Shown here one piece after another: positions 1 through 64,000 of a stretch of DNA of 64,000 nt. The number at the start of each line of letters is the position of its first letter. Positions within the stretch are counted from its first letter, which is position 1. The translations under genes and the position numbers were made by a program. This DNA comes from Pseudomonas lalkuanensis (GTDB lineage Bacteria > Pseudomonadota > Gammaproteobacteria > Pseudomonadales > Pseudomonadaceae), in assembly GCF_008807375.1 (NCBI RefSeq), contig NZ_CP043311.1, positions 2,956,001 through 3,020,000 on the forward strand. Reading direction: 5' to 3'. Under the pieces are notes generated by a model. The model worked only from the letters and a program-made list of their open reading frames with translations, had not been told where the DNA came from and searched no databases.

Positions 1-539
1 AGACCCAGGACGGCGGTCACTTCGGCACCCTGACCCTGACTGACGCCCCGGCCCGCCTGCTGCCGCTAGACGCCGAGGCCCTGGCCGACGCGCTGGATGA
101 GGCGGCCCTGGGCACCGCCGCCTACCTGCTGGGTGGCGCCGAACAGGCCTTCGCCATGACCGTCGACTACCTGCGTACGCGCAAACAGTTTGGCCAGGTG
201 ATCGGCACCTTCCAGGCGCTGCAGCACCGCGCGGTGGACCTGAAGCTGCAACTGGCCCTGTGGCGCGCCAGCCTGGACGCCGCTGCCATCGCCTGCGACT
301 CCGGCGCCCCCGTAGCCCAGCGCCGCGCCGCCGTATCCCGCGCCAAGGCCCGGTCCGCCGATGCGGCGCTGTTGGTGACCCGTCAGGCGGTCCAGCTGCA
401 CGGCGCCATCGGCTACACCGACGAGTGCGATGTCGGTCTGTTCCTGCGCAAGGCCATGACCCTGGCCAACCTCTACGGCTCGTCCGCCCTGCATCGGCGC
501 CGCTATGACGCGCACATGCCCAGCCTCGCCGACGCCTGA
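1..539 (+). CDS. Acyl-CoA dehydrogenase, C-terminal part (5' end outside window)
   Basis: The window opens inside this gene. The frame is open from base 3 and ends in TGA at 537-539, so the last 178 codons are visible. The segment is the helical C-terminal domain of an acyl-CoA dehydrogenase: it has RKQFGQVIGTFQALQHR, the usual helix start that contacts FAD, and then QLHGAIGYTDE, the family's late signature. The enzyme would oxidise an acyl-CoA to a 2-enoyl-CoA with FAD. A second dehydrogenase starts 32 bp downstream on the same strand. Paired dehydrogenase genes like this often form heteromers in steroid and terpenoid side-chain catabolism, but that is inference. The N-terminal domain is not visible. 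Confidence 0.9.
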   Translation, partial: TQDGGHFGTLTLTDAPARLLPLDAEALADALDEAALGTAAYLLGGAEQAFAMTVDYLRTRKQFGQVIGTFQALQHRAVDLKLQLALWRASLDAAAIACDSGAPVAQRRAAVSRAKARSADAALLVTRQAVQLHGAIGYTDECDVGLFLRKAMTLANLYGSSALHRRRYDAHMPSLADA

Positions 540-571
540 CGCCACGGCCCATCCGATAGAGGAATTCGAGA

Positions 572-1735
572 ATGACCCAGACTTTCCAACTACCCGATTT
601 CAACGCACTGGCTGACGACGAGTTCCGTCACCTGGTACGTGACTTCCTGCAGGCGAACTTCCCCGACGAGCTCCGTGACCTGCCCAAGCGCCTGCACTGG
701 AACGAGGTGAAGGGTTGGTACATGACCCTGTCCGCCCATGGTTGGCTGGCACCCGGTTGGCCGCGCGAGTTCGGCGGCATGGGGCTGTCGGCGGCCAAGC
801 AGCTGATCTACACCGAGGAGTTCGAGAACTACGGCGTAGCACGCACGCCGGACCACGGCATCATGCTGCTGGGGCCGCTGCTGATCCGCTACGGCTCTCC
901 CGAACAGCAACAGCACTTCCTGCCGCGCATCCTGTCCGGCGAGCACATCTGGTGCCAGGGCTACAGCGAGCCGAATGCCGGTTCCGACCTGGCCAGCCTG
1001 CGCACCGAGGCCGTTCTGGACGGTGAGGAGTGGGTGGTCAATGGCCAGAAGATCTGGACCACCCTGGCCACCGACGCCGACTGGATCTTCCTGCTGGTGC
1101 GCACCGACAAGTCGGCGAAGAAGCAGGAGGGCATCAGCTTCCTGCTGGTGCCGACGAACAGCCCCGGCGTGACCGTGCGCCCGATCCTCAACCTCGACCT
1201 GCACGATGAGCTGTGCGAGGTGTTCTTCGACGACGTGCGGGTGCCCAAAGCCAACCTGGTGGGCGAGATGAACGCGGGCTGGACCATGGCCAAGGCGCTG
1301 CTCGGTTTCGAGCGCATCTTCCTCGGCTCGCCGAAGCAGTCGGCCAATGCCCTGACGCGCCTGGAAGTGCTCGGCGAACACCTGGGGCTGAGCCAGGACC
1401 CGGGCTTCCGCGATCGCCTGACCCGCCTGCGCCTCGACCTGGACGACCACAAGCTGCTGTTCGAGACCTTCGCCGAGCGCCTGCGCCGTGGTGAGAGCCT
1501 GGGGGCCGATGTCTCGCTGCTGAAGGTGCACCAGACCGAACTGTTCCAGCGCATCACCGACTACATGCTGGAAATCTCCGGTGAGTACGCCGCGCTGCTC
1601 GATCCCATCGAGGGCAACGGCAACCTGAATCCGACCGGCCTGTTCCTGCAGGCGCGCCCCGCGACCATCTACGGCGGCAGCTCGGAAATCCAACGCAACA
1701 TCCTCGCCAAGATGGTGCTCGGCCTGCCCGGTTGA
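572..1735 (+). CDS. Acyl-CoA dehydrogenase (387 aa)
   Basis: This is a full-length acyl-CoA dehydrogenase of normal size. An N-terminal helical domain is followed by WCQGYSEPNAGSDLASL, the ACAD signature around residues 129-145 that lines the FAD pocket. A beta domain follows, and the C-terminus has YGGSSEIQRNILAKMVLGLP, where FAD and substrate meet. A purine-rich GAGGAATTCGAGA precedes the ATG. It follows the partial dehydrogenase by 32 bp and the next ATG lies 32 bp beyond its stop, so it belongs to the same operon. The two adjacent dehydrogenases differ in sequence and may form a heteromer. The exact acyl substrate cannot be read from sequence. Confidence 0.93.
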   Translation: MTQTFQLPDFNALADDEFRHLVRDFLQANFPDELRDLPKRLHWNEVKGWYMTLSAHGWLAPGWPREFGGMGLSAAKQLIYTEEFENYGVARTPDHGIMLLGPLLIRYGSPEQQQHFLPRILSGEHIWCQGYSEPNAGSDLASLRTEAVLDGEEWVVNGQKIWTTLATDADWIFLLVRTDKSAKKQEGISFLLVPTNSPGVTVRPILNLDLHDELCEVFFDDVRVPKANLVGEMNAGWTMAKALLGFERIFLGSPKQSANALTRLEVLGEHLGLSQDPGFRDRLTRLRLDLDDHKLLFETFAERLRRGESLGADVSLLKVHQTELFQRITDYMLEISGEYAALLDPIEGNGNLNPTGLFLQARPATIYGGSSEIQRNILAKMVLGLPG

Positions 1736-1767
1736 GCCCTGCGCATCCATTCCAAGAGGGAAACGAC

Positions 1768-2673
1768 ATGCTCGATAACAAAGTAGTGGTAGTCACCGGA
1801 GCCGGCGGCGGCATCGGCCGCGCCATGGCCCTGGAACTGGCGCGTGCCGGTGCGGCGGTGGTCATCAACGACGTCGGCGTCTCCCTGGGCGGGGAGGGCG
1901 GTTCGGCCACGCCGGCCGAGGAGACCCGTCGGCTGATCGAAGAGGCGGGCGGTCGCGCGGTGATCAACACAGACAGCGTCGCCGACTGGAACGGTGCGCA
2001 GAACATCATCGCCTGCGCCCTGGACAACTTCGGCCACATCGATGGCGTGGTGAACAACGCCGGGATCATCCGCGATGTGATCTTCCACAAGATGAGCCCG
2101 GAGGACTGGCAGTCGGTCATCCAGGTCCATCTCAACGGCAGCTTCTTCGTCAGCCGCGCGGCGGCCGAGCACTTCCGCAAGCAGCAGAGCGGTGCCTTCG
2201 TGCACATGGTCAGCACCTCGGCGCTGATCGGCAATGTCGGCCAAGCCAACTATTCGGCGGCCAAGCTGGGCATCGTCGCCCTGTCCAAGTCCATCGCCCT
2301 GGACATGCAGCGCTTCAACGTGCGCTCCAACTGCATCGCCCCCTTCGCCTGGAGCCGCATGACCAGCGCCATCCCGGACAGCACGCCGGAAGAGAAGGCC
2401 CGTGTCGAGCGCCTGAAGCAGATGACCCCGGAGAAGAATGCACCGCTGGCGGTGTACCTGCTCTCCGACCAGGCCAAGGAGGTCAACGGCCAGGTCTTCA
2501 CCGTGCGCCGCAACGAAATCTTCCTGATGAGCCAGAGCCGTCCGCTGCGTTCCGTGCAGCAGGGCGAAGGCTGGACCGCGCAGAGTATTGCGGAGCACGG
2601 CATGCCGGCGTTGTCCGGTTCGTTCCAGGGGCTGCAGGTCAGCGCCGACGTGTTCTGTTGGGATCCGGTCTGA
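1768..2673 (+). CDS. SDR oxidoreductase, (3R)-hydroxyacyl-CoA dehydrogenase-like (301 aa)
   Basis: This is a short-chain dehydrogenase with the cofactor motif TGAGGGIGRA (residues 10-19), NNAG (96-99) and the catalytic Ser around 151, Tyr162 and Lys166 (YSAAK). It is about 50 residues longer than a minimal SDR. Its long insert after NDVGVSLGG resembles the (3R)-hydroxyacyl-CoA dehydrogenase domain of peroxisomal multifunctional enzyme type 2. It would oxidise a 3-hydroxyacyl-CoA to the 3-ketoacyl-CoA needed by the thiolase downstream. I place the start at the ATG at 1768 with AAGAGGG upstream; an earlier TTG at 1732 overlaps the previous gene and adds sequence unlike the family. Confidence 0.88.
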   Translation: MLDNKVVVVTGAGGGIGRAMALELARAGAAVVINDVGVSLGGEGGSATPAEETRRLIEEAGGRAVINTDSVADWNGAQNIIACALDNFGHIDGVVNNAGIIRDVIFHKMSPEDWQSVIQVHLNGSFFVSRAAAEHFRKQQSGAFVHMVSTSALIGNVGQANYSAAKLGIVALSKSIALDMQRFNVRSNCIAPFAWSRMTSAIPDSTPEEKARVERLKQMTPEKNAPLAVYLLSDQAKEVNGQVFTVRRNEIFLMSQSRPLRSVQQGEGWTAQSIAEHGMPALSGSFQGLQVSADVFCWDPV

Positions 2674-2713
2674 CTGGCCAACCAGCGACCCTAGTGAAAA
2701 CGAGGTTGAGTCG

Positions 2714-3880
2714 ATGAAAGTTCAAAGCCCGAAAGAAAGCTACCCCGAGATCCGCGAAGAAGTCCGCAAGCTGTGCGCGCGCTTCCCCGGCGAGTACTGG
2801 CGCAAGCTGGACGAGGTGCGGGGCTATCCCACCGAGTTCGTCCAAGCCCTGACGGAGTCGGGCTTCCTCTCCGTGTTGATCCCCGAGGAGTTCGGCGGCT
2901 CCGGACTCGGCCTTTCCGCCGCCGCGGCGATCCTGGAGACCATCCAGGAAACCGGCTGCAACGGCGCCGCTTGCCACGCCCAGCTCTACACCATGGGCAC
3001 CATCCTGCGGCACGGGTCCGAGGAGCAGAAAGCCCAGTACCTGACCGGCGTGGCCAGCGGCGAACTGCGCCTGCAGGCCTTCGGCGTCACCGAACCCACC
3101 AGCGGCACCGACACCACCTCGCTGCGCACCTTCGCTCGTCGTGAAGGCGACAAATTCGTGGTCAACGGGCAGAAAGTCTGGACCAGCCGTGCCGAGCACT
3201 CCGACCTGATGCTGCTGCTGGCGCGGACCACACCGCGCGACCAGGTGGCGAAGAAGACCGACGGCCTGTCGACCTTTATCGTCGATATGCGCGAAGTCCT
3301 GGGCAAAGGCCTGACCATCCGCCCGATCCGGACGATGATGAACCACAACAGCTGCGAGGTATTCTTCGACAACATGGAGGTTCCCGCCGCCAACATGGTG
3401 GGCGAGGAGGGCAAGGGTTTCCGCTACATCCTTTCGGGGATGAATGCCGAACGCCTGCTGATCGCTTCCGAGTGCATCGGCGACGCCAAGTGGTTCATCC
3501 GCAAGGCCGTGGAATACGCCAACGATCGCCAGGTGTTCGGCCGCCCCATCGGCCAGAACCAGGGTGTCCAGTTCCCCATCGCCAAGGCCTACACGCAGCT
3601 GCGTGCCGCCGAACTGATGGTGCGCGAAGGCCTGGCCAAGTACGAGGCGGGCGAAGACTGCGGCGCTGAAGCGAACATGGCCAAGATGCTCGCCGCCGAT
3701 GCGTCCTGGGAAGCCGCGAACGCCTGCCTGCAGACCCACGGTGGCTTCGGCTTCGCCGAGGAGTACGACGTCGAGCGTAAGTTCCGCGAGACCCGCCTGT
3801 ATCAGGTGGCGCCCATCTCCACCAACCTGATCCTCAGCTACGTTGCCGAGCACGTACTGGGCATGCCGCGCTCCTACTGA
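2714..3880 (+). CDS. Acyl-CoA dehydrogenase (388 aa)
   Basis: This is the third acyl-CoA dehydrogenase of the operon and is full length. It shows LQAFGVTEPTSGTDTTSL (ACAD signature), GQNQGVQFPIAKAYTQLRAAE in the C-terminal helical domain, and QTHGGFGFAEEYDVERKFRE at the active-site end, then a C-terminus ending GMPRSY. I chose the ATG at 2714, about 40 bp after the SDR stop; upstream in-frame codons run back inside the SDR gene and look non-native. It is clearly diverged from the first two dehydrogenases. A different substrate or pathway step is therefore likely, for example a short or branched acyl-CoA, but the substrate is not determined by the sequence. Confidence 0.92.
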   Translation: MKVQSPKESYPEIREEVRKLCARFPGEYWRKLDEVRGYPTEFVQALTESGFLSVLIPEEFGGSGLGLSAAAAILETIQETGCNGAACHAQLYTMGTILRHGSEEQKAQYLTGVASGELRLQAFGVTEPTSGTDTTSLRTFARREGDKFVVNGQKVWTSRAEHSDLMLLLARTTPRDQVAKKTDGLSTFIVDMREVLGKGLTIRPIRTMMNHNSCEVFFDNMEVPAANMVGEEGKGFRYILSGMNAERLLIASECIGDAKWFIRKAVEYANDRQVFGRPIGQNQGVQFPIAKAYTQLRAAELMVREGLAKYEAGEDCGAEANMAKMLAADASWEAANACLQTHGGFGFAEEYDVERKFRETRLYQVAPISTNLILSYVAEHVLGMPRSY

Positions 3881-3890
3881 GGACATCGCC

Positions 3891-4742
3891 ATGACCGAAT
3901 CCGATCTGGGGCCGCAGCAGGCCTGGCTGGGGTGTCGCGAGGAATGCGAGGCGGTTATCACCGCCGAGATGCTCCAAGCGTACCGCGCCACCCTCGGGCC
4001 CCATCTCTGGGACAACGACGGTTTCGCGCCGCCCGGGCTGCATTGGTGTCTTGCACCGACACCGGCGCTGGCCACCATGGCCGAGCTGGGCGAGGACGGC
4101 CACCCGCGCCGGGGCGGTTTCCTGCCCCCGGTGCTGCTGCCGCGGCGCATGTGGGCGGGCGGTGAAGTGGAGACCCTGGCGCCACTGCCGATCGGCGAAC
4201 CCATCAGGCGTGTGTCGACCATCACCGACATCCGCTTCAAGGAAGGCCGTACCGGCAACCTGTGCTTCGTTGCGGTTCAGCATGAGCTGTTCGCACGTGG
4301 CACCCTGGCGATTCGCGAGCGCCAGGACATCGTCTACCGAGGCGCTGCCACCGGAGGCGCGTCGGAACCAGCGGGCGGCGGCGAACCGCGTGAGGGCGAG
4401 CGGCAAAGCTGGGTGGAAACCCCGCCGACCTTGTTGTTCCGTTACTCGGCGCTGACCTTCAACGCCCATCGCATCCACTACGACTTGCCGTACGCCACCT
4501 GCGAAGAAGGCTATGAGGGATTGGTGGTGCAGGGCCCGCTGCAGGCCAGCCTGTTGTTCAACCTGGCGGCCAGCCATGCCGGCCGGGTGCCCCTGCGTTT
4601 CGCCTATCGAGGCCAGGCGCCGCTGATCGCCGGGCGTCCGTTCCGCGCGGCGGTTTCCTGGCATCAGAAGGGCGACAGCCTGCAGGCCTGGACCCAGGAC
4701 GGCGATGGCCGGATCAACATGGAGGCGAGCGCAACATGCTGA
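3891..4742 (+). CDS. HTD2/mesaconyl-C4-CoA-hydratase-like MaoC-fold hydratase (283 aa)
   Basis: This belongs to the FAS1-like dehydratase / HTD2 group, a two-hotdog MaoC-fold protein. The second half carries LLFRYSALTFNAHRIHYD, where the N-x-H and nearby Asp form the hydratase catalytic site. The first half includes the GLHWCLAPTP and GGFLPPVLLPRRMW segments typical of the degenerate partner domain. Relatives hydrate mesaconyl-C4-CoA, itaconyl-CoA or ordinary 2-enoyl-CoAs. The next gene encodes a CitE-type lyase and overlaps this stop by 7 bp (ATG at 4736, TGA at 4740). Hydration to a citramalyl- or beta-hydroxy-acyl-CoA followed by lyase cleavage is therefore a reasonable but unproven reading. 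Confidence 0.8.
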   Translation: MTESDLGPQQAWLGCREECEAVITAEMLQAYRATLGPHLWDNDGFAPPGLHWCLAPTPALATMAELGEDGHPRRGGFLPPVLLPRRMWAGGEVETLAPLPIGEPIRRVSTITDIRFKEGRTGNLCFVAVQHELFARGTLAIRERQDIVYRGAATGGASEPAGGGEPREGERQSWVETPPTLLFRYSALTFNAHRIHYDLPYATCEEGYEGLVVQGPLQASLLFNLAASHAGRVPLRFAYRGQAPLIAGRPFRAAVSWHQKGDSLQAWTQDGDGRINMEASATC

Positions 4743-5566
4743 GCCCGCGCTTTCGTCCTCCGGTGTCACCGTTGTTCGTTCCGGGCGACCGTCCCGAGCG
4801 TTTCGCCAAGGCCGCCGCCAGTGGCGCCGACGCGGTCATCCTCGATCTCGAGGATGCCGTGGCGCCCGCTGCACGGGAGATGGCCCGTGAGGCGGTTGCC
4901 AACCACGGCGTCGACTCGGTGACCGTCATCGTGCGCATCAACGCGGCGAGCAGAGAAGAGTTCCAGGCCGACCTTGCCGCACTGCGTGACGCCCGTTTCG
5001 ACGCGCTGATGCTGGCCAAGGCTGAGACCGCCGCCGACATCCGCCTCGTGCATTACCTGCTGGGGCGGCAGGTACCGATCATCGCTCTGGTGGAAACCGC
5101 CCGGGCGTTCAGCGACTTGGCCGGCCTGCTGCAGGAACCCGGCGTGGTACAGGCGGCCTTCGGCTCGCTGGACCTGGCCTTGGACCTGGGCTGCGAGCCG
5201 AGTTGGGACGCGTTGGCCTACTGCCGAGGCGCGCTGGTGTTGCAGTCGCGTCTCGCCGGGCTGCCGGCGCCGCTGGATGGCGTGACCACCAGTCTCGATG
5301 ACCCCGCATTGGTGAGGGCCGATGCCGAAGCCGCTTGTGGCCTGGGTTTCGCCGGAAAGCTGGCGATTCACCCCAAGCAGGTCGCCGCGATTCGCGAAGC
5401 CTTTCTGCCCGACGCGAAGGCCGTGTCCTGGGCACGCACCGTCCTGGAGGCCGCCAGCAGCGGCGCCGCGGTTCAAGTTGATGGGGCCATGGTCGATCGA
5501 CCGCTGATCGAGCGTGCCCGTCGCATCCTTTCCCGTTCCAGCGTTACTGGAGTATCCAAAGCATGA
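4736..5566 (+). CDS. CitE/HpcH-family CoA-ester lyase (276 aa)
   Basis: This is a TIM-barrel lyase of the citrate lyase beta / malyl-CoA lyase family. Motifs in order are [20 protein letters not shown] near the N-terminus, [11 protein letters not shown] with its acidic metal ligand, [37 protein letters not shown] and [10 protein letters not shown]. Such enzymes cleave 3-hydroxy-CoA esters (citramalyl-CoA, malyl-CoA, HMG-like thioesters) with Mg2+. It overlaps the hydratase upstream and its TGA overlaps the etfB ATG downstream (ATGA), so translation is probably coupled. The size fits the short CitE-like group, not full malate synthase G. The substrate is not known. Confidence 0.85.
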
Positions 5567-6312
5567 AAATCCTCGTTGCCGTGAAGCGCGTGGTCGACTT
5601 CAACGTCAAGGTCCGCGTCAAGGGGGACAACTCCGGCGTCGACCTCGCCAACGTGAAAATGGCCCTGAATCCCTTCTGCGAAATTGCCGTGGAAGAGGCC
5701 GTGCGCCTGAAAGAGCAAGGCATCGCGACCGAGGTCGTGGTGGTCTCGGCGGGCCCGGCTACCGCCCAGGAGCAGCTGCGGACCGCGCTGGCCCTGGGGG
5801 CTGATCGTGCGACCCTGGTGGAGTCGACTGAAGAGTTCAGCCCGTTGACCGTGGCCAAGCTGCTGAAGGCCCTGATCGAGCAGGAGCAACCGCAGTTGGT
5901 GCTCCTCGGCAAGCAGGCCATCGACAGCGACAACAACCAGACCGGCCAAATGCTGGGCGCCCTCACGGGCTTCGCCCAGGGCACCTTCGCCTCCAAGGTC
6001 GAACTGGCGGGCGACAAGGTCAAGGTCACCCGCGAAATCGACGGCGGTCTGCAGACCGTTGCACTGAACCTGCCGGCGATCGTCACCACCGACCTGCGCC
6101 TGAACGAGCCGCGCTACGCGTCGCTGCCGAACATCATGAAGGCCAAGAAGAAGCCGTTGGACGTGGTGACCCCGGACGCCCTGGGTGTTTCCACCGCTTC
6201 CACCGTCAAGACCCTGAAAGTCGAAGCGCCGGCTGCTCGTCAGGCCGGTATCAAGGTCAAGTCCGTGGCCGAGCTGGTCGAGAAACTGAAGAACGAAGCG
6301 AAGGTGATCTGA
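5563..6312 (+). CDS. etfB: Electron transfer flavoprotein beta subunit (249 aa)
   Basis: This is ETF beta of normal length, starting [20 protein letters not shown]. It contains [26 protein letters not shown], and [20 protein letters not shown] followed by the DNNQTGQ nucleotide (AMP) loop. With ETF alpha it takes electrons from the acyl-CoA dehydrogenases encoded just upstream and delivers them to ETF:ubiquinone oxidoreductase. The ATG overlaps the lyase stop and etfA begins 1 bp past its stop. A dedicated ETF inside a catabolic operon with three dehydrogenases suggests a private electron route or simply high demand. Confidence 0.96.
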
Positions 6313-6313
6313 G

Positions 6314-7243
6314 ATGGCTGTTCTTGTAATCGCTGAACATCAAGGCGGCACTCTGGCTGCCGCCACCCTGAATACCGTGACCGCCGCACAACAGATCGAT
6401 GGCGAGGTTGTCGTCCTGGTAGCGGGGCAGGGCGTCAGTGCCGTGGCCGAAGCCGTTGCCAGGGTTGCGGGCGTGTCCAAGGTGCTGGTCGCCGACCACG
6501 CGGCCTACGCCCACCAACTGCCGGAGAACGTCGCGCCGCTGGTGACCTCCATCGCCAGCGACTTCAGCCACGTGCTGGCGCCGGCCACCACCAACGGCAA
6601 GAACTACCTGCCGCGCGTCGCGGCGCTGCTGGACGTCGACCAGATCTCCGAGATCATCGCCGTCGAGAGCGCCGACACCTTCAAGCGTCCGATCTACGCC
6701 GGCAACGCCATCGCCACCGTGCAGTCTTCCGCGGCCGTGAAGGTGATCACCGTGCGCACCACCGGTTTCGATGCCGCCGCTGCCGAAGGTGGTTCCGCTG
6801 CCGTCGAGGCCGTGGGTAGCGTATCCGATGCCGGCACGTCCGCCTTCGTCGGTGAAGAACTGGCCAAGTCCGACCGTCCGGAACTGACCGCTGCCAAGAT
6901 CGTCGTCTCCGGCGGCCGTGGAATGCAGAACGGCGACAACTTCAAGCACCTCTACGCCCTGGCCGACAAGCTGGGCGCTGCCGTGGGTGCGTCCCGTGCC
7001 GCGGTCGACGCCGGTTTCGTGCCGAACGACATGCAGGTCGGCCAGACCGGCAAGATCGTCGCGCCGCAGCTGTACATCGCCGTGGGCATCTCCGGTGCCA
7101 TCCAGCACCTGGCCGGTATGAAAGACTCCAAGGTCATCGTCGCGATCAACAAGGACGAAGAAGCGCCGATCTTCCAGGTGGCCGATTACGGCCTGGTGGG
7201 TGATCTGTTCGAGCTGGTTCCGCAACTGCAGGCCGCTCTCTGA
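6314..7243 (+). CDS. etfA: Electron transfer flavoprotein alpha subunit (309 aa)
   Basis: This is ETF alpha of standard length. The N-terminal domain begins [20 protein letters not shown]. The C-terminal FAD domain is complete with [34 protein letters not shown], the signature [17 protein letters not shown] and [16 protein letters not shown] at the end. FAD held here shuttles electrons from the dehydrogenases to the quinone pool. The gene follows etfB with a one-base gap and has a GAAGCGAAGGTGATCTG stretch as Shine-Dalgarno. The pairing with etfB makes the identification firm. Confidence 0.96.
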
Positions 7244-7257
7244 GCGCGCGGGAGACG

Positions 7258-8466
7258 ATGAGCATGAGAAGAGCAGCGATAGTCGCACCGCGCCGTACAC
7301 CGGTGGGCGCCTTCGGTGGCAGCCTGCGCGGTGTGCCGGTGGAGTGCCTGGGCGCGGAGGTGGTCAAGGCCATCCTCGCCCAGACCAGGCTGGACCCCGC
7401 GCGCATCGACGATGTGGTGTTCGCCCAGTCCTACGCCAACTCCGAGACCCCCTGCGTGGGGCGCTGGATCGCCCTGGAGGCGGGCCTGCCGGTGAGCGTG
7501 CCCGGCATGCAGCTGGACCGACGCTGTGGCGGTGGCCTGCAGGCACTGGTCAATGCCGCGATGATGGTGCAGACCGGTGCCGCTGACGTGGTCCTGGCGG
7601 GCGGCGTCGAGAGCATGAGCAACATCGAGTACTACAGCACCGACATGCGCTGGGGTGCCCGCGCCGGTTCCGTCACCTTGCATGACCGCCTCGACCGTGG
7701 CCGCGAGCGCTCGCAACCGGAGCATCGTTTTGGCCGCATCTCCGGCATGATCGAGACCGCCGAGAACCTCGCCCGCGACTACGGCATCAGCCGCGAGGAG
7801 TCCGACGCCTTTGCCGCCCGCAGCCAGCAGCGTGCTGCCGCAGCCTGGGAGGCCGGCCGCTTCGATGCGGAGATCGTCCCCATCAGCGTGCCGCAACGCC
7901 GTGGCGAGCCGCTGCTGGTGACCCGTGACGAAGGTGTGCGCGGCGACACCACAGTGGAGAAGCTTGCTGCCCTGCGCGCACTGACGCCGGGTGGCACCGT
8001 CACCGCCGGTAACGCTTCCCAGCAAAACGACGCCGCCGCTGGCTGCCTGGTGGTGGCCGAGGACAAGCTGGAAGAACTCGGCCTGGAACCGATCGGCTTC
8101 CTGGTGGGCTGGGCCGCCGCCGGCTGCGAACCGGCAACCATGGGCATCGGCCCGGTTCCGGCGGTGCAGAAGCTGTTCGCCCGCACCGGCCTCGGCTTCG
8201 ACCAGATGGACCTGGTGGAGCTCAACGAGGCGTTCGCCTGCCAGGCGCTGGCGGTACTCAAGGGCTGGGGCTGGAACGATCCGGAGCGGATCAACGTCAA
8301 CGGTTCCGGCATTTCCCTGGGCCACCCCGTGGGGGCCACCGGCATGCGCATCCTCACGTCGATGCTGCATGAACTGCAGCGCCGCCAGGGCCGCTACGCC
8401 CTGGAGACCATGTGCATCGGCGGTGGCCAGGGGCTGGCTGCCATCTTCGAACGCGCAGGCGCCTGA
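7258..8466 (+). CDS. Acetyl-CoA acyltransferase (thiolase, 402 aa)
   Basis: This is a degradative-type thiolase. The nucleophile Cys90 lies in QLDRRCGGGLQAL, the general-base region is NEAFACQAL, GSGISLGHPVGATGMR carries the conserved His, and the C-terminal acid-base Cys lies in ETMCIGGGQGLAAIFE. It would thiolyse a 3-ketoacyl-CoA to acetyl- or propionyl-CoA plus a shorter acyl-CoA. It starts 14 bp after etfA with ATG at 7258; a second ATG at 7264 is also possible. It follows naturally from the dehydrogenases, hydratase and SDR upstream, completing a beta-oxidation set. Confidence 0.94.
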   Translation: MSMRRAAIVAPRRTPVGAFGGSLRGVPVECLGAEVVKAILAQTRLDPARIDDVVFAQSYANSETPCVGRWIALEAGLPVSVPGMQLDRRCGGGLQALVNAAMMVQTGAADVVLAGGVESMSNIEYYSTDMRWGARAGSVTLHDRLDRGRERSQPEHRFGRISGMIETAENLARDYGISREESDAFAARSQQRAAAAWEAGRFDAEIVPISVPQRRGEPLLVTRDEGVRGDTTVEKLAALRALTPGGTVTAGNASQQNDAAAGCLVVAEDKLEELGLEPIGFLVGWAAAGCEPATMGIGPVPAVQKLFARTGLGFDQMDLVELNEAFACQALAVLKGWGWNDPERINVNGSGISLGHPVGATGMRILTSMLHELQRRQGRYALETMCIGGGQGLAAIFERAGA

Positions 8467-8485
8467 AGTACGGGAGCGAAACAGC

Positions 8486-9721
8486 ATGACGGATGAAATC
8501 AGCCTGGAGGCGCTGGACTTCTCCGCCCTGATCCTCCCGGGCGACCGGGTGGTGTGGGGGCAGGGCGGTGCCGAACCACAAGCGCTCACGGCGCGCCTGA
8601 TGGCGCAGCGAGAAGCGATAGGCACGTTTCGCGCCTTCGTCGGCATGAGCCTGTCCGAGGCGGCCAGCCCCGCCCATGGGGCGCAGGTGCAGTTCCAGTC
8701 CTACACCGGCGCCGGCCGCAACCGTGCCCTGGCGCGGGAGCAGCGGCTGGGCATCCTGCCGTGCCACTACACCCAGCTGGCGCAGGCGCTGGCACCGGTG
8801 GACGTGCTGTTGCTGCAAGTGGCCGAAGGGCCGGAGGGCTTCAGCTTCAGCATTGCCGCCGAGTACCTGGTGCCGCTGGTGAAGTCGGCGCGCCTGGTGA
8901 TCGCCGAAGTCAACGACCAGGCGCCCTGGACCTACGGCGAAGGAATCGACCCCAGCGATATCGACCTGCTAGTGCGTAGCTCCCTGTCCCCCCTGGAAGT
9001 GCCCAGTGGTGCCATCGGTGACGTGGAACGTGCGATTGCGGGGCATATCGGCGGCCTGGTCGAGGACGGATCCACCCTGCAACTCGGCTTGGGCAGCTTG
9101 CCGGAAGCGATACTCGACGGGCTGCGATGGCACCGCGATCTGGGCATCCATTCCGGTGCCATCGGCGACAAGGTGGCGGAGCTCATGGAGTGCGGCGTAA
9201 TCACCAACCGTCGCAAGTCGATCGATTCCGGCGTCACCGTGGCCGGCGTCATGTTCGGCGGCGAGCGGATCTACCGCTACGCCCATTGCAATCCACTGAT
9301 CCAGATCCGTTCCACCACCTACACTCATGCACCGGACGTTCTCGCCAGCATTGACCGCTTCGTCTCGATCAACTCGGCCATCGAGGTTGATCTCACCGGG
9401 CAGATCAATGCGGAGGTGGCCGGCGCCGCCTATGTCGGTGCGGTGGGGGGCGCGATGGACTTCATACGGGGTGCGCATGCTTCCCGAGGCGGCTTGCCGA
9501 TCATCGCGCTGCAGGCCACGGCGTTGAAGGGCACCCAGAGCCGGGTGGTGGGGCAGCTCAATGGGCCGGTGAGCACCCCACGAGCGGATGCCGGCCTTAT
9601 CGTCACCGAGTACGGCGTGGCCGACCTGCGCGGCTGCGACTTGCGCGAGCGCGCGCGGCGCATGATCGACATCGCCCATCCGGACTTCAAAGAGGCATTG
9701 GCGTTGGAAGCCAGGCTTTGA
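8486..9721 (+). CDS. Acetyl-CoA hydrolase/transferase family CoA-transferase (411 aa)
   Basis: This is a class I-type CoA-transferase of the acetyl-CoA hydrolase/4-hydroxybutyrate CoA-transferase family. It has TLQLGLGSLPEAIL, IHSGAIGDKVAELMECGVITN, the glycine-rich GAVGGAMDFIRGAHAS and TEYGVADLRGCDLRERARRM near the C-terminus. It could load CoA onto the starting acid or recycle CoA from an end product of the operon. The ATG at 8486 lies 19 bp after the thiolase stop behind GGGAGCGA; the frame extends far upstream but only inside the thiolase gene. At about 411 residues it is shorter than Cat1-type enzymes (around 500) and matches the short bacterial group. The acid used is unknown. Confidence 0.85.
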   Translation: MTDEISLEALDFSALILPGDRVVWGQGGAEPQALTARLMAQREAIGTFRAFVGMSLSEAASPAHGAQVQFQSYTGAGRNRALAREQRLGILPCHYTQLAQALAPVDVLLLQVAEGPEGFSFSIAAEYLVPLVKSARLVIAEVNDQAPWTYGEGIDPSDIDLLVRSSLSPLEVPSGAIGDVERAIAGHIGGLVEDGSTLQLGLGSLPEAILDGLRWHRDLGIHSGAIGDKVAELMECGVITNRRKSIDSGVTVAGVMFGGERIYRYAHCNPLIQIRSTTYTHAPDVLASIDRFVSINSAIEVDLTGQINAEVAGAAYVGAVGGAMDFIRGAHASRGGLPIIALQATALKGTQSRVVGQLNGPVSTPRADAGLIVTEYGVADLRGCDLRERARRMIDIAHPDFKEALALEARL

Positions 9722-9830
9722 ATCTCCACTGGAAACTGCTGTTGCGCGCAGTGGAACAGTGCCCGGCCTGTTGCTATCGCCTGAACACTGCCTGGTCGCT
9801 CATCTTCCGTGAGATTGGTGCCGCACCGGA

Positions 9831-9845
9831 TTCCGTATGACGGAA
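9831..9845. promoter_or_regulatory. Perfect inverted repeat, candidate operator
   Basis: TTCCGT-ATG-ACGGAA is a perfect 6-bp-arm palindrome in the 209-bp gap between the CoA-transferase and the flavin oxidoreductase gene, 85 bp before that ATG. A TATAAC stretch lies at about 9886-9891. It resembles a dimeric repressor site; the regulator is not encoded next to it. Confidence 0.4.
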
Positions 9846-9930
9846 CAGCTGGCGCACGGACATTTCAACCATCAGGCGGGCGGCATATAACAGAACAACA
9901 AAGGCGATCTCAGAAATCGCGGAGTGCCTT

Positions 9931-11937
9931 ATGACAACGAAGTACCGCCTTACCCTGTCCCCCCTTCAGATCGGCCCTGTCACTATCCCTAACCGCCTGG
10001 TGCGGACGGCCCATGCAACATTGTTTTCACGGGGGCAGGTAAACGATACCCACATCGACTATCACCTGGAGCGTGCGCGGGGAGGCATCGGCCTGACCAT
10101 CCTTGAGGGCGCCTCGGTACACCGCTCTTCCACGTTCTCCCTTTCGCTTACCGATGACACGGGGATCGAACCCTTGAGACGTCTGGTAGAAGCGATCCAG
10201 CCTACGGGTATGAAACTGTTCCAACAGCTCTGGCATGGCGGCGCCGTGGAGCCGGCACCTAACGGTGGGCCGCCCTGGTCGGTCACCTCATTACCCGGCC
10301 GCTATTCCAGGATGCCGCCCATTGCCATGAGCACGAAGCAGATCGCTGAATTGATTCATGCCTATGGTTCGGCGGCTGCCCGGCTGGCAAAGGCGGGCAT
10401 CGACGGTGCCGAGGTGCTGGCTGGTAATGGCTATTTGATCTCGCAGTTCCTTTCTCCGTCGCTGAACACGCGTGGGGATGCGTACGGTGGTAGCTTCGAG
10501 AATAGGCTGCGCTTCCTAGAAGAACTCCTGTCAGACATTCGCGCTAGCGTGCCAAGCAGTTTCGCCCTCGGGGTACGAATGGGGGCCAGTTCCGATCCGG
10601 CCATCCTCGCTACGGAGGAGGTCAATGCCGCGATCCTGCAACTGCAGGCCAAGCGACTGATCGATTTCGTTAATATTTCCCAAGGCGACTATTACCTCCA
10701 TGTCGAGCGCTATGCGGCAATGGATCGGCCAGTGGGCTATCAGCTCGAGGCATTCCGGGAGGTGGGCCGGGATGTCACCGTGCCACGTATCGTCGTGGGG
10801 CGTTTCGGCACTCTGGATGATGTGGAGCAAACGTTACGTGCCGGCGATGCTGAGATGGTCAATCTGGTTCGCGCCACCATCGCCGATCCCTACCTGGTCC
10901 AGAAGGAAGTTGAAGGTCGTTCGCTTGAGGTGCGCCCGTGCATCGCTTGTAACCAGGGATGCATCGGCGGGCTGTTCTCCGGACGCATGAGTTGTACGGC
11001 GAATCCGACTGTAGGCTATGAGTCGACGCTGGCCGAGCGACTGATTACCAGGGCTGGCACGCCCAAATCGGTTGTGGTGGTGGGAGGCGGTCCGGCGGGT
11101 ATGGAGGCAGCGCGCGTCGCGGCCCTATCGGGGCACGACGTCACCTTGCTGGAAGCTTCCGCCGACCTGGGAGGGCAGATCAACCTTGCCAAGCATCTGC
11201 CGAAGAACCATGGCATCGGAGACCTCACCAACTGGCTGGAGCGCGAGGTGTTTCGCCTTGGCGTGAAGGTCAGACTGTCCACTTACGTTGATGCCAGCGA
11301 AGTCCTCGCCATGCAACCCGACGTGGTGATAGTAGCAACGGGCTCGATGTCTCCCGGCATTGAGGCGTTCGTGCAGACCGCCGCGCCCCAGTTGAAAGTG
11401 AAAATCGAGCATGGTGCCCACGTCATCACCTCGGAAGACCTTGTGACCGCCGCTCACGGCGTTTTGGGCAAGAGCACGGTGGTTTTCGATGATATCGGCC
11501 ACTACGAGGCTATCGGTTGCTGCGAGATGTTGCTTGAGCAGGGACTGGACGTTACCTACGTCACGCGCCATACGTCGTTCGCCCCGGAGATTGACAAGAC
11601 TGGCAGGACCCAGTCGGCGCTGCGTCGATTCTATGCGTTGGGAAATTTCCGCATCCTGACCAGTTCCCTGCTACTGGAAATCAAAAAGGGGGTTGTGGAT
11701 GTCCGGCCCATTGATGGGTTCCACCCCAAGAGCGTGCCGGCTGATACCACAGTGTTGGTGAGCTACCGCGAGCCGCTACGGGAGCTGTGGGGAGACTTGG
11801 CAGAGGCGGGGCCGCAGGTCTACGTGGTGGGGGACGCCCTGTCGCCGCGGGACCTGGTTTGGGCGATGCGCGAGGGGCACCTCTCTGCCCGGTCCATAGA
11901 TGATAGGTCCATCGAGGCCATGTGGATCAATATGTAA
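9931..11937 (+). CDS. Old-yellow-enzyme / 2,4-dienoyl-CoA reductase-like FMN/Fe-S/FAD oxidoreductase (668 aa)
   Basis: This protein has the three-part layout of E. coli FadH and trimethylamine dehydrogenase. An N-terminal FMN-binding TIM barrel (about 1-340, with RTAHATLFSRGQVND and AGIDGAEVLAGNGYLISQFLSP) leads to a Cys cluster, CIACNQGCIGGLFSG then SCTANP, that would hold a 4Fe-4S centre. Then comes a dinucleotide-binding half starting VVVVGGGPAGMEAARVAALSG. The family reduces dienoyl-CoAs or demethylates amines such as N-methylproline and trimethylamine. Which applies is not clear. It is separated from the upstream operon by 209 bp and probably has its own promoter. Codon choice is slightly less G+C-rich than upstream. 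Confidence 0.85.
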   Translation: MTTKYRLTLSPLQIGPVTIPNRLVRTAHATLFSRGQVNDTHIDYHLERARGGIGLTILEGASVHRSSTFSLSLTDDTGIEPLRRLVEAIQPTGMKLFQQLWHGGAVEPAPNGGPPWSVTSLPGRYSRMPPIAMSTKQIAELIHAYGSAAARLAKAGIDGAEVLAGNGYLISQFLSPSLNTRGDAYGGSFENRLRFLEELLSDIRASVPSSFALGVRMGASSDPAILATEEVNAAILQLQAKRLIDFVNISQGDYYLHVERYAAMDRPVGYQLEAFREVGRDVTVPRIVVGRFGTLDDVEQTLRAGDAEMVNLVRATIADPYLVQKEVEGRSLEVRPCIACNQGCIGGLFSGRMSCTANPTVGYESTLAERLITRAGTPKSVVVVGGGPAGMEAARVAALSGHDVTLLEASADLGGQINLAKHLPKNHGIGDLTNWLEREVFRLGVKVRLSTYVDASEVLAMQPDVVIVATGSMSPGIEAFVQTAAPQLKVKIEHGAHVITSEDLVTAAHGVLGKSTVVFDDIGHYEAIGCCEMLLEQGLDVTYVTRHTSFAPEIDKTGRTQSALRRFYALGNFRILTSSLLLEIKKGVVDVRPIDGFHPKSVPADTTVLVSYREPLRELWGDLAEAGPQVYVVGDALSPRDLVWAMREGHLSARSIDDRSIEAMWINM

Positions 11938-12019
11938 TTTAAAACTGTGATTGCGATGGTTCTATAAGTCCCAGGGGCGGGAGTCTTTTCATTCCGTACC
12001 GAGGTCGCCGTCGAAATAA

Positions 12020-12904
12020 TCATCGGGCAAGACTTTCCTGTCGCTGGGACCACTGCACTAGTAAAATACCAATGACGATGAATGCCCCGCCCCATAGATG
12101 ATAGGAGTGCAGTTCCTCGTTAAGGAATAGTGCAGCGGAAACTGCGGTGGTGATAGGCACAAGGTTGGTGAAGCTGGTCATTCGCTGGGGGCCTATTACA
12201 TCGATACCAACAATCCACAGACAAGGAGCAGCCAAGGAGGCAAAAAAGCCCGCGAAGATCAGCATCAGAATCCCTGATTGGCTCAGCGGGGCTGGCATTG
12301 CGAGAAGATGTGTCGGCAGGAGAAACAGTGCAGCGAACCCCACTTGAAGAAACACAGACGACCAGCGCGGTATCGGTATACTCCACCGCCTCAGCAGGAT
12401 GTTGTAGAGTGCATAAGCTGCGCTGCCAGCAAGCATCAACAATTCACCCATGCCGATTCCTTGCTGCAAGAGCATCTCCGGCTGGCCCCTACTTACGACC
12501 AAAATTACACCCAGCAGCGACACCACCACGCCGACAATTGCATGTGGATCGGGCGACTCGCGAAGGACCAGCCAAGCAAGAATTACTGTCATAAGCGGAA
12601 CCAGGGCAACGAATAAACCGATGGTTGTGGCCGAAAGATACTGAGCCGAGAAATATGCTGCCCCCTGAAATGCGGCCATTCCCAATCCGCCAAGGATCAT
12701 CAACTTGGGAAGCAGGGGAAGAATCTGCCTGCGGTTTTTCCATATTGGAATAACCGTAAAAGGAGCTAAAACAAGCCAAGCAATAAACCAACGCCCAAAA
12801 GCCATAGTGCCCGGCTGAACGGCACCACTGGAGGCTTTTATTACAAGATTATTTGCCGTCCATATTGCCACAACTGCAAATGGGAAAAGCATAAGCCTTA
12901 GCAC
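12020..12904 (-). CDS. EamA/DMT-family membrane transporter
   Basis: This is a drug/metabolite transporter superfamily protein made of two EamA repeats and about ten hydrophobic helices. PGTMAFGRWFIAWLVLAPF sits in repeat one, and QRMTSFTNLVPITTAVSAAL with LNEELHSYHLWGGAFIVIGI in repeat two. Such proteins export amino acids or other metabolites. I start at GTG 12904 (GAGAG upstream; 294 aa, normal family length). An ATG at 12892 is the alternative, and the frame is open to 13099 with a non-family extension. It faces the flavin oxidoreductase tail to tail. The substrate is unknown. Confidence 0.8.
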   Translation of the reverse strand: MLRLMLFPFAVVAIWTANNLVIKASSGAVQPGTMAFGRWFIAWLVLAPFTVIPIWKNRRQILPLLPKLMILGGLGMAAFQGAAYFSAQYLSATTIGLFVALVPLMTVILAWLVLRESPDPHAIVGVVVSLLGVILVVSRGQPEMLLQQGIGMGELLMLAGSAAYALYNILLRRWSIPIPRWSSVFLQVGFAALFLLPTHLLAMPAPLSQSGILMLIFAGFFASLAAPCLWIVGIDVIGPQRMTSFTNLVPITTAVSAALFLNEELHSYHLWGGAFIVIGILLVQWSQRQESLAR

Positions 12905-13205
12905 AGGAGTGCACTCTCTAAAAACGAATGGATTCTTTATGTCTCGGAATTTATAGTATGCAGTAGAAACGGAATGGGGAAGTGGAAGATGGAGGACTTG
13001 CTTGAAATTGAGGCCATTGAACTGCCTCGTGGTACTAGCTACGCATATCTCCTTACCTCCGGCGCAAAATACTTCGAGCATGAGGAGGCGGGGACTCAAC
13101 CGTCGCAGTGTCGGCGCGTGGTTTACAGGTCAAGAAGCGAAGACTAAAAGGTCACGCCGTCTGCTTGATGAAATGCGAGCTTGTTCGGACGGAGATTAAG
13201 GCAGC

Positions 13206-13580
13206 ATGAAGAACGCGACGATTGAACTTCAGCTTACTGAGGGCGACAAGCTAACCCTAGAGCTCCTGTCTCTTGTCGCGGGTAGGGTCGCCCGGGTGCT
13301 TTATCCGAACGACCGCCTGGGTTCGGAGCGCGCCGAAGCGCTAATCACCTCTATGGTCGAGCAGGCCTTGAGGGGAAGCAAGGGAGCACTGTCGAGCAGT
13401 CGTGAGGTAAAGGAACGCTTGCACGCTGAGCTTGGCCGAGCGGCACTGACCCAACTCGGCGATCAAGAAAGGCAGCACCTTTTTGCGGCTGTATACCCAG
13501 CCGTAGCTGGCGATAATTACGCACATAAGGTCCTGAGCGAGCTATGCAATAAGCCTGATGTTTGGAATGATCCGCAGTAG
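13206..13580 (+). CDS. Hypothetical protein (124 aa)
   Basis: I do not recognise this protein. It is soluble, largely helical and charge-balanced. It has no signal peptide or membrane segment and no motif I can name. It starts MKNATIELQLTEGDK with a weak AAGGCAGC upstream. It stands alone at the left edge of a relic-rich stretch, with the EamA gene divergent on the other side. The coding frame looks real by composition (Ala/Leu/Glu/Arg-rich, few rare codons), but the gene may be a remnant of transferred DNA. Confidence 0.55.
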   Translation: MKNATIELQLTEGDKLTLELLSLVAGRVARVLYPNDRLGSERAEALITSMVEQALRGSKGALSSSREVKERLHAELGRAALTQLGDQERQHLFAAVYPAVAGDNYAHKVLSELCNKPDVWNDPQ

Positions 13581-14117
13581 CGTTCTGTGCGGAGTACTAA
13601 TGCAGTGGACAATTGGTACGCGCGGTTACCCTATCGGCCGGCGCAGTGGTTACCGCTCCTAATCTCAGGCGTAGCGTGCACGCTTTTAAAAGGTGTAAAA
13701 AACAAGGGCTGGCGAGAATAATCCTTTTATGACAAGGGCTTACAGAATTATGAAATCTTTAATTCGTAGAAACGGCCCAGGCCTGCTGATACAGGAACAC
13801 ATTTCACCCGCATCCCGGCAATGATGAAGGGTTAAGAAGTTGAATTGGCAGCGCAGAGGTCACTTTTCATTCGACCGCGTGAGCAATGCAGGAGCGTGAT
13901 ATTGACAAGCGCAGCTCTGTACAGCCGGTAGCGACCTGGCTGGCCGTAACTCGGCGCTGAGGAGGGCCTCTGCGGATTTAGCACGCCCAGCGTTGGGTTT
14001 CACAATTTAATTGACCAGCTCCGCTGAAGCAGCGTTCGAATTCGATACTGCATACGGTAAGTGTTTGTTCTGTAAGGGTTTCACTTTTTAAAGGGCGGTT
14101 TTCCACTTTTTACGTGA
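13581..14117. other. Gene-poor, more A+T-rich spacer
   Basis: No convincing gene or structured RNA is visible in these 537 bases. The composition is visibly richer in A+T than the flanking operons, with runs such as CTTTTAAAAGGTGTAAAAAAC near 13681. Confidence 0.5.
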
Positions 14118-14396
14118 TGCCCACAGGAATCTCAATTCTGGGGAGACCTTGACTGGGCCGGCATGGCGATCCTGGTGGCGCTCCGATCAAGCTTTCCCGG
14201 GACCGTGGCCTGGCAGCTGGGCTACCAACCGATGTTGGCCAGTCTGCGAGGTGGCAATGGCCATCGTCCGGAGGAGGCTGACAAGCGGGGTCAGACGCCG
14301 GTCAGTAGCACTGGGTGCGAGTACACAGACAACAGCTTGATCCCTGCGCTGCGGACCCTGAATGCCTTTGTCGACCAGGAAGCGTTCAGGATCTGA
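14118..14396 (+). pseudogene. Toprim-domain fragment, Wadjet JetD (DUF2220)-like
   Basis: The open frame between a TGA at 14115-14117 and the stop at 14394-14396 reads FWGDLDWAGMAILVALRSSF, then AWQLGYQPMLASL and NAFVDQEAF. The GDLDWAGMAIL block matches the acidic D-x-D Toprim motif and its surroundings in the DUF2220/JetD family, whose members nick DNA in Wadjet plasmid-defence systems. Only about 90 residues remain. There is no plausible start, and none of the JetA, B or C partners is next to it, so it is a decayed piece of a larger gene. The family assignment is from motif memory and is moderate. Confidence 0.45.
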
Positions 14397-14617
14397 ATAC
14401 ACAGCCCTGGGCAGGTCATTTCTCGCCGGTTACGACCAAGAGCTTTGTCGGCTTGTCGTCTCTTTACTTCCGAATTTAGATGAAGAATTCCTTCCGAGGA
14501 CTCAGGCCCAGGCCGCGAACGCCATCCGTTGATCACGTCAGCGCGGTGCTGAAGGAGGATGGACTAAACTTGCTTCACACTATCCAGGCAACTTGGTGGA
14601 TTCCGACTGTGGGGATG

Positions 14618-14740
14618 GTCCAGTTTTTAAAAAACACAGACGCAGCCCGAGGCAGTACACATGGATCTGGGCGTCACTAAGTGCTTGAAAATTGAGGGTC
14701 CGATTTTTAAAAAACAAAAGTCCAGTTTTTTAGAAACAGT
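14618..14740. repeat. Three copies of an A+T-rich 20-bp motif
   Basis: Copies begin at 14618 (GTCCAGTTTTTAAAAAACAC), 14698 (GTCCGATTTTTAAAAAACAA) and 14720 (GTCCAGTTTTTTAGAAACAG). They are in direct orientation in otherwise non-coding relic DNA. They could be the terminal repeats of a lost mobile element. No transposase is visible nearby. Confidence 0.4.
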
Positions 14741-15494
14741 GACATTTCGACAGGTCGAATCCGCAGCACCAGCATTCCCACGTGCGAACCCATAAATACG
14801 CATAATCTATATTATGTTAAACCAAGTGCTATGTCATAGATGTTCATGAGCAACGTAATCCCAGTACCCGGAAGTGAATACCCAAATTTCTGCGTACTGC
14901 AGACACAGCGCTCTACCAAGCTAAAAGTACCGGCCGCAACAAAGTAGTTCAGGGCTGAGCAATTGATCTGCCTCAGCTTTAATCCCTTCCGTTTACGCTC
15001 CCCAAAGCCCCTGATCAGCAGCCATTGGCTGGTTGAGGGCCAGAAGCAGTAGCTCGGATAAGTAATCAATTCTTGCCTTGCCAGGATGGTACCTGCGGGC
15101 TGCGGGTTCGAGGGTGGTTGGAGTGAAATTCCCATGCTGTGGCACGATCCGCTGCGGCAGCGTCTAGCCCCAATCGTCAGGGGTTATTCGGCCCGGCGAG
15201 CCGCCCCAACGGCTCAAGCGTTTTGCCTTTGCTCAAACCGACCGTTAAGAAGCGACGTTGATTCTCAGATACTTGCCCGGCCAAACGACGTGCCTCCGCT
15301 TCAAACTGGGCGACAACAGTGGGTTCGGGGCCCGCGGCTTTGTGCGTCATGTGAACGAACCAATAGACAGATGGAATGGAGCGTCCCACGGACTCGAGGG
15401 GATCGCAAGCGTACCGTGATTGCTTCCCCTTCTCCCCTATTCCGTGGGCACGTGCGTCGTATGCCAGCGTTTCCACCGCCCGTTCGATGCAGTC
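14741..15494. other. Relic-type intergenic stretch
   Basis: No gene with a recognisable product is visible. Short open frames occur on both strands (for example 15177-15527 on the minus strand), but none has a Shine-Dalgarno-preceded start with a known motif. The region lies between the Toprim fragment and two integrase fragments and is probably eroded transferred DNA. Confidence 0.45.
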
Positions 15495-15762
15495 AAAAGA
15501 CTGTCTCTTGGAACTGTTGGCGTCCAAGGCGCGCGGCGGCCTCTCCGACCGTCATATCCGCCTGCTGCTACAGGAGGTTTTCGACAGCACCCTGGCACGC
15601 ATGGCTCAGGAAGGTTGGAGCGGCGATGAGATCGACCAGTTGCGTTCAGCCTCGCTGCACTGGTTACGACACACATCGGCCACCTTCGATGCGCCCCATC
15701 GAGACATGAAGGATTTGCAGGCGGATCCCCGGCACGGGTCAGAGACCCAGAGGATGAGGTAA
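15495..15762 (+). pseudogene. Tyrosine recombinase C-terminal fragment
   Basis: The frame reads GLSDRHIRLLLQEVFDSTLA and then LHWLRHTSATFDAPHRDMKD. The HWLRHT block is the box-II catalytic H-x-x-R of a tyrosine recombinase. Upstream catalytic parts are absent, and the expected nucleophilic Tyr is not reached before the frame drifts into unrelated sequence ending QRMR. It is a fragment of a different integrase from the minus-strand relic that follows and faces it. Confidence 0.6.
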
Positions 15763-16256
15763 TGGTCACGTTGCCTAGGGGGCTCGGACGCTTGAAGTCC
15801 GGCCCCATAATCTCGACATACACCTTGCCCGGGGAAAGCGCCGATGCTGTCCACGTAGCGCAGTGCCGATTTGGCATCGCGCCAGCCGACATAGCCCATC
15901 AGGGCCTTTTGGTCCCAGCCACTGCGAGTCGCCCAGGTGGCGAAGCCGCGGCGCAAGGAATGGCTGCTGTACAACTCGGCCGGTAACCCGGCCCCTTGCA
16001 ACACTGTCCGCAGCAACGGGATCACGCTGTGCGGGTGCAGACCTTGTTCGCTCAGATGGCCCCAGCGATCAATGCCGCGAAATACCGGCCTGCGGGCGAT
16101 GCCGGCGACACTGATCCAGTCGCTGTAGGCCTGCATTGGACAAAGCCGGGCCAACGCCGGCGCCTGGTAGGTCTGCCCCTGGCTGTCGCGGTCGCCCTTG
16201 CTCCAGGGCAGGAACAACTGCATGCCCTCCCCCGGCCGCACCTGGATGTGCTCCAC
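15606..16256 (-). pseudogene. Site-specific integrase C-terminal remnant (copy 1)
   Basis: This is the catalytic half of a phage-type tyrosine integrase. GLHPHSVIPLLRTVLQGAG leads to SSHSLRRGFATWATRSGW (box II, H-x-x-R), GYVGWRDAKSALRYVDS and a final Tyr-bearing segment. The frame begins at MEHIQVRPGEGMQLFLPWSK. The natural coding sequence is broken just upstream (near 16275 the matching residues continue in another frame), and the N-terminal half is missing. A second copy of the same C-terminus, same strand and roughly 88% identical by eye, lies at about 33975-34200. The two bracket the accessory block between them. After the catalytic Tyr the frame runs on through non-homologous sequence. 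Confidence 0.7.
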
Positions 16257-16430
16257 CTGCAGCCGCGACTACCGAACGCTGCATTCCAGGCCAGCTGGTA
16301 CTGCGCTGAAAGGCAATAAATCGGTTCCTCCACAGCAAAGAACCCCTTTCCGACCCTTCGTAGAATCCGGGGTGAGGGTCTTGGGGTGGCTCGCAAAGCG
16401 GAACAAAGAAAGCGTTCAAATAGCTGACTC

Positions 16431-16590
16431 ATGCCCGTTGATTTCACTTCGCCAGTTCGTCCAGAGCGCCTGAAGCAGATCAAGGAAGCCATGCATGATC
16501 TGTCGTAGGAATTGGCGAGAAAGGGCATCCAGCACCGGCTGAATCGCAACCTATTGGTGGAGATGGAAGCAACGTGGTCGATATGGCCAT
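16431..16590 (+). pseudogene. Small gene fragment with internal stop
   Basis: From ATG 16431 the frame reads MPVDFTSPVRPERLKQIKEA then MHDLS, hits TAG at 16506-16508, and resumes in frame as ELARKGIQHRLNRNLLVEME to a stop near 16590. The protein-like, helical sequence across the stop suggests a nonsense mutation in a small gene. I do not recognise the family. It lies between the integrase remnant and paaK. Confidence 0.35.
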
Positions 16591-16672
16591 AAGTCGGGAA
16601 GGGCATTCTTTTCCTCAGTGCTTACAGCCTCTGACGCTGGCTGTTGATGACAAAAACAATTTGAGTGAAACC

Positions 16673-17983
16673 ATGAATATGATTGCCAATACCGCCTTGC
16701 TTGACCCGATGGAGACTGCCAGCGTCGACGAGCTGCGCCAGCACCAACTGGAGCGCCTGCGCTGGAGCCTCAGGCACGCCTACGAGAACGTCCCGCTGTA
16801 CCGCCAGCGCTTTGATGAAAAAGGCGTGCACCCGGATGATCTGAAATCCCTGGAAGACCTGGCGAAATTCCCCTTCACCGGCAAGTCGGACCTGCGCGAC
16901 AACTACCCCTACGGCATGTTCGCCGTGCCGCAGAGCGAGATCGTGCGCATCCACGCCTCCAGCGGCACCACCGGCAAGCCCACCGTGGTCGGCTACACCC
17001 AGAACGACATCGACACCTGGGCCAACGTGGTCGCACGCTCGATCCGCGCCGCTGGCGGCCGCAAGGGTGACAAGGTGCACATCTCCTACGGCTACGGCCT
17101 GTTCACCGGCGGCCTGGGCGCCCACTACGGCGCCGAGCGCCTGGGCTGCACCGTGATCCCGATGTCCGGCGGCCAGACCGAGAAGCAGGTCCAGCTGATC
17201 CGCGACTTCCAGCCGGACATCATCATGGTCACACCGTCCTACATGCTGAACCTGGCGGACGAGATCGAGCGCCAGGGCATCGACCCGCACAAGCTGGCCC
17301 TGCGCCTCGGCATCTTCGGCGCCGAGCCCTGGACCGCCGAACTGCGCCGCGCCATCGAGGAGCGCATGGGCATCACCGCCCTGGATATTTATGGCCTGTC
17401 GGAAATCATGGGGCCGGGCGTCGCCATGGAATGCGCCGAGACCAAGGATGGCCCGACCATCTGGGAAGACCACTTCTACCCCGAGATCATCGACCCGGTG
17501 ACCGGCGAAGTGCTGCCGGATGGTCAGATGGGCGAGCTGGTATTCACCTCGCTGTCCAAGGAAGCGCTGCCGATGATCCGCTATCGCACCCGCGACCTGA
17601 CCCGCCTGCTGCCGGGCACCGCCCGCCCCATGCGACGCATGGACAAGATCACCGGCCGCAGCGACGACATGCTGATCATCCGTGGCGTCAACGTGTTCCC
17701 GACCCAGATCGAGGAGCAGGTGCTGAAGGTCAAGCAGCTCTCCGAGAACTACGAGATCCACCTGTTCCGCAATGGCAACCTGGACAGCATCGAAGTCCAT
17801 GTCGAACTCAAGCACGAGCACGACAACCTGGGTGAAAGCCAGCAGCAGGCCCTGTGCAACGAGCTGGGCAAGTACATCAAGACCTACATCGGCATCAGCT
17901 CGCGCATCGTCCTGCGCCCCAGCTACTCGCTAAAGCGCTCCGAGGGCAAGGCCTGCCACGTCTACGACAACCGCAATAGATGA
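16673..17983 (+). CDS. paaK: Phenylacetate-CoA ligase (436 aa)
   Basis: This adenylate-forming ligase converts phenylacetate, ATP and CoA to phenylacetyl-CoA, the entry step of the paa pathway. It shows the PaaK hallmarks: [20 protein letters not shown] at the N-terminus, the P-loop-like [67 protein letters not shown] and [20 protein letters not shown], then a C-terminal [12 protein letters not shown] with the catalytic Lys. I start at ATG 16673 ([11 protein letters not shown]), matching pseudomonad PaaK; the frame is open back to 16574 but the extension is non-family. No other paa core gene is in the window. The ligase stands alone after an integrase remnant, so it may be a transferred extra copy. 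Confidence 0.95.
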
Positions 17984-18089
17984 GGTCAATGCCTCGCTTA
18001 GGCCCGCTCATGCTGAAGTGCCATTCCCTGTGTACTTGAGGTTCGTCGGCACGTCCCGATGTTTCGTTTACCTGCATTCAAGCGAAGCC

Positions 18090-19406
18090 ATGTCCATCTT
18101 CCAGCACTTTTCGATAATGAAGTTTCTAACTTTCTTGACCGATGCCCTGGATCGACCGACTTGCGATCTGGGTGATTTGAATCAAGCCGTGCCCAAGCCA
18201 TTGAAGAAATTTTATGACAAGGTGCAATCGAGCCAGGCGCAGCGACGGGAGCAGCAGATAGAGATCGCTCAGCTTCAACAGAAGGTCGAGAGATTGACGG
18301 ATTCGCTGCGAGAGCATGCGGAGATCATCCAAGGTGATTCGCGCTTTGTCCTGATTGAACAGGCAATCAGCGAAGGCCTATGGGACATGGAGGTGGCCGG
18401 TAGCGGTCCGTTCAATTCCAGCAATACGGGTTGGTTTTCAAACCAATTCCGCAAACTGCTCGGGTATCGTGACGAGCAAGAGTTTCCCAATCAGCTCGGC
18501 AGTTGGACCAATCGGTTACACCTGGAAGACAGCCAGAGGGTACTTAACGTTCTGAGCCGCCATCTGAATGATCACACCGCACGGCGCCCCTTCGACCTCG
18601 AATACCGCCTAGCGACCAAAAGTGGGGAATATCGCTGGTATCGAACCAGAGGGGCCGTGCTCCGCGATGAGCGCGGTACTCCTTTACGGATGGCTGGATC
18701 ATTGCGTGACATCCACGATCAAGTTCTTAAGGATCGCGAGATGGACAAGATGCTGACACGATTTGAGCTCGCTCGCGAAATGCTCAATGACGGCCTGTGG
18801 GACATGGAGGTGATTGCTGGCGACCCGCTCAATCCCCAGAATCCTTTCTGGTGGTCACCTCAGTATCGGCGGCTCCTTGGGTTCGAAACAGTCGACGAGT
18901 TTCCCGATGTCTTCGAAAGCGTGAGCTCACGCATTCACCCTGACGACCTCGCCTGCATGGGCGCTTTCGAGTCCCACCTCAAGGACTCCACCGGTAGAAC
19001 GCCCTTCGACGAAACGTTCAGAATTAAGTGCAAAAGCGGCGAATACAAATGGTTCCGGGCACGTGGCCAAACGCGTCGAGATCCAGAAGGCAAGGCTTTG
19101 CGTGTGGTGGGCGCGTTGACCGACATCCAGGCTAGCCGCGAGCAGGCCGAGTTGCTGAAGGCTCAGGAGGTTCATCATGAGCAAGTGAAAGATAACTTAA
19201 GCAAACTCACCAACATTGTGGACTCCATCCAGGGCATCGCCTCCCAAACCAATTTGCTTGCACTTAACGCAGCGATTGAGGCGGCTAGAGCGGGGGATGC
19301 TGGACGGGGATTTGCGGTAGTCGCCGATGAGGTGCGAAAACTGGCGAGTCGCACCTCCGAAGCCACACGGAAAGCAGCTGACATGCTTAGTAATGCTCCC
19401 CCGTAG
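18090..19406 (+). CDS. Soluble PAS-PAS methyl-accepting chemotaxis-like protein (438 aa)
   Basis: A short coiled coil ([17 protein letters not shown]) is followed by two similar PAS_3-type domains. Each starts with an EGLWDMEV / DGLWDMEV block and ends with YRWYRTRG / [13 protein letters not shown] and a PAC-like tail. The protein ends with the receptor hairpin tip [20 protein letters not shown] and [20 protein letters not shown]. It has no membrane helix or HAMP domain, so it is cytoplasmic, like BdlA and other PAS-MCP proteins. The signalling bundle stops soon after the tip, at MLSNAPP, far shorter than usual. It may be a naturally short form or a truncation. Start is ATG 18090 (MSIFQHF). 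The ligand is unknown. Confidence 0.82.
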
Positions 19407-19488
19407 AAACGACGTGGCTATCCCTGCGATTTCCAACAGGTTGCTCATCCAAATCTGCGTGGCGACACTCAACTGTTCGGCCCCGCGA

Positions 19489-19863
19489 TCAGACTTCGCC
19501 GGCTTGGATGTTCCGCTCCAGTTGATCCAAGGCTTCTGAGTTCCTCGCCGCCCAGTCATACAGGGCCTGAAGTGGTTCAACAAAGGTCTCACCCAGCGGC
19601 GTTAGCGAATACTCCACCTTCGGTGGCACCACATTAAACACCTCACGCTTAACCAGGCCGGCGCTTTCCACCTCCCTTAGGGTCTGGGTCAGCATTTTCT
19701 TGGAGATGCCCGGTAGTGTCCGCTCCAGTTGGCCTGTGCGCATGGCGCTATGGCTCAGGGCATAGAGCACCATCGATGTCCATTTGCCATTTAACACGTA
19801 ATGAATACGTCGCTGCGGGCAGTTTTCTCGCAGCACGAAGTTTTCCGAAGATGAATTCGTCAT
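19489..19863 (-). CDS. HxlR-family transcriptional regulator (124 aa)
   Basis: This is a winged-helix HxlR/DUF24 regulator. It has ENCPQRRIHYVLNGKWTSMV (replacing the usual CP..L.LIGGKW), LERTLPGISKKMLTQTLREV as recognition helix, and EYSLTPLGETFVEPLQALYD. It keeps one N-terminal Cys (in NCPQRR) that in relatives senses electrophiles or quinones. I chose ATG 19863; the longer frame to 19929 runs into the operator region. It is transcribed divergently from a quinone oxidoreductase gene, the arrangement seen for QorR/YtfH-type regulators. It is probably self-regulated and closely resembles the second HxlR at 30896-31276. Confidence 0.9.
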   Translation of the reverse strand: MTNSSSENFVLRENCPQRRIHYVLNGKWTSMVLYALSHSAMRTGQLERTLPGISKKMLTQTLREVESAGLVKREVFNVVPPKVEYSLTPLGETFVEPLQALYDWAARNSEALDQLERNIQAGEV

Positions 19864-19935
19864 ATTGGTAACCAAAAGGTTCCTACGGAACAAAAAAGTG
19901 CCTACTTTCCAAAAAGTATCTACAGCCAATACGAT
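19864..19935. promoter_or_regulatory. HxlR operator/promoter region with repeated CCTAC-type motif
   Basis: Immediately upstream of the HxlR start are TTGGTAACCAA (palindromic core GGTTACC-like), GGTTCCTACGGAAC, AAGTGCCTACTTTCC and AAGTATCTAC. The phrase AGTGCCTACTT recurs exactly upstream of the second HxlR gene, at about 31329. The repeated AGTnnCTAC units look like binding sites for the regulator, controlling both itself and the divergent reductase. Confidence 0.5.
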
Positions 19936-20022
19936 GATAACACCATTCGGATCGCCACAATTTCAGGGGTCCGTGGAGTGCAGAGCATTTCTGCCACGCA
20001 TGCATCGATTGGAGAGTTCAAC

Positions 20023-21057
20023 ATGAAAGCAGCTGTCATTCGTGCCTTTGGCGGACCCGAGCAAATCCGCATCGAAGACATCCCCACTCCGACTCCCGGC
20101 CCCGGACAGGTGCTGGTCAAGGTACTCGCCGCCGGCATCAACCGCCTCGACCACTATGTCCGCCTGGGACAGATCAACCCCCACCTGCCCTTCCCCCATA
20201 TCCTGGGTTCGGACGCAGTGGGTGAAGTTGCCGAGCTGGGCGCCGGCGTCAGCCGCTTCGCGATTGGCGACCGAGTGATCGCCATGCCGGGCTACCCGAC
20301 CAACCCCGCCGAGGCGCATATCCGCCCGGTCACGGCGGCAGCGAGCTACGCGATTCCCGGCACCCATATCCAGGGCACCTATGCCCAGTACGCGGTCGTC
20401 CCCGAGGTTTGGCTGCTGCGCGACACGACTGGCCTGCCGGTGGAGCAGATCGCCGCCATGCCGGTGGCCCTGCTCATCGCGATCCGCTCGGTGCAGATCG
20501 TTGGCGAGGTCAAGGCGGGCGACCGGGTGCTGATCCATGCCGGAGCGTCGAGCACTGGCATCATGAGTATCCAGGTGGCCCGTGCGCTAGGCGCTCGCGT
20601 TGCAGTGACGGTACAGAACGAGGCCTCTGCCAAGCTGGCCAGAATGCTGGGCGCCGAACTGGTGATCGATTCGGGCAAGGAGGATTTCGTCCAGGCACTG
20701 GCCGCATGGACGGATGGCCGTGGCGTGGATGTGGCGATCGACAACCTGGGCGGCGACGTCCTGGCGCGCACCATAGAGGCCGTTAAGCCGCAAGGCATCA
20801 TTGTCACCATGGGTTTCATGGCTGGCCCCGAAGTGACCTTCGATATCCGCAACTTCTTCTTCACTCAGAAGCAGCTGCGTGGGACCCTGGTCGGTGATAT
20901 CGAGGACTTCGCCGCCTGGCTGGAACCCATCCGGGCGGGCAAGATCAAGCCGGTCATCGACAGCGTGCTGCCGCTTTCCGACGCGGCCCAGGCACACGAA
21001 AGGATTGCCGGCAACCAAGCTCGCGGGAGCATCGTCCTGCTGCCATGGGCGGAGTGA
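20023..21057 (+). CDS. Zinc-independent quinone oxidoreductase (MDR family, 344 aa)
   Basis: This is a medium-chain reductase/dehydrogenase of the NADPH:quinone reductase type. It begins MKAAVIRAFGGPEQIRIEDI, keeps the GroES-like domain with HILGSDAVGEVAELG, and has the cofactor loop RVLIHAGASSTGIMSIQVAR with the glycine pattern of a Rossmann fold. The structural-zinc Cys cluster of alcohol dehydrogenases is absent. It likely reduces quinones or enones with NAD(P)H and is divergent from the HxlR regulator, which supports a quinone or electrophile response. The ATG at 20023 follows GGAGAG. A RidA-like gene starts 26 bp after its stop. Confidence 0.87.
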   Translation: MKAAVIRAFGGPEQIRIEDIPTPTPGPGQVLVKVLAAGINRLDHYVRLGQINPHLPFPHILGSDAVGEVAELGAGVSRFAIGDRVIAMPGYPTNPAEAHIRPVTAAASYAIPGTHIQGTYAQYAVVPEVWLLRDTTGLPVEQIAAMPVALLIAIRSVQIVGEVKAGDRVLIHAGASSTGIMSIQVARALGARVAVTVQNEASAKLARMLGAELVIDSGKEDFVQALAAWTDGRGVDVAIDNLGGDVLARTIEAVKPQGIIVTMGFMAGPEVTFDIRNFFFTQKQLRGTLVGDIEDFAAWLEPIRAGKIKPVIDSVLPLSDAAQAHERIAGNQARGSIVLLPWAE

Positions 21058-21083
21058 GAACGGCCGATATTAAGGAGGCAGTC

Positions 21084-21554
21084 ATGCGCGATCTAACGCT
21101 GGAACGCCTGCACCACCTCGGCTGGCAGCTCCCTGCACCGCCCAAGCCCCTCGGGGCTTACCGGGCGGTGGTGGAGTCTGGGTCCATGCTGCATATCTCC
21201 ATGCAAGGTCCGGTTGTCGGCGGTAAACCCACCGTGACCGGGTTGCTCGGTAGGGAGGTTTCCATTGAGGAAGGCCGCCAGGCCGCGAGCCTCAGCGTGC
21301 TCAACTCGCTGGCACAGGCCCTCGGCCACCTGGGCAACCTCGACCGCATCGGGCAGGTGGTGCGTCTGGATGCCTATGTGGCGTGCGAAGAGTCGTTCAT
21401 CAGCCACCCGCAGGTAATCGACAGCGCCTCGGAGCTTCTGGCTCAGGTCTTCGAAGAACGCGCAGGTCACGTGCGCACGGTCTGTGGAGTTCGCAACCTA
21501 CCGGGCAACCTCCCAGTCGCCCTGGCCCTGGTTCTGGAGCTGCAGCCCGCCTGA
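21084..21554 (+). CDS. RidA/YjgF-family protein (156 aa)
   Basis: This belongs to the longer RidA-like group (about 155 residues). It has SGSMLHISMQGPVVGGKPTV, GRQAASLSVLNSLAQALGHL and the C-terminal HVRTVCGVRNLPGNLPVAL, where the Arg corresponds to the imine/enamine-binding Arg of RidA. It probably hydrolyses reactive imines or a related intermediate. A perfect AAGGAGG (21073-21079) sets the ATG at 21084, only 26 bp after the quinone reductase, so the two are probably co-transcribed. The substrate is unknown; this subgroup is often found in catabolic clusters. Confidence 0.85.
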   Translation: MRDLTLERLHHLGWQLPAPPKPLGAYRAVVESGSMLHISMQGPVVGGKPTVTGLLGREVSIEEGRQAASLSVLNSLAQALGHLGNLDRIGQVVRLDAYVACEESFISHPQVIDSASELLAQVFEERAGHVRTVCGVRNLPGNLPVALALVLELQPA

Positions 21555-21809
21555 GTTCTAGAGGGAAGCGTTTCAAGGCTGCCCCCTGCAACAGGGGGTG
21601 GTCGCTTGCCGAGAGGTGAGACGGGAGAATATCGGCGAAAGAAAGTTTGGCAGAGAGGCAAAAGCTTGAGGCACGCAGAGTAAAGCGGAACCTTGAGCAC
21701 TTAAGGAAAGAATAGAAGTCTGGGATGGCGTCCGCCCTCCACCGGCAGAATCCGTGCACAGGCTCTCCGGCGGAGAAGGTGTTCACTGCATTTGGTGAGA
21801 GGCGTGCAA

Positions 21810-22808
21810 ATGAACTCGACTCAGTTGTCTAAGACCGATACCAGCATCACCGGCGAATCCATTGGCGCTTCGACGGAGGCCTTTTTTGATGAGATTGAGG
21901 CATGGGAAGCCGCTGTCGAACACAGCTGCGCCCCGCTGCGGATCAGCCTGGACGCCAGTTGTCCGCTCAGGGCAAGGCTGATTGAGCAACGCTTCGAGGC
22001 ATTGCAACTCAGCCGGGTGACTTCGGTCGAGTGCCGCTGCGAGCATGACCGCCAGCACATTTCACAAAGTCCCGACGATGCCTTCCTCTACAGCCTGCAA
22101 TTGCAGGGCGAAGGCCAACTGGTACAGGGCGAGCGCAGCGTGGCGATTCGGCCCGGCGATGGCGTGCTCTATGACTGCAGTCGGCCCTTCCAGTGGACAT
22201 TCGCCGGCGATTTGCAGCAACTGGTTGTCCGCTTGCCGCGCGACCTGTTTCGCGGTCGGATAAACGACCCGGACAAATGCACGGCTCTGCGAATCGCCGG
22301 TGGCCAAGGCATTGGCCGTCTGCTGGCGGCACAGCTGCAATCCCTGTTGGATGAGCGCAACGCCATCCAGCCTGGAACCCGACGCTACGCGGCCGGAAGC
22401 ACAGTGGACCTGCTGGCGGGAGTGCTCAGCGAGCTGAGCCTCCAGGTGCCTGGCCCTGCCAGCAATCTCCAGACCTACCACCTCAATCGAGCCTATGCCT
22501 GCATCGCCGAACGCATCCGCCAGCCCGGCCTGGCTCCCGAAGCCATCGCCAAAAGCCTGGGCATTTCGCTGCGCTATCTGCACCAGTTGTTCCATGGCAC
22601 GGGCACGACGGTGGGCCGGTATATCCAGGATATGCGCCTGGATGGCTGCGCCCGCGAGCTGATCACCCTGCCCGCCCGCGCCCACTCCATCAGCGACCTG
22701 GCCTATTCCTGGGGGTTCGAGAATTCCGCCCATTTCAGCCGCGTGTTTCGCAACCGCTTCCAGCTCAGCGCACGCGAGTACCGAGCACAGCATTCGTTGC
22801 TCCGTTGA
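21810..22808 (+). CDS. AraC-family regulator, FeaR-like layout (332 aa)
   Basis: An N-terminal AraC-binding-like domain (about 45-200, with FLYSLQLQGEGQLVQGERSV and GDGVLYDCSRPFQW) is followed by a two-HTH AraC DNA-binding domain (about 225-330: LAPEAIAKSLGISLRYLHQL and ISDLAYSWGFENSAHFSRVF). This is the layout of FeaR, which activates phenylacetaldehyde dehydrogenase and amine oxidase genes in enteric bacteria, but homology was judged by eye only. It sits directly upstream of the aldehyde dehydrogenase and oxidase genes, so it is their likely activator. ATG 21810 is chosen over TTG 21792. Confidence 0.88.
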   Translation: MNSTQLSKTDTSITGESIGASTEAFFDEIEAWEAAVEHSCAPLRISLDASCPLRARLIEQRFEALQLSRVTSVECRCEHDRQHISQSPDDAFLYSLQLQGEGQLVQGERSVAIRPGDGVLYDCSRPFQWTFAGDLQQLVVRLPRDLFRGRINDPDKCTALRIAGGQGIGRLLAAQLQSLLDERNAIQPGTRRYAAGSTVDLLAGVLSELSLQVPGPASNLQTYHLNRAYACIAERIRQPGLAPEAIAKSLGISLRYLHQLFHGTGTTVGRYIQDMRLDGCARELITLPARAHSISDLAYSWGFENSAHFSRVFRNRFQLSAREYRAQHSLLR

Positions 22809-22821
22809 AGTCGTGCTCGGA

Positions 22822-22894
22822 GTGCGCTGACGGTCAAGAAAGCACTGCACTCCCAGCGAAGAAGACGCGTACGGCCTTCGTTAGCATCTGAGTC
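22822..22894 (+). promoter_or_regulatory. Upstream element A, shared with 25759-25831
   Basis: These 73 bases align without gaps to 25759-25831, with roughly two-thirds identity by eye. The best block is GGTCAAnAAAGCACTGCA, followed at fixed distance by GCCTTC and TAGCAT. No protein is conserved across it. It lies just after the AraC gene, ahead of the 254-residue protein gene with a leader of about 300 bp. It probably combines a regulator site and a promoter. Confidence 0.5.
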
Positions 22895-23198
22895 AAGAGC
22901 TGCGGCGTCACTGGCCATCAAGAGCGCAACCCTGTGTCAAGTCTCGCCAGAATGCTGCCTCATGGTCGTCGATTCTGCGTCGGTATCTACGCACGTCGCC
23001 CCGGGTCGCAGCCTCAAGGCATTCGGTGAGTCATTAAATCCCGCGCGGACGAGTACCGCCGGACATGGCGCCGCCCCAAAGAAATCGGGGCGCGCTCAGC
23101 CAGACCTCCTCGCCAAGCCTGGCCTCCGGCCTGGTCCGCATCGAAAGCTTCCGATCCGGGGAGGGTTTCTACCTAGTGCAAGCAAGAGGGAATACGTC

Positions 23199-23963
23199 AT
23201 GAAAGTTCTTGGCTACAAGACCGGTCCTATCCAGGCAGAGGCAGCCTTCACCTCCGACTTTGCCCTGGACGACAGCATTTCCACGCAGGACATCGTCAAC
23301 ATGCTGGAGCGTGAACGCCCCAACATGGACATCCGCCCCGGCATGCGGCACAAATACACGCCGCTGCGCTTCGATTCCGCCACGGGGACCAAGTACATCG
23401 GCGGGCGTTACCTGTTCGACACCTGGGAGAACGTGCTCGACTACAACCACTTCACCAACGAGGAGCTGTTCCCGGCGCCTGGCGTGAAGTTCTGGGAACG
23501 CTTCATCGACGTCAACAAGCACTACTGGAAGGTGACCGGGGCGCATGACTTCAAGCCCATGGCCACCTCGCACCACATCAACCGCTTCGAGCGCTACTCC
23601 TTCACCAGCAGCAAGGTCGAGGAACTGCTCAAGCAGGTGTGGCCAACAATCCGTGACGACGCTGAAAAGCAGGGCCTCTCCAGCGTCTGGCTGATGTTCC
23701 AGCCGGAAGAGAAGGAAATCGGCATCATCACCGTAGGTGAGAAGACCAGCGATGCCGACCCGGCCGTGGCGGCCTCCCGCGGACTCGCACGGCTGGAGAA
23801 TGCCCAGCCATTCGGTCGTCACTTGCCGGCGGAGCTCGGACTGGCCAAGCTCCTGGACCGCACCAGCCTAATCATCTCCTCGTGGCTGCCGGAGTCCCGC
23901 GCGCTTGGCGGTGCGCACTCCTCCTTTGACATGTCCCCGCCGCACCCACAACCGAAGCTGTAA
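23199..23963 (+). CDS. Unknown protein with YdhR/ABM-like halves (254 aa)
   Basis: I do not recognise a named family. Two stretches look like dimeric alpha/beta-barrel monooxygenase-type (YdhR/EthD) units. They are residues about 60-115, with TKYIGGRYLFDTWENVLDYN, and about 135-190, ending SSVWLMFQPEEKEIGIITVG. It is rich in Trp, His and Tyr, which would suit a heme or aromatic ligand, but this is inference. ATG 23199 follows AAGAGGG; the frame is open to 22962 with non-native sequence. It sits between the AraC regulator and an aldehyde dehydrogenase, behind the shared 73-bp element, and is followed by a strong terminator. A role in the same aryl catabolic route is therefore likely. Confidence 0.7.
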   Translation: MKVLGYKTGPIQAEAAFTSDFALDDSISTQDIVNMLERERPNMDIRPGMRHKYTPLRFDSATGTKYIGGRYLFDTWENVLDYNHFTNEELFPAPGVKFWERFIDVNKHYWKVTGAHDFKPMATSHHINRFERYSFTSSKVEELLKQVWPTIRDDAEKQGLSSVWLMFQPEEKEIGIITVGEKTSDADPAVAASRGLARLENAQPFGRHLPAELGLAKLLDRTSLIISSWLPESRALGGAHSSFDMSPPHPQPKL

Positions 23964-23983
23964 CCGTCAGTGGGAACGACAGG

Positions 23984-24022
23984 CGCCCGGCCGGACGGTG
24001 TTCCGGCCGGGCGTCATTTTTC
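23984..24022 (+). terminator. Rho-independent terminator
   Basis: CGCCCGGCCGGA pairs with TCCGGCCGGGCG (12 bp, 6-base loop), followed by TCATTTTTC. It lies 21 bp after the stop of the 254-residue protein, so that gene can be a single-cistron unit. Confidence 0.82.
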
Positions 24023-24089
24023 AGCCCCCGGCCACCACCACCTTGAACCTCTTGGTATTCACTCATCCGACCACTGAGGGAGGAACTCC

Positions 24090-25565
24090 ATGAGCACTTC
24101 TCGTCCCACCTATCAGAACCTCGAACTCCAGATGATCGCCGGCCAATGGCGTGCCGGCAGTAGTAGCCGCCAGTTGGACGTCATCAACCCCTTCGACCAA
24201 GAACTGCTGGCCAGGCTGACCTTGGCAAACAAGGACGACCTGGAGCATGCGTTTCTGAAGGCTCGTGAAGCCCAGGCTTCCTGGTCGGCAAAGGGCCCCG
24301 CAGAGCGGGCCGAAGTATTGCTCAACGTCGTCAGGATCTTCGATGAGCGCCGCGACGAAATCATCGACTGGATCATCCGGGAGTCAGGCAGCACGCGGAT
24401 CAAGGCCGAATTCGAATGGGGCGCGGCTCGGGCGATTACCCTGGAGTCAGCCAGCCTGCCGAATCGCGTCCATGGGCGTATCGTCGAGTCCGATGTCCCA
24501 GGCAAAGAGAGCCGCGTCTATCGCGCGCCTCTGGGTGTAGTTGGTGTGATCAGCCCCTGGAACTTTCCCCTCCATCTGACCCAGCGATCCATTGCACCCG
24601 CCCTCGCCCTTGGCAATGCAGTGGTAGTCAAACCGGCAAGCGATACACCTGTGACGGGCGGCCTGCTGCTGGCGAGGATCTTCGAAGAAGCGGGGCTTCC
24701 GGCTGGCGTGCTGAGTATCGTGGTAGGTTCCGGCGCTGAAATTGGTGACGCCTTCGTCGCGCATCCGGTTCCGGCTCTCATTTCCTTCACGGGTTCCACC
24801 GAGGTGGGTCGGAATATCGGACGGATCGCCAGCGGAGGCCAGCACCTGAAGCAGGTTGCACTGGAACTCGGGGGCAACGCGCCGTTCGTGGTACTGGCCG
24901 ATGCGGATCTTGAACAAGCCGTGCGCGCCGCGGTGGTTGGCAAGTTCCTTCACCAGGGGCAAATCTGCATGGCCATCAACCGGATCATCGTTGAAGAGCC
25001 GCTTTACGAGGCGTTCACTAGGCGTTTCGTCGAGCGCGTGAAGTCGCTGCCATATGGTGATCCGAGCAGACCCGACACGGTTGTCGGCCCCGTCATCAAC
25101 TCCCGGCAACTGGAGACGTTGCAAGCCAAGGTCAGCAAAGCCAAGGCCGAAGGCGCTGTCACATTGGTAGAAGGACTGGCCGAGGGCAACGTTCTTCCCC
25201 CCCATGTGTTCGGGGAGGTAACCCCCGAAATGGACATCGTGCGCGAAGAGATCTTTGGCCCCCTGGTCGGGATACTTCGTGCCAGGGACGCTGAACACGC
25301 CCTGGAACTCGCCAACGACACCGAATACGGCCTCTCCAGTGCCGTTTTCACGGCGAGCCTGGAGCGCGGCGTGCAGTTCGCTCGCCGCATCCGCGCCGGC
25401 ATGACCCATATCAACGATATTCCGGTCAGCGATGCGCCGAACGCACCCTTCGGTGGTGAGAAGAACTCCGGCATCGGTCGTTTCAATGGCGATTGGGCCA
25501 TCGACGAATTCACGACGGTTCACTGGATCACCGTACAGCGCACACCTCGACACTATCCGTTCTGA
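24090..25565 (+). CDS. Aldehyde dehydrogenase, aryl-aldehyde type (491 aa)
   Basis: This NAD(P)-dependent aldehyde dehydrogenase has the standard motifs: [46 protein letters not shown], the Glu in [12 protein letters not shown], the catalytic Cys in [14 protein letters not shown], and [10 protein letters not shown]. The segment around [12 protein letters not shown] and QICMAINRI resembles benzaldehyde/vanillin dehydrogenases rather than the FeaB group. It would oxidise an aromatic aldehyde to the acid. The ATG is preceded by GAGGGAGGA. It has its own terminator downstream at 25603. A second, different aldehyde dehydrogenase is 2.7 kb downstream, so the cluster can handle two aldehydes. Confidence 0.9.
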
Positions 25566-25602
25566 ATCAGAACGCGCATCTCCCGCTAAACACTCAAGAT
25601 TG

Positions 25603-25628
25603 AGCCCGGCGCATTGCCGGGCTTTCTT
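25603..25628 (+). terminator. Rho-independent terminator
   Basis: AGCCCGGC and GCCGGGCT form a perfect 8-bp stem with a GCATT loop, followed by TTCTTG. It lies 38 bp after the aldehyde dehydrogenase stop. Confidence 0.75.
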
Positions 25629-25758
25629 GTTCGCAAAGCCATTAGCAGCACGAGCGAAGGCGAGTTGTCACCAGTCAATGGTTGCAAGCGCTTTCAACAC
25701 GAACGTCACGGAGGTTCTCAGTGGCGCCCGGCACACCACAGAACGTTGCATGCGGTGA

Positions 25759-25831
25759 GCGCACTGCGGGTCAATAAAGCACTGCATCTACAGCAAAGAG
25801 GGTTCTTTCAGCCTTCCGTAGCATCAGGGTC
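25759..25831 (+). promoter_or_regulatory. Upstream element B, shared with 22822-22894
   Basis: This is the second copy of the 73-bp element, gapless with copy A. The core reads GGTCAATAAAGCACTGCA, with GCCTTC and GTAGCAT at the same spacing. It ends 68 bp before the ATG of the nitroalkane-oxidase-like gene. The shared spacing suggests one activator, plausibly the AraC protein at 21810, drives both units. Confidence 0.5.
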
Positions 25832-25898
25832 GACAGCAGCACCGTGATTGCCTGTCGCGGGGCAGCTGTCATCCAGCATCTATTGGAGAGCTACCACA

Positions 25899-27149
25899 AT
25901 GCCCATCGATTTCACCCTGACGTCGTCTCAGGTCGAGCTTCAGCAACGCGCCCGCCAGTTCGCCAAGCGCACCCTCAGCCAGGTCACCGAAGTCATCCGC
26001 CACCTGCCAACTCCGGAGGATCGCTTTCGGGCGACCCGCCCCTTCTACGAGGAACTGGTTCGCGAAGGCTTCATGCAACGGTTGATCCCCCAGCCATTTG
26101 GTGGCGGCGGCACCGGCATGGTCGACATGGCCATAGTCGCCGAAGAGTTCTACACGCAAGACGTCAGTGTTCCCCTGACCATGTTCGCCAACCTGCTTGG
26201 CCTGATGCCCTTGTTCCTGGCTGGCACACCTGAGCAGCAGCGACACTTCATTGGTCCATTCCTCGAACGCTCCGGCGCCCCCCTCGCCGCGCTCGCATCG
26301 ACCGAACCCGGCGGCAGCGCCAATTACCGCTCTGCCGCCACGGGTGGTGGAGTCCGGACGCAAGCCGTGCTGGAGGGCCAGGAGTGGGTGATAAACGGCA
26401 CCAAGCAATGGGTGTCCAGCGCTTCGGGCTGGGATGGGAAAGGCGCCGACCTACTTAGTGTCGTGTGCCGGACCGATCCGCTTGCCGCACCGGAGCATGG
26501 CGTTTCCGTAATCCTGGTTCCCGGACCGGCGCAAGGTTTTACGGCAAACCGCGCCCATGAATCTGCCGGGCATCGCGGCCATATGACCTGCAACTTCAGC
26601 CTCCTCGAAACGCGAGTCCCGCAAGAAAACGTCATCGGCGAAGTCGGACGGGGACTGGATCTGGTTGACGCCAGCTTTTCACCCACTGCTGCACTGGTGG
26701 GTGTCATGTCCCTGGGGGTCATGCGCGCCGCGTTCGACTTCGCCCTGGACTTCGCGAAGACCGAACGACGCGGTGGCGAGGCCACGATCATCAATCACCA
26801 GGCTGTGGGTTATGCCCTGGTCGATGCCAAGGCCGCCATCGAAGCTGTCAGGAGCCTCAGCTACCGGGCCTGTTTCGCGCTGGACCAGCAGGATCCCGAA
26901 GCCTTCGAACTGGCCCTCCACGCGAAAGTATTCGGCTCAGAAACCGCCGTACGGGTCATTACCGAGCTGATGCGCGTGGTCGGCATCGAAAGTTATGACC
27001 ACCTGAGTTCCCCGCTTGCCGGCCTGCTGCAGGACGCCCTCGCCTTTCCCCTGTTCGATGGCGGAAACATGGGTGTGCGGCGCCGCCAGCTCCACGAGCT
27101 CATGCGGCAGGACGGCTACGATTCGACGGCCACGATCTTCCATCCGTAA
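25899..27149 (+). CDS. Nitroalkane-oxidase-like flavoprotein of the acyl-CoA dehydrogenase superfamily (416 aa)
   Basis: The fold is that of an acyl-CoA dehydrogenase, but the sequence follows fungal nitroalkane oxidase. It has ASTEPGGSANY, SGWDGKGADLLSVVCR, and near the end FPLFDGGNMGVRRRQL. In the Fusarium enzyme the base is an Asp seven residues before a key Arg; here Asp387 and Arg394 sit in the same pattern, where acyl-CoA dehydrogenases have Glu (Y-E-G-T). Nitroalkane oxidases turn nitroalkanes into aldehydes or ketones, nitrite and peroxide. Start is ATG 25899 behind TTGGAGAG. Its neighbours are aldehyde dehydrogenases and an outer-membrane transporter, consistent with aldehyde production. 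The substrate is inferred, and a plain dehydrogenase role cannot be excluded. Confidence 0.78.
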   Translation: MPIDFTLTSSQVELQQRARQFAKRTLSQVTEVIRHLPTPEDRFRATRPFYEELVREGFMQRLIPQPFGGGGTGMVDMAIVAEEFYTQDVSVPLTMFANLLGLMPLFLAGTPEQQRHFIGPFLERSGAPLAALASTEPGGSANYRSAATGGGVRTQAVLEGQEWVINGTKQWVSSASGWDGKGADLLSVVCRTDPLAAPEHGVSVILVPGPAQGFTANRAHESAGHRGHMTCNFSLLETRVPQENVIGEVGRGLDLVDASFSPTAALVGVMSLGVMRAAFDFALDFAKTERRGGEATIINHQAVGYALVDAKAAIEAVRSLSYRACFALDQQDPEAFELALHAKVFGSETAVRVITELMRVVGIESYDHLSSPLAGLLQDALAFPLFDGGNMGVRRRQLHELMRQDGYDSTATIFHP

Positions 27150-27209
27150 CCCCCACCTGAAGCCACTGACGTTGCCACACAAATAAATCCAAGAAAGTGA
27201 GTCGCAACA

Positions 27210-28136
27210 ATGAAAGACAAGAACGCCCCCGTTCAAGCTCCACCGTCGTTCCAGACTTCAAACCAGGTGAAACTCCTGATACGCATGCTCCTGCTACTCT
27301 GCGTCTTGCGAGGCACGGCTGCCAATGCAGGTGTCATCGCCACCGATCCCGGCGATTACGTCGCCTTTCCCGCCGGCACTAACCTGGCCGTGCTGTACTA
27401 CAACCACGCCGAGCGTAATGACGTTTACTTGAACGGCCACAAGCAAGACGTGCCTGGCTTTGGGCTGGACAACGACATAGCGGCATATCGTGCCGTGCAT
27501 TACATGCAGCTCGGACCGTTGTTGGCTGCTCCTCAGGTCATAGTCCCGTTCGGCAGCCTGAGAATGAAAGGAGCTTCCGACACAAGCGCCAGCGGTGTGG
27601 GCGATCCCCTCATCGGCAGCGCGTTCTGGCTCATCAACGATCCTACACACAATCGCTACCTGTCGTTCGGCACCTGGGTCGCCCCTCCCCTCGGCAACTA
27701 CGACGCTGACGATGGTCCAGTCAACATCGGTGAGAACCGATGGAAAGGTGTTCTCCACACGTCTTACACGCAGTCGCTGTTCGGGAACCTCTCGGGCGAA
27801 GTCACCGCAGAGTGGGATTTCTTCGGCGAGAACGACGACTTCGCCGGGATGACCCGCAAGCAGTCCCACATCTTCGAGCTGCAAACCCACCTTCGCTACG
27901 ACTTCTCGCCAGGCAACTTCGTCGGTGCGAGCTACTACCACACGACAGGCGGCGAGAATCGCCTGAATGGAGTCGACCTTGATGATTCGCTCAATACGAA
28001 GCGCTACCTGCTGTCGGTTGCCCGCATGGTCGCCCCGACCGTGCAGCTGATGGGCCAAGTGGGCCAGGACCTGGAGGTGCGCAACGGCCCGAAGGAAGAC
28101 TTCCGCGTCAGCTTGCGCCTGGTCAAGATTTTCTGA
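27210..28136 (+). CDS. MetA/SphA-type outer-membrane transporter (308 aa)
   Basis: This belongs to the phenol MetA-pathway family of outer-membrane channels found in aromatic and hydrocarbon catabolic clusters. An N-terminal signal (MLLLLCVLRGTAANA, cleavage after ANA) is followed by GVIATDPGDYVAFPAGTNLA, then amphipathic strands such as HIFELQTHLRYDFSPGNFVG. It ends DFRVSLRLVKIF with the C-terminal Phe typical of beta-barrels. I kept ATG 27210; ATG 27285 would give a cleaner signal peptide. It follows the nitroalkane-oxidase-like gene by 60 bp and precedes the FeaB-type gene by 93 bp, so the three may be one operon importing and oxidising the same substrate. Confidence 0.82.
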   Translation: MKDKNAPVQAPPSFQTSNQVKLLIRMLLLLCVLRGTAANAGVIATDPGDYVAFPAGTNLAVLYYNHAERNDVYLNGHKQDVPGFGLDNDIAAYRAVHYMQLGPLLAAPQVIVPFGSLRMKGASDTSASGVGDPLIGSAFWLINDPTHNRYLSFGTWVAPPLGNYDADDGPVNIGENRWKGVLHTSYTQSLFGNLSGEVTAEWDFFGENDDFAGMTRKQSHIFELQTHLRYDFSPGNFVGASYYHTTGGENRLNGVDLDDSLNTKRYLLSVARMVAPTVQLMGQVGQDLEVRNGPKEDFRVSLRLVKIF

Positions 28137-28229
28137 CTCCCCGCTTTCCAGATCACCCGCCATTACTGCCGCTGGCGCTGTTTCGCTGCGAAACGAGGCG
28201 GCTCCGGCTTAATCAACATGAGGTCCGAT

Positions 28230-29720
28230 ATGAGCAAGATTGAAATCCTGCCGCAGGTTGCGGCATTCCTGGGGCGCCGCCACGGCTGCTTCATCGACGG
28301 CCGCTGGGTACTGCCGGAAGGTCCGACCACGCCGGTGTTGAACCCCGCCACCGGCGAAACCATCGCTTGCGTGCCGGACGTGCCGCTGGACTATCTGGAA
28401 CAAGCGGTGCAGTCGGCGTTCCAGGCATTCGAGTCCCGCGTGTGGTCCGGCCTGCGTCCGGCCGACCGCGAGCGCATCCTGTTGCGCTTCACCGCCCTGG
28501 TGGAGGAGCACGCCGAAGAGTTGGCTCAGTTGGAAACCCTGAACCAGGGCAAGTCGATCAACATCTCGCGCATGCTGGATGTGGGCGCCACCGTCGAGTT
28601 CATGCGCTACATGGCCGGCTGGGCGACCAAGATCGAAGGCCAGACCTTGGACGTGTCGATCCCGATTCCGCCGGGCTCGCGCTTCACCGCCTTCACCCGC
28701 CGTGAGCCGGTGGGCGTGGTGGCCGGCATCGTGCCGTGGAACTTTCCGTTGATGATTACCGCCTGGAAGCTGATGCCGGCCCTGGCCTGCGGTTGTACCG
28801 TGGTCATCAAGCCGGCCAGCGAAACCCCGCTGACCGCCCTGCGCCTGGCCGAGTTGGCCATCGAGGCGGGCATCCCGGCCGGCGTGTTCAACGTCATCAC
28901 CGGTGGCGGCAGCACCGTGGGCAATACGCTGGCTTCACACCCGCTGATCAGCAAGGTGTCCTTCACCGGTTCCACCGCCGTGGGCAAGAGCGTCGGCGTG
29001 GCCTGCATGGCGAACATGACCCGCTTCGCCCTGGAGCTGGGCGGCAAGAACCCGATGATCCTGCTGGACGATGCCAACGTGGAGAAGGCCATCCAGGGCG
29101 CGCTGCTGGGCGGCTTGCTGAACAGCGGCCAGGTGTGCGCCGCGGCCTCGCGCTTCTACGTGCACCAGTCGCGCTACGAAGAGTTCGTCCAGGGCCTGGC
29201 CGCCGCCGTGAAGGGCCTGTCCATTGGGCCAGGCATCGACCAGACCGCGGCGATCAACCCGCTGGTATCGCGCAAGCAGCAGCAAAGCGTGCAGAGGCAC
29301 ATCGAGTTGGCTCGCCGGGAAGGCGCCCGCGTGGTAACGGGCGGAGAGGAGCTGGATGTAGAAGGCTTCTACGTCCAGCCCACCGTGCTGGCTGACGTGA
29401 ACCACGACATGACCGTGGCCCGCGAGGAGGTGTTCGGCCCGGTGCTGTCGGTGATCCCCTTCACCGACGAGGACGCCATGATCGAACTGGTCAACGACAG
29501 CCCCTACGGCCTGGCGGCGAGCCTGTGGACCAACGACCTGTCCAAGGCGATGAACCTGGTGCCACGCATCGAGGCGGGCACCGTCTGGGTCAACGCCCAC
29601 GTGCTGTTGGATCCGAGCATGCCCTTCGGCGGCGTCAAGCAGTCCGGCATGGGCCGTGAATTCGGTCGGGCAGTAATCGAGAGCTACACCGAGCTGAAAT
29701 CGGTGTGCATCGCCCACTGA
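28230..29720 (+). CDS. feaB: Phenylacetaldehyde dehydrogenase-type aldehyde dehydrogenase (496 aa)
   Basis: This aldehyde dehydrogenase closely follows the FeaB/PadA layout. It has RPADRERILLRFTALVEEHA, QLETLNQGKSINISR, EPVGVVAGIVPWNFPLM, ELGGKNPMILLDD, the catalytic Cys in LNSGQVCAAASRFYV, INPLVSRKQ, EEVFGPVLSV and AGTVWVNAHVLLDPSMPFGG. It would oxidise phenylacetaldehyde to phenylacetate, the substrate of PaaK encoded 11 kb upstream. GAGG six bases before ATG 28230 decides this start over ATG 28218, and gives the same length as FeaB. A perfect terminator follows. Other arylacetaldehydes are possible substrates. Confidence 0.9.
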   Translation: MSKIEILPQVAAFLGRRHGCFIDGRWVLPEGPTTPVLNPATGETIACVPDVPLDYLEQAVQSAFQAFESRVWSGLRPADRERILLRFTALVEEHAEELAQLETLNQGKSINISRMLDVGATVEFMRYMAGWATKIEGQTLDVSIPIPPGSRFTAFTRREPVGVVAGIVPWNFPLMITAWKLMPALACGCTVVIKPASETPLTALRLAELAIEAGIPAGVFNVITGGGSTVGNTLASHPLISKVSFTGSTAVGKSVGVACMANMTRFALELGGKNPMILLDDANVEKAIQGALLGGLLNSGQVCAAASRFYVHQSRYEEFVQGLAAAVKGLSIGPGIDQTAAINPLVSRKQQQSVQRHIELARREGARVVTGGEELDVEGFYVQPTVLADVNHDMTVAREEVFGPVLSVIPFTDEDAMIELVNDSPYGLAASLWTNDLSKAMNLVPRIEAGTVWVNAHVLLDPSMPFGGVKQSGMGREFGRAVIESYTELKSVCIAH

Positions 29721-29740
29721 CCGATTGACCTTTGGTTTTT

Positions 29741-29765
29741 GGCAGGCCTAGGCCTGCCTTTTTTC
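29741..29765 (+). terminator. Rho-independent terminator
   Basis: GGCAGGCCTAGGCCTGCC is a perfect palindrome followed by TTTTTT. It lies 20 bp after the feaB-type stop and closes the oxidase-transporter-dehydrogenase unit. Confidence 0.85.
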
Positions 29766-29826
29766 TACCCGGCAAGAATGCACTGGCTCAGTTTCTGGAA
29801 CGGACAAAGCTACGGCTAGCGACCTG

Positions 29827-30789
29827 CTAGCTCTCACCACCATGGAAAGCCGGAAGCACCTCAGCAGCCAATTCCTCCAGCACATCTCGAAGCTCGCGCC
29901 CGGTGGCCGACAGGTTGAGTGAGACATGGTGTGTGCCACTGGCCCGCATGTCTTCAAGCAAGGCCACCAGGGCCTTGCGGCCCGTACGATATCCAAGCGG
30001 AATGGCTGCTGCAGGCTCATCCGAGTCGGCGCTGAGGTCCACTTTCAAGGCGACTCCGAAAGCACGGAACGCGCTTGGAGCTGATCGCCCTACAGCATCA
30101 CGCCATAGTTGGTAGCGATCTCGCTGCTGCTCCGGCTCCCGGTGGTAAGTGATCCAGCCGCACGCGTTACGGGCGATCCAGTCGAGGCTTTGACCGCCTG
30201 AGCCTACTGCCAGCATGGGCACCGCATCGGACAACGCTGGAAGTAGGCAGAACTCAGGCGCATCCGGCGTCGCTAGGTCCGGTATGACACGGGATGGCGC
30301 ACGAATGGCTGCGGCAACGACTTCCCAGTTATGCCGGAACAGCGTGCGCCGGTCGTCCGTGTTCTTGCCCAACGCTGCATATTCCGGCGGGCGGTCGCCG
30401 GACCCCAGGCCGAGGATGAAACGGTCATGGGACAAGGCGCTGGTGGAAATGGCCGCTTTCGCAATGTGCAGCGGATGCCGCAAGGTCAGCACAATAGCTC
30501 CGCTGACGAGCGCGATGCGCCGGGTCTGCGCTGCCAGCGCTCCCAGCAGGACCCAGGGGTCCAGGTGCCCGACCGGGTCGGGGTAGTCGGCGCTGTTGAG
30601 CGGGACGTCACGAATCCACAGCGCGCGAAAGCCCAATTCGTCCGCAGCTCTCGCCAGCTCAAGCTGGACGTCGAGGTCAGGCACGGTTTGCCCTGGCTCG
30701 AGCATCGGCAGCGCAAGGCCGATCGTCAATTGCCCATCGCGAAATACGTGCTGGAAATGGGTGTCCTGTTCTGCCAACTCATTCTTCAT
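29827..30789 (-). CDS. LLM-class (luciferase-like) flavin oxidoreductase (320 aa)
   Basis: This TIM-barrel luciferase-like protein has LTIGLALPMLEPGQTVPDLD, ELGFRALWIRDVP, RRIALVSGAIVLTLRHPLHIAK, LSHDRFILGLGSGDRPPEYA and a C-terminal ALVALLEDMRASGTHHVSLN. Members use FMNH2 or F420 for oxygenation or hydride transfer; pseudomonads make no F420, so FMNH2 is likely. It is about 107 bp downstream of, and on the same strand as, the second HxlR regulator, which may control it. The substrate cannot be read from sequence; nitrogenous or sulfur organics are common for relatives. Confidence 0.85.
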   Translation of the reverse strand: MKNELAEQDTHFQHVFRDGQLTIGLALPMLEPGQTVPDLDVQLELARAADELGFRALWIRDVPLNSADYPDPVGHLDPWVLLGALAAQTRRIALVSGAIVLTLRHPLHIAKAAISTSALSHDRFILGLGSGDRPPEYAALGKNTDDRRTLFRHNWEVVAAAIRAPSRVIPDLATPDAPEFCLLPALSDAVPMLAVGSGGQSLDWIARNACGWITYHREPEQQRDRYQLWRDAVGRSAPSAFRAFGVALKVDLSADSDEPAAAIPLGYRTGRKALVALLEDMRASGTHHVSLNLSATGRELRDVLEELAAEVLPAFHGGES

Positions 30790-30895
30790 GGTCTGCCTCT
30801 GGTATTCACCAGGCGTCGATTTCGGGCGGTCCGAACGCTCCCGTCAGCATAGTGCGTAGCATCGGCAGGGGCATACATCTCCCCCGCAATGACCG

Positions 30896-31276
30896 CTAAC
30901 CGGCCGCCCTGAGGTTGCGATCAAGTTCATCCATCGCTGCGGGGGTTCTGGCCGCCCAGTCATAGAGGCCTCGAAGGGGTTCAACAAAGGTTGATCCCAG
31001 CCTAGTCAGCGAGTACTCCACTCTAGGAGGTACCACATTGAAGACCTGGCGTTCGACGAGGCCACTGTTTTCCACATCCCTGATAGTCTGGGTGAGCATC
31101 TTCTTGGAAATGCTAGGAAGCGCGCGTTCAATCTGGCCCGTGCGCATTGAGCCGAGGCTGAGCGCGAAGAGCACCATCGACGTCCATTTTCCGTTCAGGA
31201 TGTAGTGGATGCGCCGCTGCGGACAGTCTTCCCGAAGTACAAAACTCGAACCGTCGAGTTCTCCTGCGTTTCTCAT
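30896..31276 (-). CDS. HxlR-family transcriptional regulator, second copy (126 aa)
   Basis: This is a winged-helix HxlR regulator closely similar to the one at 19489-19863. It shares the FVLREDCPQRRIHYILNGKW block, the recognition segment ISKKMLTQTIRDVENSGLV and NVVPPRVEYSLTRLGSTFVE. The same Cys (DCPQRR) is present. ATG 31276 is chosen; a TTG four codons earlier is possible. It is divergent from the EF-G gene, and the LLM oxidoreductase lies downstream on the same strand. The upstream DNA repeats motifs found before the first HxlR, so the two regulators may see overlapping sites. Confidence 0.9.
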   Translation of the reverse strand: MRNAGELDGSSFVLREDCPQRRIHYILNGKWTSMVLFALSLGSMRTGQIERALPSISKKMLTQTIRDVENSGLVERQVFNVVPPRVEYSLTRLGSTFVEPLRGLYDWAARTPAAMDELDRNLRAAG

Positions 31277-31360
31277 ATTGGTTACCAAATAGTTTCTATG
31301 TAACTAAGTGGTATCTAGATAACCAATTAGTGCCTACTTATCTAATTACCCATACACCCA
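31277..31360. promoter_or_regulatory. HxlR operator/promoter region with repeated motif
   Basis: Just upstream of the HxlR start are TTGGTTACCAAA, AGTTTCTATGTAACT, AGTGGTATCTAGATAACC and AGTGCCTACTTATC. TTGGTnACCAA at the start and the exact AGTGCCTACTT are shared with the region before the first HxlR. This A+T-rich array looks like several half-sites for an HxlR dimer. Confidence 0.5.
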
Positions 31361-31489
31361 TTAAGCTTATATCACCCAATTGGTAGCTGTCTTTCGAAGT
31401 TGCCAAACGGCTTCAGCAAAGCCTGGAAACCGACTCACGTTGGGCTGTACTCGTGAATAATTGTTTTATCCTGTTTCAAGGAGAGCATC

Positions 31490-33625
<2,136 letters not shown>

Positions 33626-33634
33626 CTCCCCCAC

Positions 33635-33663
33635 GCCGGGGCCTCTCACGGAGAGGCCCCGGC
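33635..33663 (+). terminator. Strong hairpin after EF-G, no U-tract
   Basis: GCCGGGGCCTCTC pairs perfectly with GAGAGGCCCCGGC over 13 bp with an ACG loop, 9 bp after the EF-G stop. No T-run follows, so it may be a Rho-dependent or mRNA-stabilising end. Confidence 0.55.
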
Positions 33664-33719
33664 CGAACTATCCCAACCGAGTAACTGCAACCCGCAAGGA
33701 GTCGCGTCGACAGTCGACC

Positions 33720-33914
33720 ACAAGGCGCAACAGTTGGGACATTCAGGACGCCACCTTCGCCGCCCGCCTCCACGGCCGCGACTCAGCCATAAAGGCCACG
33801 ACCAAGCGCTGCGCCAAACTGCTGCCGCGCAGCAAGCGCGACCTGATGTTTGCCATTGTCGACAGCAGCGAGCCGCTCCGACTGGTCAACTACCTGGTAG
33901 AGCACCTGGACTAG
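33720..33914 (+). pseudogene. Unrecognised coding fragment next to integrase remnant
   Basis: The frame ending TAG at 33912-33914 reads FAARLHGRDSAIKATTKRCA then LMFAIVDSSEPLRLVNYLVE. This is helical, protein-like sequence that begins without a start codon, in what looks like a junction after the EF-G hairpin. I do not recognise the family. It overlaps the tail of the opposing integrase relic. Confidence 0.3.
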
Positions 33915-34230
33915 TCAGGCCCGGCGGCGCTTCAGCCGCCAGACTCGGCGAGAGCGACCGCAGCTGTCCGGGAAAGACCCCGGTGCTGTCCACGTAGCGC
34001 AGCGCCGATTTCGCATCACGCCACCCCACATAGCCCATCAGCGCCTTCTGGTCCCAGCCACTGCGCGTCGCCCAGGTGGCGAAGCCGCGACGTAGGGAGT
34101 GGCTGCTGTACAGCTCGGCCGCCAACCCGGCGCCTTGCAACACTGTCCGCAGCAGCGGAATCACGCTGTGTGGATGCAGCCCCTGCTCGCTCAGGTGTCG
34201 CCGACATAATGTCAGAGCAGTCCAGATCAT
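33886..34230 (-). pseudogene. Site-specific integrase C-terminal remnant (copy 2)
   Basis: This is a shorter copy of the integrase C-terminus seen at 15606-16256, on the same strand. It has HLSEQGLHPHSVIPLLRTVL, SSHSLRRGFATWATRSGW and YVGWRDAKSALRYVDSTG. Alignment to copy 1 runs from about 33975 to 34200 and then ends abruptly at CGACATAATG. The N-terminal half and most of the core are gone. It marks the right edge of the accessory block that starts at copy 1. Confidence 0.7.
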
Positions 34231-34699
34231 TGAGGGTGCGGTCGTTCATGAACTATGTCCAGCGCGCACCTGCGCTCGGGGCATCAATGCGCCGGTCGTC
34301 CGCGGTCCAGCCTCGGCTGCGGCGGACTATGCGGCTAACTTTCCGACAACCCTCCGACGGTTAACCCTGGAAGAATTTGACCAGATAGCTGGCCATGGCC
34401 ACAAGCTCGCAGCTGAGGGTCTTGGATTAGCCTCAGTTCAGTAATCACTCCCCTCAGATCACTATTGGCCGATCGCCGCGCGCGGCCGACCTCCCCGTGG
34501 GGACCATGGTGTCTGGGGTTTACGAGAAAAAGCATCGAGGCGTAGCACCTGGGAATCCCCTAGTTTTTTTTGACTATTTGGTCGACGTGCTCTTCTAGGC
34601 CGCTATCGCCTCCTCCGCTCCCTACACCGCCATCGTCACCGGAACCTGCTGTTAACGAAGCACCAGGCAAGAACCGTGGAAGCCTGAAAGTCATCTTGA
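34231..34699. other. Relic-type intergenic stretch
   Basis: No recognisable gene is visible. Short frames exist on both strands but lack family motifs and ribosome-binding sites. Confidence 0.45.
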
Positions 34700-34926
34700 T
34701 CAAACTAGGGATGCTCAGTCTGCCGATGCGCAGTACCAAACAGGGAGTGCAACCAGCAGGTGAAAGCGGCCGAGGTTTTGCCGTTGTCGCTGATGAGGTG
34801 CTTGGGCTTGCTCAACGTATTGAAAGCCAGGTTGAGCGGCGAAAAATTTCGGCGGCGGATGATTTTAGATCAAGAGCTGATCATAAAAATAAACTCATAA
34901 ATAACAACTACTTACAAACCAAATGA
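34700..34926 (+). pseudogene. Methyl-accepting chemotaxis protein fragment
   Basis: The frame contains [20 protein letters not shown], the hairpin tip of a bacterial chemoreceptor. It is preceded by degenerate sequence (LPMRSTKQGVQPA in place of the [14 protein letters not shown] helix) and followed by an unrelated Lys/Asn-rich tail. No ligand, membrane or HAMP parts are present. It is a decayed piece of a chemoreceptor different from the PAS-MCP at 18090. Confidence 0.6.
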
Positions 34927-34929
34927 ATG

Positions 34930-35360
34930 AATTTTCCCCTTATCTCGGCATGACCCCATTGTGCGATGACACCTGTGGGTATGAATAGCCATTCAATGGC
35001 TCGGCGCCGTTCTTCAGCTAACAAGCCCACCTGTCGTCAGGAAACAATCTGGAACGAGACATTCACCAGTACTTCGCATGGCACTCGATCGCCAAGCAAA
35101 CCCCCTCAAATTCGATGAGCTTTTTTGCACCATCCGGGTGGATATAGTTGATCGGTCCCGGTCTGTCGGTTATTAGATGCTTCTACGCGGCCTTGGCTAG
35201 CATGAATCCTAGATCCGAAATAGACCACGCGAAGTAGACTTGCCATTCCAGTTCATCAGTCAACACGAAGTGTCAAGTACAGCGCTTCTGCGGCTACGGC
35301 GAGGTTGTGAAGTTGCGCGGCAATGACTCGGGCAGGAGCATAGCCACTTCAACGCTTGAG
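34930..35360. other. Intergenic, no gene seen
   Basis: This stretch lies between the chemoreceptor fragment and the end of the adhesin operon. I see no open frame with family features and no clear terminator. Confidence 0.4.
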
Positions 35361-36236
35361 CTAAAGCACGCCATTCCCTCTCTGGTTGCCTGGGATCACC
35401 GCCTCGGGGAAGTAATCCACCTGCAACGGATACTCCTGCCCCAGCAGCTTACCGTCGCCATACCAAGTCAGGCCGTTCTGCTTGAATACCAGGCCGCTGT
35501 CGATGCCGTACTCGAAGTATGCGCCCAGCGAACTGCCGAAGGCGAAGCGCTCCGCATCCAGGCGTTTCAGCCGGTAAATCGCTCCATGCGGCGGCAACTG
35601 ATCCTTGATCCGCTGCAGATACTGCGGGGCCAGGCGAGCGAAGAGTTCAACAGCTTGCTTGCGATACTCAGCTACTGTCAGACCCGGCCGCCGTTGCAAC
35701 TCCGTAGCTATCAGCGCGAATACGTCCCCATTGGCCTTAGCTTCGGCCACCTTAATGGGCAGCATTTGGCGCAGGCGGGCACGATCCAATTGCAGTGTCG
35801 GCTGGGCCGGCTTGCCCTCCTCTTTCGGCTTCGCCACGCTCCTCATGAACTCTCTGGCGTCCACTGGCTGCAGCACATTCGTCGCCAGGTAGGCGGCACA
35901 AGCCGTCGCCTGGCCCGCCTTGTCGCCGTTGTACAAGAGAACGGTAGCATCCTTAGCCTTTTCGTCGAGCTTGATTCCAGCCTTCCTCAGGTTGTCATCG
36001 ACCTGCTTCTGGGTCAGCTCGCCGCGGGCCAGACCGCAGACCTGAGACATCAGGCTGGCATCGCGCTTGCCACTGAAGGTCGGTTCCAGGGAGCTGACCG
36101 CGTCCTGGATGATCGGAAGCGCCGGTACGCTGACCCAGTTACGCTGCACGACCTGCTCGTCAGAGCCCGGCTTGCAGCCGGCGGAAATGACAAGGGGGCC
36201 CAGAAGTAAAGCACCAAGGAGAAGTTTGATGTTCAT
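35361..36236 (-). CDS. Lipoprotein, adhesin-operon end gene (291 aa)
   Basis: This is a predicted lipoprotein: MNIKLLLGALLLGPLVISAG is followed by Cys22, a good lipobox (I-S-A-G-C). The mature part is Lys/Ala/Gln-rich, with ARGELTQKQVDDNLRKAGIK and a conserved-looking C-terminal half (GAYFEYGIDSGLVFKQNGL). I do not recognise a domain. It is the last gene of the trimeric autotransporter operon (41 bp after the BamE-like lipoprotein), so it may help export or anchor the adhesin. The start at ATG 36236 is fixed by the signal sequence; the frame is open to 36341 without one. Confidence 0.75.
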   Translation of the reverse strand: MNIKLLLGALLLGPLVISAGCKPGSDEQVVQRNWVSVPALPIIQDAVSSLEPTFSGKRDASLMSQVCGLARGELTQKQVDDNLRKAGIKLDEKAKDATVLLYNGDKAGQATACAAYLATNVLQPVDAREFMRSVAKPKEEGKPAQPTLQLDRARLRQMLPIKVAEAKANGDVFALIATELQRRPGLTVAEYRKQAVELFARLAPQYLQRIKDQLPPHGAIYRLKRLDAERFAFGSSLGAYFEYGIDSGLVFKQNGLTWYGDGKLLGQEYPLQVDYFPEAVIPGNQRGNGVL

Positions 36237-36277
36237 GGAGAGAGACCTCGATAAACGAAACAGATAGGTTTGAAGAT

Positions 36278-36730
36278 TCAGTGAGCGATTGCCTGGTGCC
36301 GTTCGGCGGCTGGCGTGATGTGCGTCAGGCCATCCAGGCAACCCTGCGGGAGAGCAAAGAAGGAACGCGCCACCAGGTGGTCATCGAACAGCACCTTGTA
36401 CTGGCAGGTACGTTGCGCCGCGTTGGCGGTGGGACGGAGCCGGAGCACGTAGTCCCATTCACGGACATCGAACATGCCCTCGGCAAAATGGGGAGGGCCG
36501 ATGAGCTCTAGTACCTGGGCCTTGGTCATGCCCGGCACCACCTTCGACAGGTTTTCCAGGTTGACGTAGGTGCCTTCGGGGCGGTTGGCGTCTTGGACGG
36601 CCGGGAAAACCGGCTTGTCGGTGGAGCCTTGGGCATCGACATCGCTGAGCATGCGGGTGCCGCAGGCGCTGAGGCCGGCAGCCATCAGCATGACAAGGCT
36701 GGCGACGACGCGGTGGAAGGAAGTGGACAT
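36278..36730 (-). CDS. SmpA/OmlA (BamE)-like lipoprotein (150 aa)
   Basis: The signal MSTSFHRVVASLVMLMAAGL then SAC gives a lipobox, so the protein is an outer-membrane-directed lipoprotein. The mature part has the SmpA/OmlA core: NLSKVVPGMTKAQVLELIGP, then GMFDVREWDYVLRL and YKVLFDDHLVARSFF. BamE of this fold assists beta-barrel insertion. A copy directly behind a trimeric autotransporter is reminiscent of TpgA and SadB, helper proteins for such adhesins in Acinetobacter, Burkholderia and Salmonella. Start at ATG 36730; the longer frame has no signal peptide. Confidence 0.82.
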   Translation of the reverse strand: MSTSFHRVVASLVMLMAAGLSACGTRMLSDVDAQGSTDKPVFPAVQDANRPEGTYVNLENLSKVVPGMTKAQVLELIGPPHFAEGMFDVREWDYVLRLRPTANAAQRTCQYKVLFDDHLVARSFFALPQGCLDGLTHITPAAERHQAIAH

Positions 36731-36792
36731 GATGCTTACCTCGAATTCGAATCGCTCGGAAGGGGCCCGGCTCGCACCGGGCCCGAATGGGA

Positions 36793-39700
36793 TTACCATT
36801 GATAACCGACGCCGACGGAGACACCGACCTCGCCCTGGGAATCCGCGCTGCCCTGCAGCTTGGTTACCCACTTGCCGTTGTCGGAGATCCGCGATACGCC
36901 CACCGCCAGCGACGATTGACCGCGGTAATTGCCGAACCCCACCGCTGCCATGCTGGCACCAGGACTGTAGGGTTGCGGCAGGCTGGCCATGGCCATGGCG
37001 CCGGCGATGCCCGCACTGAGCTGATCATCCAACTCGTTGAGGTCATGGCGCAGGCCATTGACCTGGGCATCGGTGTAGGCGTTGGCACTGTTGGTGATGT
37101 CCGCCACGCTCTTGTTCAGTTGGCCGAGGTTCACCGCATCGGTTTCGACAGTACCGGCCGCGACGTTGGTGATCTGCCGCTCAGCACCTGCACTGCCCAC
37201 CGAGACGCTGTTTTCACGATCAGCCACCGAGTTGGCGCCAATGGCCACCGAGTTGCGGCTTCTGGCCTTGGCATTGGAGCCAATGGCGGTGCTGTTGTCA
37301 GCGACCGCTTCGGCACCGGCGCCGCCAGCGGTGGAGTGTGCGCCGGTGACCTTGGGCTTAGGCAGACGGCTGGTGTTGTTCACCTGGAACATGCCATCCG
37401 TGCCGTTCTGGATGTTGGTGACATCGCCCTCGACCTTGCTCACGCGGTTATCGACGTTGACCACGGTGTTGTTGATGGCCTTCACCGAGTTGTCGGTGTA
37501 GGCCTTCGACTCCGCGACGGCGCCGTCGAGCTGACGCAGGTTCACGGCGTCGGTGGCTTCCTTGCCGTCAGCCACATTACTGATGGTGCGGGTCTCGCCA
37601 GTTGCCGCGTTGCCTACCGACACAGTGCCGACGCTGGCATTTGCCGCGTTGGAGTACTTGCCGGTGTAGGTCTCGGCACCACGCCCGTTGTCGCTGGCAC
37701 CCTGCCCCAGGGCCATGCTGCCATCGGCCAAAGCTTTGGCACCGTCCCCCATGGCCATGGAGCCTTTACCGCTGGCCTGAGCGTTCGGGCCAATCGCCAC
37801 CGAGTCCAGACCGCTGGCTACCGAGTCGGCCTTGGTGGAGTTGGCGTGGAAGTACTTGATGCCGCCGCCATTATTGATGTTGGTGATGCTGCCTTCGATG
37901 TTGGTCACGCGACCGTCGATGTTGGTGACACGCTCGTTGGTCTCGTTGAGCTGCGACATGTTCACCGCGTCGCTGTCGGCCTCGCCGCGAGCGACGTTGG
38001 TGATCTTGGTGCCGCCCGTCGTGGTCACGCTGTTATAGGTAGGACCTCCCAGGGTGATGCGGTTGTGGGTGCTGTTGTCATACATCACTGCGTCTGCGAC
38101 GGAGCCACTGGTAATGGCTTTCAGCTGTGCGACGTTGACCGCATCGGTATCGTCCGCTCCCGCCGACAGGCCGGTGATGCGGCGATTGCCAATGTTCACC
38201 TCGCCGGTGGCGGTGCCGCCCACCAGGTAGGCCTGGTTGCCCAGGGTGCTGCCATCCGCGACGGAACCAGCGCCCAGGGCGACGCTGCCGTCATGGCTGG
38301 ATACCGCGCCCATGCCGATGGCCACCGAGTCCACGCCCAAAGCGACCGAGTCAGTGCCGGTGGAGTTGGCGTGGAAGTATTTGGTACCGGTCTCGTAGAC
38401 GTTGGTCACGCGGCCGTCGAGATTGGTCACATCACCCTGCAGGGTGGTGACGTCGCCTTCGACGTTGGTCACACGGCCATCGAGGTTGGTGATGTTGGTG
38501 GTATTGGCGTCCACTTGCTGGTTGGTCGCATACAGCTGCGAGCCGTTGACCGCATCGACGGAGGTCGCGTTGACCGCACCGGCTGCCACGTTGGTCAGCA
38601 CCTGCGCGCTGCCCGGGTTGCTGGCATCGCCGCCGGAAGCGATCAGCGACAGCTGATCCGTACCCGTGCGCTGTACCGGACCGATGGTGCCATTGTCGAT
38701 ATTGGTAGTGAGGTTATTGATGTTGGTGGTGAGGTTGGTGACGCTGGTGTTGGTCTCGTTGAGCTGAGACATGTTCACTGCGTCGCTGTCAGCCACGCCA
38801 TTGGCCACGTTGGTGATGGTAGTGCCGCCAGTGTGGGTGCTGTTGTCGTAGGTGGCGCCACCCAGGGTGATGCTGTTGTGGGTGCTGTTGTCGTACATCA
38901 CCGCGTCAGCCACCGAGGCAGAAGTAACAGCCTTGAGCTGTGCGACGTTGACCGCATCGGTATCGTCCGCACCGGCCGACAGGCCGGTGATACGGCGGTC
39001 GCCAATGTTTACCTCGCCAGTGGCGGTGCCGCCCACCAGGTAGGCCTGGTTGCCCAGGGTGCTGCCATCCGCGACGGAACCAGCGCCCAGGGCGACGCTG
39101 CCGTCATGGCTGGATACCGCGCCCATGCCGATGGCCACCGAGTCCACGCCCAAAGCGACCGAGTCAGTGCCGGTGGAGTTGGCGTGGAAGTATTTGGTAC
39201 CGGTCTCGTAGACGTTGGTCACGCGGCCGTCGAGATTGGTCACATCACCCTGCAGGGTGGTGACGTCGCCTTCGACGTTGGTCACACGGCCATCGAGGTT
39301 GGTGATGTTGGTGGTATTGGCGTCCACTTGCTGGTTGGTCGCATACAGCTGCGAGCCGTTGACCGCATCGACGGAGGTCGCGTTGACCGCACCGGCTGCC
39401 ACGTTGGTCAGCACCTGCGCGCTGCCCGGGTTGCTGGCATCGCCGCCGGAAGCGATCAGCGACAGCTGATCCGTACCCGTGCGCTGTACCGGACCGATGG
39501 TGCCATTGTCGATATTGGTAGTGAGGTTATTGATGTTGGTGGTGAGGTTGGTGACGCTGGTGTTGGTCTCGTTGAGCTGAGACATGTTCACTGCGTCGCT
39601 GTCAGCCACGCCATTGGCCACGTTGGTGATGGTAGTGCCGCCAGTGTGGGTGCTGTTGTCGTAGGTGGCGCCACCCAGGGTGATGCTGTTATGGGTGCTG

Positions 39701-41271
39701 TTGTCGTACATCACCGCATCGGCGACCGAAGCGGAAGCCGCAGCCTTGAGTTGTGCGACGTTGACCGCATCGGAATCCTCCGCGCCGGCCGACAGGCCTG
39801 TGATGCGGCGGTCGCCGATGTTCACTTCGGCTGTAGCGGTACCGCCCACCAGATAAGCCTGGTTGCCCAGGGTGCTGCCGTCCGCGATGGACTCGGAGCC
39901 CAGGGCGACGCTGCGATCGTGGTAGGCCATCGCGCCCATGCCGATTGCCACCGAGTCCCAGCCCAAGGCCATGGAATCTTGGCCCCAGGAGTTGGCGTGG
40001 AAGTACCTGGTGCCGAACTGATCGATTTTCCAGACCTGGTTGCTCAGGTTTTCGATCGCCACATTCGTGCCGAACAGCTGCGAGCCGTTGATGGCGTCGG
40101 TGCTATCAGGGTCGATGCGGCCGGCCGCCACGTTGGTAATGGTCCGCTCGTTACCCACGCTACCCACGCTGACGGTGCCGGTCGGGTTGGCGCCGGCGAA
40201 GGTGTAGTAGCCCACACCGCCGATCACCGCACCGCTGGTGCCCACGGCAGCATCGGTCACTGAGCCGGCGCCGAGAGCAACGCTATTGTCGTTTCTGGCC
40301 AAGGTATCGGCGCCCAGCGCCAGCGACCTGTCACCAGTAGCCTGCGCTCCAGCACCTACTGCCGTCGCTCCCACCTTGTTGGCCAGGGAGCTGTTGCCCA
40401 CGGCAGTGGCCCAGCCCTGGCCATCCACCGTCAAGGCCACGGCATTCTGGCCAGTAGCGGTGGAGTAACCGTCGGCGCGGCTACCCGAGCCGAAAGCGGC
40501 GGAGAAGCCACCGAGGGCTTGGGCGTCCTGGCCAGCAGCGGTGGAGAAACCATCAGCACGGCTGCCCGAGCCGAAAGCGGCGGAGAAGCCACCGAGGGCC
40601 TGGGCGTCCTGACCAGTAGCGGTGGAGGAGCCGGCGGCGCGGCTGCCCGAGCCGAAAGCGGCGGAGAAGTCAGCGAAGGCTTGTGCGTTCTGGCCGAAGG
40701 CGCTACTCGACGTTCCTGCAGCAAGACTGTCGCTGCCCAGGGCCAAGGAATGAATTGCGCTCGCCTGGGCATTACTGCCGATGGCCACGGAGAACTGTCC
40801 GCTGGCCTTGGCATCAACCCCTATTGCCGTGCTTTTTTCTGCAGAGGCCTCCGAACGGGTGCCGACGGCGGTGGCGTCCATCCAGGTTGCGCGGGCATCC
40901 ACTCCCACAGCCACGGCGTTCTGTCCGGTAGCAGAGGCATCGGCCCCAACCGCCGTCGCGCCGTATGCGCTTGCTATCGCATTCTCACCGACCGCCACAC
41001 TCCTCGTGCCTGTGGCCGCCGCACCCGATCCAATTGCAGTGTTTGAAGCGCTCGCACCATCACTCGCGGCAGTACCGCCATTTTGCAAGGAATCAGGATC
41101 AACCATATAGGCTTCCGCCTCCCCGCCTATCACCGCCAGCAGTACAGCCGTGGCGACACCTGCCACACGGGCTGCACGGCTGGCACCCTTGCGGAAGGAC
41201 TTGGCAATTTCGCTTGCTACCACCCAGGCATTGAGAGTGGTGTTCCAGACCAGTCGATATACCTTATTCAT
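36793..41271 (-). CDS. Trimeric autotransporter adhesin (YadA/Ata type, 1492 aa)
   Basis: This is a type Vc surface adhesin. An ESPR extended signal (MNKVYRLVWNTTLNAWVVAS, then signal core to about residue 54) leads to a head of YadA-type left-handed repeats (VAVGENAIASAYGATAVGAD and many like it). Alternating necks with DAVNVAQL/DAVNMSQL motifs and TNVAGVEGDVT-like coiled-coil stalks follow. A C-terminal membrane anchor (about 1400-1492: LNELDDQLSAGIAGAMAMAS to GVSVGVGYQW) forms the 12-strand trimeric pore. Two near-identical 271-residue units lie in tandem in the stalk. It sits between a TPR-like gene and two lipoprotein genes in one operon. It probably promotes attachment or autoaggregation. 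Confidence 0.95.
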   Translation of the reverse strand: MNKVYRLVWNTTLNAWVVASEIAKSFRKGASRAARVAGVATAVLLAVIGGEAEAYMVDPDSLQNGGTAASDGASASNTAIGSGAAATGTRSVAVGENAIASAYGATAVGADASATGQNAVAVGVDARATWMDATAVGTRSEASAEKSTAIGVDAKASGQFSVAIGSNAQASAIHSLALGSDSLAAGTSSSAFGQNAQAFADFSAAFGSGSRAAGSSTATGQDAQALGGFSAAFGSGSRADGFSTAAGQDAQALGGFSAAFGSGSRADGYSTATGQNAVALTVDGQGWATAVGNSSLANKVGATAVGAGAQATGDRSLALGADTLARNDNSVALGAGSVTDAAVGTSGAVIGGVGYYTFAGANPTGTVSVGSVGNERTITNVAAGRIDPDSTDAINGSQLFGTNVAIENLSNQVWKIDQFGTRYFHANSWGQDSMALGWDSVAIGMGAMAYHDRSVALGSESIADGSTLGNQAYLVGGTATAEVNIGDRRITGLSAGAEDSDAVNVAQLKAAASASVADAVMYDNSTHNSITLGGATYDNSTHTGGTTITNVANGVADSDAVNMSQLNETNTSVTNLTTNINNLTTNIDNGTIGPVQRTGTDQLSLIASGGDASNPGSAQVLTNVAAGAVNATSVDAVNGSQLYATNQQVDANTTNITNLDGRVTNVEGDVTTLQGDVTNLDGRVTNVYETGTKYFHANSTGTDSVALGVDSVAIGMGAVSSHDGSVALGAGSVADGSTLGNQAYLVGGTATGEVNIGDRRITGLSAGADDTDAVNVAQLKAVTSASVADAVMYDNSTHNSITLGGATYDNSTHTGGTTITNVANGVADSDAVNMSQLNETNTSVTNLTTNINNLTTNIDNGTIGPVQRTGTDQLSLIASGGDASNPGSAQVLTNVAAGAVNATSVDAVNGSQLYATNQQVDANTTNITNLDGRVTNVEGDVTTLQGDVTNLDGRVTNVYETGTKYFHANSTGTDSVALGVDSVAIGMGAVSSHDGSVALGAGSVADGSTLGNQAYLVGGTATGEVNIGNRRITGLSAGADDTDAVNVAQLKAITSGSVADAVMYDNSTHNRITLGGPTYNSVTTTGGTKITNVARGEADSDAVNMSQLNETNERVTNIDGRVTNIEGSITNINNGGGIKYFHANSTKADSVASGLDSVAIGPNAQASGKGSMAMGDGAKALADGSMALGQGASDNGRGAETYTGKYSNAANASVGTVSVGNAATGETRTISNVADGKEATDAVNLRQLDGAVAESKAYTDNSVKAINNTVVNVDNRVSKVEGDVTNIQNGTDGMFQVNNTSRLPKPKVTGAHSTAGGAGAEAVADNSTAIGSNAKARSRNSVAIGANSVADRENSVSVGSAGAERQITNVAAGTVETDAVNLGQLNKSVADITNSANAYTDAQVNGLRHDLNELDDQLSAGIAGAMAMASLPQPYSPGASMAAVGFGNYRGQSSLAVGVSRISDNGKWVTKLQGSADSQGEVGVSVGVGYQW
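38207..38877 (-). repeat. Stalk duplication, copy closer to the C-terminus
   Basis: Identical by eye to 39020-39690 over 671 bases, at an offset of exactly 813 bp (271 codons, in frame). It encodes a neck-coiled-coil-head module with DAVNGSQLYATNQQVDANTT and VALGVDSVAIGMGAVSS. Confidence 0.92.
39020..39690 (-). repeat. Stalk duplication, copy closer to the N-terminus
   Basis: Partner of 38207-38877. Identity stops at 39019 and 39691, where scattered substitutions appear, so the duplication is recent or kept uniform by gene conversion. More diverged versions of the module flank both copies. Confidence 0.92.
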
Positions 41272-41335
41272 GGCGATATAACTCCTTCCCGACCCGAGAG
41301 AGTCGGATTTCAGTAGGGAAAAGGGATGAAGAAAT

Positions 41336-42148
41336 TCAGCGAGATGCGGCGGGCAGCCTGGCGAGTGCCTGCTTCAGGAGCGGCCTCTCGATCGAAGCGC
41401 CCGGATGCGACAGTTCCTGCTGGTAGAGGCGTATCGCGGCGGGATAGTCCCGGCGAACGTATTGCTGATAACCGCCCGCGAAGAACGCAGCCTCGGCATA
41501 CGCATCACGCCGTTGAAGAGGGTCGACAAGGCCCATGCTGTCGATGGCGGAGAACACCGCCTCCACACTGCCCTTGCCGGCATAGAGTTCTGCGAGGGCA
41601 CGCTGTTGGGGGGTGGCAGCTTTGACCTGGACTGCGGCCTTGGCGAGCTTCGCGCCCAGTGCCGCGGCCTGACCCTTTTGGGTCCGCGCAGTCAGCCACA
41701 GTTGCCAGAGCTGGGAATAACCGGCGGTGTATGCGTCCTGGCTGGTAGCAAGTTGCGCGAAGGCCTTTCGGGCCTGCGTGAATCGGCCAAGGGAGACGAG
41801 ATTCACTGCCGAGGGCACTGCAGCCGCCGTGGCCAGAGGCCCCATTTGCACCTGGTCATAGCCAGCGCGAGCCTTGCCATGCTCGCCGAACGCATCGTCC
41901 AGCATCGCCCGCTCGAAGACGACCGAGGGGTCCTCGGGATTGACATCGGCCGCCTGCCGCAGCATCGCCCGTGCCTCGTTACCCTTGTTCTCGATGAGCA
42001 GTTGGTGAGCCTGTTGCGACAGACTGGCAGCGGACGTTGCTGCGTAAGCAACGCCACACACCGGCAGGCAAGCCATCAGCAACACAAAAGTGGCCTTGCG
42101 CAGCTGAGGGACAACAGACAGAGACTCAGTAGACTGGACGACTTTCAT
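41336..42148 (-). CDS. Secreted TPR-like protein, first gene of adhesin operon (270 aa)
   Basis: A signal peptide (KATFVLLMACLPVCGVAYA, cleavage after AYA) is followed by helical repeats typical of TPR/Sel1-like proteins. Examples are AHQLLIENKGNEARAMLRQA, NPEDPSVVFERAMLDDAFGE, and at the end RRDYPAAIRLYQQELSHPGA. It would be periplasmic and may bind or chaperone the adhesin. Start at ATG 42148 (MKVVQSTESL); the frame begins at 42175. The adhesin ATG is 64 bp after its stop, so the two are probably co-transcribed. The exact role is inferred from position. Confidence 0.75.
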   Translation of the reverse strand: MKVVQSTESLSVVPQLRKATFVLLMACLPVCGVAYAATSAASLSQQAHQLLIENKGNEARAMLRQAADVNPEDPSVVFERAMLDDAFGEHGKARAGYDQVQMGPLATAAAVPSAVNLVSLGRFTQARKAFAQLATSQDAYTAGYSQLWQLWLTARTQKGQAAALGAKLAKAAVQVKAATPQQRALAELYAGKGSVEAVFSAIDSMGLVDPLQRRDAYAEAAFFAGGYQQYVRRDYPAAIRLYQQELSHPGASIERPLLKQALARLPAASR

Positions 42149-42736
42149 GACCGCAAACACCAATGTGTTGAACATGTGTGTAGCGTATGTACGAGCCGTC
42201 CTAGTCTGTATCGGAATCAGAGTCGCGAGATGTAGGAATTGTCTTGCGCTTATTCGCTATGAACGTGCCTGGCGAATTCTTATTTCGATTTATTCCTCGT
42301 ACCGGGTGAATCCGCCCCATTACCTGCTCGGTTTCACGGCGCGCACGCCCCTTCTCGAACTAGGCAGCGAGTGATCCATTGAGCAGGCACAAATGAGCCC
42401 AGGCAGAGAAATCCACTGGGTATCCACCATGGATGAGCAAACGGCCTGGATAGGAACACAACACCAGAACCCTGGTTGAAACACCGAGCATGGCGGTCAC
42501 TGGAGAGTAGGAAGCCTGGAAGCGAGGCGTATCTGTTTGGACGTGCGAGACTAAAGGACCTAGATATGCGCACAGCACCAGATCCTTGAAAGAAACACCG
42601 AATACTACTGTCACATGAGAGCGAAATAGGCTTCTCAATATAAGAAAATTATCGCTCAAGCCGTAGCGGAATGGTCTTATTCAATAATTGGAAACTGCTG
42701 ACGGCTTCAACCAATCCAATGCGCGCAGGTTCCAGG
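42149..42736. other. Regulatory gap upstream of adhesin operon
   Basis: This 588-bp gap lies between the fused receiver-kinase gene and the TPR-like gene, both on the minus strand. It holds a two-copy 114-bp-period repeat but no convincing gene; the minus-strand frames at 42334-42659 lack family features. Confidence 0.5.
42445..42634. repeat. Degenerate tandem repeat, 114-bp period
   Basis: Bases 42445-42520 align without gaps to 42559-42634. The best shared blocks are ACACCAGA at the left, GAAACACCGA in the middle and GTCACnnGAGAG at the right. Identity is about two-thirds by eye. The repeat is non-coding and upstream of the adhesin operon, so it may hold duplicated regulator sites or an RNA element. 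Confidence 0.45.
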
Positions 42737-44530
42737 CTACTTCACTGCCGGCAACATCAGGTTCGTAGAGACACACGTTCCTTCCCCGGGACTACTGATC
42801 AACTCAATATTGCCGTTCATTCGTTCCACCAGACGCTTGCAGATGGCCAAACCAATGCCACTGCCACCACGACGAATACCCAGGTCGTCCAGCCGCTGAC
42901 TGAATGCTTCGAACATGCGCCCCTGGTCCTCTTCCGGAACGCCAATCCCGGTATCACGCACCATCAGCGCAACCTTGATAAGGCCCTGGCCAAGTCCGAT
43001 ACAGCGGAGCTCCACCGAAACTCCACCCCGGTCCGTGAACCTCAATGCATTGCTGAGCAGAGCCTGGGTTATACGGGTAAACGCATGGGGGTCAAGCCAG
43101 ACACTTGTCTGCAGGCTGCCGGCCATGTCGAGCTGCAGACTGAGCCCTCGCGCCTGAGCAGATGCCTGGAATTCATCAACGATCTTTCGGGTTAACTCCG
43201 TGATGTCCAGTGGCTCTGGCCTCAGGACGTGCTTGCCCGCCTCCAGGCGCAGATAACTCCGGAAGTCTCCGAGCAGCTCCTGCATTACCTGCGTCGCGGA
43301 ATGCGCGATGGCAATTGCCTCGGCTTGCTTCGCCGGCTCCAACGCCCCGCTGGCAAGATCGAGCATGGCGGCAATATTGTTGAGCGGAGCAGCCATTTCA
43401 TCGGTCACCCATTCCATGAAACGCTCCTTGGCTTGCATTATCGCCTCTAGTCTTGCGCTGCTATCCCTCAGGTCGAGCAGCACATCGTCCCGGTCAGTAA
43501 TGTCCACGTTGCCGCAAATCAGACCAAGCAGATTGCCTGCACTATCCCTGTATGGCTTACCCCAGTGCCGAAGCACCCGATTTTTACCCTGGATTTTCAG
43601 CACGACGTCCGCGGAGTAAGGCTGCCCCTTTAGCGTCTCGGCCACCAGTCGTTCATGGATAAAACGGGCATGCTCCTCCGGCCACTCCTGAGTTTCATAC
43701 ATCCGCCGGCCGACGACATCTTCGAGCTTGAGCCCATGCTGCTCCAGATAGCGGTTGTTGCAGGTGATCAGGCGCCCCTCGACATCACGCACGCACAGTG
43801 CGTGCGGAAGCGCATCGATCATTTCATGCATCAGATCAAGCTCCCGCTGGCGCGCTTCGTCCAGCAATGGCGACCTCGGGGCTTCGTCGCTGAATGCGGT
43901 TGTTTCCACCAACCCATAGCGCCTCGCGATATCGAACAGCTCCAGCATCGAACCCGCCCGCAGCTTGTGCATGACCCGTGTCTTGTAGGTGCTGATGGTC
44001 TTCTCACTCAGCAGCAGGCGCTCCCCGATGACGTTGTTAGTCATCCCCTTGGCGAGCATCTGCAATACCGTCAACTCGCGTGCCGACAACGCCTTCAACG
44101 GGTTGTCCTCAATTTTAGTGGCCTGTACATGAGACACCGCGAGGACGGTATCGCGCGGAAAATAGGTGTGCCCGTTCAGCAGAGCCTTTACCGCCATGCC
44201 AACCTGTTGCAAGTCAGTCTGCTTGCTGATAAAGCCGAAAGCTCCGGCTTCGTGACTGCGGGCGGCAAAATACTCGGTACTTTGCTCGGTAACTACCAAG
44301 ACTCGCACTTCAGGGGCTTGCCTTGTCAAACGCTGAATGACTTCTAGACCTCCCAGTCCGGGAATCGAGAGCTCTAGCAGGAGCAGATTCGGCCGAAGCC
44401 GTCGTGCGATTTCCAATGTCTCAGTACCGTTGCTCGCTTCAGCGACGATAATGTGTCCTTCCGATTCGAGTAGCAGCCGTAATGCATGCCTGGCAATCGG
44501 ATGCTCGTCTACGATCATGACCGTGCTCAT
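42737..44530 (-). CDS. Receiver-LuxR HTH-PAS-histidine kinase fusion with altered phosphorylation sites (597 aa)
   Basis: Domains in order: a NarL-type receiver (1-120), a LuxR-type HTH (145-205, LSARELTVLQMLAKGMTNNV), a PAS domain (about 235-350, LPHALCVRDVEGRLITCNNR), a HisKA-like helix pair (about 360-430) and a HATPase domain (about 480-595). The HATPase keeps its N box (LLSNALRFTD), G1 (VRDTGIGVPEED) and G2 (GGSGIGLAICKRL). In the receiver the phosphorylated Asp is Glu53 (LLLLELSIPG), while Thr81 and Lys103 remain. In the kinase the phospho-His is Asp377 (WVTDEMAAPLNN instead of SHEIRTPLN). DNA-binding regulator and sensor in one chain is rare. It lies upstream of the adhesin operon on the same strand and may control it. 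Confidence 0.88.
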   Translation of the reverse strand: MSTVMIVDEHPIARHALRLLLESEGHIIVAEASNGTETLEIARRLRPNLLLLELSIPGLGGLEVIQRLTRQAPEVRVLVVTEQSTEYFAARSHEAGAFGFISKQTDLQQVGMAVKALLNGHTYFPRDTVLAVSHVQATKIEDNPLKALSARELTVLQMLAKGMTNNVIGERLLLSEKTISTYKTRVMHKLRAGSMLELFDIARRYGLVETTAFSDEAPRSPLLDEARQRELDLMHEMIDALPHALCVRDVEGRLITCNNRYLEQHGLKLEDVVGRRMYETQEWPEEHARFIHERLVAETLKGQPYSADVVLKIQGKNRVLRHWGKPYRDSAGNLLGLICGNVDITDRDDVLLDLRDSSARLEAIMQAKERFMEWVTDEMAAPLNNIAAMLDLASGALEPAKQAEAIAIAHSATQVMQELLGDFRSYLRLEAGKHVLRPEPLDITELTRKIVDEFQASAQARGLSLQLDMAGSLQTSVWLDPHAFTRITQALLSNALRFTDRGGVSVELRCIGLGQGLIKVALMVRDTGIGVPEEDQGRMFEAFSQRLDDLGIRRGGSGIGLAICKRLVERMNGNIELISSPGEGTCVSTNLMLPAVK

Positions 44531-45053
44531 CGGCTTCCCTCCGACATATCCCTGGCCGTAAGACTAGAATATTTGCCTGGGATCCTCGCGTGTCTGCTCT
44601 CGCATCGCTAGCTACCTTGATGCAAATTGCCGCTTTTGTTTTAAGCACCGCGGTGCTGCCAAGCGCCGCACATCGACTATCTGCAATTGGGCCAGCCTGA
44701 GCAGGCGTCCGCTGTGGAAGGAAACAAGTAATCAACACCCCAACATGGTGGCGGTAACAGACATTGAGCGAAGTCCACTAACGGCCAGGAGCGGTCAGTC
44801 TGACCTCTAAATAATCCTATCCTCTTTTCCCCCGAGGCGATTAGCTCGGCAACCGATATTGGCCTCCGGAATGTGGCACTTGATACCAGATGCCGGAAAA
44901 GCGGCGCTGAGTGCACTACTGGGCTGAAGATGCAGAACAGCATCCTGCGGCCGTTGGACAACCACTCAATAGCGATGGCCGCAGATGGTCGAATTTCGGC
45001 GCCTCTGGCTCCATCGCGAAAAGAGGCAGCAAAGGGAGCGGGGGCTGCCGTGG
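44531..45053. other. Intergenic, no gene seen
   Basis: This is a 523-bp gap between the fused regulator start and the AraC gene end. Short frames on both strands show no family motif. The minus-strand promoter of the fused regulator must lie here, but no clear -35/-10 pair stands out. Confidence 0.4.
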
Positions 45054-45926
45054 TCAGCAAGCGCCAGCCGTATGCCGGCCCGGTGGCATGCCGAATAGGC
45101 GGCGGTATTCGCGATTGAACTGCGACACGCTTTCATAGCCTACGGTGAATGCCGCGGTACTGGACGAGGCCCCCTCCCCGATCATCAGGCGACGCGCCTC
45201 GATCAACCGTAGCTGCTTCTGAAACTGCAGCGGCGTAAGCGACGTGTGCTTGCGGAAATGATGATGGAATGAGGATGTGCTCATGCCGGCTACGGAGGCC
45301 AGATGTTCCACCGGCAAGGGGCGATTGAACTCGCTACGCAGCACCGTCACTGCCCGCGCGATACGCTGCGCATGGCCGTCCGGCCAGCCCAGACGACTGA
45401 TTGCCGAACCATGCCGCCCAGCAAGCAACCAGTAGTGCAGCTCGCGCATCAACGAGGCATGCAGCACCGTCGCTGAAGCCGGGCGATCCAGCAAGCGCAT
45501 CAGCCGCAGCGCCGCTTCAACGACCTCAGTGTCCGTCGGTTCGATCTTTATCGGTGCCGCCTCAGGGCTCGGAGCGGACTTCATTTCCTCCATTAACTCG
45601 GTGAGCAAGGCGGGATTCAGATCGATCACCAGCGAGATGTACGGAACCTCGGGACTCGCCTGAACAATCTGACTGACCGTCGGTACATCGGCGGTGATCA
45701 GCAGGGAATCGCCCGCGCTGAAGGTAAAGGTCTGAGTTCCCATCATCACCTGCTTGCGGCCTTGCAGGACGAGACAGGCGAGAGGCCGGGTAATGGCGTA
45801 ATCCAGCCCACTGGGTTCATGCGTACGGATGATGGTCAAGCCGGAAATTGGGGTTTGGGCAAGGCCATTGGGGCCGACATGTCTATCCAGATACTCGCGA
45901 ACGACCTTCAGCAGGGCTGCGCTCAT
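45054..45926 (-). CDS. AraC-family regulator, AraC_N type (290 aa)
   Basis: This regulator pairs an AraC_N (PF06719-like) sensing domain (about 30-180: CLVLQGRKQVMMGTQTFTFS, SLLITADVPTVSQI) with a C-terminal double HTH (about 190-290: LPVEHLASVAGMSTSSFHHH, FTVGYESVSQFNREYRRLFG). This type often regulates a neighbouring oxidoreductase, and here an SDR gene diverges 139 bp away. GAGGAAG precedes ATG 45926; the longer frame to 46118 overlaps the divergent gene. Confidence 0.9.
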   Translation of the reverse strand: MSAALLKVVREYLDRHVGPNGLAQTPISGLTIIRTHEPSGLDYAITRPLACLVLQGRKQVMMGTQTFTFSAGDSLLITADVPTVSQIVQASPEVPYISLVIDLNPALLTELMEEMKSAPSPEAAPIKIEPTDTEVVEAALRLMRLLDRPASATVLHASLMRELHYWLLAGRHGSAISRLGWPDGHAQRIARAVTVLRSEFNRPLPVEHLASVAGMSTSSFHHHFRKHTSLTPLQFQKQLRLIEARRLMIGEGASSSTAAFTVGYESVSQFNREYRRLFGMPPGRHTAGAC

Positions 45927-46065
45927 CGGTGCTTCCTCAGGCTGAACTTGGGCACGTAGCTCACCATTGGAGAAATAGGCAAAAAGCTTCGAGGTTCCGG
46001 TAAGGACGGGATTACCGCGTAGATCACAGAATGAAATCCCCTTCACGAAGCAGAGGATTTTTACC

Positions 46066-46821
46066 ATGACCAAGATCGCTATCGTAACCGGTTCCAGCCG
46101 TGGCCTCGGCCGTAACACCGCCCTGAGTATCGCGCGTCAGGGTAGCGATGTGGTTGTCACCTATCACCGTCAGGCCGACGCCGCACTGGCCGTGGTAGCC
46201 GAAGTCGAAGCGCTGGGGCGTAAGGCTGTCGCGCTGCAATTGGACGCCGGCAACGTCACCACCTTCCCTGCCTTCATGCAGCGCCTGCACCAGGCGTTGC
46301 GCGAGACCTGGCAGCGTGAAAACTTCGATCATCTGGTCAACAACGCCGGCCACGGGGACATGGCCTCGATTGCCGAAACCTCCGAAGCGCAATTCGATGC
46401 TTTGGTGAACGTGCATTTCAAAGGGGTGTTCTTCCTCACCCAGGCATTGCTGCCGTTGTTGGCCGATGGAGGTCGTATCGTCAACATCTCTTCGGGGCTG
46501 ACGCGCGTCTCCTATCCCGGCTTCTCCGCCTACTCGGCGGTCAAGGGCGCGGTGGAGGTACTAAGCCTGTACATGGCCAAGGAACTGGGCAGCCGGGGTA
46601 TTGCGGTCAACACTGTGGCACCGGGAGCAATCGAGACTGATTTTCTGGGCGGTGCAGTGCGCGATATGCCGGATCTGAACAAGGTGTTCGCGGACATGAC
46701 GGCGCTCGGCCGCGTTGGCGTGCCAGACGATATCGGCCCGATGATCGCCAGCCTGCTCGGCGAGCAGAATCGTTGGATTAATGCCCAGCGTATCGAGGTC
46801 TCCGGCGGCCAGGCGATCTGA
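46066..46821 (+). CDS. Short-chain dehydrogenase/reductase (251 aa)
   Basis: This is a classical SDR with TGSSRGLGRNTALSIA at the N-terminus, NNAGHGDMAS, the catalytic YSAVKGAVE and the C-terminal GGQAI. It would use NADP(H), given the Arg after the glycine motif and SSRG. The substrate is not evident. Its divergent AraC neighbour suggests inducible expression. AGAGG lies 12 bp upstream of the ATG, and a hairpin follows downstream. Confidence 0.9.
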   Translation: MTKIAIVTGSSRGLGRNTALSIARQGSDVVVTYHRQADAALAVVAEVEALGRKAVALQLDAGNVTTFPAFMQRLHQALRETWQRENFDHLVNNAGHGDMASIAETSEAQFDALVNVHFKGVFFLTQALLPLLADGGRIVNISSGLTRVSYPGFSAYSAVKGAVEVLSLYMAKELGSRGIAVNTVAPGAIETDFLGGAVRDMPDLNKVFADMTALGRVGVPDDIGPMIASLLGEQNRWINAQRIEVSGGQAI

Positions 46822-46857
46822 GCTGCCAGGCGCGCACATACTAGCGCGAAGCCCTTG

Positions 46858-46882
46858 GCAGGGTGCCCGAGTGGCACCCTGC
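46858..46882 (+). terminator. Hairpin after SDR gene
   Basis: GCAGGGTGCC and GGCACCCTGC form a perfect 10-bp stem with a CGAGT loop, 36 bp after the SDR stop. No T-run follows, so termination strength is uncertain. Confidence 0.5.
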
Positions 46883-47331
46883 TGCTGAGCGCAAGACGCG
46901 AGCAGAGCATGGAGCCGCTCGGCACTGCGGTTGAACCATCGCCTACTGCCAGAGAGATAAGGGGACAGCCTCATTTAGGCTGCTTTTGGCCGATTTCTGC
47001 CGGTTCCCACCGGCAGCTTCGGGTCGGTTACTGGTCGTGGACTTTGGCTGATCCACCCTTGTCCTCCCCTAAACGCGAAGGACCAGCCATGAACACCAAT
47101 GCCACGTACAGCCATCAACCTTGGAGCAAGGGAAGCTGGTCGGGCAGAAAACCCCACTTCGACTCAGGATTGGGCTTCTCTTCGGAGGGCGCTCGCTATC
47201 TTTTCATATCTAGCGATATAGGCTTTCTCGTCAAGAGACATAGCCGGGCACTATCCCATGGCACCGCGATGTCGCCCGCTGCGGGCATCGTGCCGTGGCT
47301 ACTACCGCACAATGCTCCTCGCGCAGGCCGA
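46883..47331 (+). pseudogene. Integrase start relic in spacer
   Basis: Around 47089 an ATG opens MNTNATYSHQPWSKG. After a one-base shift the sequence continues as KLVGQKTPLRLR, the typical start of pseudomonad tyrosine integrases (MNTNATYSHQPWNKGKLVGQK as I recall it). The rest is lost and the frame runs into non-homologous sequence. It is plus strand and N-terminal, whereas the other two relics are minus-strand C-terminal pieces. No other gene is visible here. Confidence 0.5.
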
Positions 47332-47688
47332 CTAAACCAACACTTGGCGGGTGCTCGCAATCAGCTCATGCACCTGGCGTTCAACATGCGCCTCCGTCGG
47401 CGTTTCCGGTCCACGACCGCGCGGGCATGGCAAGCTCGGGGTGGTCCCGAATAGGCGGCAGATTAATGGGCGCTGCTCATAGGCTTCGCAGCCTTGCGTA
47501 CCGAGATGCACGCAGTTCCATTGCGCCAGAGCTGCGTCATGCTCGGCGTTGCTTTTTACGGGGAGTCGTGACATTTCCTCGGACGACGCGGTCACCGGCC
47601 CGCAGCAATCGTGGCACCCGGGCACGCAGGAGAACGCCGGAATCTGCCGACGCAACTGGTCGATCTTTCGACTGGTCGTACAGCTCAC
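47332..47688 (-). CDS. YkgJ-family cysteine cluster protein (118 aa)
   Basis: This small zinc/iron-chelating domain protein has FSCVPGCHDCCGPV near the N-terminus, then CVHLGTQGCEAYEQRP, LICRLFGTTPSLPCPRG and TRQVLV at the end. The Cys set matches the YkgJ/UPF0153 family. I start at GTG 47688, which overlaps the TGA of the preceding 63-residue gene (GTGA), a coupled start that also fits the MSCT start of relatives; a TTG at 47700 is the alternative. Function unknown; metal binding is inferred. Confidence 0.82.
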   Translation of the reverse strand: MSCTTSRKIDQLRRQIPAFSCVPGCHDCCGPVTASSEEMSRLPVKSNAEHDAALAQWNCVHLGTQGCEAYEQRPLICRLFGTTPSLPCPRGRGPETPTEAHVERQVHELIASTRQVLV

Positions 47689-47876
47689 GTGATTGGCCAA
47701 CCTGTGCCAGTGCTCGCCCTCCGCGGATAGCTATGAGGCGCCTCGATCCGCTCCTTGAGCTTGGTTGCAAAATCCTTGGCGCAACGCTCATTGCGAAACT
47801 GCACCCGGCGGACACCAAAGCGGACCGTCCATAACTCTTCACTCTGACTGGTCAGATGCTCGACTTTCACTGACAT
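47685..47876 (-). CDS. Small hypothetical protein (63 aa)
   Basis: This short basic protein reads MSVKVEHLTSQSEELWTVRF and then CAKDFATKLKERIEA. I do not recognise a family. AGAGG eight bases before the ATG and the GTGA overlap with the YkgJ gene support it as a real, co-translated gene. Confidence 0.6.
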   Translation of the reverse strand: MSVKVEHLTSQSEELWTVRFGVRRVQFRNERCAKDFATKLKERIEAPHSYPRRASTGTGWPIT

Positions 47877-47903
47877 GACGGTGCCTCTGTATCTGCCTGC
47901 GGT

Positions 47904-48134
47904 TTAAAAATGGATCTCTGCGCTCTTGATCCCTAGGTCGCGAAGTTCGTGAATCAAGTCGTCCAGATGTGCAAACGACTCGACCTCCTCGTTGTCATCG
48001 ACCAGAAAAAAACTTCGACCGGCGTTCTTCTTGAAGAACACGATCCACTCTTTGGTGTTGGTCGGGTTCACGATCACATGGGTGTCAAAGAATACGCCTT
48101 CGGCGTGCCGGGCCTTCACATCAGTTCGCTTCAT
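47904..48134 (-). CDS. Small hypothetical protein (76 aa)
   Basis: This is a compact, protein-like frame with a beta-alpha-rich pattern: FFDTHVIVNPTNTKEWIVFF, AGRSFFLVDDNEEVESFAHL and LIHELRDLGIKSAEIHF. I do not recognise a named domain. It is 27 bp upstream of, and on the same strand as, the 63-residue and YkgJ genes, so the three may form one unit divergent from sulP. Confidence 0.6.
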   Translation of the reverse strand: MKRTDVKARHAEGVFFDTHVIVNPTNTKEWIVFFKKNAGRSFFLVDDNEEVESFAHLDDLIHELRDLGIKSAEIHF

Positions 48135-48249
48135 TCAAGTCACCACGCTACGTTCGCGCTCGCACATTTCTACTCAACGACCCGGCTGGCTGCACTGAAT
48201 CGCCCTAGGCTGGTCTTCCCGCTGGTTCCACGGCGTCTGGGCATTTAAT

Positions 48250-48268
48250 ATTATCACTGCATGATAAT
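48250..48268. promoter_or_regulatory. Perfect inverted repeat upstream of SulP
   Basis: ATTATCA-CTGCA-TGATAAT has perfect 7-bp arms, 33 bp before the SulP ATG and in the divergent gap. It may be an operator or part of the promoter (TATGCA follows at 48271). It does not match the Anr consensus. Confidence 0.45.
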
Positions 48269-48300
48269 GCTATGCACATAGTCCGATTAAGGGTCCAGTC

Positions 48301-49959
48301 ATGATTGCCTTACGCGAAGCGTGGAAGGCCGGGTTGTTCGGGCGGGAACACTGGGTGCGCAACTTGGTGTCCGGCGTGGTCGTCGGCGTCGTGGCGCTAC
48401 CCCTGGCCATGGCGTTCGCCATCGCCTCCGGAGTCAAGCCCGAGCAGGGCATTTACACCGCGATCATTGGCGGATTGCTGGTTTCCCTGCTGGGCGGCAG
48501 CCGTCTGCAGATTGCCGGACCGACCGGTGCCTTCATCGTGATACTCGCGGGTGTCACCGCCCAATACGGCGTGGATGGCCTGCAGCTCGCCACCTTGATG
48601 GCTGGCGCCATCCTGCTGCTCCTCGGCGTCACCCGTCTCGGCGCAATCATCAAATTCATCCCCGATCCGGTGATCGTCGGCTTCACCGCCGGGATCGGGG
48701 TAATCATCTGGGTCGGGCAGTGGCAGGACTTTTTCGGCCTGCCCAAGGTCGGTGGTGGACACTTCCACGAGAAGCTCTGGCACCTGCTGCAGGCGCTGCC
48801 GGGCCTGCATGTCGCCACCACCCTGCTCGCGGCGGCCAGTCTCGCCCTGGTCATCGCGGCACCCAGGCTTCCCGGTCTGACGCGCGTACCCGGGCCGCTG
48901 GCGGCGATGGTGTTCGCCACGGCAGTCCAGTCGCTGTTCCACTTCGAGGGGGTCGCCACCATCGGCAGTGCCTTCGGCGGCATTCCCCAGGGGCTGCCCG
49001 ACCTGGATTGGCCGGAGATCACCCTGTCGCGGATGATCGAGCTGATCGGTCCGGCTTTCGCCATCGCCATGCTAGGCGCCATCGAGTCGTTGCTGTCCGC
49101 CGTAGTCGCCGATGGCATGGCCGGCACCAAGCACGACTCCAATCAGGAACTGATCGGCCAGGGCATCGCCAATCTGGCCGTCCCACTGTTCGGTGGGTTC
49201 GCCGCCACCGGCGCCATCGCCCGTACTGCCACCAATATCCGCAACGGCGCCACCGGGCCGCTGGCCGGCGTGACCCATGCCCTGACCCTGGTGCTGATCC
49301 TTCTGTTCCTGGCGCCGCTGGCCTCGAACATTCCGCTCTGCGCCCTGGCCGCGATCCTGTTCGTCGTCGCCTACAACATGAGTGAGCTGAAACACTTCCA
49401 GCGCATGGTGCAGCGCGCGCCGCGGGCCGACGTGGCCATCCTGCTGATTACCTTCGGCCTGACCGTGTTCAGCGATCTGGTGATCGCGGTGAACATCGGC
49501 GTCATTCTGGCCATGCTGCAGTTCATGCGCCGCATGGCCTCGTCGGTCGAAGTGCAACAGGTCGTCGAGGAGGAGTTGGCCAGTGAACTGCGCGCCAATG
49601 GCCAGCTCCGGCTACCACCGGGGGTGCTGGTGTATACGATCGAAGGGCCGCTGTTCTTTGGTGCGGCGGAAACCTTCGAACAGGTCCTGGCGCAGACTCA
49701 CACCGATCCGAGCCTATTGGTGATTCGCCTGAAGCGGGTGCCGTTCATGGACATCACCGGCCTGCAGACGCTGGAGGAAGTCATTCAGCAGCTGCACAAG
49801 CGGCAGATCGTAGTGAAGCTCTGCGAAGCGAACCGCAAGGTGCTCAGCAAGCTCGACAAAGCGGGGATCCTGCAGACCCTGGGACCGGCGCATTACCACG
49901 CCGAATTCGCCGCCGCGCTGGCGACGGATGAGGTGCCAGAAGCACCTCCCCCGCCCTAG
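48301..49959 (+). CDS. SulP-family inorganic anion transporter with STAS domain (552 aa)
   Basis: About 12 membrane helices start with LVSGVVVGVVALPLAMAFAI, SGVKPEQGIYTAIIGGLLVS and QIAGPTGAFIVILAG, all SulP signatures. GAIESLLSAVVADGMAGTKHDSNQELIGQG is the conserved loop of the family (residues about 260-290). A C-terminal STAS domain follows (about 435-540), with VLVYTIEGPLFFGAAETF and KRVPFMDITGLQTLEE. It could carry sulfate, bicarbonate, C4-dicarboxylate or similar anions; the substrate is not readable from sequence. It opens the stress/anaerobic block. Confidence 0.93.
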   Translation: MIALREAWKAGLFGREHWVRNLVSGVVVGVVALPLAMAFAIASGVKPEQGIYTAIIGGLLVSLLGGSRLQIAGPTGAFIVILAGVTAQYGVDGLQLATLMAGAILLLLGVTRLGAIIKFIPDPVIVGFTAGIGVIIWVGQWQDFFGLPKVGGGHFHEKLWHLLQALPGLHVATTLLAAASLALVIAAPRLPGLTRVPGPLAAMVFATAVQSLFHFEGVATIGSAFGGIPQGLPDLDWPEITLSRMIELIGPAFAIAMLGAIESLLSAVVADGMAGTKHDSNQELIGQGIANLAVPLFGGFAATGAIARTATNIRNGATGPLAGVTHALTLVLILLFLAPLASNIPLCALAAILFVVAYNMSELKHFQRMVQRAPRADVAILLITFGLTVFSDLVIAVNIGVILAMLQFMRRMASSVEVQQVVEEELASELRANGQLRLPPGVLVYTIEGPLFFGAAETFEQVLAQTHTDPSLLVIRLKRVPFMDITGLQTLEEVIQQLHKRQIVVKLCEANRKVLSKLDKAGILQTLGPAHYHAEFAAALATDEVPEAPPPP

Positions 49960-49978
49960 AGCGGGCCCGTGGCCCGCT
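49960..49978. terminator. Perfect hairpin between SulP and RHH genes
   Basis: AGCGGGCC and GGCCCGCT form a perfect 8-bp stem with a CGT loop, right after the SulP stop and between convergent genes. There is no T-run. Confidence 0.5.
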
Positions 49979-50000
49979 GACGGTCAAGGCTCACCGGGCG

Positions 50001-50204
50001 TCAAGATTTGGCGTTGGCCGCCAACGTGCTCTTGGTCGCATAGGTGACGCCATGCTGGTCCAGGTAATCCCGGATCAGTTGTCGCACCACCTGCGACGGC
50101 GTCAGGTCTTGCGCGGCGCACAGTTCTTCGAACGCTTTCTTCTTGTGCGGATCGATGAGAACAGTGAGGCGGGCGGTCTTGCTTTCCATAGAGTATCGGC
50201 TCAT
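50001..50204 (-). CDS. Ribbon-helix-helix (CopG-like) protein (67 aa)
   Basis: The core ARLTVLIDPHKKKAFEELCA then LTPSQVVRQLIRDYLDQHG is a ribbon-helix-helix fold, a small DNA-binding dimer. It may act alone or as an antitoxin, but no toxin gene is adjacent. ATG 50204 is used; ATG 50189 (MESK) is also possible. An A+T-rich palindrome just upstream could be its own operator. Confidence 0.72.
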   Translation of the reverse strand: MSRYSMESKTARLTVLIDPHKKKAFEELCAAQDLTPSQVVRQLIRDYLDQHGVTYATKSTLAANAKS

Positions 50205-50218
50205 TCCAGGCGTCAGAT

Positions 50219-50239
50219 GTTAATCAAATTATAATTAAC
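50219..50239. promoter_or_regulatory. A+T-rich nested palindrome upstream of RHH gene
   Basis: GTTAAT at 50219 pairs with ATTAAC at 50239, and the centre holds the perfect palindrome AATTATAATT. It lies 15-35 bp before the RHH start, where a self-regulating RHH protein would bind. Confidence 0.45.
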
Positions 50240-50319
50240 GGGTCCGGGACTGTCACCGCAGGCGCCATTGGGGGGGCAAGGCGGATCGGGCCCTGTCCTG
50301 GAACCCGATCCCTGGTCGG

Positions 50320-50990
50320 TCACAGTGGGTAATGGGCAGGGTAAGGCCGCCGCGCGACTCCGGAGGCCACTGCCGCCTGGGCAACCACCCCAGCCACCGC
50401 GCCAAGCAGTCGAGCGTCCAGCGGCTTCGGCAGGATGTAGTCCGACCCGAACGCCAAGCGATCGATGTTGAACGCGCGCAACACGTCCCCCGACATCGGT
50501 TCCTTGGCCAACTGACGCAGAGCTTCCACGGCGGCGACTTTCACCGCCTCGTTGAACTGCGAAGCGCGAATATCCAAGGCGCCGCGGAAGATGAACGGCC
50601 GGTCGCCAGGATCAGATCGTCGCGAGTCGCCTTTTCCAGTTCAGGCTTGATCTCCGGATCGGGGTTCGAGCAGACGAACACGATCGGCTTGGGTGCCATG
50701 GCCTGCAGCGCCTCCGACGTCAGTAGGTTGGCCCCGGACAGCCCGACGAACACATCGGCGTCCTGCATGGCGTCCATTTGCCCTGGATCTCCAAGGCATT
50801 CAGCATTCCCGCGGCGGTCACGATTGCAGTGCCATGCTGTCGTCATGGAACACCGGGATGTCGTATTGCTCGATCAGCACCTGCTCGATCTCGAAGCATT
50901 CGGGTGCCTTGATGTCTTCCAGGTTGATCCCGCCGAAGGTGCCGGCGATCCGCTCCACGGTATCGATACAGCTGAAGTTAGCAGCCCATG
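50320..50990 (-). pseudogene. Malic enzyme (MaeB-type) pseudogene
   Basis: Three minus-strand pieces in different frames follow malic enzyme in order. The first has [20 protein letters not shown] then [10 protein letters not shown] (from about 50970). The second has ADVFVGLSGANLLTSEALQA and IVFVCSNPDPEIKPELEKAT (50846 to about 50610). The third has FIFRGALDIRASQFNEAVKV to YILPKPLDARLLG (about 50610 to 50320). Frames break at about 50820 and 50600, the latter with a small deletion where NQVNN-like residues should be. The N-terminal half is missing. It was probably an NADP malic enzyme like those near pyruvate genes and is now inactive. Confidence 0.8.
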
Positions 50991-52144
50991 TCCCGCCAAA
51001 GCATGGGCAAGAAAGCCACAGCTGGCGCAGCGCGAATGACAAGGAGCCTATTTGGGAGACGAGCGCCCTACCCCCCCTGGAGACAGAGGGTAACGGCGCC
51101 CTGAATCTGTTACAAAACATCTGCAACAGCGCAGGCCATTTGGGGTGCAACGGCCTCGTCAATCGAGAAACAGCGGGAGGTGCTGTAGCGACGCTGCGCG
51201 AAGGCGTCCAAAGGGCGCAACACTTAGCGAAACGACCCGCACTGTTGAACCAGATGTTATGCCATCGATGCTCATGAGTATCCTGAGCCCCTGATTCGCC
51301 AACCCCCTATCCGGCTTCCACGTTTGCAAACGGGCTATGCTCATTTGTTCATGGAGGCCCTTGGCGATGAAGCTGATTCAGTGCCGCCTGTCTGCAGGCA
51401 ATCGAATGCCACTGCTTGTGCAGGATGCAGCATCTTCCAGACGTGCCGCCTACTAAGGTTGCCCCCCTCCCCTTGCTTTGCCTTCACTGTGGCTGAGTTC
51501 CCGGTCCCAAGCCGGAGATTCAATTACCACTGTTGTGGGTTACTGCGCATTGAGGCAGCCAACGTGCCAGGCGAATGTGGCCCTTAACCCGCCCCTGACG
51601 CTTGAAGCACTGCGCAGCAAAGTGGCTGTTTGCTGGCTCGCTTCACGTTGGGTGCGATAGACGCCCTCCTCGCCCAGATGATCAGCCTGAGGCCAAAAAA
51701 GCGCGCACCCATTTCACGGTCGGAAGTGCCGCGGCGTTTGGGGCTTACGAGTTTGGCCAACTGCTCCGCCAGTGCGGCGGCATTGACGCGTTCTGACGCG
51801 GTGAAGGAGTTTGGTCGTACCACTCGCTGCTTCGACACGTTTGCCGGCAGCCGTTGCAACAAGATCCACCCTTCACTACCGACCCTATTACTCGGACAGA
51901 CGTCGGCCAAGATGCGAATACCACACTTGCGCGCTAACACCATCCAGGGCTCCGTGCACGACTCGGGCAAAACTTGATCAAGCGCAAAAATCTTGGGAGG
52001 CGAGAAGATAACTTAGTCGCTAAGGGTTGTACGAAAAGCCGGCGAACCAAAAGTCGAGCGCCACTGAAACAGCATCGACGATGCAAGTATTTTTGTACGG
52101 AACCTGATGCCGGGTTTCCAGCAAACACTGGAGGGACCGAGATC
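50991..52144. other. Long stretch without a recognisable gene
   Basis: About 1.15 kb with short overlapping frames on both strands, none with a family motif or strong ribosome-binding site. It may be the eroded remainder of the malic enzyme locus or of transferred DNA. Confidence 0.45.
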
Positions 52145-52291
52145 ATGAAAAGCCTGGTGGCAGTCTACATTCAGCTCGCCCGGATTTCCGGACATGAAGC
52201 GATCATCTACCATCGCTTGGGATTGAACGATACTGATGCCAGGAAGCGAGTGGGCTTCTATCTGGCCTGTGCCCGGAAATACCGGGGGTAG
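52145..52291 (+). CDS. Possible small protein (48 aa)
   Basis: From ATG 52145 the frame reads MKSLVAVYIQLARISGHEAI then ARKRVGFYLACARKYRG, preceded by GGAGGGACCGAGATC. It is a plausible small soluble protein but no relative is recognised, so it may be a chance frame. Confidence 0.25.
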   Translation: MKSLVAVYIQLARISGHEAIIYHRLGLNDTDARKRVGFYLACARKYRG

Positions 52292-52560
52292 TTGCAGGAG
52301 TTTGAATGCGCCTCCGTGCCAAAGGAGAGTGTCGTGCTTATTGCAGCTTGATACCTGCCGCCTGAATATCAAGTTGCTGCGCTCGGGTGAATCTTTCCCC
52401 TTCTGTTTGAACCTTTCGGTCAATAGCAGCGGTCGCAAGTTCCAACACCGGTACCCGTTTTCTTTGTTCAAGTATGGGCCGGCATTGTTCGATTTTCGGT
52501 GTCCGGGAATCACCTACGCTCAAATCAGGCGATCGAGTCTCGCAGCACGAGGTTTCCACT

Positions 52561-53520
52561 GTGGCCGCCCACCGCATCCTCACCCTCACTCTGAATCCCG
52601 CGCTGGACGTGAGCACCTCTGTACCGCACCTGTACCCCCATGAAAAGCTACGGTGCGCTCCACCGGTTTACACGCCAGGGGGTGGCGGGATCAATGTGGC
52701 GCGGACGATTCGGCGGCTCGGCGGTGAGGCGCTAGCGCTGTTTCCGGTCGGGGGTACCACTGGCGCACACCTTCTCGAACTACTGGAAGCCGAGGGTATT
52801 CCTTGCCAGGCGGTGCCGGTGGCTGGCTGGACCCGTGAATGCATCAACCTCACCAACCAGGCCGACGACCAGCAATACCGATTCGTCCTTCCCGGCAACC
52901 CGCTCTCTTCCCAAGAGCAGGCAGCACTACTGTCGACCCTGGAAACGCTGCCCCCAGCGGAATTCCTGGTCATTAGCGGCAGCCTGCCCGAGGAATTGGC
53001 GACGGATTTCCTGCCGCGCCTGCTGAAAAGTGCACAGCAGCGCGGTAGCCGCTGTGTGGTGGACAGCACGGGCAATGCGCTACGCCAGATGCTGGATTGC
53101 GGCGGCCTGCTGCTGATCAAGCCCAACCTGGATGAACTCGCTGCCATGGCAGGGGAGCCCATCGCAGGACCTGAACATCTGACCCAGGTAGCCTGGGACC
53201 TGGTGGCAGCGAAACGCACGGAAGCGGTGCTGGTATCGCTTGGCGCGCAGGGTGCGTTGCTGGTGACCGCCGAAGTCTGCGAACGCATTCCGGCGCCGAC
53301 CGTACCACGTCGCAGCACGGTCGGCGCCGGGGATAGCCTGCTCGCGGGGATGGTACTCAAACGTGCGTCAGGAGCATGCTGGCAGGAGGCGGCGCGCTAC
53401 GGCGTGGCGGCTGGCACCGCAGCAATCATGGCAGAAGGCAGCAGGCTGTCCCGGCGTGAGGATACGGAGCGACTTTACAGCTGGCTGACCGGCAATCCCT
53501 CCCCCACGGAACCGACCTAG
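52561..53520 (+). CDS. pfkB: PfkB-family 1-phosphofructokinase-like sugar kinase (319 aa)
   Basis: This is a ribokinase-fold sugar-phosphate kinase. It shows LTLTLNPALDVSTSV at the start, PGGGGINVARTIRRLGG (substrate-binding Gly loop), NQADDQQYRFVLPG, FLVISGSLPEEL, LIKPNLDELAAMAG, and STVGAGDSLLAGMV with the catalytic Asp (GAGD). It resembles 6-phosphofructokinase isozyme 2 and would feed sugar phosphate into glycolysis. The GTG at 52561 has GAGG eight bases upstream. The frame is open to 52474 without family sequence. Its location next to Anr-type stress genes suggests use under low oxygen. Confidence 0.87.
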   Translation: MAAHRILTLTLNPALDVSTSVPHLYPHEKLRCAPPVYTPGGGGINVARTIRRLGGEALALFPVGGTTGAHLLELLEAEGIPCQAVPVAGWTRECINLTNQADDQQYRFVLPGNPLSSQEQAALLSTLETLPPAEFLVISGSLPEELATDFLPRLLKSAQQRGSRCVVDSTGNALRQMLDCGGLLLIKPNLDELAAMAGEPIAGPEHLTQVAWDLVAAKRTEAVLVSLGAQGALLVTAEVCERIPAPTVPRRSTVGAGDSLLAGMVLKRASGACWQEAARYGVAAGTAAIMAEGSRLSRREDTERLYSWLTGNPSPTEPT

Positions 53521-53610
53521 TCGTATGCAGGACTTGCCGGTAGCTTCTCCTATTGCGCAGCAACAGATGCTGCCTTGAAAGTCGTCATTATGTCTTTCGC
53601 CGCTTCTGCG

Positions 53611-54969
53611 CTAGTTCAACTCTACTCGGTCGCGGTGCTCTGGCACCGAAACCGACCATCCCAGCTCCACGCTGATTCGCCTGCGCAGCACATCCGCCGC
53701 CATAGGTTCGCCGTGCACCACATAGGTGTGTTTGGGGGGAACCTTGAAACCTCGTAGCCATTGCAGGATCTCGTCCGCATCAGCGTGAGCGGAAAGATTT
53801 TCGACTTGCACGACTTCGGCCCGGATCGGCACTTCCTGGCCATGCATACGCACGGTTTCGGCGCCATTGACTATCAACGACCCGCGCGTGCCACCAGCCT
53901 GGAAGCCCGAGAACAACAGGGTATTGCGCGGATTCGGCGCCAGGGACTTGAGGTGGTACAGCACGCGCCCACCTGTCGCCATCCCGCTTGCAGCAATGAT
54001 GACCGCGGGCTTGCGGAACTCATCCAACTGCTTCGATTCCTCGACCGATCGGACAATGTGGGCCACCTTGCAGGTCCCCTCGCACTCGGCTTCCGTCAAC
54101 CGGTGCTCCTGGCGAAACCGGTGGTACAGGACTGTGGCATCGGTTGCCATGGGACTGTTGAGGAAGATTGGCAAGTCGGGAATGAGCTTCTGCTCTTTGA
54201 GGCGATAGAGGTGGTACATCAATAACTGTGCACGCCCCACGGCAAAGGACGGTACCAGCGTGATGCCCTGACGCATCGCCGTCCGGTTGATCACTTCTGC
54301 CAACTGCGTTTCCACTGACTCAGGGGCATGCCGGCGATCTCCATAGGTTGACTCCACCAGTAGGTAGTCAGCCCTCTCAATGGTTTCAGGCGCCTGCATC
54401 ACCGGGTCGTGCATCCGTCCCAAATCCCCGGAACAAACCAATTTGACTCCCGCCACGTCCAGCTCCACCGTCGCCGCACCAAGGATGTGTCCGGCCGTGC
54501 GCAGGTTAAGACGGATCCCGGGCAGGATATCTTGCGGATTGTGCAAGTCGATCGGATGGAACAGTTTCAGGGCACGCTCCGCGTCCGCTTCGGTGTATAG
54601 CGGTTTGGCCGGATGGTGCTTGGAATAGGCATGCCGGTTGGCATACTCGGCCTCTTCCTCCTGGAGCCGACCACTGTCCAGCAAGAGAATCCGTGCCAGC
54701 TCGCAGGTCGCCGGCGTTGCATAGACCGGCCCCCGATAACCATCCCGCACCAGTACCGGCAGGTATCCACTGTGGTCGAGGTGGGCATGGGTCAAGACGA
54801 TGGCATCCAGGTTTTCGACCGGTAGCGGAAAGTGCTCCCAATTGCGCAATCGCAATTGCTTGTAGCCCTGGAATAGTCCGCAGTCGATCAGTACGCGTCT
54901 GTCCCCGTGTTCGACCAAATACTTGCTGCCAGTGACTGTGCCGGCTGCACCAAGGAAAGTCAGTCGCAT
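53611..54969 (-). CDS. MBL-fold beta-CASP RNA nuclease-like protein (452 aa)
   Basis: This is a metallo-beta-lactamase fold with a beta-CASP insert, the CPSF-73/YSH1 and RNase J group. The metal site is LTHAHLDHSGYLP (His61, His63, Asp65, His66). LVESTYGDR, PSFAVGRAQLLMY, FLNSPMA, IIAASGMATGGR and LLFSGFQAGGTRG come next, and VENLSAHADADEI and VVHGEP supply later ligands. It probably processes RNA. It is tail to tail with pfkB. Such genes accompany universal stress proteins in several pseudomonad stress blocks. Confidence 0.9.
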   Translation of the reverse strand: MRLTFLGAAGTVTGSKYLVEHGDRRVLIDCGLFQGYKQLRLRNWEHFPLPVENLDAIVLTHAHLDHSGYLPVLVRDGYRGPVYATPATCELARILLLDSGRLQEEEAEYANRHAYSKHHPAKPLYTEADAERALKLFHPIDLHNPQDILPGIRLNLRTAGHILGAATVELDVAGVKLVCSGDLGRMHDPVMQAPETIERADYLLVESTYGDRRHAPESVETQLAEVINRTAMRQGITLVPSFAVGRAQLLMYHLYRLKEQKLIPDLPIFLNSPMATDATVLYHRFRQEHRLTEAECEGTCKVAHIVRSVEESKQLDEFRKPAVIIAASGMATGGRVLYHLKSLAPNPRNTLLFSGFQAGGTRGSLIVNGAETVRMHGQEVPIRAEVVQVENLSAHADADEILQWLRGFKVPPKHTYVVHGEPMAADVLRRRISVELGWSVSVPEHRDRVELN

Positions 54970-55088
54970 TGTGTTCTCCTGTCGATCCCGGACGCAGAAG
55001 CGGACTGGTCCTGATCAGGTGGTATAGCTGAACACCGGATTACTGCGTCCACACGAATGAGAATTCCCGATCGAAGGCGGAGGCTCCA

Positions 55089-55256
55089 ATGAATGAGCTG
55101 GACCAACAACTGTTGGTGAGTGCATTGGAAGCAGCAGCGAAAGCCATAGTGATCACCGGCCGAAGCGCAAATATCATCAGCACCGGTATCAGCCTCTTTC
55201 CCCGCAATGGGCTGACTGTGGAAGCACTTGTCGACAGAGCGGACGCCACCATGTAG
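55089..55256 (+). pseudogene. Collapsed PAS-GGDEF (diguanylate cyclase) remnant
   Basis: The 55-codon frame MNELDQQLLVSALEAAAKAI then VITGRSANI reads as the start of a PAS sensor. It then joins directly to STGISLFPRNGLTVEALVDR and ADATM, the end of a GGDEF domain. A TAG follows where Tyr of the usual AMYRAK should be, and RAKAA continues behind it. So the middle of the gene was deleted and the tail carries a stop mutation. Confidence 0.6.
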
Positions 55257-55314
55257 AGAGCGAAGGCAGCGGTAGCGTGGTGAGGGCCTTTTCCCCTGAA
55301 GGCACATGCCGAAG

Positions 55315-56217
55315 TCATTCGTCAGCTCGAACCGCCAGGATACTGCTGGGAACCTGATATAGCGTGTGTTCGGTCGTGCTGCCGATCAGCCTGTCTACAA
55401 CCCTGCGGTGCACTCGCCCCATCACGACGACATCGATCACCTCGTCGCGCGCAAAGTCAGCAATACCACGAAGTGGTGACCCCATCAGGAAGTGACGACG
55501 TTCCTCGGGTACACCAAAGCGGTCGGCCAGGCTCACAAATGACTGGTGCAGGGCATTGCGCAATTCTTCAACCAGATCCGGCCAAGACTTATTGACCTCG
55601 CATTTGTAGCTCTGGTACGCGGGCAGGCAGTCATAGATGTACAACAAATGCAGCTCCGCATTGCACTGCAGCGCCAGGCCGGTGGCTGTCGAGATCAGCT
55701 TCTCGTTCACGCCACTGTTTTGGGCATCCACATCCATTGGATCGACTGCCGCAACGATCTTGTGTGGCAACGGATGCCGCGCTTCCCCCACCAGATGCAA
55801 TGGCGCCGGACACTCTCGCAGCAGGTACCAATCAAACGGCGTCACAAAGGCACGCTTGAGCGCCGGCTCGCGCTGGATGTCCTTGACGACCAAGTCAGGT
55901 TGCATCTCAAGAATGTACCGAATCATTTCTCCCTGGCGATCAGTCGTCCATTCGACCGAGGTGGTAATTTTCACGCCCCGCGCGCGAAGCGCATTGGCTT
56001 CGTCCTCCCAGCGGCGGCGCTGCTCGAGCAGCAGGCCTTCGCGGGTGAGCTCCTGGGTCTTGTGGTCCAGCAAGTCGAAGTTCGAGAAGGGCTCCATGAA
56101 TGCCGCGACATGGAGTGCCGAGTCGCCAGCAAGGGCCAGCGCGGCCGCACGCTGTAGGGCCGGGGAATGGCACTGGTCGGGATGGGCAATCAGCAACAGT
56201 CTTTGCATCGGGCTCAT
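55315..56217 (-). CDS. Tandem universal stress protein (UspE-like, 300 aa)
   Basis: Two USP domains lie in one chain. The first starts MQRLLLIAHPDQCHSPALQR and the second begins near KIVAAVDPMDVDA and ends VVMGRVHRRVVDRLIGSTTE then VPSSILAVRA. The ATP loop is altered (RVH where GxxG is usual), as in the UspE class. ATG 56217 is chosen with GGAGG seven bases upstream; the frame is open to 56232. It is divergent from ftsH across an exact Anr box, so it is likely induced when oxygen falls. Confidence 0.9.
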   Translation of the reverse strand: MSPMQRLLLIAHPDQCHSPALQRAAALALAGDSALHVAAFMEPFSNFDLLDHKTQELTREGLLLEQRRRWEDEANALRARGVKITTSVEWTTDRQGEMIRYILEMQPDLVVKDIQREPALKRAFVTPFDWYLLRECPAPLHLVGEARHPLPHKIVAAVDPMDVDAQNSGVNEKLISTATGLALQCNAELHLLYIYDCLPAYQSYKCEVNKSWPDLVEELRNALHQSFVSLADRFGVPEERRHFLMGSPLRGIADFARDEVIDVVVMGRVHRRVVDRLIGSTTEHTLYQVPSSILAVRADE

Positions 56218-56301
56218 AAAGCACCTCCACATGTTGTGGCAACACAGGCTACTGCGGGTACTTCACTTTTTTTTACATTGCTCCCGGCGAATCCCGACGG
56301 T

Positions 56302-56315
56302 TTGATGTGAATCAA
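56302..56315. promoter_or_regulatory. Exact Anr/FNR box
   Basis: TTGATGTGAATCAA matches the FNR/Anr consensus TTGATnnnnATCAA at every defined position. It lies in the divergent promoter between the universal stress gene (starts 56217, minus) and ftsH (starts 56380, plus). About 64-78 bp separate it from the ftsH ATG. Activation of both genes in low oxygen is likely. Confidence 0.8.
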
Positions 56316-56379
56316 ACTTGATGTCGAAAGCGGGCCCAGACTTGGGCCATGTGCGTTCTCGACTTCAGGGGCGGGCGTC

Positions 56380-58233
56380 ATGGAAAAGCAGCATCAGTGG
56401 AACATCTGGTACTTCATCATCACTTTCAGCACCTTGATGCTGCTGCAGAGCTGGTGGGCGGAACAACGCGAAGTCGAGTCCATTTCCTACAGTGAGTTCC
56501 TGAACCTGCTGCAACAAGACAAACTCACTGATCTGAGGATCGACGATCAACGCATCAGCGGCACCTTGAAGGAGCCGATCCATGGTCGCACCCACTTCAC
56601 CACCAACCGGGTTGAACCGGCGCTGGCCCAGGAGCTCGGCGGCGCCGGGGTCAATTTCACCGGGGTCGCACGGAGTCCACTGGCCAGTGCGCTCGGGTGG
56701 ATACTACCCCTCGTCATGATCTTTGCCCTCTGGAGCTTCTTCTTTCGTGGCCTGGCCGAAAAGCAGGGTCTAGGCGGACTGGCCGCCATCGGCCGATCCC
56801 GCGCCAAGGCCCTGGTGCAGCGAGACACGGGCGTCACGTTCAAGGACGTGGCCGGCATTGACGAAGCCCGGGCGGAGCTGGAGGAAGTCGTGTCCTTTCT
56901 CAAAGACCAGCCACGCTACAGCCGGCTCGGGGCGCGCATCCCCAAGGGCATACTGCTGGTCGGCCCACCCGGTACTGGAAAGACTCTGATCGCCAAGGCC
57001 GTGGCGGGCGAAGCCGGGGTCCCCTTCTTCTCGATTTCGGGTTCGGAGTTCGTCGAGCTCTTCGTGGGCGTAGGCGCTGCGCGTGTCCGCGACTTGTTCG
57101 AACAGGCGCGCAAGGCCGCGCCCTGCATCATCTTCATCGACGAACTGGATGCCCTGGGCAAGATGCGTGGCCTGGGGTCGCTCGGTGGCAACGACGAAAA
57201 GGAACAGACCCTCAACCAACTGCTCGCGGAACTGGACGGCTTCGACCCTCGTGAAGGCGTAGTGCTGCTGGCAGCGACCAATCGCCCCGAAGTTCTCGAC
57301 CCAGCGTTGCTGCGCGCAGGCCGCTTTGATCGGCAGATCCTGATCGACCGCCCCGACCGCTGTGGGCGCGCCGCGATCCTTCAGGTACATCTCAAGCATA
57401 TTCGAGTCGGCAGTGAGGTCGACTGCGATCAGGTCGCAGCTATCACGACCGGTTTCACCGGCGCGGATCTGGCCAACCTCGTCAATGAAGCGGCATTATT
57501 CGCTACCCGTCGCGGCGACGACGCAGTACGAATGGAAGACTTCACCGCCGCTGTCGAACGCATCATTGCCGGCATTGAGCGCAAGAGCCGTTTGCTGCTA
57601 CCCGAGGAGCGCCGGGTAGTGGCCTACCATGAGATGGGTCATGCACTGGCCGCCGTCTGCCTGCCGAGGATGGATCCGGTGCACAAGGTGTCCATCATCC
57701 CCCGAGCCTTCGGCTCGCTGGGTTATACCCTGCAACGGCCTGCCGAGGACCGCTTCCTGGTCAGTCAGCAAGAGTTGAAGGACCGGCTTGTGGTCCTCCT
57801 TGCCGGTCGCGCTGCCGAATCGCTGGTGTTCGGACAGATGTCCACGGGCGCTGCCGACGACCTGGCCAAGGCAACCGATATTGCTCGCCAACTGGTCACG
57901 CGCTTCGGAATGAGTAAGGAACTTGGCCAGGTTGTGCTGGAGAAGCCGACTTCCGCCTATCTCTCTGAGCACCTGCCAACAGCACGCGACAAGGACTACT
58001 CGGAAGAGACCGCCCGCGAAGTGGACTTATGTGTACGCAATATCATCGAGGAAGCCTACGCTCGCGCCACTGTGCTGCTGACTGAGCACCGTGACGTGCT
58101 GGAACAAGGCGCGCGCCTGCTACAGGAAAGGGAAACCCTGACCCCCGCGGACTTCCCGCCCCTGGCGCGCGGTCCGGATGCCCCGCTGCTTTCGCCACCG
58201 GTGCTGGGAATCGTGCCGCGTGGCCAACATTGA
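56380..58233 (+). CDS. ftsH: FtsH-type membrane AAA+ zinc metalloprotease, stress paralogue (617 aa)
   Basis: Two N-terminal membrane helices ([20 protein letters not shown] and [18 protein letters not shown]) flank a periplasmic domain, followed by the AAA+ module: [20 protein letters not shown] (Walker A), [16 protein letters not shown] (Walker B) and [20 protein letters not shown] (arginine-finger region). The protease site is [13 protein letters not shown], in the H-E-x-x-H pattern. It has Leu and Met where the housekeeping FtsH usually has Ile and Ala (DEID, HEAGH). Position and divergence argue for an additional, Anr-induced copy rather than the essential one. It degrades membrane and regulatory proteins; clients here are unknown. 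Confidence 0.92.
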
Positions 58234-58276
58234 TCCCGACCTCGTGATAGCGCAACTCTGACCCGCACGCAGCCAG

Positions 58277-59173
58277 TCAAGCCGTCCCCACCACCAGAAC
58301 GCTGGTGGGAATCTGGTGGAGCACATGCTCCGCAGTACTGCCGATGACTTTGTCCAGACCATGCCTTTGCGCACGCCCCATGACTAGCACATCGGCGCGT
58401 TTGAGCTCGATGAATTCAGCGACCATGTGAACTCGGCGCCCCACCAGAAAGTGTCGGTGTTCCGGCGGAACGCTGAATCGATCAGCCATGGCAGAAAAGG
58501 CACTCCACATGGCCGCACGCAGATCCTCTGCGTAATCCGTTGCCCAGGCCAGGGACAGCACATCCGCAAAATGAGCCAGGCCGAGATCACAGACATGAAG
58601 CAGGTGGAGTTCAGCGTTGCATTGCAACGCAAGCCCTTGGGCCGTGTGGATGATTCGCTCGTTGAGACCAGGTGCTCGCTCCTCGGTGGCCGCCATGTCA
58701 ACGGCAGCGACGACCGTGCGCGGCAGAGGATGGATGATCGCGCCAACCAGGTGCACAGGCACAGGGCACTCCTTGAGCAGGTACCAATCCAATGGCGTGA
58801 CGAAGGTACGCAGAAGCTCCGAATCCAGCTGCGCCCCCTTGATCACCATGTCCGCTTGCAGCTCCGCTACCTGGGTCAGGATTTCTTCCAGTGGATCATT
58901 CGAGCAGATCAGGTCAGTGGATACCTGGATGCCCTTGGTGCGAAGGACTCCGGCTTGTTCCTCCAGCCAGTTGCGATACTGCGTCAATGCGTGCTCACGC
59001 AGTTGCACCTGGTCCGTCGGGTCCAGGCGGCGCATGGATGTGGTCAGTTCGAAAATCGTCACGATATGCAGCGAGGCGCCGCTGGCTTGGGCCAGGGCAC
59101 TGGCGCGTTGTAGCGCGGCGGCGCTCTGCAGCGACGGATCGGCGATCAGGTACAGACGAGAATATTGGCTCAT
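58277..59173 (-). CDS. Tandem universal stress protein (298 aa)
   Basis: This is a second two-domain universal stress protein, clearly similar to the one at 55315. It has MSQYSRLYLIADPSLQSAAA at the start, WYLLKECPVPVHLVGAII in the middle, and a C-terminal VLVMGRAQRHGLDKVIGSTA. The ATP-loop change (MGRAQRH) matches that of its paralogue. ATG 59173 follows AGAGGTGGG. It is the last gene of the synthetase-PDH-carrier protein row on the same strand, 90 bp after the carrier gene, and is convergent with ftsH. Confidence 0.9.
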   Translation of the reverse strand: MSQYSRLYLIADPSLQSAAALQRASALAQASGASLHIVTIFELTTSMRRLDPTDQVQLREHALTQYRNWLEEQAGVLRTKGIQVSTDLICSNDPLEEILTQVAELQADMVIKGAQLDSELLRTFVTPLDWYLLKECPVPVHLVGAIIHPLPRTVVAAVDMAATEERAPGLNERIIHTAQGLALQCNAELHLLHVCDLGLAHFADVLSLAWATDYAEDLRAAMWSAFSAMADRFSVPPEHRHFLVGRRVHMVAEFIELKRADVLVMGRAQRHGLDKVIGSTAEHVLHQIPTSVLVVGTA

Positions 59174-59263
59174 GACCCACCTCTGTTCAGACTTGACTGC
59201 GAACTCCTTGCCCATGCGTCCAGATTGCCCGCTTTCGCTCCCCTGCCCCTCCGCCCGAAGACC

Positions 59264-59533
59264 TCAGGAGACGGAGCCCGGGCTGGTGGATTGCATCCGT
59301 TGGCGCAGATAGGCCACCACGGCATCCACACTATCCAGGTGCCGGTAGTCCGCTTCCGGAATGCTGACGCCTGTGGCCTGGTGGAGGTTGCCGAGAAATC
59401 GCAGCCAGTCCATGGAATCCAGGTCCACCTCCTCGCGCAAGGGCCGATCGCTCCGCAAACGTTGAGGCTCGATCTCGGGCGCGACACTTGCCAAGGCAGC
59501 CAGCACCTGTCGGCGGATACTTTCTTCGTCCAC
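59264..59533 (-). CDS. Acyl carrier protein-like (89 aa)
   Basis: This is a small acidic four-helix carrier protein. EEVDLDSMDWLRFLGNLHQA contains the D-S-M phosphopantetheine site (Ser in place of the DSLD of AcpP). The rest, VSIPEADYRHLDSVDAVVAY, matches helices III-IV. The natural start is GTG 59533, with GAGGTAA six bases upstream inside the end of the E2 gene, 10 bp after its stop. Carrier proteins are usually linked to fatty acid or polyketide synthesis. Here it follows a pyruvate dehydrogenase E2 and precedes a universal stress protein, so its acyl cargo is open. Confidence 0.82.
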   Translation of the reverse strand: MDEESIRRQVLAALASVAPEIEPQRLRSDRPLREEVDLDSMDWLRFLGNLHQATGVSIPEADYRHLDSVDAVVAYLRQRMQSTSPGSVS

Positions 59534-59543
59534 GGCAGTTACC

Positions 59544-60653
59544 TCATAGACGTTCGGGATCCTGTAACAGCCTGTCGACTTCCCCCAGCAAGCGCGCGCC
59601 ACTGTGGCCATCATTCGCCCGATGGTCGGCGGCTAGGCAGGCAGTGACGGTGGGCCTGACACAGAGATTGCCATTCTCAACCCAGGGGCGTTCGGCGATT
59701 CGACCGAAGCCGACCAGTGCCACCTGTGGCGGGTAGATCACGCCGAACACGGCATCGGCACTCTGGTCTCCCAGCGAGGTTACGGTAAGTCCCGCCTCCC
59801 CCAGCTCGGAGCTGCGCAGCGAGCCACTGCGCGCACGCATCACTAGATCTGTGAGATCAGCCATCACCCCCGCGAGGGGTTTGTCCGCAACATCCCGCAG
59901 AATGGGGGCGACAAGGCCACCCTGTCGCAGGGAGATGGCTACGCCCAAGTGAATGCCAGACACGGGTTCGAACCGCCCATTCTTCCAGCAACCATTGAAC
60001 TCCGGATACTCGCGCAGTGCCAGGGCGACCGCCTTGAGCAACAACGCCGCCGGCAACAGGCGTTGCTCCGGTGGCAGCCCGGCGTTGAGCGCCTGCAACC
60101 AGCTCAAGGCGCCGGCCAGCGGGATGGTCTCTGAGAGGTAGTAATGGGGAATCTCCCGCTTGGAGCGGGTCATCGACAGGGCGATGGCCTGGCGCATCGC
60201 GTCAGCCCTGTCCGTCGTCGCCCCGGATACCGATGCGCGTTCCACATCCTCCAGAGTCACCACGCCATGGGGCCCGCTGCCCCGAACGGCCTCCGGGTCT
60301 ATTCCCAGCTCCATCGCTCGCCGTCTGGCTGCAGGGGAAACCTTTGGCCGCTCTTCGACATCGCTGGTCGCCGTGGCAGTAGCCATGGGTCTGCGGATGG
60401 CGTTCTGCGCGGACTCGCCCTCCTCGAGCAGGAGCGCGATCACTGTGCCAACCGGCACCTTGCCGCCCGGCTCCAGGAGCAGCTGAAACACCTCACCATC
60501 CTGCCAGGCCTCCACATCGACCGCGGCCTTGGCGGTATCAACTACAGCGACTACCTGGCCTCGCCGAACCCGGTCGCCCGGTTTGATCCGCCATTCCAGA
60601 AGCGTTCCATAGTCCATATCCGCCCCCAGGGACGGCAACTTGAACTCGATCAT
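59544..60653 (-). CDS. Dihydrolipoamide acyltransferase, E2 (369 aa)
   Basis: This is the E2 of a 2-oxoacid dehydrogenase complex. A single lipoyl domain (1-80) carries the lipoyl Lys in VVDTAKAAVDVEAW. An E3/E1-binding domain follows at about 105-140 (VSPAARRRAMELGIDPEAVR). The C-terminal transferase domain has RSKREIPHYYLSETIPL, YPPQVALVGFGRIAERPW and the catalytic CLAADHRANDGHSGARLL (His and Asp). It is shorter than housekeeping E2, which has two or three lipoyl domains. It lies downstream of E1 alpha and beta and would transfer acetyl or another acyl group to CoA. No E3 gene is in the window. Confidence 0.93.
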   Translation of the reverse strand: MIEFKLPSLGADMDYGTLLEWRIKPGDRVRRGQVVAVVDTAKAAVDVEAWQDGEVFQLLLEPGGKVPVGTVIALLLEEGESAQNAIRRPMATATATSDVEERPKVSPAARRRAMELGIDPEAVRGSGPHGVVTLEDVERASVSGATTDRADAMRQAIALSMTRSKREIPHYYLSETIPLAGALSWLQALNAGLPPEQRLLPAALLLKAVALALREYPEFNGCWKNGRFEPVSGIHLGVAISLRQGGLVAPILRDVADKPLAGVMADLTDLVMRARSGSLRSSELGEAGLTVTSLGDQSADAVFGVIYPPQVALVGFGRIAERPWVENGNLCVRPTVTACLAADHRANDGHSGARLLGEVDRLLQDPERL

Positions 60654-60685
60654 GACTACCTCATCGGCCCGTATGGACCCGCTCG

Positions 60686-61663
60686 TCAGTGACCACAGAG
60701 GCCGCGAGCGGCCGCGACTATGTCCCCCACTTGTGGTAAAGCGGCATCTTCCAGATGCCGGGCGTAAGGAATAGGCACTTCCGCACTGCAGACCCGGACT
60801 GGCGGAGCATCCAGTTCGAAGAATCCCTGCTCGATAATCCGGGTGATGATTTCCGCCGACAGGCTTCCGCTACGCCAGCCTTCATCGACGACCAGCGCAC
60901 GTCGGGTTTTGCGCACCGAGGCGAGCAGAGTTGCGTCGTCCAGCGGACGCAGGACACGCAGGTCGATAACCTCGGCGTCGATGCCCTCCTCCGCGAGCTG
61001 TGCGGCGGCGGTCAGTGTCTTGCCCAGGGTGCCGCCGTATGCGATCAGCGTCAGGTCGCGGCCGACCCGGCGCACCCGCGCCGTTCGGATGTCCACTGGC
61101 TCATCGGGAGTCAGTTCGCCTTCCAGGTTATAGAGCTGGGCATGCTCGAAGATAAGGACCGGGTCCGGGTCCTGCAGTGCCGGCCAGAGCATGCCGCGAG
61201 CGTCCTCGAGGGTCGCAGGCGCGAGGATCTTCAACCCCGGAATATGCGCGTACCAGCCTTCCAGGCTGTGGGAATGCTGGGCCGCCAGCTGGCGACCGGC
61301 GCCGGTGGCCATCCGTACCACTAATGGCACCGAGAACTGCCCACCGGACATATGCCGCAAGGTCGCGGCCGTGTTCATCAGAGGATCCAGGGCCAGCAGG
61401 CTGAAGTTAACGGTCATCACTTCAACGATCGGGCGCATGCCGCCCAGTGCGGCGCCAATGCCTGCGCCAACGAATGTCAGTTCCGACAGCGGTGTATCAC
61501 GAACGCGCTCCGGACCGAACTCATCCAGCAATCCGCGGGATACCGCATAAGTACCGCCATAGCGCCCCACATCTTCACCCATCAGGAAAACGCGGGAATC
61601 ACGCTGTAGAGCTTCACGCAGTGACTCGCGTATCGCCGCCCGATAGGTCGTTACCTGGCTCAT
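60686..61663 (-). CDS. 2-oxoacid (pyruvate-type) dehydrogenase E1 beta subunit (325 aa)
   Basis: E1 beta begins [20 protein letters not shown], with [60 protein letters not shown] and [20 protein letters not shown] (cofactor and active-site His). The end has [20 protein letters not shown]. It overlaps the E1 alpha stop by ATGA (61660-61663), so the pair is translationally coupled, and E2 follows 32 bp later. It forms a heterotetramer with E1 alpha to decarboxylate a 2-oxoacid. Confidence 0.94.
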
Positions 61664-62649
61664 GATGCAGGCTCCGGACTATAGACATCGCGTTCGAGCT
61701 CCGGCACGGGCTCCAGGCTACCGGCTTCTGCGAAAGCCACGGCAGCCTGCACTTCCTGGTTGACCTGCTCGGCGATCTCCAGGAAGCCGTTCTCATCGAG
61801 CAGGCCCTGGGCTTTCAGCCGTGCACTGAAGGTATGGATGGGCCCCCGCTCCTTCCACTTTTCCACCTCGGCCTTGTCGCGATACAGCTCCGGGTCGAAC
61901 ATCGAATGGGCACGGAACCGATAGGTCTGGAACTCCAGGAAATAAGGTCCGGACCGGCTCCTTATCGCCGCGACCGCTTCTTGCGTCGCGTCGAGCACAG
62001 CGACCACATCCATGCCGTCGACGCCTCGGGCGCGCACGTTGAAGGCCGATGCCTTCGCGCAAAGGTCCTGCTGGGACTGCGAACGGGCCAGCGCAGTGCC
62101 CATGGCATAGAGGTTGTTCTCACAGCAGAAAAGTACCGGTAGTTCCCACAACGAAGCCAGATTCAGCGTCTCGGCGAAGGCCCCCTCCGCCATCGCGCCT
62201 TCACCGAAAAAGCATGCGCAGAGGCTATCGCCGCCCCGCAGCTTTTCCGCCAACGCCAGGCCGGCAGCCAGAGGCAGACCGCCGGCAACGATCGCGTTGC
62301 CTCCGTAGAAGCGCCTGTGGGAATCGAACAGGTGCATTGACCCCCCGCGACCTCGTGAACAACCCTCCTGCTTGCCGTACATCTCGGCCATTATCGCCGT
62401 CATCGGCACGCCTTTAAGCAACGCATGGCCGTGTTCGCGGTACGTCGCCACGACACTGTCTCCGGGGGCCAGCGCATGCAGCGCACCAACCGCTACCGCC
62501 TCTTCGCCGATGTAGAGGTGCAGGAACCCCCGGATCCTGCCCTCGCCGTACAGTTCGGCGGCGCGCTCTTCCAGTCGCCGGATGCGCAGCATGTCGCGAA
62601 GCAGCTCCAGGGCATATCCGGCCGTGTACGGCACATCGGATGAGTTCAT
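61660..62649 (-). CDS. 2-oxoacid (pyruvate-type) dehydrogenase E1 alpha subunit (329 aa)
   Basis: This is the TPP-binding E1 alpha. It has [80 protein letters not shown] and [20 protein letters not shown], the TPP-Mg2+ motif with Glu in place of the usual Asp of GDGA, and [15 protein letters not shown]. It starts in a 4-bp overlap with the acyl-CoA synthetase stop (62646-62649). The form is the separate alpha/beta E1 rather than the housekeeping homodimeric AceE, so it is probably an alternative complex used with this cluster. Confidence 0.94.
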
Positions 62650-64000
62650 ACGGGATTCTCCAGGGTCGACAGATCGCCTTCCGGCAGCCCCAGTTCCCGG
62701 GCCTTGAGCAGACGCCGCATGAGCTTGCCGCTCCGGGTATGCGGCAGGTCGGTGACGAACGCCAGTTCCTTGGGCGCCACCGCCGCACCCAGACGCTTTC
62801 GCGCATGGCCAAGCAACTCGTCGTGCAGGGCTGTCGTAGCGACCTGGCCGGCCTTGAGGGTCACGAAGGCCTTCACCGTCTCCCCCAGAAGCGGATCCGG
62901 CATGCCGATCACCGCGGCTTCCGCAACCTCCGGCAACTCCATCAACACGCTTTCCACTTCGAAGGGACCGATCAAGTGGCCCGCAGACTTGATTACGTCA
63001 TCGCTGCGCCCGACGAACCAGTAGTAACCATCGGCATCGCGACGGGCCAGGTCGCCGCTGAGGTACCAATCGCCGGAGAAGCAGCGACGATAGCGCTCCT
63101 CCTGCCCGAGGTAGGCCCTGAACAACGCGGGCCACGGTTTTTTCAGTGCCAGTTCGCCCACCTGCTCATTGCCAAGGGGCACCAGCTGGCCTGTGGCGTT
63201 GCGACCGACAATCGCTGCATCAACGCCCGGCAACGGTTTACCCATGGATCCAGGTTTGATGGTCATCACTGCGGTGTTGGCGATCATGATTCCGCCAGTC
63301 TCTGTCTGCCACCAGTTGTCATGGATGGGGTGGCCGAGCACTTCCTTGCCCCACCATACGGCCTCGGCATTCAACGGTTCTCCGACGCTGGCGACAAAAC
63401 GCAGGGCCGGAAAGGAATGCGCCGCAGCCAGCGCTGCGCCGGCCTTCATCAACAGGCGGATGGCAGTGGGCGCGGTGTACCAGACGCTGACATGCTGGTG
63501 CTCGAGGATGCCGTACCAGCGCTCGGCATCGAACTCTGCGCTATCGACGACGCTGGTCACACCCAGCATCAGCGGAGCGAGGATGCCGTAGGACGTGCCG
63601 GTAACCCAGCCCGGGTCGGCGGTGCACCAATAGATATCGTCCGGGTGCAAGTCGAGGGCGTACTTGCCGGTAACGTAGTGCGTCACGGCGGCGCCATGGA
63701 CATGTAGCGCACCTTTTGGGGTTCCGGTGGTACCACTGGTGAAATGCAGTAATGAAGGGGTATCGGCCGTGGTCGGGGCGATGGTGAAACTGTCCTCCGC
63801 CTCCGCCAGTAGCGCATGCAGGTCGAGCGTATCGGGCGGAAGCGTCTCTCCCTGCCGGAGTCCATGGAGTAACACATGCTGGAGCAGCGGCAACCTGGCA
63901 CGAATACTCTCCACCTTGCGCTGATACAGCGCCGCACTGGTGACGAGAACGCTCCCCTCCCCCAGAGCCATGCGCGTCGCGATCGGTTCGGGCCCGAAAG
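62646..64000 (-). CDS. Acyl-CoA (acetate-type) synthetase, 5' end outside window
   Basis: This is an adenylate-forming enzyme of the AcsA type. The phosphate loop is [20 protein letters not shown]. Then come [70 protein letters not shown] and, at the C-terminus, [20 protein letters not shown] with the catalytic Lys. The frame is still open at base 64000, upstream of the first visible Met (63971), so the N-terminal part is outside. It overlaps E1 alpha downstream. It would activate acetate or a short acid to the CoA thioester, next to the enzymes that make acetyl-CoA from pyruvate. Confidence 0.93.

Follow-up and report, generated by a model that had tools for sequence, protein, structure and literature searches.

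We report that the window, a 64,000-nucleotide stretch of Pseudomonas lalkuanensis DNA, encodes at position 25899 a bacterial relative of the fungal nitroalkane oxidases (NAOs), whose place in the NAO clade is well supported by sequence, tree and catalytic residues. From these features we infer nitroalkane oxidase activity and a likely substrate. On balance, it seems probable that the enzyme converts a primary nitroalkane to an aldehyde (most likely an arylacetaldehyde in this strain), which would then be carried through phenylacetate to phenylacetyl-CoA. We observed homology and shared catalytic residues with known NAOs, conserved synteny, and enrichment of particular neighbouring genes (Table 1).

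Table 1 Genes of the NAO locus and their positions in the window
Product	Position	Strand	Remarks
PaaK, phenylacetate-CoA ligase	16574..17983	+	TIGR02155 728 bits, cut-off of 646.3 passed
HxlR-type regulator (named by eye)	19489..19929	-	Divergent from 19978
Zn-dependent alcohol dehydrogenase/quinone-oxidoreductase-like	19978..21057	+	
RidA/YjgF-like protein	21045..21554	+	
FeaR-like AraC regulator (AraC_binding_2 + HTH_18)	21792..22808	+	Recurs near NAO
Protein of unknown family	22962..23963	+	Likely start 23199; outside conserved core
ALDH1, aryl-aldehyde (4-hydroxybenzaldehyde) dehydrogenase-like	24090..25565	+	Outside conserved core
NAO-like flavoprotein, 416 aa	25899..27149	+	Catalytic-site residues D387, R394, S173, T263
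PF13557 (Phenol_MetA_deg) putative outer-membrane channel	27210..28136	+	60 bp after NAO
ALDH2, phenylacetaldehyde dehydrogenase-like	28218..29720	+	81 bp after PF13557 gene

Assignment to the nitroalkane oxidase clade

The open reading frame begins with ATG and ends in a stop as tabulated, with a longer alternative TTG start at 25848. Its product matches the acyl-CoA dehydrogenase (ACAD) domains PF02771, PF02770 and PF00441, and its best solved relatives are the NAOs (EC 1.7.3.1) of Podospora anserina (3mkh, 288 bits) and Fusarium oxysporum (2c0u, 276 bits; also 2zaf and 3d9d), which have the ACAD fold, whereas the best ACAD reached 165 bits. In the tree the fungal NAOs nest inside a 27-row NAO clade (100/99), and a narrower clade of 16 rows (100/99) joins them with the window protein; the 16 ACAD rows were drawn from the 8 own-genome ACADs fetched (5 rows) and from the 71 distant ones (11 rows).

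A sequence-only reading of this DNA had placed Asp387 and Arg394 in FDGGNMGVRR, noted that GWDGKGADL is kept, and likened the Asp-x6-Arg spacing to that of Asp402 and Arg409 in Fusarium NAO. Numbering and motifs are correct (the motifs start at residues 386 and 177), and a MAFFT alignment pairs D387 with Asp402, R394 with Arg409 and S173 with Ser171, D402, R409 and S276 being known as Fusarium NAO residues from PDB titles. The motif DGGNxGxRRR is common to the window protein and the fungal NAOs, and GWDxKGADL is as in Fusarium. The column of Fusarium Ser276 holds T263 here, so that the hydroxyl is retained, and both Ser and Thr are found within the NAO clade; we do not know this active-site residue to be essential to family membership.

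The same alignment, proposed as a check for Glu at the catalytic position, has Asp387 in the column that we take to be that of Glu376 in MCAD, and the Glu of acyl-CoA dehydrogenases is thus absent. The accompanying generalization that ACADs have Glu there holds for 14 of the 16 ACAD rows and fails for two, one with Asp and one with Ala; in the NAO clade, 23 of 27 rows have Asp. There are also a Glu subclade of the NAO clade and a paired Asp/Gln clade. The 409 column holds Arg in all 27 NAO-clade rows and in none of the 16 ACAD rows. Because one ACAD row carries Asp and none carries Arg, the pair is diagnostic and Asp alone is not; Asp387 by itself was dropped as a marker, a host ACAD on a long branch (L006) also having Asp there.

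Structure prediction of the protein without FAD (pLDDT 87.8) agrees with this assignment but does not decide it against ACAD. In Foldseek the top ten chains were all NAO (TM 0.91-0.93), with 36-40% identity to the fungal NAOs in the fold alignments; since ACADs score nearly as high, we dropped the suggested superposition as a deciding test. The ACAD fold is also that of group D flavin monooxygenases (DszC/HpaB-like, flavin reductase-dependent), a reading to which we give hardly any credence: a weak match to the DszC model (20.8 bits against a cut-off of 850) and a flavin reductase-family gene 2.2 kb from NAO in one locus (L109) speak for it, but the DszC match is far weaker than that to NAO, and none of the ten window proteins scanned is a flavin reductase.

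Gene neighbourhood

Within the genus the order FeaR-like regulator, NAO, PF13557 gene and ALDH2 is retained, with ALDH2 at 89-90% identity in both same-genus relatives. In these two relatives the block of HxlR, alcohol dehydrogenase and RidA genes lies beside the cluster in inverted orientation, and ALDH1 and the gene at 22962 are missing between regulator and NAO; we therefore place both genes outside the conserved core and dropped them as parts of it. The 22962 protein has no Pfam match and no solved relative, and its one plasmid homolog (56%) sits in an uninformative neighbourhood.

Of the 24 relatives' loci, the window itself uncounted, 18 have a FeaR-like gene no more than 5 kb from NAO, against 0/71 distant and 0/40 same-genome ACAD controls; for ALDH2-like genes the counts are 8/24 against 1/71 and 3/40. 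Without L018 and L019, near-identical NAOs from one genus, they become 16/22 and 6/22. For the distant controls we took the ACAD rows found in the best 80 of 585 candidates; because they include many MAGs and other phyla, the 40 same-genome ACAD places were added, within 5.5 kb (37 of the 40 having 3.8 kb or more of covered sequence on both sides). Less than 5 kb was available on one side of L018, L019, L025 and L026. The trees and tallies cover 10 of the 21 plasmid matches, those that were fetched, and leave out the other 11 together with L032, which is broken by a contig end.

The regulator was absent from the sequence-only reading. All ten regulators tested have FeaR as their top NCBIfam model and all score under its cut-off, the window's at 183.5 bits against 199 (NF007243), so we name it FeaR-like only. 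In Sulfitobacter the regulator stands beside, not between, its pair.

These neighbourhoods also bear on whether the protein might be an ordinary acyl-CoA dehydrogenase handing electrons to ETF. This is very improbable given the sequence, the tree, Arg394 and the missing Glu; moreover, ETF-like genes were found in none of the 24 NAO-clade loci (6/71 ACAD controls), and the genus-conserved set lacks an acyl-CoA ligase or hydratase.

Two of the partners named for NAO in the earlier reading, an outer-membrane transporter and an aryl-aldehyde dehydrogenase, have candidates here. One is the PF13557 gene, homologs of which also occur less than 5 kb from NAO in L018, L019, L108 and L123; the other is ALDH1, whose nearest solved relative is 4-hydroxybenzaldehyde dehydrogenase (9jw2). 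The FeaB-type or phenylacetaldehyde dehydrogenase stands in part. Among solved structures ALDH2 is nearest to phenylacetaldehyde dehydrogenase 4o5h (536 bits; 4qyj second), but since it scores 678.5 against the equivalog cut-off of 850 of the StyD model (NF045735) we call it phenylacetaldehyde dehydrogenase-like only.

PaaK was rightly put about 9 kb upstream, its start lying 9.3 kb and its end 7.9 kb before the NAO start. It was dropped as a conserved neighbour, being within 5 kb of NAO in 0/24 relatives' loci; in Novosphingobium (L107) it lies at 5.3 kb. Elsewhere in the window's genome paaA is present, as is nirB.

Aldoxime-nitrile and nitrite genes

In Agrobacterium tumefaciens AF1/95 and in a second genome (G573), NAO lies near genes for aldoxime dehydratase, amidase and nitrile hydratase. 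In AF1/95 the dehydratase matches OxdA, whose model is of the aliphatic type, at 672.7 bits against a cut-off of 600, and its counterpart in G573 shares 78% identity with it; on this model the two relatives may use aliphatic substrates. In Shinella, NAO-like genes occur together with ribA-nirB-nirD-cysG.

Aldoxime dehydratase (PF13816) passed its cut-off in 10 of 22 NAO-holding genomes or plasmid records, and in 4/4 genomes with an NAO-clade gene against 15/342 others (Fisher p = 7e-6; the comparison excludes G668, which has the paired type alone and lacks PF13816). The link is weak because three of the four belong to a single genus where PF13816 is frequent and which accounts for 9 of the 21 genomes with a match. 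PF13816 had no match in the window's genome (G000) or in G003 and G015.

A different substrate for the same chemistry is a serious if less likely reading: an aliphatic nitroalkane, such as the nitro-methylbutanes from Leu or Ile, or an arylnitromethane whose benzaldehyde would go to ALDH1. The OxdA of AF1/95, modelled as aliphatic, its relative in G573, and a group of acyl-CoA ligase, thiolase and enoyl-CoA hydratase genes found in that same region of AF1/95 and Shinella point this way, as do the kinship of ALDH1 with 4-hydroxybenzaldehyde dehydrogenase and the NAO-adjacent aldehyde dehydrogenases of L108 and L114, which match aminobutyraldehyde dehydrogenase best, not StyD. Against it, both same-genus relatives lack ALDH1 between regulator and NAO yet keep ALDH2, and StyD is the top model for the dehydrogenases of the window, L027, L028 and L109.

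Discussion

In NAO catalysis a base abstracts a proton from the nitroalkane, and O2 re-oxidises the reduced flavin; an N5 flavin adduct is described in PMC3509576. In the arylacetaldehyde route that we favour, the 25899 gene product would be a bacterial NAO of the ACAD-fold (Fusarium) type in which Asp387 takes the alpha proton of the primary nitroalkane, assisted by Arg394. The carbanion would reduce FAD via the N5 adduct, and re-oxidation by O2 would yield the aldehyde, nitrite and hydrogen peroxide. ALDH2 would oxidise the arylacetaldehyde to phenylacetate and PaaK would form phenylacetyl-CoA, the paa pathway using the carbon and NirB the nitrite. Within the cluster, regulation and transport would fall to the FeaR-like protein, sensing aldehyde or substrate, and to the PF13557 protein, admitting substrate. 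Our best guess for the substrate is 2-phenylnitroethane; according to PMC5050915, phenylnitroethane is given off by plants together with benzyl cyanide, and phenylacetaldoxime builds up in them.

Such a chain from a nitro- or related aryl-ethyl compound had been put forward from the sequence. It is supported in part: an NAO-clade enzyme, an arylacetaldehyde dehydrogenase-like gene and PaaK are all present, whereas PaaK is unconserved beside NAO and ALDH1 falls outside the core. Counted against the preferred reading were Thr for Ser276, the missed FeaR and StyD cut-offs, the unconserved PaaK, and the lack of an aldoxime dehydratase in the window's genome.

The cluster recalls the E. coli phenylethylamine pathway, FeaR/TynA/FeaB, in its FeaR-like regulator and FeaB/StyD-like dehydrogenase, but has an NAO-like enzyme in TynA's place, and its FeaR and StyD scores are under their cut-offs. 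An amine oxidase replacing TynA in such a pathway, or an oxidase that acts on some other carbon acid without CoA, is an improbable alternative: the gene set resembles that of E. coli, and no Cu amine oxidase (PF01179) was found in the window's genome or in the two same-genus carriers (0/3), yet the Asp/Arg pair is that of NAO, the alpha C-H of amines is too weakly acidic for NAO-type base chemistry, and a few relatives have aldoxime-nitrile and nitrite reductase neighbours.

Nitrite is also released from aliphatic nitro compounds in bacterial nitroalkane denitration, with nitrite reductase downstream (PMC9552603; see also PMC11510023). The enzymes of that route, nitronate monooxygenases and those acting on 3-nitropropionate, are of a family distinct from ACAD-fold NAO. 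A review (PMC8955678) whose main text contains neither 'nitroalkane' nor 'nitro compound' describes aldoxime-nitrile clusters (Oxd, NHase or nitrilase, amidase) in plant-associated bacteria. Such clusters hold NAO in two NAO-clade relatives, and the acid end-products could be common to the two routes; the window's genome differs in being without aldoxime dehydratase.

The mechanism of fungal NAO is well studied, but no natural pathway in which it acts is known to us, and our literature search found no bacterial ACAD-fold NAO in print. The window protein differs from the fungal enzymes in being bacterial, in its limited identity to them, in Thr at Ser276 and in having its gene in a catabolic-looking cluster with a regulator, a porin-like gene and an aldehyde dehydrogenase. 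The role of NAO can now be tested directly, since this cluster provides a regulator, a candidate transporter, a path for the product and, in bacteria, plausible natural substrates.

We tentatively propose, as a possibility short of an even chance, that NAO's natural role in several bacterial phyla is a dedicated 'nitro arm' of plant-volatile catabolism beside the aldoxime-nitrile pathway. NAO, controlled by a FeaR-like regulator, would act on nitro compounds derived from amino acids, 2-phenylnitroethane in this strain and aliphatic ones in other bacteria; an aldehyde dehydrogenase would receive the product, and the nitrite would be assimilated. Among the 21 plasmid records, 16 of the relatives are annotated as 'acyl-CoA dehydrogenase family protein', four have no feature and one record has no annotation; if the proposal is true, genes bearing only that name would be reassigned. 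Plant-associated bacteria would gain a means to consume defence volatiles, and the cluster suggests a route by which they may feed on plant nitro compounds.

Gene cluster in the window

The nitroalkane oxidase (NAO)-like flavoprotein is encoded in a run of three co-directional genes at 25899-29720. FDGGNMGVRR starts at residue 386 and GWDGKGADL at residue 177, in full agreement with a sequence-only reading, which had also set the flavoprotein beside an outer-membrane transporter and an aldehyde dehydrogenase; the annotation confirmed this setting.

Features of the NAO-like gene region (window positions)
Feature	Position	Remark
HxlR-type regulator		upstream of flavoprotein gene; named by eye
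PaaK	16574	upstream of flavoprotein gene; passes its own model
Zn-alcohol dehydrogenase-like protein	19978	upstream of flavoprotein gene
RidA-like protein	21045	upstream of flavoprotein gene
FeaR-like AraC regulator	21792	upstream of flavoprotein gene
Protein of unknown family	22962-23963	upstream of flavoprotein gene
ALDH1, benzaldehyde-type aldehyde dehydrogenase	24090	upstream of flavoprotein gene
Flavoprotein, acyl-CoA dehydrogenase (ACAD) superfamily	starts 25899	416 aa
PF13557 outer-membrane protein		60 bp after flavoprotein gene
ALDH2, aldehyde dehydrogenase		81 bp after PF13557 gene
HxlR, Zn-alcohol dehydrogenase, RidA and LLM-class homologs	19489-21554 and 29827-30789	Sulfitobacter plasmid locus L112: 473-3657

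The protein of unknown family had no Pfam, NCBIfam or PDB match and a single homolog (56%), on a Streptomyces plasmid. Just upstream of PaaK, an ORF at 15606-16256 resembles by eye a tyrosine recombinase in its C-terminal region and may mark the border of an acquired stretch. Also by eye, a repetitive 1492-aa ORF at 36793-41271, with a 1158-aa ORF running antisense through it, is trimeric autotransporter adhesin-like, and 572-11937 holds a separate fatty-acid-type degradation cluster with ACADs, SDR, thiolase, CoA transferase and ETF genes at 5563-7243.

Conserved neighbours

Two same-genus relatives, at 66-90% identity, retain the order FeaR-like regulator, NAO, PF13557 protein and ALDH2. Both also have the genes for HxlR, alcohol dehydrogenase and RidA beside the cluster (67-85%), as a block inverted with respect to the window, and neither has ALDH1 or the gene at 22962 between regulator and NAO. 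Of 24 NAO-clade loci, the window excluded, 18 have a FeaR-like gene within 5 kb of the NAO; for ALDH2-like genes the count is 8 and for PF13557 homologs 4, against 0, 1 and 0 of 71 distant ACAD loci. The corresponding counts at 40 further ACAD sites of the same genome were 0, 3 and 0. For all ten regulators tested FeaR was the best NCBIfam model, at 104-184 bits, and since each falls below the cut-off of 199 we call them FeaR-like rather than FeaR; two close pairs excepted, their mutual identity is only 25-52%. All 24 loci lack ETF-like genes, which 6/71 controls have; this is consistent with an oxidase but a weak point. Beyond the regulator, a StyD-like aldehyde dehydrogenase and NAO itself, the loci of Pimelobacter simplex and Rhodococcus wratislaviensis contain little; the latter has an additional LysR-type gene (by eye).

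Glu subclade, paired sister clade and distribution

A subclade of NAO-like proteins (L014/L023 of genome G087, L029, L044 and L109) carries Glu at the catalytic column and retains the NAO Arg, so that to judge by these residues it may stand chemically between ACAD and NAO. The paired clade, a sister clade with Asp and Gln, occurs as pairs in L022, L112, L113, L115 and L124 and singly in L024; most pairs are separated or flanked by a regulator gene of the winged-helix or Rrf2 type. Its genes adjoin ribA-nirBD-cysG in Shinella, and in Sulfitobacter they stand with ETF, a truncated haemoglobin, a haem protein (PF11534) and an Rrf2 regulator. At none of the six paired-clade loci was a FeaR-like gene present within 5 kb, the Shinella pair having one that begins 5.4 kb away. 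Both the window and a distant Sulfitobacter plasmid carry homologs of the HxlR, Zn-alcohol dehydrogenase, RidA and LLM-class oxidoreductase genes close to NAO-like genes.

NAO-like genes are rare and scattered. They were found in 3/18 genomes of the genus, counting that of the window, in 2/341 of the order (that of the window and G433), in 4/398 of a phylum sample that includes the same two, G433 having the paired type only, and in 5/347 of the order of genome G386, one of them (G668) with the paired type only. Of 72,556 plasmid records 21 matched at E 1e-55, from Agrobacterium, Allorhizobium, Rhizobium, Bradyrhizobium, Novosphingobium, Shinella, Sulfitobacter, Paraburkholderia and Rhodococcus; those from Sulfitobacter and one from Rhodococcus are of the paired type, and the five from Paraburkholderia (33-34%) were left out of clade placement. 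This patchy and frequently plasmid-borne spread would be consistent with a catabolic trait that moves horizontally.

Proposed route

As in NAO, Asp387 would take the alpha proton off a primary nitroalkane, the carbanion would attack N5 of FAD, nitrite would depart with release of the aldehyde, and O2 would react with the reduced FAD. PDB titles name the residues Asp402, Arg409 and Ser276, and PMC3509576 describes the N5 adduct in the Fusarium enzyme. We regard the assignment of the flavoprotein as an NAO as strong, and NAO chemistry as probable.

ALDH2 is closest to phenylacetaldehyde dehydrogenase (536 bits), and the window's genome has paaA and nirB; no Cu amine oxidase was found in it. Together with PaaK, these observations make conversion of 2-phenylnitroethane to phenylacetaldehyde, phenylacetate and phenylacetyl-CoA the simplest path. 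Several findings count against this pathway reading. PaaK is not a conserved neighbour (within 5 kb of NAO in 0/24 loci), and most loci lack a nearby ALDH2-like gene. ALDH2 and the window's regulator both score below curated cut-offs, two of six ALDH2-like dehydrogenases scanned (L108, L114) scored best for aminobutyraldehyde dehydrogenase, and in Novosphingobium (L107, 11339-15755), with PaaK and paa genes nearby, the NAO-adjacent dehydrogenase is split by IS66-type insertion-sequence genes. The exact substrate is a guess, and 2-phenylnitroethane a somewhat doubtful candidate in this strain. The pathway idea is plausible and gains more from the relatives than the sequence-only reading knew.

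In Agrobacterium tumefaciens AF1/95, NAO is followed by a FeaR-like regulator, an AraC regulator, aldoxime dehydratase (OxdA model 672.7, cut-off 600), an ABC transporter and amidase and, further along, by a PF13557-like transporter, nitrile hydratase alpha, a beta-like stretch omitted by the gene table, and an accessory protein. In genome G573 about 0.2 kb separates NAO from an aldoxime dehydratase; an amidase and both nitrile hydratase subunits, alpha and beta, come next, these three above their cut-offs. Such clusters occur in 2/24 NAO-clade loci, and their query genes had no match in 71 ACAD control loci; these relatives may use aliphatic substrates. A 17 kb Shinella island includes two paired NAO-like genes, ribA, nirB, nirD, cysG, two FeaR-like genes, an aldehyde dehydrogenase, an NAO-clade gene and a PF13557 protein. 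Also against the pathway reading, aldoxime dehydratase was not found in the window's genome, so the aldoxime link rests on relatives. At genome level the enzyme exceeds the cut-off in 4/4 NAO-clade genomes against 15/342 others, a link that comes mostly from one genus and is weak.

A literature search of titles and abstract openings, with most subscription journals outside its scope, found no bacterial ACAD-fold NAO and no bacterial use of phenylnitroethane, leaving absence unproven. The bacterial nitro-compound enzymes it returned were nitronate monooxygenases and 3-nitropropionate enzymes, which we take to be of a different family.

Aldoximes, nitriles and nitro compounds co-occur in plants: according to PMC5050915, jasmonate-treated Erythroxylum gives off benzyl cyanide together with phenylnitroethane, and phenylacetaldoxime builds up in it. 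A bacterium equipped with both nitro and aldoxime-nitrile arms could convert this whole family of compounds to the same acid.
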